Part shown: one piece after another, positions 1 through 27,245 of the stretch | Position numbering within the stretch: the first letter of the stretch is position 1 | How the letters are laid out: every line of letters starts with the position of its first letter | Virus record (IMG/VR): IMGVR_UViG_3300048833_000262 | Span: 1-27,245 of that record | DNA: 27,245 nucleotides | Source of the DNA: a virus | Reading direction: 5' to 3' (one strand) | Notes under the pieces: generated by a model | Databases searched by the model: none | What the model was told of the DNA's origin: nothing | What the model saw: the letters and a program-made list of their open reading frames with translations, nothing else | Made by a program: the position numbers and the translations under genes

Positions 1-19
1 AACCTATGTATCGGGCGTG

Positions 20-79
20 CGCTAACAATTCATTCAAGCCGACGCCGCTTCGCGGCGCGGCTTAATTCAGGCGTTATGC
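20..79 (+). repeat. attC site 1 (60 bp, aadA-like)
   Basis: R'' box CGCTAAC at 20-26, inner arms CAAGCCGA and CGGCTTAA around a GCCGC-TTCG-GCGGC hairpin, and R' box GTTATGC at 73-79. Cleavage is expected after G73. Its 1L arm belongs to a cassette mostly left of the window. The unpaired A in the left arm gives the standard attC polarity on the + strand. Confidence 0.9.
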
Positions 80-315
80 CCCAATCGCTGCATTGCGTAG
101 GACTTCCGCATGTCGTGCCCCTGCATCGCCGCCAGTTCGTGCAGCAGCTTGTCTCGCGCTGCCGGGGTGGCCTTCTCCACCAGTTCGCAATCGGTCAGCG
201 CCGCCCATCCTTCGGGCCATCCACACCACATCAAGCGGTCGCCCTTTACGCCAGCCACCAGCCATTCTTCGCCGGTAGGTTTGTGCTTCACCGTGTCGCC
301 TGTATCAATGTCCAT
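67..315 (-). CDS. Cassette-encoded small protein, 82 aa, unknown function
   Basis: The ORF starts at ATG 315 behind GGAGGCGAC, a good ribosome-binding site. An upstream in-frame ATG would lie in or before attC2 and is less likely. The protein has a motif of the type GDTVxHxPTGEEWLVAxV followed by LMWCGWPEG. I associate this pattern with small integron-cassette and phage proteins that have a beta-rich N-terminus; that is recollection, not a search. A charged helical C-terminal half follows. The last codons (CAT AAC GCC TGA) are supplied by attC1, so the frame runs through the recombination point at 73/74 and uses a TGA inside the neighbouring attC. No catalytic motif is visible. Confidence 0.78.
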   Translation of the reverse strand: MDIDTGDTVKHKPTGEEWLVAGVKGDRLMWCGWPEGWAALTDCELVEKATPAARDKLLHELAAMQGHDMRKSYAMQRLGHNA

Positions 316-335
316 GTCGCCTCCGGTCGGTTGTG

Positions 336-423
336 GCATAACAATTCGCTCAACCCGACGCCGCTTCGGGTTCACGGTGAAATCACGCGCTCACGGCGGC
401 GCGGGTTAGCTCAGGCGTTAGGT
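336..423 (+). repeat. attC site 2 (88 bp)
   Basis: 1L box GCATAAC (336-342), inner arms CAACCCGA and CGGGTTAG, 1R box GTTAGGT (417-423). The terminal structure is longer than in site 1. The 1L box pairs with the TTATGCC that starts its own cassette at 74, but poorly with the 1R of this site, which belongs to the next cassette. Confidence 0.9.
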
Positions 424-648
424 TGCATCCGGGATATAAGGCTCGCTGCAATACAGGTCGGGGAATTGCCGATCAATGTCGCGCGTCATCACAAATCCGT
501 CTCGCAGTCCTTCCTCGTCAATGACAAACAGGCCCATGTAGGCGTCAAGCCATTTGCACTCTTTCGGCCCGGAGGGGAACAGGGCGACAAACTTGGCCTT
601 GTCAAACCCAATTTCTTTTGCACGTTCCTCACACTGATAAATATTCAT
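418..648 (-). CDS. Cassette-encoded small protein, 76 aa, unknown function
   Basis: Starts at ATG 648, about 17 nt inside the upstream attC core, with a weak Shine-Dalgarno (GAGAAG). It stops at TAA 420-418, a stop made by the attC 1R box itself. The protein begins MNIYQCEERAKEIGFDKAKF and later has FPSGPKECKWLDAYMGLF and an acidic, aromatic C-terminus. It looks like a compact soluble alpha/beta domain without membrane segment or signal. I do not recognise a family with certainty. Codon use is credible on this strand, while the opposite strand is open only as a long frame that also runs through the attC hairpins. Confidence 0.75.
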   Translation of the reverse strand: MNIYQCEERAKEIGFDKAKFVALFPSGPKECKWLDAYMGLFVIDEEGLRDGFVMTRDIDRQFPDLYCSEPYIPDAT

Positions 649-664
649 TGGCTTCTCGTTGGCA

Positions 665-753
665 ACCTAACAATTCATTCAAGCCGAGCCCGCTTCGCGG
701 TCTCGGTGCTACCGGCTCGCATCGGGCGGGCCGGCTTAACTCAGGCGTTAGCT
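665..753 (+). repeat. attC site 3 (89 bp)
   Basis: 1L ACCTAAC (665-671), arms CAAGCCGA and CGGCTTAA, 1R GTTAGCT (747-753). The flank GGCAACCTAAC pairs with TTAGGTTGC at 418, the other end of the same cassette. Confidence 0.9.
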
Positions 754-960
754 GGCACGAATCGCCCTCGCGCAGTCGGACAGGGGTGTATCGGCGATGT
801 TACCGATTGCGTCCTCGCAAACCTGCGCGCAAGCCTCGCGCGTCATCGCTTCGATCTTCGCGGCGAACGCTTCCAACAATCTTCCGGTCGGTGGCAACGT
901 CATAACCAGATCGCTACCGCATACCTCGCGCCACATTTCAACTGCAATTGTTCTGTTCAT
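748..960 (-). CDS. Cassette-encoded small protein, 70 aa, phage-like
   Basis: ATG 960 is preceded by TACGGAGCGAGAC, a clear ribosome-binding site. The stop TAA 750-748 is formed by the attC 1R box. The protein is mostly helical, with LLEAFAAKIEAMTREACAQV and a C-terminal CARAIRAS. The REACAxVCE ... CAxAIR pattern is one I associate with small accessory proteins of temperate phages of beta- and gammaproteobacteria, inferred from memory. Cysteines are repeated (AQVCE, SDCAR), but no metal site is obvious. No membrane segment. Function unknown. Confidence 0.75.
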   Translation of the reverse strand: MNRTIAVEMWREVCGSDLVMTLPPTGRLLEAFAAKIEAMTREACAQVCEDAIGNIADTPLSDCARAIRAS

Positions 961-982
961 GTCTCGCTCCGTAGTGGGCGCC

Positions 983-1072
983 AGCCAACAATTCGTTCAA
1001 GCCGAGACCGCTTCGCGGTCTCGCGCGTGTCTCACTCGCCGGCTGCGGTCCGGCTTAACTCAGGCGTTAGGT
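983..1072 (+). repeat. attC site 4 (90 bp)
   Basis: 1L AGCCAAC (983-989; the usual TAAC is CAAC here), arms CAAGCCGA and CGGCTTAA, 1R GTTAGGT (1066-1072). The flank GCCAGCCAAC matches the cassette start TTAGCTGGC at 748 with one transition. Confidence 0.88.
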
Positions 1073-1273
1073 TGCATTGGTATTCTTTCGCGGCTCGTGG
1101 ATCGTTTTCAGCATCTTCATCGCCAGCTTCACCGCGCCGTGGTCGTATTCATGCGTGAGCGTGCTGCCGTCGTCCAGCTTGTAGGCGCAAAGCCCGCCGG
1201 GATCACCGGCTGTTCGCACTGCTGACCGGGTAAAGATTGGCTGGCCGTTTATCAGGATGTTCACGGTAATCAT
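1067..1273 (-). CDS. Cassette-encoded small protein, 68 aa, with structured RNA leader
   Basis: ATG 1273 follows GGAGGCGAC, the same ribosome-binding site as the ORF at 67-315. TAA 1069-1067 is supplied by the attC 1R box. The protein begins MITVNILINGQPIFTRSAVR, a beta strand pair, then DDGSTLTHEYDHGAVKLAMK. A small beta-beta-alpha fold is plausible. Similar short proteins occur in phage early regions as far as I recall; no enzymatic motif is visible. It differs from the other cassettes in having about 170 nt between the attC and the start codon, filled by a predicted folded RNA that ends only 3-4 nt before the Shine-Dalgarno, which suggests control of translation. Confidence 0.78.
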   Translation of the reverse strand: MITVNILINGQPIFTRSAVRTAGDPGGLCAYKLDDGSTLTHEYDHGAVKLAMKMLKTIHEPRKNTNAT

Positions 1274-1285
1274 GTCGCCTCCATT

Positions 1286-1438
1286 CGATTCAGTTGAGCG
1301 GGCCGGCTGGAAGTTGCCGGCTTAGGTCGCCGCTTACGCGCTCATGCCAATCATCTGTCCCCGCAGCGGTTGTGGGTGGTTGGCATTTGACCTTCACGGG
1401 TTAACGGGTCTCCACCCCGTAGCCGCTCAACTCAATCG
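1286..1438 (-). ncRNA. Candidate structured leader RNA in a cassette (about 153 nt)
   Basis: A closing helix joins 1286-1301 and 1423-1438 (16 bp, one G-G mismatch on the - strand). Inside it are a GCCGGC hairpin (1302-1307/1316-1321), AGGTC with GACCT (1324-1328/1389-1393), ATGCCAA with TTGGCAT (1344-1350/1380-1386) and ACGGG with CCCGT (1404-1408/1416-1420). GGGTGG at 1374-1379 can pair with CCACCC at 1412-1417, a possible pseudoknot or switch. The helix ends just before the GGAGG of the ORF starting at 1273. Strand is chosen by that position; a + strand RNA could fold too. I do not recognise a known RNA family. Confidence 0.55.
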
Positions 1439-1444
1439 ACTGCA

Positions 1445-1504
1445 ACCTAACAATTCGGTGTAGCCGAACCCGCTTCGCGGGTCGGCTAACCTCAGCCGTT
1501 AGGC
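1445..1504 (+). repeat. attC site 5 (60 bp)
   Basis: 1L ACCTAAC (1445-1451), arms TAGCCGA and TCGGCTAA around CCCGC-TTCG-CGGG, 1R GTTAGGC (1498-1504). It has the variant right arm CTCAGCCGTTA rather than CTCAGGCGTTA. The flank TGCAACCTAA pairs with TTAGGTTGCA at 1067. Confidence 0.9.
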
Positions 1505-1677
1505 CGCAGGATGTCGGTCACGCGATCCCTTGCCGTTTCAACATCCAGCACGGTGTCCGCAAGCTCTTTCGCTGTCGGCTCCATGCCGTTGTGCTTGCAG
1601 AGAATCCACGCGGCGCGCAGCGCACTCGCGGCTTTCTGCAAGTGGCTTTCAAGTTCGGTTAGCTGTTCCTTCCGCAT
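1492..1677 (-). CDS. Cassette-encoded helical protein, 61 aa, unknown function
   Basis: ATG 1677 (MRKEQLTELE) is chosen over the upstream ATG in the same frame, which would start inside attC6; TACGGAGAACGAA gives a Shine-Dalgarno at suitable spacing. The protein is almost entirely helical with heptad-like leucines in the first 30 residues and an acidic second half. The tail RPNG and the TGA stop come from attC5, so the frame crosses the cleavage point. The identical tail ends the ORF at 2594-2803, which shows these residues are contributed by attC and not by the gene. Function unknown. Confidence 0.72.
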   Translation of the reverse strand: MRKEQLTELESHLQKAASALRAAWILCKHNGMEPTAKELADTVLDVETARDRVTDILRPNG

Positions 1678-1698
1678 TTCGTTCTCCGTAGGCCAGCG

Positions 1699-1789
1699 GC
1701 CTAACAATTCGTTCAAGCCGAGCCCGCTTCTCAGCTTCAACGGGGTTTGTGTGTTCCGGCAGCGGGCCGGCTTAACTCAGCCGTTATGT
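1699..1789 (+). repeat. attC site 6 (91 bp)
   Basis: 1L GCCTAAC (1699-1705), arms CAAGCCGA and CGGCTTAA, 1R GTTATGT (1783-1789). The flank GCGGCCTAA pairs with TTAGGCCGC at 1499. The terminal stem is the most divergent of the nine (TTCTCAGCTTCAACGG). Confidence 0.88.
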
Positions 1790-2032
1790 GCTTGCCTTGC
1801 GGGCCTTCACGCAGGTGAAGCACCGGTTGCCCATGTGCATCGTTGGCTTTCCGCATTCGATGCACTTCTGATCGGCGCCCTTAGCCCTATCCGCGCCTTC
1901 GTCGTATCCGGTTTGCCACGCTTCGTGCTCGTCGGTGTGCGCCGCGTATGGGTTGCTTACGCCATCCAGTTTCAAGCCGTGACCAATGCCGGATTCGTAA
2001 GCTGTGCAGATCATGTAAACCTTGCTGACCAC
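1784..2032 (-). CDS. Cassette-encoded RMF/CrpP-like small protein with C-terminal CxxC pairs, 82 aa
   Basis: The start is GTG 2032 with AGGAGGGAAC in front, better placed than ATG 2014. TAA 1786-1784 is formed by the attC 1R box. The middle region, with GxGxGLKLDGVSNPY followed by EAWQTGYDEG, resembles the ribosome modulation factor/CrpP type of small domain (conserved G, NPY and W-x-x-G). The C-terminus has KCIECGKP and NRCFTC, two CxxC pairs likely to bind zinc. If the resemblance is right it could bind ribosomes or nucleic acid, but this rests on motif memory only. No membrane segment. Confidence 0.75.
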   Translation of the reverse strand: MVSKVYMICTAYESGIGHGLKLDGVSNPYAAHTDEHEAWQTGYDEGADRAKGADQKCIECGKPTMHMGNRCFTCVKARKAST

Positions 2033-2055
2033 GTTCCCTCCTTAGTTCCTCCCGC

Positions 2056-2115
2056 ACATAACAATTCGCTGTAGGCGAGACCGCTTCGCGGCCCGCCTAA
2101 GCTCAGCCGTTAGAA
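2056..2115 (+). repeat. attC site 7 (60 bp)
   Basis: 1L ACATAAC (2056-2062), arms TAGGCGA and CGCCTAA around ACCGC-TTCG-CGG, 1R GTTAGAA (2109-2115). The flank GCACATAA pairs with TTATGTGC at 1784. Confidence 0.88.
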
Positions 2116-2526
2116 CTCAATTCGGGCATCGCCGAACTTGACGCTTTTGCTTGCGCCGCGTGACCAGCACCCCGGAGAAGTGTTCACCCAGCCCGCCGCA
2201 ATGCGGCCTTCGTCTATCAGGACTTGCATCGCGTCGTACATCGACGGCGACTTCCAGTTCCCGGACGCCTTCGACTTGACATACATGGCGGTCAGCTTGT
2301 CCCACTCGCGCACCAAGCCAACCCACTCGGGGTATTTCTCGGCCACTTCGTGCAACCGTGCCCGATATGCGGGGAACGCCTCAAGCAATCGGTGGCAGCG
2401 GCCAAAGTCACTCGGGTCACTCGGAACGTCTGCGGACCTTGGCGGAGGCGTGCCTTCCATGACGTGCATGATTGTTTTGCTGCTGGTGCCGGTGTCGTCA
2501 CCCATCATCCATTCAAGCGGGGTCAT
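2110..2526 (-). CDS. Cassette-encoded phage-like protein, 138 aa, unknown function
   Basis: ATG 2526 is preceded by TACGGAGAACCAA, nearly the same ribosome-binding leader as the ORF at 1492-1677. TAA 2112-2110 is formed by the attC 1R box. This is the largest cassette protein. It starts MTPLEWMMGDDTGTSSKTI, continues with a region containing DFGRCHRLLEAFPAYRARL and YPEWVGLVREWDKLTAMY, and ends with a beta-rich region around AAGWVNTSPGCWSRG. I associate this layout with hypothetical proteins in Pseudomonas- and Xanthomonas-type prophages, not with classical resistance cassettes; that is an unverified recollection. It suggests that phage genes have been packaged as cassettes. Confidence 0.8.
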   Translation of the reverse strand: MTPLEWMMGDDTGTSSKTIMHVMEGTPPPRSADVPSDPSDFGRCHRLLEAFPAYRARLHEVAEKYPEWVGLVREWDKLTAMYVKSKASGNWKSPSMYDAMQVLIDEGRIAAGWVNTSPGCWSRGASKSVKFGDARIEF

Positions 2527-2546
2527 TTGGTTCTCCGTATGTTGAG

Positions 2547-2606
2547 TTCTAACAATTCGGTGTAGCCGAAACCGCTTCGCGGTTCGGCTAACCTCAGCCG
2601 TTAGGC
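2547..2606 (+). repeat. attC site 8 (60 bp)
   Basis: 1L TTCTAAC (2547-2553), arms TAGCCGA and TCGGCTAA around ACCGC-TTCG-CGGT, 1R GTTAGGC (2600-2606). The flank TTGAGTTCTAA pairs with TTAGAACTCAA at 2110, an 11-bp self-match. Confidence 0.9.
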
Positions 2607-2803
2607 CGCAGGCTCAGAACTTCCGGCGGGAAGCCTGGCGTAACGATCACGGCGGACATGCCGGCGCTGTAGAACAAGCCTCCCGGAGTCTGCTTTGGTT
2701 CAAGCGCCCATGCTTTAACATAACCGTGCGCGTCCGCTGTGATGTAATTCGCCCACTCTGGGGCTTGCTTCCTGTATTGCTCCAGAAAATTGCCTTGTTC
2801 CAT
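2594..2803 (-). CDS. Cassette-encoded small protein, 69 aa, unknown function
   Basis: ATG 2803 is preceded by GAGGAGGCGCA, a strong ribosome-binding site; a longer in-frame extension to 3103 would cross attC9 and the next gene and is rejected. The protein starts MEQGNFLEQYRKQAPEWANY and contains GYVKAWALEPKQTPGGLFYS, a small alpha/beta domain rich in aromatic residues. It ends RPNG-TGA using attC8 sequence, exactly like the ORF at 1492-1677. No known family assigned. Confidence 0.72.
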   Translation of the reverse strand: MEQGNFLEQYRKQAPEWANYITADAHGYVKAWALEPKQTPGGLFYSAGMSAVIVTPGFPPEVLSLRPNG

Positions 2804-2823
2804 TGCGCCTCCTCGGGCCATCG

Positions 2824-2913
2824 GCCTAACAATTCGTTCAAGCCGAGACCGCTTCGCGGCCTCGGCGCACACCGTATCGCATCGCGCGGTCAGGCATAAC
2901 TCAGCCGTTATGC
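2824..2913 (+). repeat. attC site 9 (90 bp), terminal site of the array
   Basis: 1L GCCTAAC (2824-2830), arms CAAGCCGA (left) and GGCATAA (right, diverged from CGGCTTAA), 1R GTTATGC (2907-2913). The flank CGGCCTAA pairs with TTAGGCCG at 2601. No further TAACAATTC site with a matching GGCGGCATAAC flank follows to the right, so this is the last site. Its 1R supplies the stop codon of the PrtN-like gene. Confidence 0.88.
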
Positions 2914-3180
2914 CGCCTGATGAATCCGCTTCCACTCCTTCGCCGCTTCTTCGTGCTTGGCATCGATGTACGCGGCCAGTGCGTCTGCGGAGACCATCCA
3001 CGGAGACTTCTGGCTGCCCAGGCGGAAAACGGGAACAGGCAGCGCCTGGCGCACGGCGGCGCGCTTGGCTTCGTCGGGTTTCAGGCCGAAGTGGTGGCAG
3101 CACTTTTCCAGCGGAATCTGCGCGGTGCCGAACTCGGCGCAGAGGAGGAAGAAGGTGCGGGTGTTGGCGGGTGCGGTCAT
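2908..3180 (-). CDS. PrtN-like pyocin-activator family regulator, 90 aa
   Basis: The segment NTRTFFLLCAEFGTAQIPLEKCCHHF, then VPVFRLGSQKSPWMVSADALAAYIDAKHEEA, matches the PrtN pattern: NTFFLL at the N-terminus, an AxFGTAxIPLE motif, a basic R-x-GSQK turn and a terminal AxYID helix. PrtN activates pyocin genes in Pseudomonas; PrtN-like proteins in prophages often sit beside the integrase and may act as excision or early regulators (established family knowledge plus inference). ATG 3180 lies one base after the upstream TGA. ATG 3192 is an alternative, but the AGGAGG touches it directly. The TAA stop (2910-2908) is created by the attC9 core, so this gene joins the phage operon to the cassette array. 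Confidence 0.82.
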   Translation of the reverse strand: MTAPANTRTFFLLCAEFGTAQIPLEKCCHHFGLKPDEAKRAAVRQALPVPVFRLGSQKSPWMVSADALAAYIDAKHEEAAKEWKRIHQAA

Positions 3181-3181
3181 G

Positions 3182-3436
3182 TCAGCTGCCATCCTCCTGG
3201 CAGATAGGCATCGGCCGCGGCACGATATCCAGCAGGCGGTCGATCTGGTCGCGCAAGGCGACCACGGTGGCGGTCTGCAGGTGCGGGGCGGCCAGCTGGA
3301 TGTTGGCTTCGCGCAGGGCGTGTTCGGCCTGTTGCAGCCAGTCAGCGTGCGTGGCGAGTGCTTGCGCGGTGGACAGGTCGAACTTGCGCAGGGACTCCGC
3401 GATGGCGCGTGCGCGGCTGGCGGTGAAGCGCTCCAT
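3182..3436 (-). CDS. Small helical phage protein, 84 aa
   Basis: Starts at ATG 3436, overlapping the upstream stop as TGATG, which indicates translational coupling. A longer frame to 3535 exists but would overlap its neighbour heavily. The protein begins MERFTASRARAIAESLRKFD and is helical throughout, with an Ala/Gln-rich stretch and a final acidic EDGS. It ends one base before the PrtN-like start, and its last codons hold the AGGAGG for that gene. No family recognised; a small regulatory or inhibitor protein of the early-left operon is plausible. Confidence 0.72.
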   Translation of the reverse strand: MERFTASRARAIAESLRKFDLSTAQALATHADWLQQAEHALREANIQLAAPHLQTATVVALRDQIDRLLDIVPRPMPICQEDGS

Positions 3437-3675
3437 CAGACGCCCCGCATGACGCGCTGGGCTTCGGCGATGCGCGTGCTGAGCGCTTCGTTTTCGTCGC
3501 GCAGGTGCTGCAGGGCCTGGCGATCGCGCGCCCATTCGCGGGCGCGCAGTTCATAGGCTTCGGCGTTGATGTCGTTGCCGTTGCCGCGTTCGGCATGGGC
3601 CACGGCTTCAAGGAACTCGGGGCCGGTCATGGCGGTGGCGTGCAGTTGCATGGTGGTCTCCGGGTCGAGGGTCAT
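3436..3675 (-). CDS. Small helical phage protein, 79 aa, coiled-coil-like C-terminus
   Basis: ATG 3675 overlaps the upstream stop as ATGA. The protein begins MTLDPETTMQLHATAMTG and its second half (EAYELRAREWARDRQALQHL, then RDENEALSTRIAEAQRV) has heptad spacing of leucines and charged residues expected of a coiled coil. No catalytic motif, signal or membrane segment. Unknown function; member of the coupled early-left operon. Confidence 0.72.
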   Translation of the reverse strand: MTLDPETTMQLHATAMTGPEFLEAVAHAERGNGNDINAEAYELRAREWARDRQALQHLRDENEALSTRIAEAQRVMRGV

Positions 3676-4247
3676 GGCGCGCCATGCCGGCGGGGGTGAA
3701 CGGCGCCGCGCCGGCGCAGCAGTGGGGTTCCCGCGTGGCTGTGGTCGAAGCGCAGCGGGTTGCCGCTGTCGTGCGGGCCCAGCACCTGCACGCGCCCGCC
3801 GCGTGCCTGGAACTGCTCGACGGTTTCGGTGCGGTTGCCCGCGTAGTGGATCTTTGGCGGCGGTGGCGGGTTAGCCACGCGGATGTAGGAAGCCGGCGCG
3901 GGCTTGCGCGCCTTGGGTGACGCTGGTGCGGCGGCGGCCTTCGCCTGGCGCCTGGCGCGCTGCCCGGCGATCTTGCGCTGGACCGGATCGCCCGGCTTCC
4001 GGCGCAGCTCGCGCAGATCCACGCACGTGGTGGGCGTGGGCCAGTAGCGCGCCGGGTTGTGCCGGCGGCCGTCTTCATCGCGCCGCAGCTTTCCGAATTC
4101 CACCAGCTGCGACAGCCTGGCGCTGATGCTGGTGATCTTGGCGCGCGGGGCGATACCCAGTGCAGCGGCGATTTGCCGAAGGGTGATGCCGGGGCTGGCC
4201 TTCACCGCCTGCTGGATGGCCATGGACGTGCTGATGTGCGCGTTCAT
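3672..4247 (-). CDS. Winged helix-turn-helix protein, 191 aa
   Basis: The N-terminal 70 residues read as a winged HTH: AIQQAVKASPGITLRQIAAA, then LGIAPRAKITSISARLSQLV and a wing GKLRRDEDGRRHNPARYW. A basic, Ala/Pro-rich linker follows (residues about 95-130, including PPPPPKIHY), then a C-terminal region with an ETVEQFQARGGRVQVLGPHDSG segment. DNA binding is likely; the target is unknown. The start ATG 4247 overlaps the previous stop as ATGA. It is the largest gene of the early-left operon and a candidate operon regulator. Confidence 0.75.
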   Translation of the reverse strand: MNAHISTSMAIQQAVKASPGITLRQIAAALGIAPRAKITSISARLSQLVEFGKLRRDEDGRRHNPARYWPTPTTCVDLRELRRKPGDPVQRKIAGQRARRQAKAAAAPASPKARKPAPASYIRVANPPPPPKIHYAGNRTETVEQFQARGGRVQVLGPHDSGNPLRFDHSHAGTPLLRRRGAVHPRRHGAP

Positions 4248-4366
4248 GCCGCCACCGACAGGTAGGCGATGCGGCGATCGATGGCGCGCAGGATGCGGTG
4301 GTAGGCGCGCAGCCGGCCTTCGGCCAGGGCGCGGGTTTTCATGGCGTAGAGCTGATGCAGTTTCAT
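4244..4366 (-). CDS. Very small basic protein, 40 aa
   Basis: A longer frame to 4720 is an artefact: ATG 4366 (MKLHQLYAMKTRALAEGRLR) overlaps the upstream stop as ATGA, in keeping with the rest of the operon. The product is a basic helical peptide, RAYHRILRAIDRRIAYLSVAA, likely an amphipathic helix. It may bind nucleic acid or a partner protein. No family recognised. Confidence 0.6.
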   Translation of the reverse strand: MKLHQLYAMKTRALAEGRLRAYHRILRAIDRRIAYLSVAA

Positions 4367-4605
4367 GCGGCCGCCTGCGCCAGCTTGAGCCCGCGCGGTG
4401 TGAGGGTGACGCAGCTGGGCAGGGTGCGGTCGTTGAAATCCGCCAGCATGGCGTTGACCAGGTCGTTGGCGGTGCGGCGGGTGACGGCCGGGCTGCTGGC
4501 GAAGGTGCCGGCGGCGCGGAAGCCCTTGCAGCAGCGCACCAGCCGGTGCTGTGGCGCGGCGGCGGCCAGCTGCAGCGCCTCGCGGAGTTTGGGGGTGATG
4601 TCCAT
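4363..4605 (-). CDS. Small phage protein, 80 aa, HTH-like
   Basis: Starts MDITPKLREALQLAAAAP at ATG 4605, overlapping the upstream stop as TGATG. The middle, RTANDLVNAMLADFNDR, is helical, and the end, CVTLTPRGLKLAQAAA, resembles the wing and last helix of a small winged-helix protein (TPRGLxLA is a common pattern). A DNA-binding role is possible but not proven. No zinc or catalytic motifs. Confidence 0.68.
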   Translation of the reverse strand: MDITPKLREALQLAAAAPQHRLVRCCKGFRAAGTFASSPAVTRRTANDLVNAMLADFNDRTLPSCVTLTPRGLKLAQAAA

Positions 4606-4859
4606 CAGCGGATCCTCGTGGTGGCCCAGCGCAGCACGTCCTGCGCCTGGGCAAGGGTGAGTGGGCCGGGGTTGCTGCTGCCGTCGCGGAAGGCGGTGCC
4701 GGCGAGCAGGGATTGCGCACGCATGCGGGCGCCGGTTTCGTCCGGGAAGACCGGTGGCGCGAGCGGGGACCATCGGCCAGGTGCGCGTGCGGCGGCGGCC
4801 TTGGCGCGCACCAGCCGCAGGATGGCGTGCGGGTTGCGGATGTTGAGGGCGCGGCTCAT
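4605..4859 (-). CDS. Small phage protein, 84 aa
   Basis: ATG 4859 (MSRALNIRNPHAILRLVRAK) overlaps the upstream stop as ATGA. The first 25 residues are strongly basic, followed by a Pro-rich turn (GRWSPLAPPVFPDETG) and a helical end, LTLAQAQDVLRWATTRIR. No family recognised. A longer frame to 5057 would conflict with the neighbouring coupled gene. Confidence 0.66.
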   Translation of the reverse strand: MSRALNIRNPHAILRLVRAKAAAARAPGRWSPLAPPVFPDETGARMRAQSLLAGTAFRDGSSNPGPLTLAQAQDVLRWATTRIR

Positions 4860-5101
4860 GCCTGCGCCTCCAGCGCCTGCTGCATGTACATGGGTTGCAT
4901 GGGCCACACGTGGCAATGCGGCACGCGGGCGTTGAGCAGCGGCTGCATCACGTAGAAGGACACGCCGGGGTTCACGTGCGCCAGCGCTTCCGCGGCGGAG
5001 CGCGCTTTGCCGATGTTGGTGTAGCGCGTCTTCGGGGCGTCGAAGTGCGGGGACCACACCAGCCAGAAGCCGGTGGTGTTGACGGGCACCTGCACCTTCA
5101 T
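4856..5101 (-). CDS. Small phage protein, 81 aa
   Basis: ATG 5101 (MKVQVPVNTTGFWLVWSPHF) overlaps the upstream stop as ATGA. The first half suggests beta strands with DAPKTRYTNIGKARSAAEALA, a pattern like a small single-domain alpha/beta protein. The C-terminus is rich in methionine, histidine and proline (VPHCHVWPMQPMYMQQALEA), which could bind metal; this is only suggestive. Function unknown. Confidence 0.68.
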   Translation of the reverse strand: MKVQVPVNTTGFWLVWSPHFDAPKTRYTNIGKARSAAEALAHVNPGVSFYVMQPLLNARVPHCHVWPMQPMYMQQALEAQA

Positions 5102-5208
5102 GGCAGCACCCCGGCGGCCTGCGCCAGCGCCACGATCAGCGCGCCCGCGGTGCCGAGGGCGAGCGCGGCGTTTTCCGCGAAGGTGGGGGGGTAGGCGGGG
5201 CGCTTCAT
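5098..5208 (-). CDS. Tiny membrane protein, 36 aa
   Basis: ATG 5208 (MKRPAYPPTF) overlaps the preceding stop as ATGA, and the gene ends in an ATGA overlap with the next. One hydrophobic segment (ALALGTAGALIVALAQAAGV) follows a short positively charged start, so a single-pass inner membrane peptide with N-in topology is likely. The genes on both sides are coupled to it, which supports translation. Function unknown. Confidence 0.6.
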   Translation of the reverse strand: MKRPAYPPTFAENAALALGTAGALIVALAQAAGVLP

Positions 5209-5372
5209 GCCGCACCTTCGATGGGCGTGGCGTGGTAGACGGCCAGCCAGATGGCGCCCAGCTCGATCAGCACCAGCACCGGCCACGGCGTGCTGGCCAG
5301 CAGCAGCAGGGCGAGCAGCCACCAGCGGCAGGCGGTGGCGTCTTCGATGCGTTCCAGGATGGTGAGTTGCAT
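5205..5372 (-). CDS. First gene of the PL operon: small membrane protein, 55 aa
   Basis: Reading from ATG 5372 gives MQLTILERIEDATACRWWLL and then a hydrophobic run through ALLLLASTPWPVLVLIELGAIWLAV, ending EGAA at TGA 5207. Two short transmembrane segments separated by a Pro turn are likely. GGAGG sits 4 nt before the ATG and is also the 3' arm of the leader hairpin at 5377-5396. The stop overlaps the next start as ATGA. As the first gene behind PL it would be strongly expressed on induction. No family recognised. Confidence 0.68.
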   Translation of the reverse strand: MQLTILERIEDATACRWWLLALLLLASTPWPVLVLIELGAIWLAVYHATPIEGAA

Positions 5373-5376
5373 GCGA

Positions 5377-5494
5377 CCTCCACGAAGTGGTGGAGGGCTG
5401 CCGCGACAGACCGGGGGAGCGGCCTGTCGCGGCGCCGGGGTGCTGATCAGGGGTCAGCGAACCCGGGTGCCCTGTCTGGCGGATGCCGGACAGG
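5377..5494 (-). promoter_or_regulatory. PL leader with three hairpins, last one hiding the Shine-Dalgarno
   Basis: On the - strand transcript: hairpin 1 at 5494-5471 (CCTGTC with GACAGG, extended by inner pairs), hairpin 2 at 5433-5400 (GCCGCGACAG with CTGTCGCGGC, 10 perfect pairs), and hairpin 3 at 5396-5377 (CCTCCAC with GTGGAGG). Hairpin 3 contains the GGAGG of the first operon gene. Only the hairpins are observed; antitermination or translational control is inferred. Confidence 0.65.
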
Positions 5495-5498
5495 ACTG

Positions 5499-5526
5499 AT
5501 ATTAGGGTATTCCTAACCTATGTCAA
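5499..5526 (-). promoter_or_regulatory. PL promoter of the early-left operon
   Basis: Consensus -35 TTGACA (5526-5521), 16-bp spacer, -10 TAATAT (5504-5499), so transcription would start near 5492 and run left. The operator at 5502-5516 lies between and over the two boxes, so repressor binding should block polymerase. Confidence 0.85.
5502..5516. promoter_or_regulatory. Operator OL1
   Basis: TTAGG-GTATT-CCTAA, a 15-bp palindrome with the same half-sites as the operators at 7108 and 7135. It overlaps the PL spacer and -10 box. Confidence 0.8.
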
Positions 5527-5540
5527 TAGGTTGAACCTAA
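5526..5540. promoter_or_regulatory. Operator OL2
   Basis: ATAGG-TTGAA-CCTAA, one mismatch to the palindrome TTAGG-N5-CCTAA. It touches the PL -35 box and lies one base from the stop codon of the exported-protein gene (5542). Confidence 0.72.
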
Positions 5541-5541
5541 T

Positions 5542-5934
5542 TTATTTAATTGAAGCGGCGTCACTGACTGGAGGAGTTGCGCCTTTATCCAGGATGCTGC
5601 TGCAAGTGCTGACCGCCACTCTCAGATTCGCGTTGTTTAAAACCGGATCGATGGTGTCGGGGATGATGGTGTTATCTCCCCAGACCATAAAGGGCTTATA
5701 GCCGTTGTAGGCGCCGTAGGAATTCTTGGCGTTGAGTTCGCCGCAGACCATGTAGTCCTCGCCGCGAAAGCCGGCCCGCACATTGCGGAATTTGGCGCTG
5801 TCCGGGTCTTTCAAGTCGTAAGCGAGGCTGCGCTTGACCTTATCGATCGCCGTTTGCTCCGGCGACGTCGGCTGGGTGTTGGGGTTGTTCTGTGCGGCCA
5901 GTGCCAGTGTGGCAGCAAATATGGTTTTGATCAT
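5542..5934 (-). CDS. Exported protein downstream of the repressor (candidate lysogenic conversion gene), 130 aa
   Basis: ATG 5934 (MIKTIFAATLALAA) begins a short signal peptide with likely cleavage near AxA-QNN. The longer frame to 6012 overlaps the upstream gene and is rejected. The mature part contains LAYDLKDPDSAKFRNVRAGF and VCGELNAKNSYGAYNGYKPF. Two cysteines remain (VCGE and STCSS) and may form a disulfide in the periplasm. I recall similar DPDSAKFRNV ... VCGxVNAKNSYGxYxG proteins among prophage-linked exported proteins, function unknown. It starts 2 nt after the lipoprotein stop, so both genes are probably cotranscribed with the repressor in lysogens. Confidence 0.78.
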   Translation of the reverse strand: MIKTIFAATLALAAQNNPNTQPTSPEQTAIDKVKRSLAYDLKDPDSAKFRNVRAGFRGEDYMVCGELNAKNSYGAYNGYKPFMVWGDNTIIPDTIDPVLNNANLRVAVSTCSSILDKGATPPVSDAASIK

Positions 5935-5936
5935 GG

Positions 5937-6341
5937 CTAGAGCTTCGGCTTGTACTTCATCTGGCCTTGCAGTTGGTATGGGTTCGTGCCGCCAGTCGGG
6001 GTGAACTGGCACTTTTGTACTTCCATCGCCTTGCGCACAGCTTCCCTCTCGCCGCGTACGTTGGCGAGTTCTGCCGCTTCGATGCCGTCGCCTTGACCGA
6101 AGCCGTACCAGAACGCTTGCACCTTGCTGGTCTTCACGCGTTGTTCCTGGGCAATAGCGAGCTGGCTTTCACGCCTGCTGATGCTGTCGTACTCAACAGA
6201 GAGCCGTGGGCAGTCGATGCCCTCGTACTTCAGGCTGTTGACGTACGCGCCGGTGATCTGGCTTGTCTGCGTTGGCATGTTGAGACAGCCGGCAAGCCCT
6301 GCTGCGGCCAGTATCAATGCGATTCGCGATGTCCCTTTCAT
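5937..6341 (-). CDS. Lipoprotein downstream of the repressor, 134 aa
   Basis: The N-terminus MKGTSRIALILAAAGLAGCL is a type II signal peptide with lipobox LAGC (Cys19). The mature protein is charged and helical, including LSVEYDSISRRESQLAIAQE, GFGQGDGIEAAELANVRGER and two further cysteines. An outer or inner membrane lipoprotein is expected. Its position 22 bp after the repressor, in the same direction, suggests expression from the lysogen. Surface exclusion or another conversion phenotype is possible but is inference; no family is recognised. Confidence 0.8.
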   Translation of the reverse strand: MKGTSRIALILAAAGLAGCLNMPTQTSQITGAYVNSLKYEGIDCPRLSVEYDSISRRESQLAIAQEQRVKTSKVQAFWYGFGQGDGIEAAELANVRGEREAVRKAMEVQKCQFTPTGGTNPYQLQGQMKYKPKL

Positions 6342-6363
6342 GTGGCCCCTTTATGTGGGCGGA

Positions 6364-7083
6364 TCAGCCGCCCTGCCGATAAATGAACTCGCCGTGGATC
6401 CTGAGAAGGTCTTCGTGATCGGGGGCGATGACTTCGTCCGGATAGCGATTCTTGTCCGGGTTCGCGCTTTCCAGCACCCAGCCGCCATTGATGGATCGGC
6501 GCAGTCGCTTGATCTTCAGGCCGTCTGGATGGTCGATCAGGTAGATCAGGCCGGAGCGCGGGCGGGTCTTCGACGTGTCGAAAATGACGATGTCGCCGTC
6601 GACGATGAACTCCGCCATGCTGTCGCCATCCGCCCACACGGCCATCGCGTTTTCCGGCTTCACTTTGTAGCGATCGAACCACCCTGCTTCCTTGATCAGT
6701 GGTGCACGTTGTTCGGCATCCCAGTTGATCGCGCCGCCGCCGCACGAGCCTCGCGCATCGCTGAAGGGAATCTCTCCGATGTGCGCGTCTGGCGATGGTT
6801 CGCGGACGGCGTAACGGCTGAATTTCGCGTTGCTTGGGGTGTCGCCGAAGTACAGCGCATCGAACGTGCTGCCGTGATCGATGGCGATCTGGCGTGCCAG
6901 GTCGATGTTGGGCCGGAAGCGGCCATTTAGCCAATCGTTGGCCGTGACCGCGCTGACCTTGTAGCGGTTGCTGAGGTACGTCCCGGCGCCGCGGCGCTGG
7001 TGGCCGGAATCACCGAGAAGATCGAGCAGCCGCTTGGCAAATTCGAGGTTTTCTTTGGTGGCTGCGGGCTTTGTCTTAGGCAT
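6364..7083 (-). CDS. CI/LexA-type phage repressor with S24 peptidase domain, 239 aa
   Basis: The N-terminal part (about residues 15-75) contains a helix-turn-helix, with YKVSAVTANDWLNGRFRPNI as the recognition region. The C-terminal part is the S24/LexA autoprotease: Ser155 in ADGDSM, Lys192 in KIKRL, 37 residues apart as in LexA, and a probable Cys114-Gly115 cleavage site in RGSCGGG. RecA-stimulated self-cleavage after DNA damage would lift repression of PL and PR. ATG 7083 is preceded by GGGAGG (8 nt) and a second AGGAG next to it. It faces the Cro-like gene and should bind the TTAGG-N5-CCTAA operators, directly or with Cro. Confidence 0.93.
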   Translation of the reverse strand: MPKTKPAATKENLEFAKRLLDLLGDSGHQRRGAGTYLSNRYKVSAVTANDWLNGRFRPNIDLARQIAIDHGSTFDALYFGDTPSNAKFSRYAVREPSPDAHIGEIPFSDARGSCGGGAINWDAEQRAPLIKEAGWFDRYKVKPENAMAVWADGDSMAEFIVDGDIVIFDTSKTRPRSGLIYLIDHPDGLKIKRLRRSINGGWVLESANPDKNRYPDEVIAPDHEDLLRIHGEFIYRQGG

Positions 7084-7107
7084 CTCCTAATCCTCCCAGC
7101 AACTCGA

Positions 7108-7122
7108 TTAGGAAATACCTAT
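7108..7122. promoter_or_regulatory. Operator OR1
   Basis: TTAGG-AAATA-CCTAT, one mismatch to the palindrome. It lies directly upstream of the PR -35 box (shares its first T) and 24 bp upstream of the repressor start, so it can act on both directions. Confidence 0.72.
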
Positions 7123-7152
7123 TGACAAGTGATATTAGGTTGATCCTAAATA
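7122..7152 (+). promoter_or_regulatory. PR promoter of the early-right operon
   Basis: TTGACA at 7122-7127 with an imperfect -10 (CTAAAT 7146-7151 or TAAATA 7147-7152, spacing 18-19 bp). Start would fall near 7158, almost at the Cro-like ATG (7160), giving a leaderless or nearly leaderless mRNA. The operator 7135-7149 lies in the spacer and -10 region. Confidence 0.65.
7135..7149. promoter_or_regulatory. Operator OR2
   Basis: TTAGG-TTGAT-CCTAA, perfect half-sites. It occupies the PR spacer and -10 region, as OL1 does in PL. Confidence 0.8.
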
Positions 7153-7159
7153 GCGCCCC

Positions 7160-7411
7160 ATGAGCAATGACGCACTCGATCGAGCAATCGAAATCGTTGG
7201 CAGCCAACAGGCGCTGGCGGACGGCCTGAACATCAAGTCGCCCAGCATTTCCGGCTGGCGGCAATCCGGCAAGGTGCCGGTCGAGCGGTGCGCTGCGATC
7301 GAGGCCGCAACCGGTGGGCGGGTGACCCGCAACGAATTGCGGCCCGATGTCTTCGGCCCGCTCCCACCCCGTCCGGCAGACCAAGACGAACCCCAACGCG
7401 AGGTGGCGTGA
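7160..7411 (+). CDS. Cro/YdaS-like repressor, 83 aa
   Basis: Starts MSNDALDRAIEIVGSQQALA and continues with a helix-turn-helix: LADGLNIKSPSISGWRQSGK, then VPVERCAAIEAATGGRVTR. This is the YdaS/Cro type (alpha-helical, HTH near residues 15-40, with VPxERCxAIE after the recognition helix). It is divergent from the CI-type repressor over the shared operators. It probably represses the CI promoter in the lytic cycle. No Shine-Dalgarno is visible; the start probably lies at the 5' end of the mRNA. The C-terminal tail is proline-rich (PLPPRPADQDEP). Confidence 0.88.
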   Translation: MSNDALDRAIEIVGSQQALADGLNIKSPSISGWRQSGKVPVERCAAIEAATGGRVTRNELRPDVFGPLPPRPADQDEPQREVA

Positions 7412-7458
7412 GATGGGCAATGACGTGTTGCCGCTTGGTCGCTGCCGCTGCGGGCGGC

Positions 7459-7710
7459 TTATCGCATTCGCTCCCGAATATCCGCCAGCGCCTGCAGGTA
7501 GGCGCGCTGGATGGATTCGTGCCGTTGGCTGGGTGCGCCGTTGGCTTCGGAGGTCCATGTGAAGCCCAGGTCTTCCGCATCGCGCCACGCGCGTGCCAAT
7601 CCTTCCCGATCTGGCATCGCCCGCAATAGCGCGGTGAGTGCCACGTCCTGCGCCATCAGCATGCCGAACAATCGTTCGATCTCGATGTCGCGCCGTTCGT
7701 CCTGGTCCAT
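7459..7710 (-). CDS. Antisense-oriented small phage protein, 83 aa
   Basis: ATG 7710 follows CCGGAGACCGGC. The protein is acidic and helical: MDQDERRDIEIERLFGMLMA, ALTALLRAMPDREGLARAWR, then LGFTWTSEANGAPSQRHESI. No known domain. It is the only - strand gene between Cro and the terminase region and is convergent with the early-right operon. The sense-strand frames over it (for example 7413-7562) look like mirror images. An independent promoter would be needed; none is obvious. Possibly a lysogeny-expressed accessory gene. Confidence 0.66.
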   Translation of the reverse strand: MDQDERRDIEIERLFGMLMAQDVALTALLRAMPDREGLARAWRDAEDLGFTWTSEANGAPSQRHESIQRAYLQALADIRERMR

Positions 7711-7788
7711 GCCGGTCTCCGGTGGGGTTGGTGGGGTCGCACTCCCAGCCTACACCGGGGCCGGCGCCTTCCCGAGTGGGGTGGCCTG

Positions 7789-8061
7789 ATGCGCTCATGG
7801 CTGCGCACCGCGTTCACCCTGGCCGCGCTGCTGCTGGTCCTTGCCCTGGTGGGCGTGGCGGTGGCGGGGGTGATCCGGCGGCACGTGGAAGAGCACGGCC
7901 ACCACCGCGCCGGCGCCGTGCGTGGCGTGGAAGGCGCGCAGCGGGGTGAAGGTGGGCGGGCGCGGGAAGGGCAGCAGGGTGGTCATGGCTCTTTTTTTGC
8001 CCCGGGGAGCGTGTCCGACGCTGTCCGACGTCGTCGGAACGTGTGGGACAACCACTCATGA
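7789..8061 (+). CDS. Putative small membrane protein, 90 aa
   Basis: ATG 7789 begins a protein with basic start (MRSWLRTAF), one strong transmembrane helix (TLAALLLVLALVGVAVAGVI), and then a hydrophilic, Gly/Arg/Glu-rich tail. The stop overlaps the next start as ATGA, which supports translation. A run of seven T at 7988-7994 lies inside the frame. A - strand frame over 7795-7985 is also open and has similar codon quality, so strand is not fully certain. Function unknown. Confidence 0.5.
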   Translation: MRSWLRTAFTLAALLLVLALVGVAVAGVIRRHVEEHGHHRAGAVRGVEGAQRGEGGRAREGQQGGHGSFFAPGSVSDAVRRRRNVWDNHS

Positions 8062-8450
8062 GCGATCAGATTCCGCTGTTCGTGGAGGATTACCACGAGG
8101 CCATCCGCGCCACTGTGCAGGCGCTTGGCGGGTTCAAACGGGTGGGGGCGGACATGAAGCCGGATCTGGCGGTGGATGCCGCGGGCCGGTGGTTGGCGGA
8201 CTGCTGCAACGCTGAGAAGCGGGAGAAGCTGAGCCCCACGGAACTGGCCTACATCCGCCGCTGTGCGCGGCAGGCCAACGTGCACATCCTGGCCGCCTTC
8301 GAGATGCGAGACGCCGGCTATGGCGATCCGCTGCCCATCGAACCGGAAGACGAACGCGCCGCGCTGCAGCGGGAGTTCGTGCAGTCGACCAAGTCGCTGG
8401 AGCGAATGCTCGCCCGGCTGCAGTCAATCGGAGGCGCCGCCAATGCCTGA
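8058..8450 (+). CDS. CII-like early regulator, 130 aa
   Basis: Begins MSDQIPLFVEDYHEAIRATV, with ALGGFKRVGADMKPDLAVDAAGRWLADCCN next, then LSPTELAYIRRCARQANVHILA. The arrangement (helix-turn-helix-like first half with GGxKxVGxxMxPD and CxNxEKxEKLSPxEL) is what I associate with the phage regulatory proteins encoded after Cro in Burkholderia, Bordetella and Xanthomonas phages, often annotated CII-like. The C-terminal ERMLARLQ helix may mediate oligomerisation. By position it would control the lysis-lysogeny decision, but activation of a repressor promoter is inference. Starts with an ATGA overlap. Confidence 0.68.
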   Translation: MSDQIPLFVEDYHEAIRATVQALGGFKRVGADMKPDLAVDAAGRWLADCCNAEKREKLSPTELAYIRRCARQANVHILAAFEMRDAGYGDPLPIEPEDERAALQREFVQSTKSLERMLARLQSIGGAANA

Positions 8451-8673
8451 CCTGATGGATCGCGTGCAGCAGCACGCGGAAGACATGACCAGCGATGCCC
8501 TGGCCGCGCATGCGCAGCGGCCCCGTGCCCCGGGCCTGACCCACTGCGAGCACGCGGACTGCGCCGAGCCCATCGCACCACAACGCACCGCGCTGGGCGC
8601 ACGCCTGTGCCTGGACTGCCAGACCGGCGTGGAAGCGCAGCGCGTGCATCAACAGACATGGGGGCGCCGGTGA
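8443..8673 (+). CDS. DksA/TraR-type C4 zinc-finger protein, 76 aa
   Basis: ATG 8443 overlaps the preceding stop by 8 nt and has GGAGG at suitable spacing. After a helical start (MPDLMDRVQQHAEDMTSDAL) come THCEHADCAEPI and ARLCLDCQTG, giving C-x4-C ... C-x2-C, the C-terminal zinc finger of phage DksA/TraR-like proteins. Such proteins bind the RNA polymerase secondary channel or act in phage transcription. The coiled-coil tip of full DksA is absent, as usual for short phage forms. Role in early transcription inferred. Confidence 0.85.
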   Translation: MPDLMDRVQQHAEDMTSDALAAHAQRPRAPGLTHCEHADCAEPIAPQRTALGARLCLDCQTGVEAQRVHQQTWGRR

Positions 8674-8676
8674 GCC

Positions 8677-8886
8677 ATGCGAACCGCGCGACGCCAGCTT
8701 CGCGCAGTACCAGCATCGCGGCAGGCGGTGAACGGCCGGCGTCTGGCCGAGGTCATGTCCCTGCTGTATTCGGACACACCCACCACGCCGGAGCAGGCTG
8801 CTGCGCTGCAGGTGGAACTGGCGGCACCACGCACGCAGCGGCAGTGCGATCTGCCGCTTTGCATTCCGGAACCTGATTCCAAATGA
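8677..8886 (+). CDS. Small phage protein, 69 aa, unknown
   Basis: ATG 8677 lies 3 nt after the zinc-finger stop. The protein is basic at the start (MRTARRQLRAVPASRQAVNG), then contains SLLYSDTPTTPEQAAALQVE and RTQRQCDLPLCIPEPDSK. It has two cysteines but no complete zinc site. No family recognised. The tight spacing places it in the early-right operon. Confidence 0.6.
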   Translation: MRTARRQLRAVPASRQAVNGRRLAEVMSLLYSDTPTTPEQAAALQVELAAPRTQRQCDLPLCIPEPDSK

Positions 8887-9125
8887 CGTCTACTCCCTGC
8901 GTTCCGGCGCCAAGCGCGCCGTGCATCGGCGCCGCTGCACTCCGCCATGGTGGTGATCAACCCCCGCCCCCCTGTGGGTTGGGACCGCGCGGCTGGCGCG
9001 GTGGCATGGGAGACGCGGCCGCATCGCAAGGCGATGGCACCGGTCGCGGGTCCTCCCTGGGGGGTCGCCATGCGGGTAATTCGGACCCCGCTGGGACGGT
9101 AGTTAGCGGGCTGGAAAGTTACTGA
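8883..9125 (+). CDS. Doubtful small ORF before the primase, 80 aa
   Basis: Overlaps the previous stop as ATGA and ends 1 nt before the primase start, which favours coupling. The protein is rich in Gly, Pro, Ser and Ala (MTSTPCVPAPSAPCIGAAAL) without clear secondary structure. A second + frame, 8947-9102 (MVVINPRPPVGWDRAAGAVA), is an alternative of 51 aa. Codon preference does not decide between them, and this stretch could be mostly noncoding leader for the primase gene. Confidence 0.33.
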   Translation: MTSTPCVPAPSAPCIGAAALRHGGDQPPPPCGLGPRGWRGGMGDAAASQGDGTGRGSSLGGRHAGNSDPAGTVVSGLESY

Positions 9126-9126
9126 A

Positions 9127-11541
9127 ATGGCCGCGAGCAACTACGACGACGTCCTCAGCCAACTCCACGCCGCCGGCCTGATCGTCGACCGCCTCGAGGT
9201 CACCGGCAAGATCGTCCGCTGCAAAGTCGAGGGCGATCGCGAAAAACGCGGCTGGTACAGCCTCCACGAATTCACCACCAGCCGGAATGACGTCCTGATC
9301 GTCGGCAGCTACGGCCAGTGGCGCGGCGCGGAGAACTTCGCCCAGCGCATCGAGCTCAAGTCCCAGAAGATGGACCCGGTCGAAGCCGCCGCGCTGAAGC
9401 GCCGCCTGGCCGATGACCGCAAGGCCGCGGACGCTGCCCAGGCCGCCACCCACAAGCGCGCCGCCGAAGCCGCCAGCCTCATGTGGGCGAAGCTCTCCGA
9501 AGACGGAGACTCCGATTACCTCGCCGCGAAGAAGGTGCAGGGCTACGGCCTGCGCTACTCGCCGCGCGGCGGCGCTGTGCTGCCGGTGCTGGACACGCAA
9601 GGCCGGATCCACGGCCTGCAGATCCTGCGCACGCCGGCCGCCGCGGAACGCGAGAGGAAACCCGCCAAGGAATTCTGGCCGAAGGGCGTGGCGAAGAAGG
9701 GCCACTTCCACCTGATCGGCAGTCCCGCGTGGATCGTGCTGATCGCCGAGGGCTACGCCACCGCCGCCTCCCTGCACGCGGCCACCGGACACCCGGTGGC
9801 CGTTGCGTTCGATGCCGGCAATCTGGCGCCCGTCGCCGACGCCCTGCGCAAGCGCTACCCGCAGACCAAGATACTGCTGTGCGCCGACAACGACGACCTC
9901 GGCAAGTGCCGCCACGACGACTGCCGCGGGCGCGTCGCCCTGGCGCAGCACCCGGTGGAATGCCCGCACTGCGGCAAGGAACACGGCTACACCAACGCCG
10001 GCGTGGGCGCCGCCAGCAGCGCGGCGCTCGCGGTGAAGGGCGGCTGGGTCGCGCCCACCTTCGCGGATCCGGACGCGCGCATCGCCGCCTACCTCGAGCG
10101 CGGCAGCAAGCCCACCGACTTCAACGACCTCCACGTCGACGAAGGCCTGCACGTCGTGCGCGTGCAGGTGGAGGCCCACCTCACGGCATTGCGCTGGAAC
10201 CCCAAGGTTCCCACTGCGGCGGCCACCACCACCAGCGGGGGAGGGGCGCCGCTGCGCCCGATCGAAACCACGCAAGAGTTGATGGAGCGCTTCGCGCTGG
10301 TGGCCAGCACGCCGGTCGCCGTGTTCGATCGCCAGGAGCATCGCCTGCGCACGCTCGCGGACATGCGGGAGATGTGCACGTTCAAGTGGGTGCACCGCGG
10401 CTGGTCGGAATCCACCGAACGCCAGATCGTGCGCGACAGCGAAGTCGGCTTCGATCCCACCGGCCAGGACACCAGCGTCACCTGCAACCTCTACGCCGGC
10501 TGGCCCACGGTACCGAAGGAAGGCAGCTGCGAGCGCCTGCTGGATCTGCTGCGCTACATGTGCAGCGAGGACCGCAATCCCGCGGCGCTCTATCAATGGT
10601 TGCTGCGCTGGATCGCCTATCCCATCCAGCACCCCGGCGCGAAGATGAAGACCACGCTGGTCCTGCACGGCCCGCAGGGCGCCGGCAAGAACCTGTTCTT
10701 CGAAGCGGTGATGAAGATCTACGGCGAGTACGGCGACGTGCTCGACCAGGCCGCGGTGGAAGACAAGTTCAACGATTGGGCATCGCGCAAGCTCTTCATG
10801 ATCGCGGACGAAGTGGTGGCGCGCTCCGGCGCGTACCACATCAAGAACCAGCTGAAGTCCCTGATCACCGGGGACCGGATCCGCATCAACCCGAAGAACA
10901 TGGCCGCGCACTGGGAACGCAACCACCTCAACCTGGTGTTCCTCTCCAACGAATCCATGCCGGTGGTCATCGAAGAGGATGATCGCCGCCACTGCGTGGT
11001 GTGGACGCCAGGCAAGGAATCGCGCGAGTACTACCAGAAGGTCATGGCGGAGATCGCCGCCGGCGGCGTCGCCGCGCTGCATCACTACCTGCTGCACATG
11101 GACCTGGGCGACTTCGACAACGGCACCCTCCCGCCGAAGACCGAGGCGAAGCAGGAGCTGATCAAGCTCGGCCTGGACAGCCCGGTCCGCTTCTACGACG
11201 AGCTGATGCTCGAAGAGATCCCGAAGGTCGATCCCATGCCGGGGCTCACCACGGACTGGTACCAGCTCTACAGGACATGGTGCGCCAAGCACGGCTACCA
11301 CATGGCGCCAGAGGCGAAGTTCGTCATCGCCCTCACCCGGCAGCGCGGTGTGCAGAAGCTGCGCAAGCGCTACACCCCGGGGGCCGAGGAGCGCGGGCCC
11401 CACTGGTTCCTGTTCCTGGGCGCCGCCAATCCGCCTGAAGGGCAAAGCCAGGCGAACTGGCTCGGCACCTGTTACGCCCGCGTGCGCGAGCAGCTCGAGG
11501 ACTACAAGGGCCGCCCGCAGGGCGCCGGAGGTGGCGCGTGA
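9127..11541 (+). CDS. P4-alpha-like primase-helicase, 804 aa
   Basis: The N-terminal half carries a TOPRIM domain: Glu208 in LIAEGYATA and the acidic CADNDD motif from Asp254. Between them and the linker is a cysteine-rich insert (CRHDDCRG and CPHCGKEHG), a probable zinc finger. The C-terminal half is an SF3-type helicase of the phage DUF5906 kind, with Walker A HGPQGAGKN (about residues 514-522), Walker B region MIADEVV, and a motif-C-like LNLVFLSNES. The last 100 residues (TTDWYQLYRTWCAKHGYHMA onward) look like a winged helix for origin recognition. It should prime and unwind phage DNA, probably starting at the iteron cluster just downstream. Start ATG is 1 nt after the previous stop. Confidence 0.93.
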   Translation: MAASNYDDVLSQLHAAGLIVDRLEVTGKIVRCKVEGDREKRGWYSLHEFTTSRNDVLIVGSYGQWRGAENFAQRIELKSQKMDPVEAAALKRRLADDRKAADAAQAATHKRAAEAASLMWAKLSEDGDSDYLAAKKVQGYGLRYSPRGGAVLPVLDTQGRIHGLQILRTPAAAERERKPAKEFWPKGVAKKGHFHLIGSPAWIVLIAEGYATAASLHAATGHPVAVAFDAGNLAPVADALRKRYPQTKILLCADNDDLGKCRHDDCRGRVALAQHPVECPHCGKEHGYTNAGVGAASSAALAVKGGWVAPTFADPDARIAAYLERGSKPTDFNDLHVDEGLHVVRVQVEAHLTALRWNPKVPTAAATTTSGGGAPLRPIETTQELMERFALVASTPVAVFDRQEHRLRTLADMREMCTFKWVHRGWSESTERQIVRDSEVGFDPTGQDTSVTCNLYAGWPTVPKEGSCERLLDLLRYMCSEDRNPAALYQWLLRWIAYPIQHPGAKMKTTLVLHGPQGAGKNLFFEAVMKIYGEYGDVLDQAAVEDKFNDWASRKLFMIADEVVARSGAYHIKNQLKSLITGDRIRINPKNMAAHWERNHLNLVFLSNESMPVVIEEDDRRHCVVWTPGKESREYYQKVMAEIAAGGVAALHHYLLHMDLGDFDNGTLPPKTEAKQELIKLGLDSPVRFYDELMLEEIPKVDPMPGLTTDWYQLYRTWCAKHGYHMAPEAKFVIALTRQRGVQKLRKRYTPGAEERGPHWFLFLGAANPPEGQSQANWLGTCYARVREQLEDYKGRPQGAGGGA

Positions 11542-11548
11542 CCGGGCG

Positions 11549-11809
11549 TGTGCGGGGTGTGCGGGGTCTGTGCACCCACCTGTGCGGGGTCGAAACCCGC
11601 GCCGCCATTGGCTTGTGCGGGGTGTGCGGGGTCTCGCCTAACGCGGGCGCGCACACGCGAAGCCGCGCCGCCGCCGCCATCCGCCCACGCTCGCGCAATC
11701 GTGCGCACACACGCACACCCCCGCACACCCCGCACGCCCCGCACAACGCAAGCGTGGCGCGGGTTTCGTCTGTGCGGGGTCGCAAGCGGCACCCCGCACA
11801 CCCCGCACA
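11549..11809. repeat. Iteron cluster, 11 copies of a 9-mer (candidate origin)
   Basis: TGTGCGGGG occurs on the + strand at 11549, 11558, 11581, 11614, 11623 and 11771. Its complement CCCCGCACA occurs at 11719, 11728 (last base G), 11737, 11792 and 11801. Neighbours are often exactly 9 bp apart, head to tail. The region 11542-11878 holds no convincing gene; its open frames translate to low-complexity Cys/Gly/Val or Pro/His repeats. It directly follows the primase-helicase gene, as the P4 origin repeats relate to the alpha protein system, so an origin is inferred. Confidence 0.7.
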
Positions 11810-11878
11810 GCCATGCTCGCGCGCACGCGTCTGTCCTCTTTTCCTTGTTCCCCGAGAGGAAGGAAGGGGAGGCAACCC

Positions 11879-12481
11879 ATGAAGGCCGCCCGCAAGCCGG
11901 TCACCCTGAAGGCCTTCGCCCGGATCCTGGACCGGTCCCCCAGCTACATCACCGAGCTGAAGGCCGCAGGCCGCCTTGTCCTCACCGATGACGGCAAGGT
12001 CGACGTCGACGCGTCCCTGGCGCTGATCAAGGCCACCGCAGACCCGGCGAAGGACGGCGTGCGCGCCCGCCATGCCGCCTCACGCGAGGGGAGTGGGGCG
12101 GTCGCCCCGCCCGCGGCGCCAGAACGCGACGAAGCGCCGGACAGCACGCCGCAGACGTACCCGCCCGCGGGCGATCGCATCGGCAGCACCTACCAGGCCA
12201 GCCGCGCCGTGCGCGAGCGCTACCTGGCCATGGAAGCCAAGCGCGCCTACGAGGTCGCCATCGGCAAGCTGCTGGACGCAGGCGAGGTGCAGACCGTGGT
12301 GGCCAGCGCCACCACCAGCCTGCGCACCGCGCTGGAAAACCTGCCCACGCGGCTAGCGCCAGAGCTCGCCGCCATCACCGACGAAGCCAAGACCCGCGGC
12401 CTGCTGGCGGAAGCCATCGCCAACGTCCTGGCGGATCTCTCGCGTCAATTCGACGCCCTCTCCCGACAGGCCTCGCCATGA
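11879..12481 (+). CDS. Phage terminase small subunit, Nu1-like, 200 aa
   Basis: ATG 11879 has GGGGAGG 6 nt upstream. The N-terminus is an HTH of the Nu1 kind (VTLKAFARILDRSPSYITEL, then KAAGRLVLTDDGKVDVDASL), a Pro/Ala-rich linker covers residues about 70-105, and a C-terminal helical region (RYLAMEAKRAYEVAIGKLLD and beyond) would oligomerise and contact the large subunit. It binds packaging sites and recruits TerL. The stop overlaps the methyltransferase start as ATGA. The large subunit is two genes downstream, consistent with the role. Confidence 0.85.
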   Translation: MKAARKPVTLKAFARILDRSPSYITELKAAGRLVLTDDGKVDVDASLALIKATADPAKDGVRARHAASREGSGAVAPPAAPERDEAPDSTPQTYPPAGDRIGSTYQASRAVRERYLAMEAKRAYEVAIGKLLDAGEVQTVVASATTSLRTALENLPTRLAPELAAITDEAKTRGLLAEAIANVLADLSRQFDALSRQASP

Positions 12482-13857
12482 ATGCCATCGCCATGCCCGC
12501 CGCCATCGAGCACCTGCCCATCGATGCGCTGGTCCCCTACGCCCGCAACAGCCGCACCCACTCCGATGCGCAGGTGGCGCAGGTGGCCGCCAGCATCCGC
12601 GAGTTCGGCTTCACCAACCCGGTGCTGATCGATGATGCCGGCGGGATCATCGCCGGCCACGGTCGCGTCATGGCGGCGCGCAGCGTGGGATTGGACACCG
12701 TGCCATGCATCCGCTTGGGCCACCTGTCCGAGGCGCAGCGCCGGGCCTACGTGATCGCCGACAACAAGCTGGCACTCAACGCGGGCTGGGATGAAGCATT
12801 GCTCGCCGCCGAGCTGCGCGACCTGGCCGGCTTCGAGTTCGACCTGAATCTCACCGGCTTCATGGGCGACGAGATCGACGCGCTGCTGGCATCCGAGGAT
12901 GCGCGTGCATCGCGCTCCGACAAGGACCCTGACGAAGCACCAGCGCCTGCAGCGCGTGAAGTCAGTCGCCCCGGCGAAGTGTGGATCCTCGGCAAACACC
13001 GCCTCGGCTGTCTGGACGGCACCGACGCCGCCGCCTGGCCCAAAGTCATGCGCGCCGACAAGGCCGCCGTCTGCTGGACCGATCCCCCCTACAACGTCGC
13101 CTACGTCGGCGAGGCGGGGAGCATCGACAACGACGACATGTCGGACGCCGATTTCCTCGAGTTCCAGCGCACCCTGTTGCGCAACGTGGCCGCGGTCATG
13201 AAGTCGGGCGCCGCGATCTACGTCGCCCATGCCGATAACGGCGAGACCGGGATCTCCTTTCGGCGCGCCTTCATCGACGCTGGATTCAAGCTGGCGGCGT
13301 GCCTGGTCTGGCGCAAGGATTCGCTGGTGATGGGTCGCGCTGACTACCAGTGGATCCACGAGCCGATCCTGTACGGCTGGAAGACAGGCGCGGGTCACAC
13401 CTGGCACGGTGGGCGCAAGCAAGTCTCGCTGACTGCGCTTGGCAGCTCGGAGTCGCCATTCGTCCAGTTGCCGGACGGCCGCTGGAAGATCGAGATCGGC
13501 GAAGAGATCCTGATCGTCGACGGATCCGCCACCGTCGAATGGGTGGAGGGGTCCGTGCTCCGGGAGGTGCGCCCGAAGCGCAACGACCTGCACCCCACCA
13601 TGAAGCCGGTTGCGCTGATCGAGCGGATGCTGCGCAACAACGCCAAGCCCGGCCAGGTGGTGATCGATCCCTGCGGCGGCTCCGGGTCCACGCTCATCGC
13701 AGCCGAGCGCCAGGGCATGAGCGCCCGCCTGCTGGAAATCTCCCCGCGATTTGTCGACGTGATCATCCGCCGCTGGCAGGAATTCTCGGGGGGGGGGGCA
13801 ACGTTGGAGGGCGACGGCCGCACCTTCGCGCAGATCGCGGCGGAGCGGGGCGCCTGA
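12478..13857 (+). CDS. ParB-like/N4-N6 DNA methyltransferase fusion, 459 aa
   Basis: Residues about 10-105 form a ParB/Sulfiredoxin-like domain with GGIIAGHGRVMAA. The methyltransferase follows: motif IV TDPPYNV (Asp202) precedes motif I DPCGGSGST (Asp397), the beta-class order of N6-adenine or N4-cytosine enzymes, with the target recognition region between. It probably modifies phage DNA to evade host restriction or mark packaging sites. An uninterrupted run of 11 G (13788-13798) lies in the codons for EFSGGGATLE near the C-terminus; a one-base change would replace the last 20 or so residues. Sits between the two terminase genes, with an ATGA start overlap. Confidence 0.9.
   Translation: MNAIAMPAAIEHLPIDALVPYARNSRTHSDAQVAQVAASIREFGFTNPVLIDDAGGIIAGHGRVMAARSVGLDTVPCIRLGHLSEAQRRAYVIADNKLALNAGWDEALLAAELRDLAGFEFDLNLTGFMGDEIDALLASEDARASRSDKDPDEAPAPAAREVSRPGEVWILGKHRLGCLDGTDAAAWPKVMRADKAAVCWTDPPYNVAYVGEAGSIDNDDMSDADFLEFQRTLLRNVAAVMKSGAAIYVAHADNGETGISFRRAFIDAGFKLAACLVWRKDSLVMGRADYQWIHEPILYGWKTGAGHTWHGGRKQVSLTALGSSESPFVQLPDGRWKIEIGEEILIVDGSATVEWVEGSVLREVRPKRNDLHPTMKPVALIERMLRNNAKPGQVVIDPCGGSGSTLIAAERQGMSARLLEISPRFVDVIIRRWQEFSGGGATLEGDGRTFAQIAAERGA
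13788..13798 (+). repeat. Poly-G tract (G11) inside the methyltransferase gene
   Basis: Eleven consecutive G at codons encoding SGGGA. Such tracts slip during replication and can switch a gene; a shift would move the stop to about 13865, into the start of the large terminase gene. The run also makes assembly error possible. Confidence 0.85.
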
Positions 13858-13861
13858 CCGC

Positions 13862-15823
13862 ATGACCGCTGCTGCCGCCCCGCGCATCAATGCCGCTATC
13901 GCCCGCGCCCTGGCGCCGCGCAAGCCGCTGACCGTGTCGCAGTGGGCGGACGCCAACCGCGTGATCTCCAGCAAAGAGTCATCGATGCCCGGGCAGTGGC
14001 GGACGTCCACCGTGCCCTACCTGCGCGAGCCCATGGACGCGCTTTCGTCACGCAGCACCGTGCACGAGGTGGTGCTGAAGTTCCCCATCCAGTCGGCCAA
14101 GACGGCCGCCGCGCAGAACGTCATCGGCTACACCATGGACCACGACCCCTGTCCGGTCATGGTTTGCCTGCCGGGCGAAGTCTCCATGGGCAAGTGGGTG
14201 GCGCAAAAGCTCAACCCGCTGCTCGACGAGACGCCGGTGGTCCGCACCGCACTGTCCAGCGTTGCCAGCCGCGACAGCAGCAACCAGCGATTCTTCAAGG
14301 ACTTCGCCGGCGGCCAGCTCTACATCGAACACGCCGGCAGTCCGCAGCGCCTGAAGTCGACCAGCGTCCGCAAGCTGATCGTGGACGAGATCGATGAATT
14401 CGCCACCGCCATGCGCAGCGGCGACGATCCGGTCGCGCTGCTCGAGGGCCGCACGTCCGCATTCCCCGCGAATCACCAGCGCCTGTTCATCAGCACGCCA
14501 TCGCTGACCGGCGTGTCCCGCATCGACGCGCTCTACGATCGCTCCGACCGCCGCCGCTACTACGTCGCCTGCCCGGACTGCGATCACAAGCAACCGCTCG
14601 AATGGAACGGCCTGCACTGGACGCCGGATGCCAGCCACTGCTGGTACGTCTGTCGGGAATGCGGCGTCATGATCGAAGAGCACCACAAGCCGCACATGAT
14701 CGCGGATGCGGATCGCCGGGCACTCGCCGGCGAGCCTGGCATCGGATGGGTGCCTGAGAATCCTGGCGCGCGGTCGCGCGGCTACACCATCAACTGCCTG
14801 TACTACAGCTTCGGCCTTGGTCCGCGTTGGCTGGACCTGGTGCACATGTGGCGGGACGCGCAGAACGACCCCGCCAAGCTGAAGACCTTCATCAATGACC
14901 GGCTCGCGGAATCGTGGGAAGACCCCGCCATGCGCGCCGTCAAGCACAACCTGGTGGCGGACCGCGCGGAGCCGCTGCCGCTCCGCCCGGTGCCGGCGTG
15001 GGTGCTGGCGTGCACGGTGGGCATCGACACGCAGGACAACCGCCTGGCCGTGCAGATCCTCGGCTGGGGCCGCGGCCTGACCTGCTGGCCGGTCGACTAC
15101 ATCGAACTCCCCGGCGACCCCGCCGAAGCCGACGTCTGGACCGCGCTGGTCGACCTGCTCTCGCGCCCGGTGGATCGCATCGACGGCGCCAGCCTGCGCG
15201 TGGATGCTGGCCTCATCGACATCGGCGGCCACCGCACGGAAGCGGTGAAGGCCTTCGTGCGCGGCAAGCTGGTGCGGCGCCTGATGGCCGGCTTCGGCGC
15301 CACCGCCAACAACGCCGCCGTGCTGGGCAAGGGCAAGCTGGTCGACATCAACTGGCGCGGCCTGTCGGACAAGCGCGGCGTGCACATCCACCAGGTGGGC
15401 ACCGTCGCCATCAAGCACCTGCTCTACAGCTGGCTCAGCAGCGACGCCGACAAGCAACCAGACGCCCGCCGCCTGCGCTTCAGCGAAGAACTCAACGCGG
15501 ATTACTTCGGCGGCCTGGTCGCGGAGACCTACAACCCCAGCAAGAACCGCTTCGAGAAGCGCCGCGGCGGCCCCCGCAACGAACCGCTGGACACGTGGGT
15601 GTACGGCTACGCCGCCACCCACCACCCCGAACTGCGCCTGCACCGCTGGACCAAGGCGGACTGGGACAGGCGGGAGGCCGCGCTACTGGCGCAGGCCGGG
15701 CAAGACCGCAGTGATTCCCGTGAAACATCATCAGGGCCAGACCATGACCAAGACGCGCCGGCAGCACTCATCGACAAGCCTCGCCAGCAACGACGCGGGC
15801 GCGGCTTCGCCACCAGCTGGTGA
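13862..15823 (+). CDS. terL: Phage terminase large subunit, GpA family, 653 aa
   Basis: ATPase features are visible: a deviant Walker A FPIQSAKT (74-81), Walker B LIVDEIDE (172-179), and the motif FISTPS (209-214). A zinc-ribbon-like insertion has CPDC (237-240) and CWYVCREC (260-267). The C-terminal nuclease domain holds GIDTQDN (Asp389) and VDAGLID. This is the GpA/lambda-type packaging motor that cuts and translocates DNA into proheads. The start follows the methyltransferase stop by 4 nt. The basic C-terminal tail (KPRQQRRGRGF) overlaps a second gene in another frame, 15744-15823. Confidence 0.95.
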   Translation: MTAAAAPRINAAIARALAPRKPLTVSQWADANRVISSKESSMPGQWRTSTVPYLREPMDALSSRSTVHEVVLKFPIQSAKTAAAQNVIGYTMDHDPCPVMVCLPGEVSMGKWVAQKLNPLLDETPVVRTALSSVASRDSSNQRFFKDFAGGQLYIEHAGSPQRLKSTSVRKLIVDEIDEFATAMRSGDDPVALLEGRTSAFPANHQRLFISTPSLTGVSRIDALYDRSDRRRYYVACPDCDHKQPLEWNGLHWTPDASHCWYVCRECGVMIEEHHKPHMIADADRRALAGEPGIGWVPENPGARSRGYTINCLYYSFGLGPRWLDLVHMWRDAQNDPAKLKTFINDRLAESWEDPAMRAVKHNLVADRAEPLPLRPVPAWVLACTVGIDTQDNRLAVQILGWGRGLTCWPVDYIELPGDPAEADVWTALVDLLSRPVDRIDGASLRVDAGLIDIGGHRTEAVKAFVRGKLVRRLMAGFGATANNAAVLGKGKLVDINWRGLSDKRGVHIHQVGTVAIKHLLYSWLSSDADKQPDARRLRFSEELNADYFGGLVAETYNPSKNRFEKRRGGPRNEPLDTWVYGYAATHHPELRLHRWTKADWDRREAALLAQAGQDRSDSRETSSGPDHDQDAPAALIDKPRQQRRGRGFATSW

Positions 15824-16106
15824 ACTGCCCTACAGCGAGACGGATCTGGTGGCGGACATCCTCTACCGGATGACGCAGCTGGTGCCGGTGTCGCCGGCCG
15901 TGGTGGTGGCGGTGGAACACGAAGTGCGGCGGGACTGGGGCGGTGGGCGTCACTACGTGGCCAAGATCGGGGAGTGCGGCAAGCAACAGCTGGCCGCGCG
16001 TGATCGCCAGATCCGCGCGGACGCCAACCGCGGGGAAAGCGACACCCTGCTGGCCAGCCGCTACGGCATCTCGATCCGCCGCATCCAGCAGATCCTCGGG
16101 CGCTGA
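15744..16106 (+). CDS. Mor-like transcription regulator, 120 aa
   Basis: Starts within the end of the large terminase gene in another frame; ATG 15744 is preferred, GTG 15711 is possible. The first 25 residues are Ser/Ala-rich. The rest matches the Mor/Martha pattern: DILYRMTQLVPVSPAVVVAV, EVRRDWGGGRHYVAKIGECG, then RADANRGESDTLLASRYGIS and IRRIQQILGR as a C-terminal HTH. Mor is a late-middle activator of phage Mu. This protein lies directly before the first copy of the 28-bp stem-loop element and the head gene block, so it may activate or modulate late genes; inference. Confidence 0.78.
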   Translation: MTKTRRQHSSTSLASNDAGAASPPAGELPYSETDLVADILYRMTQLVPVSPAVVVAVEHEVRRDWGGGRHYVAKIGECGKQQLAARDRQIRADANRGESDTLLASRYGISIRRIQQILGR

Positions 16107-16108
16107 TC

Positions 16109-16136
16109 CGGAAACGGTTTGCCTTACTCATTTCCG
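16109..16136 (+). promoter_or_regulatory. 28-bp stem-loop element, copy 1
   Basis: CGGAAACG, then GTTTGCCTTACT, then CATTTCCG: a near-palindromic stem with a conserved 12-nt loop, one mispair in this copy. It lies in the gap between the Mor-like gene and the next CDS (16160). The same element recurs at 21825. Confidence 0.72.
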
Positions 16137-16159
16137 AAAACGCGGCCACGCTGGCCAGC

Positions 16160-16702
16160 ATGACCGACCTCCCCACTTCGATTCCCGTCGAGCTTCGTGC
16201 CGGGGATACGATCCGCTGGCGTCGCAGCCTTCCGGACCATCAAGCCACCGCTGGCTGGGTCCTGGCGTACGCGCTGATCACCACCACCTCGGTGCACAGC
16301 ATCGCCACCACGGCGGACGGCGCGGACCACGTGGCGGAGGCGCTGGCCGCAGACACGGACAGCTGGCCGCCCGGCGCGGCGCAGCTGGTGGAGTACGCCA
16401 CCAACGGCACGGACCGGGTCACCCTCAACAGCCTGCCGGTGCGCGTGTTGCCGGACCTCGCCGCCGCAAGCGCCGGCGCCGATCTGCGCAGCCACGCGCG
16501 CAAGGTGCTGGACGCCATCGAAGCCTGGCTGGAATCGCGCGCCCCGGTCGCCGGCACGCTGGAAATCGCCGGCCGCCGCATCCAGCACTACCCGCTGGAG
16601 GAACTGCTGGCGCTGCGCTCCCGCTACCGCGCGGAGGTCGCGCGTGAAGAGGCCGCCGCCGCCGGCAACCGCCCGTCGCGCCTGCTGGTGCGCTTCGGAT
16701 GA
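16160..16702 (+). CDS. Phage structural or head-joining protein, 180 aa, gpW position
   Basis: ATG 16160, with no strong Shine-Dalgarno, starts MTDLPTSIPVELRAGDTIRW. LRAGDTIRWRRSLPDHQATA is followed by a beta-rich domain and by DLRSHARKVLDAIEAWLESR and AGRRIQHYPLEELLALRSRY. The position between large terminase and portal is that of lambda gpW, but this protein is more than twice as long. I recall related proteins of this length in Pseudomonas phages, annotated hypothetical. The charged C-terminal helices may interact with the portal. Ends in an ATGA overlap with the portal gene. Confidence 0.72.
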   Translation: MTDLPTSIPVELRAGDTIRWRRSLPDHQATAGWVLAYALITTTSVHSIATTADGADHVAEALAADTDSWPPGAAQLVEYATNGTDRVTLNSLPVRVLPDLAAASAGADLRSHARKVLDAIEAWLESRAPVAGTLEIAGRRIQHYPLEELLALRSRYRAEVAREEAAAAGNRPSRLLVRFG

Positions 16703-18585
16703 ATCGCCTCGGGAACGCATGGAAGGCCCTGCGCGGCCTGAACACGCCGGCCGCTGGCCGGGTCCGCCGGTTCGATGGCGCCACCGTCGACCGCCTCACC
16801 AGCGCGTGGCTGTCCAGCAACACCGCCATCGACCAGGAACTGCGCGGGGATCTGGACCGCCTGCGCGCCCGCAGCCGGGACCTGTTCAAGAACAACGAAT
16901 ACGCGGCCAAGTTCGGCCGCATGGTGCGCAACAACGTGGTCGGGCCGGAAGGGTTCACCCTGCAGGCGCGTGCCGCGGATCCCGGCAACCGGCTGGACGG
17001 CGGCGCCAACCGCGCCATCGAGGCCGCGTGGTGGCGCTACCAGCGCCCGCAGCATTGCGATGTGGCCGGCAAGCGCGGCTTCCCGGACCTGTGCCGCAGC
17101 GTGGCGCTCGCGCTGGCGCGGGATGGCGAGTTCCTGGTGCGCCTGGTGCGCGGTCGCGGGGACTTCGGCCTGCAGCTGCAACTGCTGGACGTGGACCGCC
17201 TGGACACCAGCCTCAACCTGCCCGCCGCCAATGGCCGCAACGCCGTGGTGATGGGCGTGGAGATGGACGCCTACCGCAAGCCGGTGGCGTACCACATCCG
17301 CGCCGCCGCCGGCGCGGATGGCCGCTCGCAAAAGGTGGAGCGCGTGCCCGCGGCGGAGATCCTGCACGGCTTCATGCCGCTGGAAGACGAACAGGCGCGC
17401 GGCGTGCCGTGGCTGCACGCGGCCATGCGCATCCTCAACGACCTGAAGGGCTACCGCGAAGCCGCGGTGATCGCCGCCCGCATCGGCGCCAGCAAGATGG
17501 GCTTCTTCACCAACAAGGACGGCAGCCCGCCGCCCGGCGCGGAAGTGACTTCCACCGGCGACTTCGTCACCAGCGTTGCGCCGGGTGAGTTCGAAGTGCT
17601 GCCGGACGGCTACGGCTTCGAGAAGTTCGATCCCACCTACCCGCATGACCAGTTCGATGCGTTTTGCAAAGCCACCCTGCGCGGCACCGCCAGCGCCATC
17701 GGCGTGGCCTACAACGGCCTGGCGAATGACCTGGAAGGCGTCAACTTCAGCAGCATCCGCGCCGGCGTGATCGATGAACGCGACGAATGGATGGTGGTGC
17801 AGAACTTCCTGATCACCGCGTTCCTGACCCCGGTGTTCGAACTGTGGCTGCGCATGGCGCTCACCGCCGGCCGCATTGCCCTGGACAACGGCACCGCGCT
17901 GCCGCTGGCGAAGTACGACAAGTTCGCCGCCCACCAGTGGCAGGGCCGCCGCTGGCAGTGGGTGGACCCGCTGAAGGACATCGAGGCCAGCGTGATGGCC
18001 ATCAGCAACGGGCTGGCCAGTCCGCAGCAGATCGCCGCGCAGTCCGGCCGGGACGTGGAAGACATCCTGGACGACCTGCAAGTCTTCCAGGACATGCTGA
18101 AGGCACGCGGCCTGACCCTGGGCCCCGCGCCCGCGCCGGCCCCCGCCGCACCGGAAAAGCCGGAGCCGGCCGCAGCCGAAGACGTAGACGCGGAAGACAA
18201 CCGCACCGTGGCCGCCACCGCCATCGAAACCATGGGCGGCCTGGCGCGCGAAATGGCCGCGCAACTGCGCACCCACGGCGAGCGCCCGGTGAACCTGCAT
18301 ATCACCCAGGAGCCCGTGCGCGTCCACCTCACCCAGGCGGACACCCACGTCCACATCGCGCAGGAACGCGCGGAGCTGCAGCCCGCCCCGGTGGTCAACG
18401 TCACCGTGGAACCCACCCCGGTGCAGGTCAACGTGGAACCCGCGCAGGTGAACGTGGAACTGGAAGCCACCATGCCCGCGCCCACCGTCACCGTGGAACT
18501 GCCGCCGCGCCGCACGGACACCACCATCGAGCGCGACACCAGCGGCCGGATCAACAAGACCACCCAGATCGAACGCGACGCCTGA
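16699..18585 (+). CDS. Lambda-family portal protein, 628 aa, with repeat-rich tail
   Basis: Portal features: an N-terminal LSSNTAIDQELRGDLDRLRA region, RARSRDLFKNNEYAAKFGRM, NVVGPEGFTLQARA, and the characteristic ISNGLASPQQIAAQSGRDVE near residue 435. It forms the dodecameric DNA channel of the head. From about residue 470 the protein differs from standard portals: Pro/Ala linker, then repeated V-x-V-x-V strands (PVNLHITQEPVRVHLTQ, VVNVTVEPTPVQVNVEP, VNVELEATMPAPTVTVEL) and a charged end. The extension may be a surface or scaffolding segment. Start coupled to the previous gene. Confidence 0.92.
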   Translation: MNRLGNAWKALRGLNTPAAGRVRRFDGATVDRLTSAWLSSNTAIDQELRGDLDRLRARSRDLFKNNEYAAKFGRMVRNNVVGPEGFTLQARAADPGNRLDGGANRAIEAAWWRYQRPQHCDVAGKRGFPDLCRSVALALARDGEFLVRLVRGRGDFGLQLQLLDVDRLDTSLNLPAANGRNAVVMGVEMDAYRKPVAYHIRAAAGADGRSQKVERVPAAEILHGFMPLEDEQARGVPWLHAAMRILNDLKGYREAAVIAARIGASKMGFFTNKDGSPPPGAEVTSTGDFVTSVAPGEFEVLPDGYGFEKFDPTYPHDQFDAFCKATLRGTASAIGVAYNGLANDLEGVNFSSIRAGVIDERDEWMVVQNFLITAFLTPVFELWLRMALTAGRIALDNGTALPLAKYDKFAAHQWQGRRWQWVDPLKDIEASVMAISNGLASPQQIAAQSGRDVEDILDDLQVFQDMLKARGLTLGPAPAPAPAAPEKPEPAAAEDVDAEDNRTVAATAIETMGGLAREMAAQLRTHGERPVNLHITQEPVRVHLTQADTHVHIAQERAELQPAPVVNVTVEPTPVQVNVEPAQVNVELEATMPAPTVTVELPPRRTDTTIERDTSGRINKTTQIERDA

Positions 18586-18604
18586 CCCATTCGAGGATCC
18601 CGCA

Positions 18605-19018
18605 ATGTCCCTGTCCAATGCCACCGAATCCGATGTGCTCGACTTCCTGCTGAAGGGCGTCGACCCCGCCTGGCGCGCCGGCGCCACTGGCTATTTCGCG
18701 CTGGTGACCGGCGCCAGCGTCGATGAAGTCGATCCCATGGCCAACGAATGCACCTACACCGGCTATGCCCGCGTGGCGCAGACCAAAGCCACCGCCTTTG
18801 CCGGCACCGGGTCCAGCCGCACCAATGCCAACCTGGTCGCGTTCGGCAAGCGAACGGACGCCGGCGCCACCCAGACTGCGGAGTTTCTGGTCTGGTGCGA
18901 TACCGCCTCCGGCCCGGTGAACATGGCCATCATCGCCGCGCTGGATGACCCGCTGGCCATCGCCATCAACATCCGCCCGCAGGTGGAAGCCAATCAAGCC
19001 ACCTTCACGGCGGAGTGA
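18605..19018 (+). CDS. Phage tail-fiber-type structural protein, 137 aa
   Basis: A GAGGATCCCGCA ribosome-binding site precedes ATG 18605. MSLSNATESDVLDFLLKGVD is followed by ATGYFALVTGASVDEVDPMA and YTGYARVAQTKATAFAG, the pattern of small phage structural proteins with a YARVxV strand, often annotated tail fiber. The end (PLAIAINIRPQVEANQATF) suggests beta strands. Its place between portal and capsid is unusual for a fiber protein, so it may be a head or neck decoration. Role inferred. Confidence 0.7.
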   Translation: MSLSNATESDVLDFLLKGVDPAWRAGATGYFALVTGASVDEVDPMANECTYTGYARVAQTKATAFAGTGSSRTNANLVAFGKRTDAGATQTAEFLVWCDTASGPVNMAIIAALDDPLAIAINIRPQVEANQATFTAE

Positions 19019-19021
19019 TCG

Positions 19022-19867
19022 ATGGGCTTCATCGGCACACGCGATCTGGGGCTGGCCGAACAGGCCGGCCGCACGCATTTCTGCAGCCTGCGCAAGGTGC
19101 CGTCGCAGGCGTCTACCGCGCTTGGCTGGGTGGATCTGTCGATGGCGGCGGGCAACCCGCTGCCGCAGTATTACGCCTCCAACCCGCTGGAATCGGCGCG
19201 GCTGGACGGGTTCCGCGGCGTGTTCCACGGCGCCGACAAAGCGCCCAGCACCATGCACCTGACCGACCTGAATCTGGTCACGCCCACGGCGGCATTGGTG
19301 GGCCGCTACAAGATGCTCCGCCACGGCCTGTACTACCCGTTTCTGGATGGCGATTCGCTGGACCAGCAGGACCTGTTGAACAGCGTAGCGCCTGAAAATG
19401 CGCCCGCGGCCGGGTGGAAAGTGATGATCGTGGCGGTGGCGCCCACGCTGGGCGGCGGCACGCTGACCTTCAATTACATGCGCAACGGCGTGGAGAAAAC
19501 CTCGCCCGTCATCGCGCTGAATACCGCGGTGGTCAATATCGCCAGCATCGCCACCGGTGATGCCGCGGTCGCCGCGGGCGGCCAGCCTTTTGCCCGCCTG
19601 GCGAACGGCGACGAGGGCGTGGACATCCTCACCAGCGTCACGTTCATCGCACCCTCGGGCGGCCTGTTCGCCTTCGTGCTGGTCGATCCAATCGCCGACC
19701 TCGCCATCCGCGAAATCAACACCGCGGCGGAGAAGAACTTCGTGCAGGCGCATCCCGGTGCGCCGCGCATCTACGACGGCGACTACATCAACTTCATCGC
19801 CAACCCTGCCGCCAGCGTGGCCGCGGGCCAGCTGGCGGGTTTCTGCAAATTCGCCTGGAGCGCATGA
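19022..19867 (+). CDS. Phage structural protein, 281 aa
   Basis: Starts MGFIGTRDLGLAEQAGRTHF, 3 nt after the previous stop. A beta-rich region has PLPQYYASNPLESARLDGFR and an aromatic YKMLRHGLYYPFLDGDSL. The second half (GGTLTFNYMRNGVEKTSPVI onward) looks like an immunoglobulin-like or jelly-roll domain with alternating hydrophobic residues. No catalytic motif. It may be a receptor-binding or decoration protein; family unrecognised. Confidence 0.68.
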   Translation: MGFIGTRDLGLAEQAGRTHFCSLRKVPSQASTALGWVDLSMAAGNPLPQYYASNPLESARLDGFRGVFHGADKAPSTMHLTDLNLVTPTAALVGRYKMLRHGLYYPFLDGDSLDQQDLLNSVAPENAPAAGWKVMIVAVAPTLGGGTLTFNYMRNGVEKTSPVIALNTAVVNIASIATGDAAVAAGGQPFARLANGDEGVDILTSVTFIAPSGGLFAFVLVDPIADLAIREINTAAEKNFVQAHPGAPRIYDGDYINFIANPAASVAAGQLAGFCKFAWSA

Positions 19868-19868
19868 C

Positions 19869-20777
19869 ATGGGGTTCACCTCGCACGACGACCTGCTGAC
19901 CCAACTCACTGCCGGCAAGTACGTCCGCCCGGAATCGTCCAAGATCACCAGCCCGGTGCACACCGCCGGCGGCTGGCACCTGCTGACGGCCAACAACGGC
20001 AACCCGAACGCGGGTACCTTCCCCGGGTCTTCGCTGGCGTGGCAGGGATGCACGGAAACCGCCGGAGACGGGACCACCATCATCGGCGTGCAGCACGGCG
20101 GCAATCCCGGCGGCGCCGCCACCAAGCACCTGCTCTCCATCGGCGCGTCCATCGTGGCCGCCGCGGGGGCGCCGTGGCAGCTGAAACTGGTCGACCTGAT
20201 CGGCTACTACAAACTGACCGGCACGGACGTGACCGGCACCGGCGTGCGCACCCTGACCGGTACGCCCACCCACCGCTACGGCAACGGCGACGGCGTGCAA
20301 GCCTGCATCGTCTCGGTGACCGCGCCCACCGCGGGCGGCCCCAATATCACCGCGTCCAGCTACACCAATGCCGCCGGCACCGCTTCCCGAGCTTTCCAGG
20401 GCACGCCAAGTTGCGGCGCAGCGGCAGACGCCTACGCCACCCGCGTGCTGCATTCCGGGAATGCCGCCGGCCGCTACGGTCCGTTCCTGCCGCGGCAGGG
20501 CGCCGATACCGGCGTGCGCAGCATCCAGTCCATCACCCTGTCGGGCGGCACCGCGTACACCGGCTCCGGCGTGCTGGCGATCTGTCTGGTCAAGCCGCTG
20601 GCCGACATCAGCATCCCGGTCTCCGGCATGTGGAGCGAGCGCGACCTGGTGAACCAGATCAACTCCATGCCGAAGATCGCCGATGGCGCGTGCCTGGCGT
20701 GGATGCTGTTCGGCACCGGCGCCACCACCGCGAACTCGCCGCTGACCACCGCGCTGGACATCGGCTGGGGCGGCTGA
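19869..20777 (+). CDS. Phage structural protein, 302 aa
   Basis: ATG 19869 begins MGFTSHDDLLTQLTAGKYVR. The protein is Gly/Thr-rich and beta-structured (for example GVRTLTGTPTHRYGNGDGVQ, SITLSGGTAYTGSGVLAICL) and ends with MPKIADGACLAWMLFGTGAT. Both this gene and the one before it have a short helical start and long beta regions, so they may form a complex. Possible head fiber or tail spike component; unconfirmed. Confidence 0.68.
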   Translation: MGFTSHDDLLTQLTAGKYVRPESSKITSPVHTAGGWHLLTANNGNPNAGTFPGSSLAWQGCTETAGDGTTIIGVQHGGNPGGAATKHLLSIGASIVAAAGAPWQLKLVDLIGYYKLTGTDVTGTGVRTLTGTPTHRYGNGDGVQACIVSVTAPTAGGPNITASSYTNAAGTASRAFQGTPSCGAAADAYATRVLHSGNAAGRYGPFLPRQGADTGVRSIQSITLSGGTAYTGSGVLAICLVKPLADISIPVSGMWSERDLVNQINSMPKIADGACLAWMLFGTGATTANSPLTTALDIGWGG

Positions 20778-20780
20778 TCC

Positions 20781-21611
20781 ATGCTGATCTGCAACGGCGT
20801 GCGTGCAGGGGGCGGCCCCATGCGCTACCACGGGGGCAACTCCGCGCTCGCCGTTGACCGTGCCCGCTTCGCCACCGCTGCGCTGGCAATGGGGTTCAAC
20901 CTCGGCGAGGCCACCGTGGTCGCGGGCGTAAGCATCGCCAATGCCTCCGGCATCCCCGCCGGCGTGCGCCACCCGCAGGCGTGGGTGCTGCCGATCAAGG
21001 GCGGCGCCATCAAGTCCTACCGCCGCGGCGGGGTGACGGTGGCGGCCAGCGCGACCGGCGAAATGGGCTTGGCGCGTGGCGCGGTGTGCACCATCCAGAT
21101 CGATGCGCAGGCCGTTGGCGGATTGGTGGCCAGCGCCAGCGGCAGCGCAACGGTGTCCGTCAACGGACAGGCCGCCATCGTGGCCACGCTGTCCAGCGCC
21201 TGCAGCGCCACTGTCAGCATCAACGCCGCCGCCATCATCGATGCGCAGGCATCGCTGGGCGCGCAGGCCAGCATCACTGTGAACGGTACCGCGCAGGCGA
21301 TGGGCCTGGGCAGCATGTCCGCCAGCACCGTCGACAACACCACGCTCACCGCCGCCGGCATTGCCGCCGCGGTGTGGAACGCCCTGCAGGCGGATCACAT
21401 TGCAGGCGGCACCATGGGCGAAGCCCTCAACACCGCCGGCAGCGGCGGACTGTCGCCCGCCCAAGCCGCCATGCTCCGCGAACTCTTCGAACTCCACGGC
21501 CTGGACCCGGCCAAGCCGCTGGTGGTCAGTCCCACCGCCCGCACCGCGGGTGACCTGGCGCAGACCGTGGCGGAGGCCGCCGGCACCACCACCGTCACCC
21601 GCGTGCCCTGA
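20781..21611 (+). CDS. Phage structural protein, 276 aa, with repeated Ala/Val segments
   Basis: ATG 20781 is 3 nt after the previous stop. The middle consists of repeated short strands (GSATVSVNGQAAIVATLSSA, SATVSINAAAIIDAQASLGA, QASITVNGTAQAMGLGS), suggesting a beta-helix or fibrous repeat. The C-terminal part has LSPAQAAMLRELFELHGLDP and LVVSPTARTAGDLAQTVAEA. A fibrous head or tail protein is likely. The stop overlaps the next start as TGATG. Confidence 0.7.
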   Translation: MLICNGVRAGGGPMRYHGGNSALAVDRARFATAALAMGFNLGEATVVAGVSIANASGIPAGVRHPQAWVLPIKGGAIKSYRRGGVTVAASATGEMGLARGAVCTIQIDAQAVGGLVASASGSATVSVNGQAAIVATLSSACSATVSINAAAIIDAQASLGAQASITVNGTAQAMGLGSMSASTVDNTTLTAAGIAAAVWNALQADHIAGGTMGEALNTAGSGGLSPAQAAMLRELFELHGLDPAKPLVVSPTARTAGDLAQTVAEAAGTTTVTRVP

Positions 21612-21817
21612 TGCTCACCTCGCGTGGCGTAGCGCTGCAGGGTGTCGGCCTCAGCGCGCTGGCGCTGGCGCTGCAGGGCCTGATCGGGGGCGATGCACCG
21701 CCGCTCCCGCCGTGGTGGCAGGGCGGGTTCACCAGCGTGTTCCTGCCCGCGCCGAAGCTGCAGTTCACGGACGCGATCGAAGACGAAGAGGCGCTGCTCA
21801 TCGCCCACGCAATCTGA
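21611..21817 (+). CDS. Small phage protein, 68 aa
   Basis: Translationally coupled (TGATG) to the previous gene. It starts with a hydrophobic helix (GVGLSALALALQGLIGG), followed by a Pro/Trp turn (PPLPPWWQGGF) and an acidic end (TDAIEDEEALLIAHAI). Could be a membrane-associated or chaperone-like accessory of the preceding structural protein. Unknown family. Confidence 0.6.
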   Translation: MLTSRGVALQGVGLSALALALQGLIGGDAPPLPPWWQGGFTSVFLPAPKLQFTDAIEDEEALLIAHAI

Positions 21818-21824
21818 TGCAAAT

Positions 21825-21852
21825 CGGAAATGGTTTGCCTTACTCATTTCCG
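21825..21852 (+). promoter_or_regulatory. 28-bp stem-loop element, copy 2
   Basis: CGGAAATG, loop GTTTGCCTTACT, CATTTCCG: a perfect 8-bp stem and the same 12-nt loop as the copy at 16109. It occupies the gap before the protease-capsid gene. A late promoter, processing site or regulator-binding site is possible; only the conserved sequence is observed. Confidence 0.72.
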
Positions 21853-21875
21853 GATTGCTCGCCACGATGCTGGTC

Positions 21876-23714
21876 ATGAACATGCCCAGCGAACTGATCC
21901 CCGGTACCCGCAGCGAGCGCTTCTTCCAACTTGGCGGGGAGCGCAGCGCCATCAACGTCGAAGACCGCACGGTCGAACTCGCGTTCAGCAGCGACACCGA
22001 CCAGGTGCAGCGCGGCTGGGGCGTGGAGATCCTGGACCATGCGCCCAAGAGCATCCGCCTGGGCCGCCTGAAGTCGGGCGGCCCGGTGCTGGTGGACCAC
22101 GACAGCCGCGACCATGTCGGCGTCATCGAATCGGTACGGATCGGCGCGGACAAGGTTGGCCGCGCCGTGGTGCGCTTCGGGAGGAGCGTGCGTGCTGGTG
22201 AGGTGTTCCAGGACATCGTGGACGGCATCCGTCGCAACGTTTCCGTCGGCTACCTGATCCACGCCGCCGTCCTCGAGGCCGAGCGCGACGGTGTGCCCAC
22301 GTACCGCGTGACCGACTGGGAACCCTACGAAATCTCCCTTGTCAGCATCCCCGCCGACGCTTCCGTCGGCGTGGGCCGTGCTGCGCCACCCATCACCCGC
22401 AAGGACCCCGCCATGACCACCGAAACCGAAATTCCCGCGGTCAACGCCGCCGACGAACAGCGCCGCGGCGCCGAAGCCGAGCGCACCCGCGTGCGCGAAA
22501 TCCTCGCCATCGGCGAAGCGCACAACCTGCGCGAACTCGCCGGCAAGGCCGTCGCCGACGGCGTCGCCCTGGACACCTTCCGCGCCGAAGCGCTCGCCAA
22601 GGTGCGCACCCAGCCCACGCAGACGGCCGAGATCGGCCTCACCGTGAAGGAAACCAACAACTACAGCATGGTCCGCATGCTGCACTCGCTGGCCAACCCC
22701 ACCGACCAGCGCGCCCGCGAGGCCGCCGCGTTCGAACACGAATGCAGCCGCGCCGCCGCGGAGAAGCAGGGCCGCGACATCAAGGGCATCCTGGTGCCGT
22801 ATGACGTGCTGCGCGGTTCCATGCAGCGCGAACTGACCGTGGGCACCGCCACCGCCGGCGGCCACACCGTCGAGACCATGCTCGACAGCGCGAACTTCAT
22901 CGAGTTGCTGCGCAACGCCATGGTCATCACCCGCATGGGCTCGCGCATCCTGGACGGCCTGGTCGGAAATCTGGCCATCCCGCGCATGACCGGCGGCGCC
23001 ACCGGCTACTGGGTGGCGGAATCCGGCAGCCCGACCGAAAGCCAGCAGGCGTTCGACCAGGTGACCATGTCGCCGAAGACCGTGGGCGCCCGCACCAAGC
23101 TGTCCCGCCGCCTGCTGCTGCAGTCCAGCATCGCCATCGAGAACCTGGTCCGCAACGACCTGGCCACCGTGCTGGGCCTCACCCTGCAGGCCGCGGCCAT
23201 CAAGGGCGGCGGGTCGAATGAACCCACCGGCATCCTGGCCACGGCCGGCATCGGCGCGGTCGCCGGCGGCACCAACGGCCTGGCGCTCAACTGGGCGAAC
23301 ACCGTGGCGCTGGAAACCGCCGTGGCGGTGGCCAACGCGGACGTGGGCACCCTGGGTTACCTGACCAACGCCAAGGTGCGCGGCAAGGCCAAGACCACGG
23401 AGAAGTTCGCCGGCACCAACGGCATGCCGCTGTGGGCGGACGGCAACACCCCGCTCAACGGCTACCAGACCGCGGTCACCAACGCCGTGCCCAGCAACCT
23501 GACCAAGGGCTCCGCCTCCGGCATCTGTTCGGCGCTGATCTTCGGCAACTTCGCCGATCTGCTGCTGGGCATGTGGGGTGGCCTGGAACTGCAGGTGGAC
23601 CCGTACAGCGCGGGCGACTCCGGCAGCGTGATCGTGCGCGCTTTCCAGGACACGGACGTCGCCGTCCGCCACCCGGAAAGCTTCGCCGCGATCCAGGACC
23701 TGCTGACCACCTGA
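21876..23714 (+). CDS. Fused HK97 prohead protease and major capsid protein, 612 aa
   Basis: Residues 1-175 are an S78 prohead protease: His75 in VLVDHDS and Ser123 in RNVSVGY are the expected catalytic residues, with PYEISLVSIPADASVG following. A linker of about 100 helical residues (scaffold-like delta domain, EQRRGAEAERTRVREILAIG) joins the HK97-fold capsid from about residue 275: YWVAESGSPTESQQAFDQVT, SRRLLLQSSIAIENLVRND, and the end VIVRAFQDTDVAVRHPESFA. ATG 21876 is preferred; 21867 and 21882 are possible, and none has a strong Shine-Dalgarno. ATG 22413 with AAGGA upstream might give a separate scaffold-capsid product. Confidence 0.9.
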   Translation: MNMPSELIPGTRSERFFQLGGERSAINVEDRTVELAFSSDTDQVQRGWGVEILDHAPKSIRLGRLKSGGPVLVDHDSRDHVGVIESVRIGADKVGRAVVRFGRSVRAGEVFQDIVDGIRRNVSVGYLIHAAVLEAERDGVPTYRVTDWEPYEISLVSIPADASVGVGRAAPPITRKDPAMTTETEIPAVNAADEQRRGAEAERTRVREILAIGEAHNLRELAGKAVADGVALDTFRAEALAKVRTQPTQTAEIGLTVKETNNYSMVRMLHSLANPTDQRAREAAAFEHECSRAAAEKQGRDIKGILVPYDVLRGSMQRELTVGTATAGGHTVETMLDSANFIELLRNAMVITRMGSRILDGLVGNLAIPRMTGGATGYWVAESGSPTESQQAFDQVTMSPKTVGARTKLSRRLLLQSSIAIENLVRNDLATVLGLTLQAAAIKGGGSNEPTGILATAGIGAVAGGTNGLALNWANTVALETAVAVANADVGTLGYLTNAKVRGKAKTTEKFAGTNGMPLWADGNTPLNGYQTAVTNAVPSNLTKGSASGICSALIFGNFADLLLGMWGGLELQVDPYSAGDSGSVIVRAFQDTDVAVRHPESFAAIQDLLTT

Positions 23715-23726
23715 GCCTGACCCACC

Positions 23727-23761
23727 CGCCGCCGGGTTGCCCCTGTCAGGGCCCGGCGGCG
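23727..23761 (+). terminator. Strong stem-loop after the capsid gene, no U-tract
   Basis: CGCCGCCGGG (23727-23736) pairs with CCCGGCGGCG (23752-23761), 10 perfect pairs. No run of T follows, so it is more likely to protect the capsid mRNA 3' end or reduce read-through to the lysis genes than to act as a full terminator. Confidence 0.45.
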
Positions 23762-23793
23762 CGGTGGCCCTCACCACGTCAAGGGATTGAACA

Positions 23794-23997
23794 ATGCAGT
23801 CGAACTTCGCGCATGAAGCCAACGTGGCGGCGATGAAGGCAACGCCCGCCGTTGCGGTCATGACCGCATCGGTATCTGGCTGGTCGGTGCAGCAGTGGAT
23901 GTACGCCGCCACCATCGGTTACATCGTGCTGCAGGCCGGCTACCTGTGCTGGAAGTGGTGGAGCGAGTTCCGCCGCGGAAACAGGCGCCGCAAGTGA
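23794..23997 (+). CDS. Probable holin, 67 aa
   Basis: AAGGGATTGAACA precedes ATG 23794. After a hydrophilic start there is one or two hydrophobic segments (TPAVAVMTASVSGWSVQQWM and YAATIGYIVLQAGYLCWKWW) and a strongly basic tail (EFRRGNRRRK), as in small phage holins. Position directly before the endolysin supports the role: timing of membrane permeabilisation. The TGA overlaps the GTG start of the endolysin gene. Confidence 0.78.
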   Translation: MQSNFAHEANVAAMKATPAVAVMTASVSGWSVQQWMYAATIGYIVLQAGYLCWKWWSEFRRGNRRRK

Positions 23998-24521
23998 ACG
24001 ACGATCGCGCCCCCTCGCGCCTGCCGGTCAAGCTGCTGGTCCTGAGCGTGGCCGGCTTCGTTGCGTGGGTGGCCAGCGAAGGCTACACGCCCACCCCGGT
24101 CATCCCGACCAAGGGCGACGTGCCCACCATCGGCCACGGCTCCACCCGCTACGAAGACGGCACCCCGGTGCGCCTGAGTGACCCGCCGGTCACCCGCAAG
24201 CGTGCGGAGCAACTGGCGCGCAACCTGCACGCGCAGGAAGAAACGCGCTTCAAGGATTCCCTGCCCGGTGTGCGGATGACGCAGGGCGAGTACGACCTCT
24301 ACCTGGACTTCGTGGGGCAGTACGGCATCGGCAACTGGCGCGCGTCCAGCATGCGCAAGCACCTGCTGCGCGGCGAGTACCGCGCCGCTTGCGATGCGCT
24401 GCTGCGCTACCGCTACGCCGCCGGCTTCGATTGCTCCACCCCCGGCAACCGCCGCTGCCCCGGCGTGTGGACGCGCCAGCGCCAGCGCCATGCCAAGTGC
24501 GTGGCGGAGCAGGCGGCATGA
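23994..24521 (+). CDS. SAR-type endolysin, GH24-like, 175 aa
   Basis: GTG start overlapping the holin stop (GTGA). The N-terminus (LPVKLLVLSVAGFVAWVASE) is a weakly hydrophobic signal-arrest-release helix without signal peptidase site, so the enzyme should be tethered and then released when the membrane is depolarised. The lysozyme part has Glu29 in ASEGYT and Thr45 in VPTIGHG, with Asp42 three residues before the Thr rather than six as in T4 lysozyme. CSTPGNRRCPGVWTRQRQRH forms the C-terminal lobe. It cleaves peptidoglycan. Confidence 0.88.
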   Translation: MNDDRAPSRLPVKLLVLSVAGFVAWVASEGYTPTPVIPTKGDVPTIGHGSTRYEDGTPVRLSDPPVTRKRAEQLARNLHAQEETRFKDSLPGVRMTQGEYDLYLDFVGQYGIGNWRASSMRKHLLRGEYRAACDALLRYRYAAGFDCSTPGNRRCPGVWTRQRQRHAKCVAEQAA

Positions 24522-25093
24522 ACATCGACCCCATCCGCGCCGCCATCGCGCCCTACGCGCTGCTGATCAAGGCTGGCGCGCTGGTCGCGGCCGTGCTGCT
24601 GGTATTCGCGCTGGGCTGGAACCGTGGCGCAGACCGCTGGCATGGCAAGTACGAAGGCGAGCGCCGCGCGCACGCCGCCACCCGGGCACAGCACGCCGCC
24701 ACCCTGCGCCGGCTGGCCGAGCAGACCGCCGCGGTGGCTCGCAAGGCGAAGGCCGCCAGCGTGCAAGTGAAGGCCGATCGCAAGGCCGCCGATGACAAAC
24801 TGAAGGACGCCACCCATGAAGCGAAGCGCAACGCTGCTGCCCTGGCTGCTGCTCTGCGTGCTGGCCAGCAGCGGCTGTCGAGCACCTGGGCCTGTCCTGC
24901 GGCCGGATCCGCAGCCGGTGGTGCTGCCGGCGATGCCGGACAAGCCGCAGCCGCAAGGCAGTACGACAGCGCGGCGCGAATTGTTGCAGCCGCAGACGCC
25001 GACGCCGCCGTGATCGGCTGGCTGTGGGACAGCTGGAAGGCCGACCGCAGCGCCGTCATCGCGGCGGGTTGCGCCGTGGAGGCCGCGCGATGA
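24518..25093 (+). CDS. Rz-like i-spanin, 191 aa
   Basis: ATG overlaps the endolysin stop as ATGA. One N-terminal membrane helix (LLIKAGALVAAVLLVFALGW) is followed by a long charged helix (ERRAHAATRAQHAATLRRLA and KAKAASVQVKADRKAADDKL), the i-spanin layout. A DUF2514-like Ala-rich end follows. It pairs with the lipoprotein encoded in another frame inside it to fuse inner and outer membranes at lysis. Confidence 0.82.
   Translation: MNIDPIRAAIAPYALLIKAGALVAAVLLVFALGWNRGADRWHGKYEGERRAHAATRAQHAATLRRLAEQTAAVARKAKAASVQVKADRKAADDKLKDATHEAKRNAAALAAALRAGQQRLSSTWACPAAGSAAGGAAGDAGQAAAARQYDSAARIVAAADADAAVIGWLWDSWKADRSAVIAAGCAVEAAR
24816..25013 (+). CDS. Rz1-like o-spanin lipoprotein, nested in Rz, 65 aa
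   Basis: Starts MKRSATLLPWLLLCVLASSG and has a lipobox ASSGC (Cys21), then a proline-rich mature part (PVLRPDPQPVVLPAMPDKPQ, ending TPTPP). This is the o-spanin signature. It lies entirely within the Rz-like gene in a different frame, as in lambda Rz/Rz1. Expected in the outer membrane. Confidence 0.85.
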   Translation: MKRSATLLPWLLLCVLASSGCRAPGPVLRPDPQPVVLPAMPDKPQPQGSTTARRELLQPQTPTPP

Positions 25094-25299
25094 GCGAGCG
25101 TCGCGCATGGTTCGAGGTCTACCGCGACGCCGGCGGCGATTACCGCTGGCGCCTGCGCGCCAGCAACGGGCGCGTGGTTGCCGACAGCGCGGAGGGCTAC
25201 GCCAGCCGCGCCAACGTGCGCCGCGCCATCACCAGCTTCATGGACGCCGCCGACCACGCGCGCGCCGGCGAGCTGCGCATCGTGGAGGTTGCGCGCTGA
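25090..25299 (+). CDS. DUF1508/YegP-like protein, 69 aa
   Basis: ATG overlaps the Rz stop. FEVYRDAGGDYRWRLRASNG followed by RVVADSAEGYASRANVRRAI is the DUF1508 domain seen in YegP-type small proteins (single copy here, paired in YegP). Function in phages unknown; it lies after the lysis genes and is coupled (TGATG) to the next gene. Confidence 0.8.
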   Translation: MSERRAWFEVYRDAGGDYRWRLRASNGRVVADSAEGYASRANVRRAITSFMDAADHARAGELRIVEVAR

Positions 25300-26081
25300 T
25301 GGCGGGCAACCTGCTCCGCGTGGAGGTTGACCCGGATGATGTCCTGGGCCGTCGCTTCAGCGAGCTGGAGCGCAACAACCTCCGCTTCGCGGTGGTGCAG
25401 GCCGCCAACAACACCGCCTTCGCCGTGCGGCAGGAATGGGAGCGGCGCATGCCGCAGGTCTTCGACCGGCCCACCGCGCTCACCCGCAAGGCCATCCTGT
25501 ACCGCAAGGCCACCACGCAGAAGCTGGAAGCGCAGGTCTTCGTCCGCGACGAGGCCACCAAGGGCACGCCGCCGGCGCGCTACCTGCTGGCGCAGGTGCA
25601 GGGCGGCCAGCGCCTGGCCAAGCCCTTCGAGAACCGGCTGGCCGCGCAGGGCATCATGCCGGCCGGCACGCAGGCCATGCCCGGCAAGGGCGCCAGGCTG
25701 GACGCCCACGGCAACCTGCCGGGCGCCGAGCTGAACCGCGTGCTGTCGCAGTTGGGCGCGCGCGTGGACCCGCTGCAGAACGAGACCGACACCAGCCGCG
25801 CCCGCCGCCGCAAGCGCGAGGCCGCCCGCGGCGGCCGCGGCGAGTACTTCGCGCTGAAGCAGAAGCGCGGCCGGCTGTTGCCCGGCGTCTACCAGCGGAT
25901 CCGCAGCGGCTTCGGCAGCGCCATCGCCAGCATCCTGGTGTTCGTGCGCCGCGCCAGCTACACGCCGCGCTACCGCATCTTCGACATGGCCCAGCGCCTG
26001 TACCGGCGCCAGTTCCGCTTCCACTTCGAGCGCGAGCTGGAGAAGGCGGTGCAGACGTCCAAGTTCCGGGGGCGCGGATGA
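25299..26081 (+). CDS. Minor tail or neck protein, gpZ-like position, 260 aa
   Basis: ATG 25299 overlaps the DUF1508 stop as TGATG; a longer frame to 25107 is rejected. The protein starts MAGNLLRVEVDPDDVLGRRF and has NNTAFAVRQEWERRMPQVFD and a basic central region, then IASILVFVRRASYTPRYRIF and FHFERELEKAVQTSKFRG. The NTAxxVR ... MPxxFDRPTxLTRKAI pattern resembles tail-completion proteins of siphophages (Z type). Assignment rests on position and motif. Confidence 0.7.
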   Translation: MAGNLLRVEVDPDDVLGRRFSELERNNLRFAVVQAANNTAFAVRQEWERRMPQVFDRPTALTRKAILYRKATTQKLEAQVFVRDEATKGTPPARYLLAQVQGGQRLAKPFENRLAAQGIMPAGTQAMPGKGARLDAHGNLPGAELNRVLSQLGARVDPLQNETDTSRARRRKREAARGGRGEYFALKQKRGRLLPGVYQRIRSGFGSAIASILVFVRRASYTPRYRIFDMAQRLYRRQFRFHFERELEKAVQTSKFRGRG

Positions 26082-26398
26082 GCCAGACCGACACCCTGCG
26101 CGCGCTCGACGCCACCCTGATGGACGCCTTCCACGCGGCCGGCTTCGCCGACAGCGCCACCTACACGCCGCCGGTCGGCGCCGCCGTGGCGTGCAAGGTC
26201 TACGTGGACCGCAACGCCGCCTTCCTGTCGCAGGACGGCGCGGACATCGCCGGCAACCGCATCGTGGTCGGCATCCTGCGCGCCGACGTGGCCCGGCCGG
26301 AAGCCGGCGCCACCGTGGCCGTGGGCAGCGAGACCTTCGAACTGGAGGCGCTGGTCCAGCAGGACGAATCCCTGACCCGCTGGGTGGTGCTGCCGTGA
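26078..26398 (+). CDS. Head-tail joining protein, gpFII-like, 106 aa
   Basis: Coupled by ATGA. MSQTDTLRALDATLMDAFHA, then an OB-like beta set (CKVYVDRNAAFLSQDGADIA, VGILRADVARPEAGATVAVG, FELEALVQQDESLTRWVVLP) fits small head-tail connectors of the FII kind. It would close the connector and dock the tail. Ends overlapping the next GTG start. Confidence 0.72.
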   Translation: MSQTDTLRALDATLMDAFHAAGFADSATYTPPVGAAVACKVYVDRNAAFLSQDGADIAGNRIVVGILRADVARPEAGATVAVGSETFELEALVQQDESLTRWVVLP

Positions 26399-26853
26399 GC
26401 ACGCCCGTCTACGACTACCTGCAGTTGGTCGCCGACGCACTGTCGGATATCCGCGTGTCCAACGGCTACCAGACCGACCTGGGTGCCCACGTGGTGCTGG
26501 AGCCGGAGCAGCAGCAGTCCGACGAAGGCCAGCGCCTGGTGGTGCTGCAGACCGGCTACGGCAAGGCCGCGCAGCAGGGGCTGGAGCGCACCCACCGCAG
26601 CGTTGCCTTCCACGTCATCGCGCAGGTCCCGCGCACGCGCACCGACGCACAACTGCGCCTGCACAAGGCGCAGGCCGATGTCGATGCCTGCCTGTCCAAC
26701 AAGGACCTGCTGCGCACCAAGTTCCAACTCGGCGAGCCCGCGGCGGGCAAGCCGTTTCCGCAGCTCGACGACTCGACCATCGCCTCCCAGGTGGACGGCG
26801 TGGATTGGGTCGGCGTGGCCCTTCGCTACACCGCCGTGCTTCGCGTCCGCTAA
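26395..26853 (+). CDS. Tail terminator, gpU-like, 152 aa
   Basis: GTG start overlapping the preceding TGA (GTGA). YDYLQLVADALSDIRVSNGY is followed by a beta-sheet region (VVLQTGYGKAAQQGLERTHR) and RTRTDAQLRLHKAQADVDAC, ending VDWVGVALRYTAVLRVR. This resembles lambda minor tail protein U, which caps the tail tube. Order Z-FII-U-V in the neighbourhood agrees with the assignment, though family match is from pattern only. Confidence 0.72.
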   Translation: MSTPVYDYLQLVADALSDIRVSNGYQTDLGAHVVLEPEQQQSDEGQRLVVLQTGYGKAAQQGLERTHRSVAFHVIAQVPRTRTDAQLRLHKAQADVDACLSNKDLLRTKFQLGEPAAGKPFPQLDDSTIASQVDGVDWVGVALRYTAVLRVR

Positions 26854-26876
26854 CCAGAACCCCGCAGGAGACCACC

Positions 26877-27245
26877 ATGATTCCGTCCACCGATTACAGC
26901 TACCTGGGCAGCGGCTCGATCCTGATCCGCGAATACGGCAGCGCCAACCCCTTCGTCACGCTAGGCAACTGCTCGGCCCTGACCTTCAGCCCGCAGGAAG
27001 ACGTCAAGAACCTCGTCGACTACACCCAGCCTGGCGGCAACAAGCGCAACGAGGTCCGTCGCCTGACCGGCGTGGACATCAGCTTCACCTTCCACGACTT
27101 CAGCGCCGCCAACTTCGCCATCGGCCTGCGCAGCAGCGCCACCGACATCACCGCCGGCACCGCCACCGCGGAGGAAGTGGTGGGCTACAAGGGCGGCTAC
27201 ACCAAGCTCGAGAAGATCGCCACCGCCATCACCACGGTCACCAAC
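26877..27245 (+). CDS. Tail tube protein, gpV-like, partial (first 123 aa)
   Basis: ATG 26877 with GCAGGAG 7 nt upstream. The visible part, starting MIPSTDYSYLGSGSILIREY and including FVTLGNCSALTFSPQEDVKN and TGVDISFTFHDFSAANFAIG, has the beta-rich fold and early LGN turn of siphophage tail tube (major tail) proteins. Runs off the window end. It forms the tail tube polymer. Confidence 0.82.
   Translation, partial: MIPSTDYSYLGSGSILIREYGSANPFVTLGNCSALTFSPQEDVKNLVDYTQPGGNKRNEVRRLTGVDISFTFHDFSAANFAIGLRSSATDITAGTATAEEVVGYKGGYTKLEKIATAITTVTN

Follow-up and report, generated by a model that had tools for sequence, protein, structure and literature searches.

Inverted integron-type cassette arrays in phages point to a phage-specific gene exchange pool

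In the textbook view, integron cassettes are bacterial genes aligned with their attC sites for reading from Pc. What, then, is an attC array doing in a phage genome when each of its genes runs against its own attC? The window analyzed here, a stretch of 27,245 bases that is the whole of its IMG/VR record and open at both ends, begins with such an array:

21 to 79, + strand: attC 1 (short)
67 to 315, - strand: cassette 1 ORF, 82 aa; a 96% identical amino acid copy lies in an inverted array of the Lysobacteraceae genome G245
337 to 423, + strand: attC 2 (long)
418 to 648, - strand: cassette 2 ORF, 76 aa
666 to 753, + strand: attC 3 (long)
748 to 960, - strand: cassette 3 ORF, 70 aa
984 to 1072, + strand: attC 4 (long)
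1067 to 1273, - strand: cassette 4 ORF, 68 aa, phrog_3491; leader of ~170 nt, its end nearly identical in contig L025
1446 to 1504, + strand: attC 5 (short)
1492 to 1677, - strand: cassette 5 ORF, 61 aa
1700 to 1789, + strand: attC 6 (long)
1784 to 2032, - strand: cassette 6 ORF, 82 aa, GTG start, weak RMF similarity
2057 to 2115, + strand: attC 7 (short)
2110 to 2526, - strand: cassette 7 ORF, 138 aa, phrog_1229 (E 9e-25)
2548 to 2606, + strand: attC 8 (short)
2594 to 2803, - strand: cassette 8 ORF, 69 aa, phrog_1972
2825 to 2913, + strand: attC 9 (long), where the array meets the excisionase gene

All nine attC sites were called by both an attC detector and a covariance model. A preliminary description of this DNA had given them canonical, aadA-like polarity on the + strand, and this is borne out: when the bottom strand is folded, the L'' extra-helical base lies on the 3' arm, and the covariance model scores all nine at 71-97 bits on the + strand while just two reach 19-20 bits on the - strand. 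With the R''-L''-L'-R' layout, the hairpin fold and more than the at least two sites expected of integron gene cassettes and CALINs (clusters of attC sites lacking an integrase), the array also resembles a CALIN in having no adjoining integrase gene, the left end of the record being open. We found neither IntI nor attI in the window record, which begins at base 1 with that open end, and the array lacks the intI, attI and Pc of a complete integron, what lies left of base 1 being outside the record.

The eight complete cassettes do all code on the - strand, as had been claimed. Most of their ORFs have a Shine-Dalgarno (SD) match shortly upstream of the start, their stops lie in or adjoin the R' box, and several match phage proteins on that strand (phrog_1229, phrog_3491 and RMF-like). 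They depart from a typical though not strictly defining trait of cassettes, an ORF that runs in the direction of its attC; the cassettes are inverted relative to their attC sites.

By gene content the window is a temperate phage, whose backbone also encodes a minor tail protein. Its other landmarks are:

2908 to 3192, - strand: excisionase / PrtN-like gene, the last backbone gene ahead of the array, with its TAA within the R' box of attC 9
5499 to 5526, - strand: promoter-like site TTGACA-16-TAATAT, PL-like, heading the left operon
6364 to 7083, - strand: CI-type repressor gene
9127, + strand: DNA primase
13862, + strand: terminase
16699, + strand: portal
21693, + strand: head protein

In agreement with the preliminary description, the cassettes share the direction of the phage left early operon; the excisionase gene adjoins them, and a promoter-like site lies at the operon head. 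This site (5526-5499, - strand) is the sole promoter-like match in positions 1-7200 and counts by its position, because shuffled sequences also yield about one match. From there down to base 1 no terminator-like site was found on the - strand, and an Rfam search gave no match. We infer from this layout that the cassettes would be transcribed from a CI-controlled, PL-type promoter.

Are these cassettes in the integron sense? In integrons, two neighboring cassettes each contribute to the attC between them, and it is the first and last bases of the same cassette that pair. Viral cassettes carry this signature of circle-derived, complementary ends: their own ends match at 6.25 of 8 variable positions, against 3.96 for random pairs and 4.04 for the two halves within a site. 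Host integrons gave 6.88, 4.37 and 4.46 in the same test. The L stem of viral attC sites covaries (81 cells changed on both sides versus 17 in shuffles), and the sites fold better on the bottom strand. The inverted phage cassettes are genuine integron-type cassettes.

To place the window among other arrays, attC-bearing loci were gathered by DNA patterns from IMG/VR and GTDB genomes, and attC sites were located with a position-weight detector that gave 0 matches in 0.5 Mb of shuffled sequence. Genes were called with our own codon and SD scorer, trained on these loci with an equal bonus for both strands. Phage contigs for gene maps and breakpoint reading were chosen partly by orientation; the gene counts of the survey (122:12, 28:292 and 54:2) come from sets chosen independently of it. 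Forty-four IMG/VR arrays without IntI, near-duplicates removed, held 122 antisense versus 12 sense genes, and SD was present in 111 of the 122; 37 of these arrays were antisense-majority and 7 sense-majority. Host integrons that share this attC type showed the opposite, with 28 antisense versus 292 sense genes, confirming that ORFs in ordinary integrons mostly run the other way. The prospect that many host integrons might have the same inverted layout, which would have counted against a phage system, did not materialize, as 72 of the 76 host loci were sense-majority, two antisense-majority and two tied (locus orientation, viral versus host arrays, Fisher p=4e-21). A second attC type, for which new phage loci were fetched with a separate pattern, repeated this in other phages, with 54 antisense versus 2 sense genes adjoining 43 verified sites; the few host sites of this type adjoined 6 sense versus 1 antisense gene.

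The wider search of phage and prophage DNA for inverted arrays that the preliminary description had called for thus returned this second attC family, one prophage and, besides the window, another 36 phage contigs, unrelated in type. Cassette genes were co-directional with the adjoining phage genes in nearly all mapped phage arrays. Flanking genes encode RecE-like exonucleases in L014, L194 and L205, a Sak4-like protein in L015, terminases in L150 and L163, a replicative helicase in L172, a Mu-type transposition protein in L001 and an integrase in L020. The backbones that carry inverted arrays (RecE, Sak4, Mu-like, TerL-bearing) are unrelated to one another. With its recurrence in unrelated phages and a prophage and the opposite orientation in hosts, the proposed phage accessory-gene system of inverted cassettes is supported. 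An integron integrase beside the array, the other observation named as adverse to it, was absent as well: IntI was found in none of the phage records whose arrays are inverted-majority, and phage-borne IntI was rejected on this ground. Viral records with IntI above the cut-off (L021/L022/L161 and L186) have sense or mixed arrays, and PF00589 proteins of any kind occurred in 15 of 50 viral records. IntI above the cut-off was found in 14 of the 15 host genomes carrying the window's attC type.

The window phage probably has a host among the Lysobacteraceae. Its portal has 58-60% matches in 2 of 247 genomes of this family, and the closest match of its terminase is Stenotrophomonas phage S1 (57.8%). 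One of the two genomes, G245, carries a prophage whose main matches to the window backbone have 68-77% identity and whose left operon terminates in an inverted attC array. A second inverted array, on another contig of G245, holds the copy of cassette 1, and apart from these arrays the genome contains an IntI-bearing integron whose genes are mostly sense. One bacterium therefore contains both polarities, with one attC family and an integrase potentially available to both.

We then compared genes between arrays. Many of the 198 attC-adjoining viral genes have relatives beside attC elsewhere in viral loci, antisense in all the matches listed, and no relatives of the viral cassette genes were found in 119 host integron loci, which gives no sign of cassette traffic by way of host integrons. 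In this limited sample, the phage and host cassette pools look separate. The similarity of shared phage cassette genes extends from G|TTRRRY, ahead of the start, to RYYYAA|C, where the gene stops, and is lost outside these limits. Contig L025, a relative of the window phage with a backbone 75-80% identical, has the same excisionase-array junction and different cassettes; the end of the cassette 4 leader recurs in L025 at a distance of two places from the excisionase gene, versus five in the window. Comparison of these loci thus shows that cassettes have been exchanged between phages, the same locus holding different cassettes in related phages. Homologues of cassette 1 in L212-L215 had no attC nearby, nor did prophages retrieved solely via the excisionase gene.

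The boundaries of exchange differ between the two kinds of array. In host integrons the downstream core tracks the gene (0.96, versus 0.61 for the upstream core), and a further comparison agreed. Phage genes, by contrast, often appear to have had either flanking core swapped. Because both cores seem exchangeable, the standard R'-only IntI reaction alone fails for some phage cases.

Three other readings of the locus have to be weighed against this evidence. That a phage captured an ordinary host integron fragment, with inversion by chance or through a misread strand, is hardly credible, even though host integrons do contain rare antisense ORFs (28 of 320 genes) and phage capture of host integrons is documented (PMC9892861). 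The inversion recurs in 37 arrays (p=4e-21) and in the second attC type, and no genes are in common with the 119 host integron loci. This reading is refuted by recurrence; a chance event or misread strand is ruled out by recurrence, SD and protein families together, and contamination with a host integron by the G245 prophage and by L025. A less remote but still unlikely reading treats the attC-like sequences as short homology linkers, annealed by phage recombinases (RecE/T, Sak4 or Red-like) with no integron integrase, so that attC polarity would be a relic or an RNA-hairpin requirement. It would fit the RecE-like exonucleases and Sak4-like annealing protein among the neighboring phage genes, the cores that swap independently of genes, a chimeric attC with two core types (L002:5328-5395) and the more stable RNA hairpin formed by the mRNA-sense strand. 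However, identity between shared genes ends at the R boxes and not at scattered points in the core, linker exchange does not predict the complementary ends of a gene, and the core and extra-helical features required by IntI are retained.

The third reading, which we judge improbable and somewhat more so than linkers, reverses the functional polarity: the cut would be made at the R'' end, by some recombinase or by IntI working on the top strand, and the mobile units would be gene-then-attC in the transcribed direction. Cassette 1 fits this: between the window and G245 its downstream core is conserved (0.98), its upstream core is less alike (0.68), and the cut falls at G|TTATGCC; upstream cores also differ in L205/L002 and, by direct sequence reading, in window/L025 and L026/L012. 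Yet the upstream core is kept in L003/L027 (0.96), neither core is kept in L205/L002, and of one gene found in four copies, two have no core downstream. The bottom-strand folding bias is canonical, and IntI recombines the bottom strand ~1000 times better than the top strand (PMC8946536).

We consider it probable, with real room for doubt, that these arrays are phage-specific inverted CALINs, read from a phage early promoter and mobilized in trans by host IntI. In the left early operon of this temperate phage the array comes directly after the excisionase gene, where an early promoter would transcribe the inverted cassettes along with the phage early genes. IntI expression is under SOS control. 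The host integron integrase would excise and insert cassettes in trans, most likely upon prophage induction, when the SOS response would raise both phage replication and intI expression. In a published assay, IntI1 recombined attC sites of other phages with attI1 (PMC9892861), and it is the choice of the bottom strand that orients ordinary cassettes correctly (PMC8946536). Because strand choice sets orientation, inverted cassettes would be expected to go unexpressed in a host integron, as would host cassettes in a phage array.

Why the phage cassettes are inverted can be addressed only speculatively, through exposure of the non-template strand, a filter on polarity or greater stability of the mRNA hairpin. 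In the inverted layout, the recombinogenic bottom strand is the non-template one of the operon. If an ordinary host cassette, even one with an anti-phage gene, landed in the array, it would run against the phage promoter and stay silent, and phage-type cassettes alone might therefore be retained. Third, the mRNA-sense strand of viral attC sites does form the more stable RNA hairpin. The cause of the polarity difference thus becomes testable, as transcriptional strand exposure, a host-cassette filter or mRNA structure.

How do these arrays relate to known systems? Lambdoid phages have modular accessory (moron or nin-type) regions with small exchangeable early genes at the end of an operon; unlike these, the phage arrays are bounded by attC with cassette-type ends. 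The sedentary chromosomal integrons of Lysobacteraceae, with Xanthomonadales-type attC, share the attC family, the fold and the own-end complementarity, but have their own IntI, sense ORFs, genes tied to the downstream attC core and a different gene pool. The reverse integrons of Spirochaetota (see PMC9668308) are also unusual in orientation; in these, however, it is the integrase gene that is reversed, whereas in phage arrays each cassette ORF is reversed against its own attC and there is no integrase. Closest are the phage CALINs described in one study (Qi et al., 2023; PMC9892861), which are likewise integrase-less attC arrays in phage genomes with small ORFs and DNA methyltransferase cargo. 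Inversion is unreported there, TJE1 and PH101 being called typical, and the TJE1 array is sense in our reading too. ctTUS972 (MW202573), presented in that study merely as several ORFs between sites, is antisense by our reading, with the deposited CDS on + and attC on -; a strict pattern check missed its attC sites, which were called by the other reading. Across 50,697 phage records, the window's attC type gave no array except integron-type matches (P1 and a Salmonella element). No antisense phage attC arrays were found in the literature searched, subscription papers and preprints being outside its scope, which points to a phage-specific inverted-cassette exchange pool as new to that literature.

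A large phage-borne class of opposite polarity would mean two cassette pools of opposite sign. More tentatively, and with the odds somewhat against it, unrelated phages may share a pool moved by host IntI whose polarity isolates it from host cassettes and silences them, and through which counter-defense genes are exchanged. If so, phages exploit the host gene-capture machine to trade such genes in isolation from the host pool. Host integrons have recently been described as anti-phage libraries (2025 papers cited in PMC12444791), and phage arrays carrying anti-restriction genes would mirror them. The arrays would offer phages a site-specific route for swapping early genes, DNA methyltransferases and Mom included. 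Among 91 inverted-array genes, the majority have no known function, and those that can be recognized belong to phage early functions or DNA modification: Dam, N6/N4 and D12 methyltransferases, Mom, dATP/dGTP pyrophosphohydrolases, NinX and N4 gp49/Sf6 gp66.

An inverted array in the Lysobacteraceae genome G245, which holds a related prophage, carries cassette 1 of the window, and a probable DNA-modification gene was found as an inverted cassette at another locus of the attC survey:

L350:1-1636 (G245 contig C29), near the contig start, inverted array carrying window cassette 1
L168:2138-2752, inverted cassette, gene probably of the Mom family (DNA modification)

The C29 array, which is followed by an HTH_17 gene, is probably the other end of the G245 prophage array, although the contig has no reported integrase match. 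The array at L175 is one of few that are sense-majority without an integron integrase; this phage contig also has three excisionase/PrtN-like genes within ~3 kb.

In the window, cassette 4 has a leader of ~170 extra nt (1274-1446), in which 1282-1301 and 1423-1442 form an inverted repeat. The leader end, from ~1375, is a possible regulatory element and has a near-identical counterpart in the related phage L025. Operator-like TTAGG/CCTAA palindromes are repeated at 5500-5545 and 7085-7150, the two promoter regions flanking CI.

At three surveyed loci, an attC-type hairpin seems to carry the next gene's SD and ATG in its loop, so that the L''/R'' arm would encode that gene's N-terminus:

L230:236-331, attC-type hairpin, SD and ATG apparently in loop
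L249:1310-1406, likewise
L238:8376-8474, likewise

The attC at L002:5328-5395 is chimeric, its left half of one core type and its right half of another, meeting at the apical loop.

Follow-up and report, generated by a model that had tools for sequence, protein, structure and literature searches.

An attC-like palindrome, diverged and enlarged, may account for a 153-nt structured element that lies between an attC site and the RBS of a 68-aa ORF in a phage-borne array of integron-type cassettes, and that would now act as a passive or damping 5′-UTR structure. We hold this reading tentatively, at a probability of roughly 0.4. It is suggested by the place of the element, which is that of the attC in other cassettes (a hairpin, then the RBS), by a closing helix whose arms, read in the + orientation like the nine attCs of the array, outscore control inverted repeats on attC position weight matrices (PWMs), and by a fold almost equal on the two strands, as a DNA palindrome would have. 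Homologues of the gene lack the element, and in one of them the RBS comes directly after an attC. A half copy in two other contigs adjoins a different attC, and those contigs part at the attC core site. Large branched attCs are also known (PMC5371416), and attC hairpins in mRNA hinder translation (PMC8876359).

The cassette array and its one long leader

The window, by which we mean the whole analyzed stretch of DNA, is a complete IMG/VR record of 27,245 bases with a phage-like coding part. Relatives of its terminase-like ORF occur in a Thermomonas MAG and in another proteobacterial MAG, and short stretches of Stenotrophomonas, Acidovorax and Pseudomonas phages match it. All nine attCs of its array (Table 1) are in the + orientation and, judged by the R″/L″/L′/R′ pattern and by sequence similarity, belong to the type that accompanies resistance cassettes. 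Most of the minus-strand ORFs of the array have clear Shine-Dalgarno (SD) sequences. Inspection of the window ORFs, made without a profile, showed no integrase gene; attC arrays of this kind in phages, with the integrase lacking, are called CALINs in the accessible text of PMC9892861. The start codon lies ~16-24 nt from the attC in the other cassettes with a clear start and ~174 nt from it in the case of the 68-aa ORF, which bears out an earlier claim, made by a sequence-only reading of this DNA, that no other cassette has such a long leader.

Table 1. Features of the array and of the structured element, in window coordinates
Feature	Position	Strand	Remarks
Nine-attC array	20..2913	+	Small cassette ORFs between attCs on minus strand
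attC	983..1071	+	Opposite side of 68-aa ORF from element
68-aa ORF	1067..1273	-	phrog_3491; four strands and C-terminal helix predicted
SD GGAGG of 68-aa ORF	1278..1282	-	3 nt past closing helix
Structured palindromic element (leader), 153 nt	1286..1438	-	Non-coding; strong fold; no Rfam family
P1 3′ arm (gene strand)	1286..1301	-	+ orientation CGATTCAGTTGAGCGG; resembles attC spacer plus L″ (AATTCGTTCAAGCCG)
P4 hairpin GCCGGC-AACTTCCA-GCCGGC	1302..1321	-	Folds on both strands
P3 (GGTC/GACC)	1324..1393	-	Fold; encloses P3a and P3b
P3b	1331-1340	-	Fold; within P3
P3a ATGCCAACC..GATTGGCAT	1344-1386	-	Fold; contains CCACCC
39-codon ORF	1344..1463	+	Extends into attC; no convincing SD
11-codon ORF (MPTTHNRCGDR)	1351..1386	-	Inside element; weak SD AAGG
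P2 hairpin TACGGGG..ACCCGTG	1395..1421	-	Fold; contains GGGTGG of proposed pseudoknot
P1 5′ arm (gene strand)	1423..1438	-	+ orientation CCGCTCAACTCAATCG; resembles attC L′ plus spacer (CGGCTTAACTCAGGCG)
attC	1445..1504	+	Between element and next ORF; R″/L″/L′/R′ pattern and resistance-cassette attC similarity

The arrays also show an unusual arrangement of their genes. In the usual cassette, gene and attC share one sense. In the window array and at eight further loci (L002, L020, L031, L040, L047, L052, L067 and L069), the cassette ORFs instead point against the usual direction of the attCs, with the orientation anchored on the aadB attC and L002 judged by eye. Counted by interval across the viral-contig arrays, 18 have an ORF opposite to the attC sense, 2 have one in the same sense and 10 have no clear ORF; both same-sense intervals lie in a single locus (L059), which also has 3 opposite ones. 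No mention of antiparallel cassette ORFs was found in the accessible text of PMC9892861. Two repeat-rich regions were noticed elsewhere in the window, one of them an apparently non-coding gap between ORFs (11534-11824) densely packed with copies of GTGCGGGGTGTGCGGGGT in inverted and direct orientation, and the other a place where inverted repeats of 16 bp or more overlap in a cluster, at 8548-8810 (counted relative to base 3001, so that the true window coordinates are ~3000 higher).

Predicted fold of the element

The gene strand folds with an MFE of -67.9 kcal/mol over the exact interval and of -72.4 kcal/mol with flanks (z -4.28), and the plus strand with -71.6 kcal/mol (z -4.53, with none of 200 shuffles folding as well). 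Closing helix P1 occupies 16 positions, 15 of them paired and one mismatched, and an extra T-A pair lies just beyond it (1285/1439). When inverted repeats were sought across the array with arms of at least 16 bp, at most one mismatch and a separation of up to ~200 nt, P1 was the one instance, and 150 dinucleotide shuffles of the array gave 0. The sequence-only reading had described a stable, cassette-borne structure closed by a 16-bp helix with one mismatch and ending 3-4 nt before the SD, and on each of these points it is confirmed. It had also placed four further helices inside P1; inner helices do exist, but this count is one too low (P2, P3, P3a, P3b and P4). The GGGTGG/CCACCC pseudoknot that it proposed is possible on paper within the predicted fold.

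Both strands fold about equally well, and since the predicted structure is so nearly strand-symmetric, it gives no indication of a function as RNA on one strand. In the MFE structure, the SD of the 68-aa ORF is unpaired. A pairing of CUUCCA in the P4 loop with UGGAGG at the SD was considered and set aside, with about one such match per 150 nt estimated by chance and with an intact P1 expected to hold the partners apart. As for coding potential, the 11-codon ORF inside the element could, from its sequence, encode a leader peptide, and the 39-codon ORF on the + strand is probably spurious.

Likeness to attC sites

Read in the + orientation, the arms of P1 resemble the L″/L′ stem of attC sites, a resemblance that went unmentioned in the sequence-only reading. 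For scoring, PWMs were derived from 28 attCs on other contigs, with a background drawn also from the window. The two-arm score was 6.0, and none of the 370 inverted repeats that served as controls in the compared loci scored as high (best 0.2). The score of the 3′ arm was reached or beaten at 209 of 1,389,825 masked positions, or ~1.5e-4 per position. What is present in the element is a likeness and not an identity, and being statistical and tested after it had been noticed in the sequence, it calls for some discount.

By its defining features, the element cannot be classified as an attC. The R″ (RYYYAAC) and R′ (GTTRRRY) boxes are absent, their expected places reading GCCTCCA and GACTGCA, as are the extrahelical base and the unpaired central spacer, for the helix is continuous but for its one mismatch. 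Known attC sites measure 57-141 bp and include some with branched terminal structures (PMC5371416); the element exceeds that range, at 153 nt bounded by the helix and ~165 with flanks. The missing boxes, extrahelical base and spacer all count against an attC-like reading, as does the excess over the cited upper size. So does the near-perfect pairing of the outer helix, a state that an attC would not reach by simply decaying.

Occurrence of the element and of its gene

Apart from the one full copy, the element was found as a half copy, identical in two contigs (L070 and L080) from one metagenome. These contigs match the leader half at 63 of 64 nt and carry the entire flank to the attC. L070 comes from a relative of the window phage that is 75-90% identical elsewhere and 98% identical in the leader half. 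A relic might have diverged further, so this near-identity in other phages also speaks against the attC-like reading; recent cassette exchange would explain it as well. The attC beside the leader half (65-127 of L070 and L080) is clearly unlike its counterpart in the window, with changes that include paired ones in the stem. The leader is thus near-identical while the adjoining attC differs, as if attCs had been swapped on both sides of the unit. The lone substitution breaks a predicted pair whose partner falls outside the contig, and within the 11-codon ORF it is synonymous (CCA to CCC).

L070 and L080 have exactly 127 nt in common and diverge directly after the GTTA of the attC core site. 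A k-mer of 127 is usual in assembly, and the shared 127 nt are probably such a k-mer. The contig ends accordingly show only a shared left part and two different adjoining cassettes, and the breaks within the leader were rejected as evidence of a repeat. Because the contigs part exactly at the core site, the element appears to travel as cassette material, and one leader-attC unit adjoining two different cassettes is the kind of pattern that cassette recombination yields.

The 68-aa ORF belongs to a phage protein family of unknown function. Its homologues in L002 (69% identity), L003 (52%) and L004 (47%) all lack the leader upstream; that of L002 also sits in an attC array, with its RBS directly after an attC, and those of L003 and L004 sit in ordinary phage operons. 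No homologue was found in genome contigs or plasmids. The model of the 68-aa protein had no significant match in the PDB and therefore gives no sign of RNA binding, which leaves the suggestion that the leader binds the encoded protein without support. Matches of the model to designed TIM barrels were dismissed, as no single stretch passes on its own.

Searches with the element itself were empty or returned candidates that did not hold. Rfam gave 0 matches at the gathering score and chance-level matches in a permissive search, a tRNA/tmRNA search gave none, and the leader DNA matched no plasmid; its one phage match, 55 nt at 80% in a mycobacteriophage, was taken as chance. Neither 17- and 18-mers from the left half of the leader nor a pattern of the P4 region found a match, and no convincing homologue was among the nine IMG/VR loci that a terminal-helix pattern returned. 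The covariance-model search that the sequence-only reading had recommended found no match in 395 family genomes with a model made from one full sequence. The genomes were a drawn sample, with 395 from the host-like family, 369 from the class and 25 from the genus, and their empty results weigh little. L007 (IMGVR_UViG_3300023092_000001) scored 30 bits with the leader covariance model and was rejected as a homologue, as its interior differs and its E-value is invalid as homology evidence for a locus picked from all of IMG/VR for exact arms. L007 has a structure of its own: next to a terminase-like ORF, an ORF-poor stretch of ~680 nt (~20-700) contains two closing helices of 18 bp each (295-312/470-487 and 499-516/629-646). 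This stretch has a z of -3.7 and no Rfam match, and is a candidate for a large phage non-coding RNA.

Possible explanations

The sequence-only reading listed a regulatory RNA among its options, and a cis-acting minus-strand leader that controls translation of the 68-aa ORF, as a riboswitch, a protein-binding leader or an attenuator, is the main alternative, doubtful but with several points to its credit. The strong fold stops 3 nt short of the SD, and the available half is better conserved than the other aligned phage DNA. The internal 11-codon ORF could make the element an attenuator working like the leader of the cmlA cassette, which sets the precedent of a long leader with a regulatory role in a cassette (PMC8876359), and the lone substitution leaves its peptide unchanged, although one substitution proves nothing. 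Against such an RNA stand the three homologues without the element, which show no recurrent association with the gene family, the equal folding of the opposite strand, the SD left free in the MFE structure, and the lack of an Rfam family or of any further homologue in viral contigs and among the 395 and 369 genomes drawn from the family and the class. The proposal of a riboswitch or autoregulatory RNA is thus not upheld by the homologues, the strand-symmetric fold, the Rfam search or the copies found, which include no second full one and show no covariation. An earlier claim of a riboswitch in an integron leader turned out to be about the integration site itself, and experiments refuted it (PMC9410878), a history that urges caution here. 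It seems unlikely that the element represents a novel kind of leader RNA, structured and mobile within phage integron-type cassettes, that controls whichever gene it is placed before, possibly by attenuation through the 11-codon ORF. Its interior of 120 nt, framed by a long terminal inverted repeat, and its presence in one gene lineage when the homologous cassette of L002 lacks it, would suit an independent MITE- or REP-like element inserted between attC and RBS, but this is quite improbable given the lack of a target-site duplication at its ends, of other copies in the window and of any convincing copy in the genomes searched, 395 from the family and 369 from the class. A non-coding RNA gene that the cassette carries as independent cargo would fit the stable multi-helix fold and the cassette linkage in three contigs; it is very improbable for an element that abuts an RBS and matches no known family. 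Nothing promoter-like was found, and the two terminator-like matches of the region lie outside the element. Chance is scarcely credible even in GC-rich DNA, which generally folds well, against the 0 of 200 and 0 of 150 shuffles.

The reading that we prefer, an attC-like palindrome, would make the element a relative, or a relic, of the integron hairpins for recombination that stand between all the other genes in the array, with descent from an attC. P1 would retain the L″/L′-like stem, and the interior would be an oversized branched terminal structure. With its R boxes lost, the element should no longer recombine; it would stay within the unit between two intact-looking attCs and move with that unit. 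On the leftward phage transcript, a stable structure would form directly upstream of the RBS. Hairpins of attC sites in mRNA hinder ribosome movement and the translation of downstream cassettes and leave transcription unaffected (PMC8876359), so the element may be expected to dampen or insulate translation of the 68-aa ORF passively, with no ligand involved.

Comparison with known systems

Sites of the aadA and aadB type, and the long ones with a branched VTS such as VCR, share with the element a palindromic form and the orientation of the L-like stem. They also stand between cassette ORFs directly 5′ of an RBS, and the large ones are likewise branched inside. They differ in having R boxes, an extrahelical base and a central spacer, and as DNA they fold at -12 to -22 kcal/mol versus -41 to -44 kcal/mol for the larger and far more stable element. 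The window array is of the same kind as the phage-borne CALINs of PMC9892861, whose accessible text describes no such leader. The translational attenuator of cmlA is similar by description, in that both have a short ORF within a long, structured 5′ UTR; unlike cmlA, the element has no demonstrated alternative structure that sequesters the SD and no known inducer. If it is a real leader RNA all the same, phage cassette arrays carry portable regulatory parts alongside genes. A parallel in argument is the attI1 "aminoglycoside riboswitch", where a stretch of integron sequence, structured and lying upstream of its cassette gene, was, as here, proposed to be a riboswitch, although that sequence, unlike the element, was the integration site and the claim fell to experiment (PMC9410878). 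If the element is derived from an attC, recombination hairpins can become leader RNAs in cassette arrays, or be mistaken for them, which is the same trap as in the attI1 case.

Follow-up and report, generated by a model that had tools for sequence, protein, structure and literature searches.

Integron integrases cut at G|TT, and G|TT is also the insertion core of attG sites. Where the cassettes of integrons come from is an old open question. Integrons and CALINs have already been reported in phage genomes, and the same report describes assays in which phage attCs recombine with attI1 and are recognised by IntI1 (Qi et al. 2023, PMC9892861). Cassette insertion at sites outside integrons, termed attG, has been described as well (work cited in PMC12444791). 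The locus analysed here lies in the IMG/VR virus record IMGVR_UViG_3300048833_000262, the whole of which (27,245 bases) we call the window and label G000 in comparisons. It combines an attC array with the end of a phage operon in an arrangement that differs from these described systems in the direction of its cassettes and in the place where the array begins.

The closest relative of the window phage is G001 (IMGVR_UViG_3300048586_000137), in which the primase, terminases, methylase and portal are 99-100% identical to those of the window; its prtN and early genes are just 45-84% identical, with 77% for the PrtN protein. At the DNA level, window positions 7780-18587 (L040 4810-15629) are 96% identical to G001 over 10.8 kb, and identity falls to 75-80% in the left arm, which points to recent mosaic exchange. 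A scan with the early-operon gene e7 returned G001 as the sole relative, and a PrtN scan of genome contigs found none. Stenotrophomonas phage S1 has related primase, terminase and portal genes (56-60% identity to the window primase and TerL), but its early region is different and the model scan found no attC in it. Because of the relatedness of primase and TerL to phage S1, the host of the window phage probably belongs to the Xanthomonadaceae. The features of the window used below are the following.

19-79, plus strand: attC1, CM 79.6 bits
67-315, minus strand: cassette ORF c1, reversed; protein 96% identical to one encoded in the cassette array of SZAS-112
335-423, plus strand: attC2, CM 70.4 bits
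418-648, minus strand: cassette ORF c2, reversed; used in orientation scoring
664-753, plus strand: attC3, CM 72.7 bits
748-960, minus strand: cassette ORF c3, reversed; used in orientation scoring
982-1072, plus strand: attC4, CM 71.5 bits
1067-1273, minus strand: cassette ORF c4, reversed; phrog_3491, E=2.5e-5
1444-1504, plus strand: attC5, CM 82.5 bits
1492-1677, minus strand: cassette ORF c5, reversed; used in orientation scoring
1698-1789, plus strand: attC6, CM 70.4 bits
1784-2032, minus strand: cassette ORF c6, reversed; phrog_26995; weak similarity to ribosome modulation factor (PF04957, E=9.4e-4, below cutoff)
2055-2115, plus strand: attC7, CM 80.4 bits
2110-2526, minus strand: cassette ORF c7, reversed; phrog_1229, E=8.9e-25; homologues in 173 isolated phages
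2546-2606, plus strand: attC8, CM 82.8 bits
2594-2803, minus strand: cassette ORF c8, reversed; phrog_1972, E=1.5e-6; used in orientation scoring
2823-2913, plus strand: attC9, which joins prtN; CM 67.9 bits, E=3.9e-14, with attC9 itself part of the training set of the scoring model; matches to attCs of plasmid cassettes; predicted crossover G|TTA between 2907 and 2908
2908-3192, minus strand: PrtN-like gene (pyocin activator family), last of the early leftward operon; 94 aa; PF11112, E=7.8e-19, and sequence
3182-5372, minus strand: early leftward operon, reading into prtN and then into the array; homologues e2-e9, order conserved in G001
9127-15823, plus strand: phage core used in comparisons (primase, small terminase, DNA methylase, large terminase); 99-100% amino acid identity to G001

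The model scan of the whole window places nine attC sites at 19-2913. Their outer boxes are conserved (RYYYAAC ... GTTRRRY), their inner boxes fold and an extrahelical base is present; of the 13 pairs in the fold, 5 are changed on both sides in a compensatory manner, and the unpaired base lies in 2L. By blastn the sites match plasmid resistance cassettes and host integron arrays; for example, two pieces of the array, reaching to position 2865, have a mean identity of 97.9% with qacF/aac(3)-Ib cassette arrays on plasmids. Since the attC scoring model was built from the window's own sites, the plasmid matches constitute independent evidence. On sequence grounds the sites are genuine attCs, and their recombination by an integron integrase is predicted. 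Taking a CALIN as at least two attCs with no nearby intI, the array is one, having nine attCs and no intI within the 27 kb record. A complete integron would comprise intI and attI; the 27 kb record, whose left end the array reaches, holds no match to TIGR02249.

The eight cassette ORFs of the window all run against the attC top strand, and most are preceded by a clear ribosome-binding site. In a classical gene cassette the ORF has the sense of the attC top strand, and here 8 of 8 are reversed. Half of the cassettes (c4, c6, c7 and c8) match phage protein families. Homologues of c7 also occur in 41 viral contigs with no significant attC nearby, so that this phage gene is found in cassette form as well as on its own. 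G001 repeats a piece of one window cassette (1375-1501) at 90% identity.

The initial annotation held that the stop codon of the PrtN-like gene is itself the core of the last attC, and that no further attC follows on the other side of the gene. Both points are confirmed: the stop TAA at 2910-2908 is the TTA of the attC9 1R box (GTTATGC, 2907-2913), and the model scan finds no attC elsewhere in the window than 19-2913. The assignment of the gene to the PrtN family is also clear, PF11112 scoring 68 bits against a cutoff of 24.2. In G001 prtN likewise ends GCGGCCTAAC within an attC, with a different array and different cassettes behind it. Four more array-adjoining phage genes have a stop codon that is attC core, namely the small gene of L118, the L378 gene at 11271, the L267 gene at 2374-4758 and the L256 gene at 2557-2826. 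The terminus GC(A/C)TAA|C was found in 6 of 6 array-proximal phage genes examined, as GCA TAA C in the window prtN and GCC TAA C in that of G001. Because the same ending recurs in the G001 prtN and in four other array-adjoining genes, the coincidence of the prtN stop with the attC core is not due to chance. Beside prtN in the PrtN relatives L020-L023, the attC scan finds no site. One provirus, L049 (G005, IMGVR_UViG_3300011710_000011), carries two prtN-like copies about 1 kb apart (9514-9741 and 10457-10738), possibly stacked prophage ends.

For the origin of the array the initial annotation had set growth inside the phage against insertion of a prophage at the last attC of a host array. An array inside the phage gains support from arrays that are internal to related genomes. 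In the sister phage L118 (IMGVR_UViG_3300014668_000004) a complete array of four attCs, flanked left and right by phage genes, separates the portal gene (PF05136, E=1.5e-83) from a small gene adjacent to terL. This array starts at the small gene's stop codon; in L140, L142 and L128 the same two genes are neighbours and the insert is missing. In L378 (IMGVR_UViG_3300010373_000012) a single contig carries, in this order, a tail/baseplate gene, an integrase (PF00589), an attC array and the early operon. The sister phages L378 and L381 are 98% identical over 5.9 kb and differ in their integrases and in the lengths of their arrays. The expectation that the array occupies the integrase region thus holds for L378, and for the window it is an extrapolation from such relatives. 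Its premise, that PrtN-like genes sit near the integrase, agrees with the roughly 0.1-1 kb between the two matches in G007, G008 and G009, and with G002, where PrtN and integrase stand at opposite provirus ends and so would be neighbours in the circular form.

A related prophage in the MAG SZAS-112 (TerL 70% and primase 74% identical) has an array beyond its left operon; past its integrase end come thrS and infC. Phage attachment at attC predicts a half-site at both prophage ends, and there is no attC at the integrase end of this prophage. Because of the arrangements in L118, L378 and SZAS-112, attC as attachment site is not supported for this lineage; these are tests in relatives, the window's own ends running off the contig. 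A second SZAS-112 contig holds more of an array, a gene with a weak HTH (xis-like) match and a tRNA-Leu. A 21-bp core, CCTCTCCTGGGCACCAAGGTT, is common to the 3' end of the tRNA-Leu (C29) and a site beside int (C13), and the two are a candidate attL/attR pair that would close the prophage around the array. We leave this pair as a candidate only, because tRNA-Leu and thrS are neighbours in none of the 29 family loci examined.

To compare phage arrays with those that accompany an integron integrase, viral contigs were scanned for the attC core regardless of orientation, attCs were located by the model and ORFs were scored; the set bearing intI consisted of three host genomes and two viral records. 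Among confident calls, phage arrays lacking intI had 64 of 69 ORFs reversed and arrays with intI had 5 of 23 (Fisher p=1.4e-10), and when the longest ORF only was taken the counts were 55 of 73 and 3 of 27 (p=6e-9); both p-values are optimistic, because cassettes within one contig are related and not independent. Of the 26 array-bearing viral records only 2 have an intI above cutoff, and the cassettes of these two are canonical; none of the reversed arrays has such an intI. The reversed ORFs stop exactly at TAA|C in 31 of 64 cases and inside an attC in 45 of 64. When the reversed signature itself (attC, ribosome-binding site, ATG) was the target of a second scan, 39 stretches matched; they were kept out of the statistics because orientation was the criterion of their selection. 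Canonical cassettes were seen in L049 at 15122-16486, between a cI-like repressor and another early gene, and are preceded there by a stretch common to the intI contig L227, as if host attI and cassettes had been captured whole.

Cassettes of this kind are shared between arrays. The SZAS-112 array repeats the c1 cassette together with the attC at its ORF end (96% protein identity); the two copies do not have the same 5' attC. The chromosomal integron of the SZAS-112 host, which has intI, includes one reversed cassette among canonical ones (L275 2755-3090); its protein belongs to the phage family phrog_1273, found also in the phage cassette L265:3641-3973. A cassette common to L245 and L267 has continuous identity only from TTAGG on, and the attCs before TTAGG differ. 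We had initially read the reversed unit as attC-RBS-ORF; the junctions of shared cassettes fit a moving unit with the attC either before or after the ORF. The placement of the window array at the end of the early operon and its reversed direction suggest that such phages have a cassette pool of their own, overlapping that of their hosts.

We consider it likely that the window array is a phage-borne attC cluster without its own intI, situated at the promoter-distal end of the early operon, whose attC units a host IntI inserted in trans at G|TTA. It would occupy the interval between prtN and the integrase/att region, the latter placed by comparison with relatives. Read on the other strand, G|TTA is the stop codon TAA followed by C, and an insertion just after a stop codon would leave the gene unbroken and would force the attC to lie backwards relative to the operon. 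Landing at stop codons would therefore account for the shared stop/core junction as well as for the reversal of the cassettes. The cassette ORFs have the direction of the operon, so the phage early promoter most likely drives their expression. The observations behind this reading are the stop/core junction, arrays internal to related genomes, reversed cassettes, cassettes common to different arrays and the phage-family cassette in a host integron. Against this reading stand the reversed ORFs themselves, only 31 of the 64 ending exactly at TAA|C, and the canonical cassettes of phage TJE1. The window array also runs off the contig, so that its far boundary, with any intI or int there, falls outside the record.

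The junction of the L245/L267 cassette at TTAGG and the differing 5' attC of c1 disagree with a simple crossover at 1R; top-strand attC recombination, or homologous recombination with attC as linker, would fit them better. One could go further and let phage enzymes of the Red, ERF or YqaJ type swap all cassettes, with attC repeats as mere homology linkers and no role for IntI after a first capture. The L245/L267 junction, the unequal arrays of L378 and L381 (the latter with a YqaJ recombinase) and the want of an intI above cutoff in every reversed array agree with this, but compensatory changes that keep the attC fold and its extrahelical base are what would be expected if a hairpin-reading recombinase still acts, and a host integron contains a reversed cassette of phage type. 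As a full account we hold exclusive homologous exchange to be unlikely, and the IntI and homologous routes may both operate.

A still weaker contender is capture of the entire array from a host integron, which would make it an ordinary CALIN on board a phage: this suits L049 and L235, where canonical cassettes follow a region common to the intI contig L227, and the attC sequences are of host type, yet cassettes in the window, as in most other phage arrays, run opposite to those of hosts, and the c7 family occurs in 173 isolated phages. Least probable is a prophage inserted in a host chromosomal integron, with attC as attachment site and the cassettes as host sequence. In relatives such as G002, PrtN-like genes are indeed found close to the ends of the prophage, and a Vibrio prophage with attC flanks has been described (PMC9892861); the single-contig internal arrays of L118 and L378, the SZAS-112 integrase end without attC, cassette ORFs reversed unlike those of host arrays and the phage protein families matched by half of the window cassettes all speak against it.

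Beyond this locus, and more tentatively than insertion by a host IntI into the window phage, we suggest that many phages keep their own pool of attC cassettes, reversed so as to be read from phage operons and not from the integron Pc promoter, and traded with chromosomal integrons through the host integrase with stop codons as landing sites. That the phage cassettes have attC types, and at least one cassette of a phage family, in common with a chromosomal integron suggests that phages are one source of integron cassettes. Reversed polarity and the stop-codon junction are simple predictions that can be tested on existing genomes, and together they explain why such cassettes would be silent in a host array and active in a phage operon. 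No report of either was found in the searchable literature, outside which most subscription journals lie, and both may perhaps be new.

The phage CALINs of Qi et al. resemble the window in being attC clusters without intI in phages, and the accessible part of their report describes neither reversed ORFs nor a constant location within one phage lineage nor a stop-codon junction (PMC9892861). Their TJE1 array has the canonical orientation, as we confirmed here, in contrast to the reversed array of the window. Insertion at attG, so far as the account of it goes, is similar in that cassettes are placed outside attI at a short core; unlike it, window-type sites cluster at phage stop codons, a pattern seen in the sequences. 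With the chromosomal integrons of Xanthomonadales (e.g. PMC12444791) the window shares its type of attC sequence, and a host MAG has intI together with such an array. The cassettes of those hosts are mostly canonical and start at attI beside intI, whereas the phage arrays are reversed and without intI.
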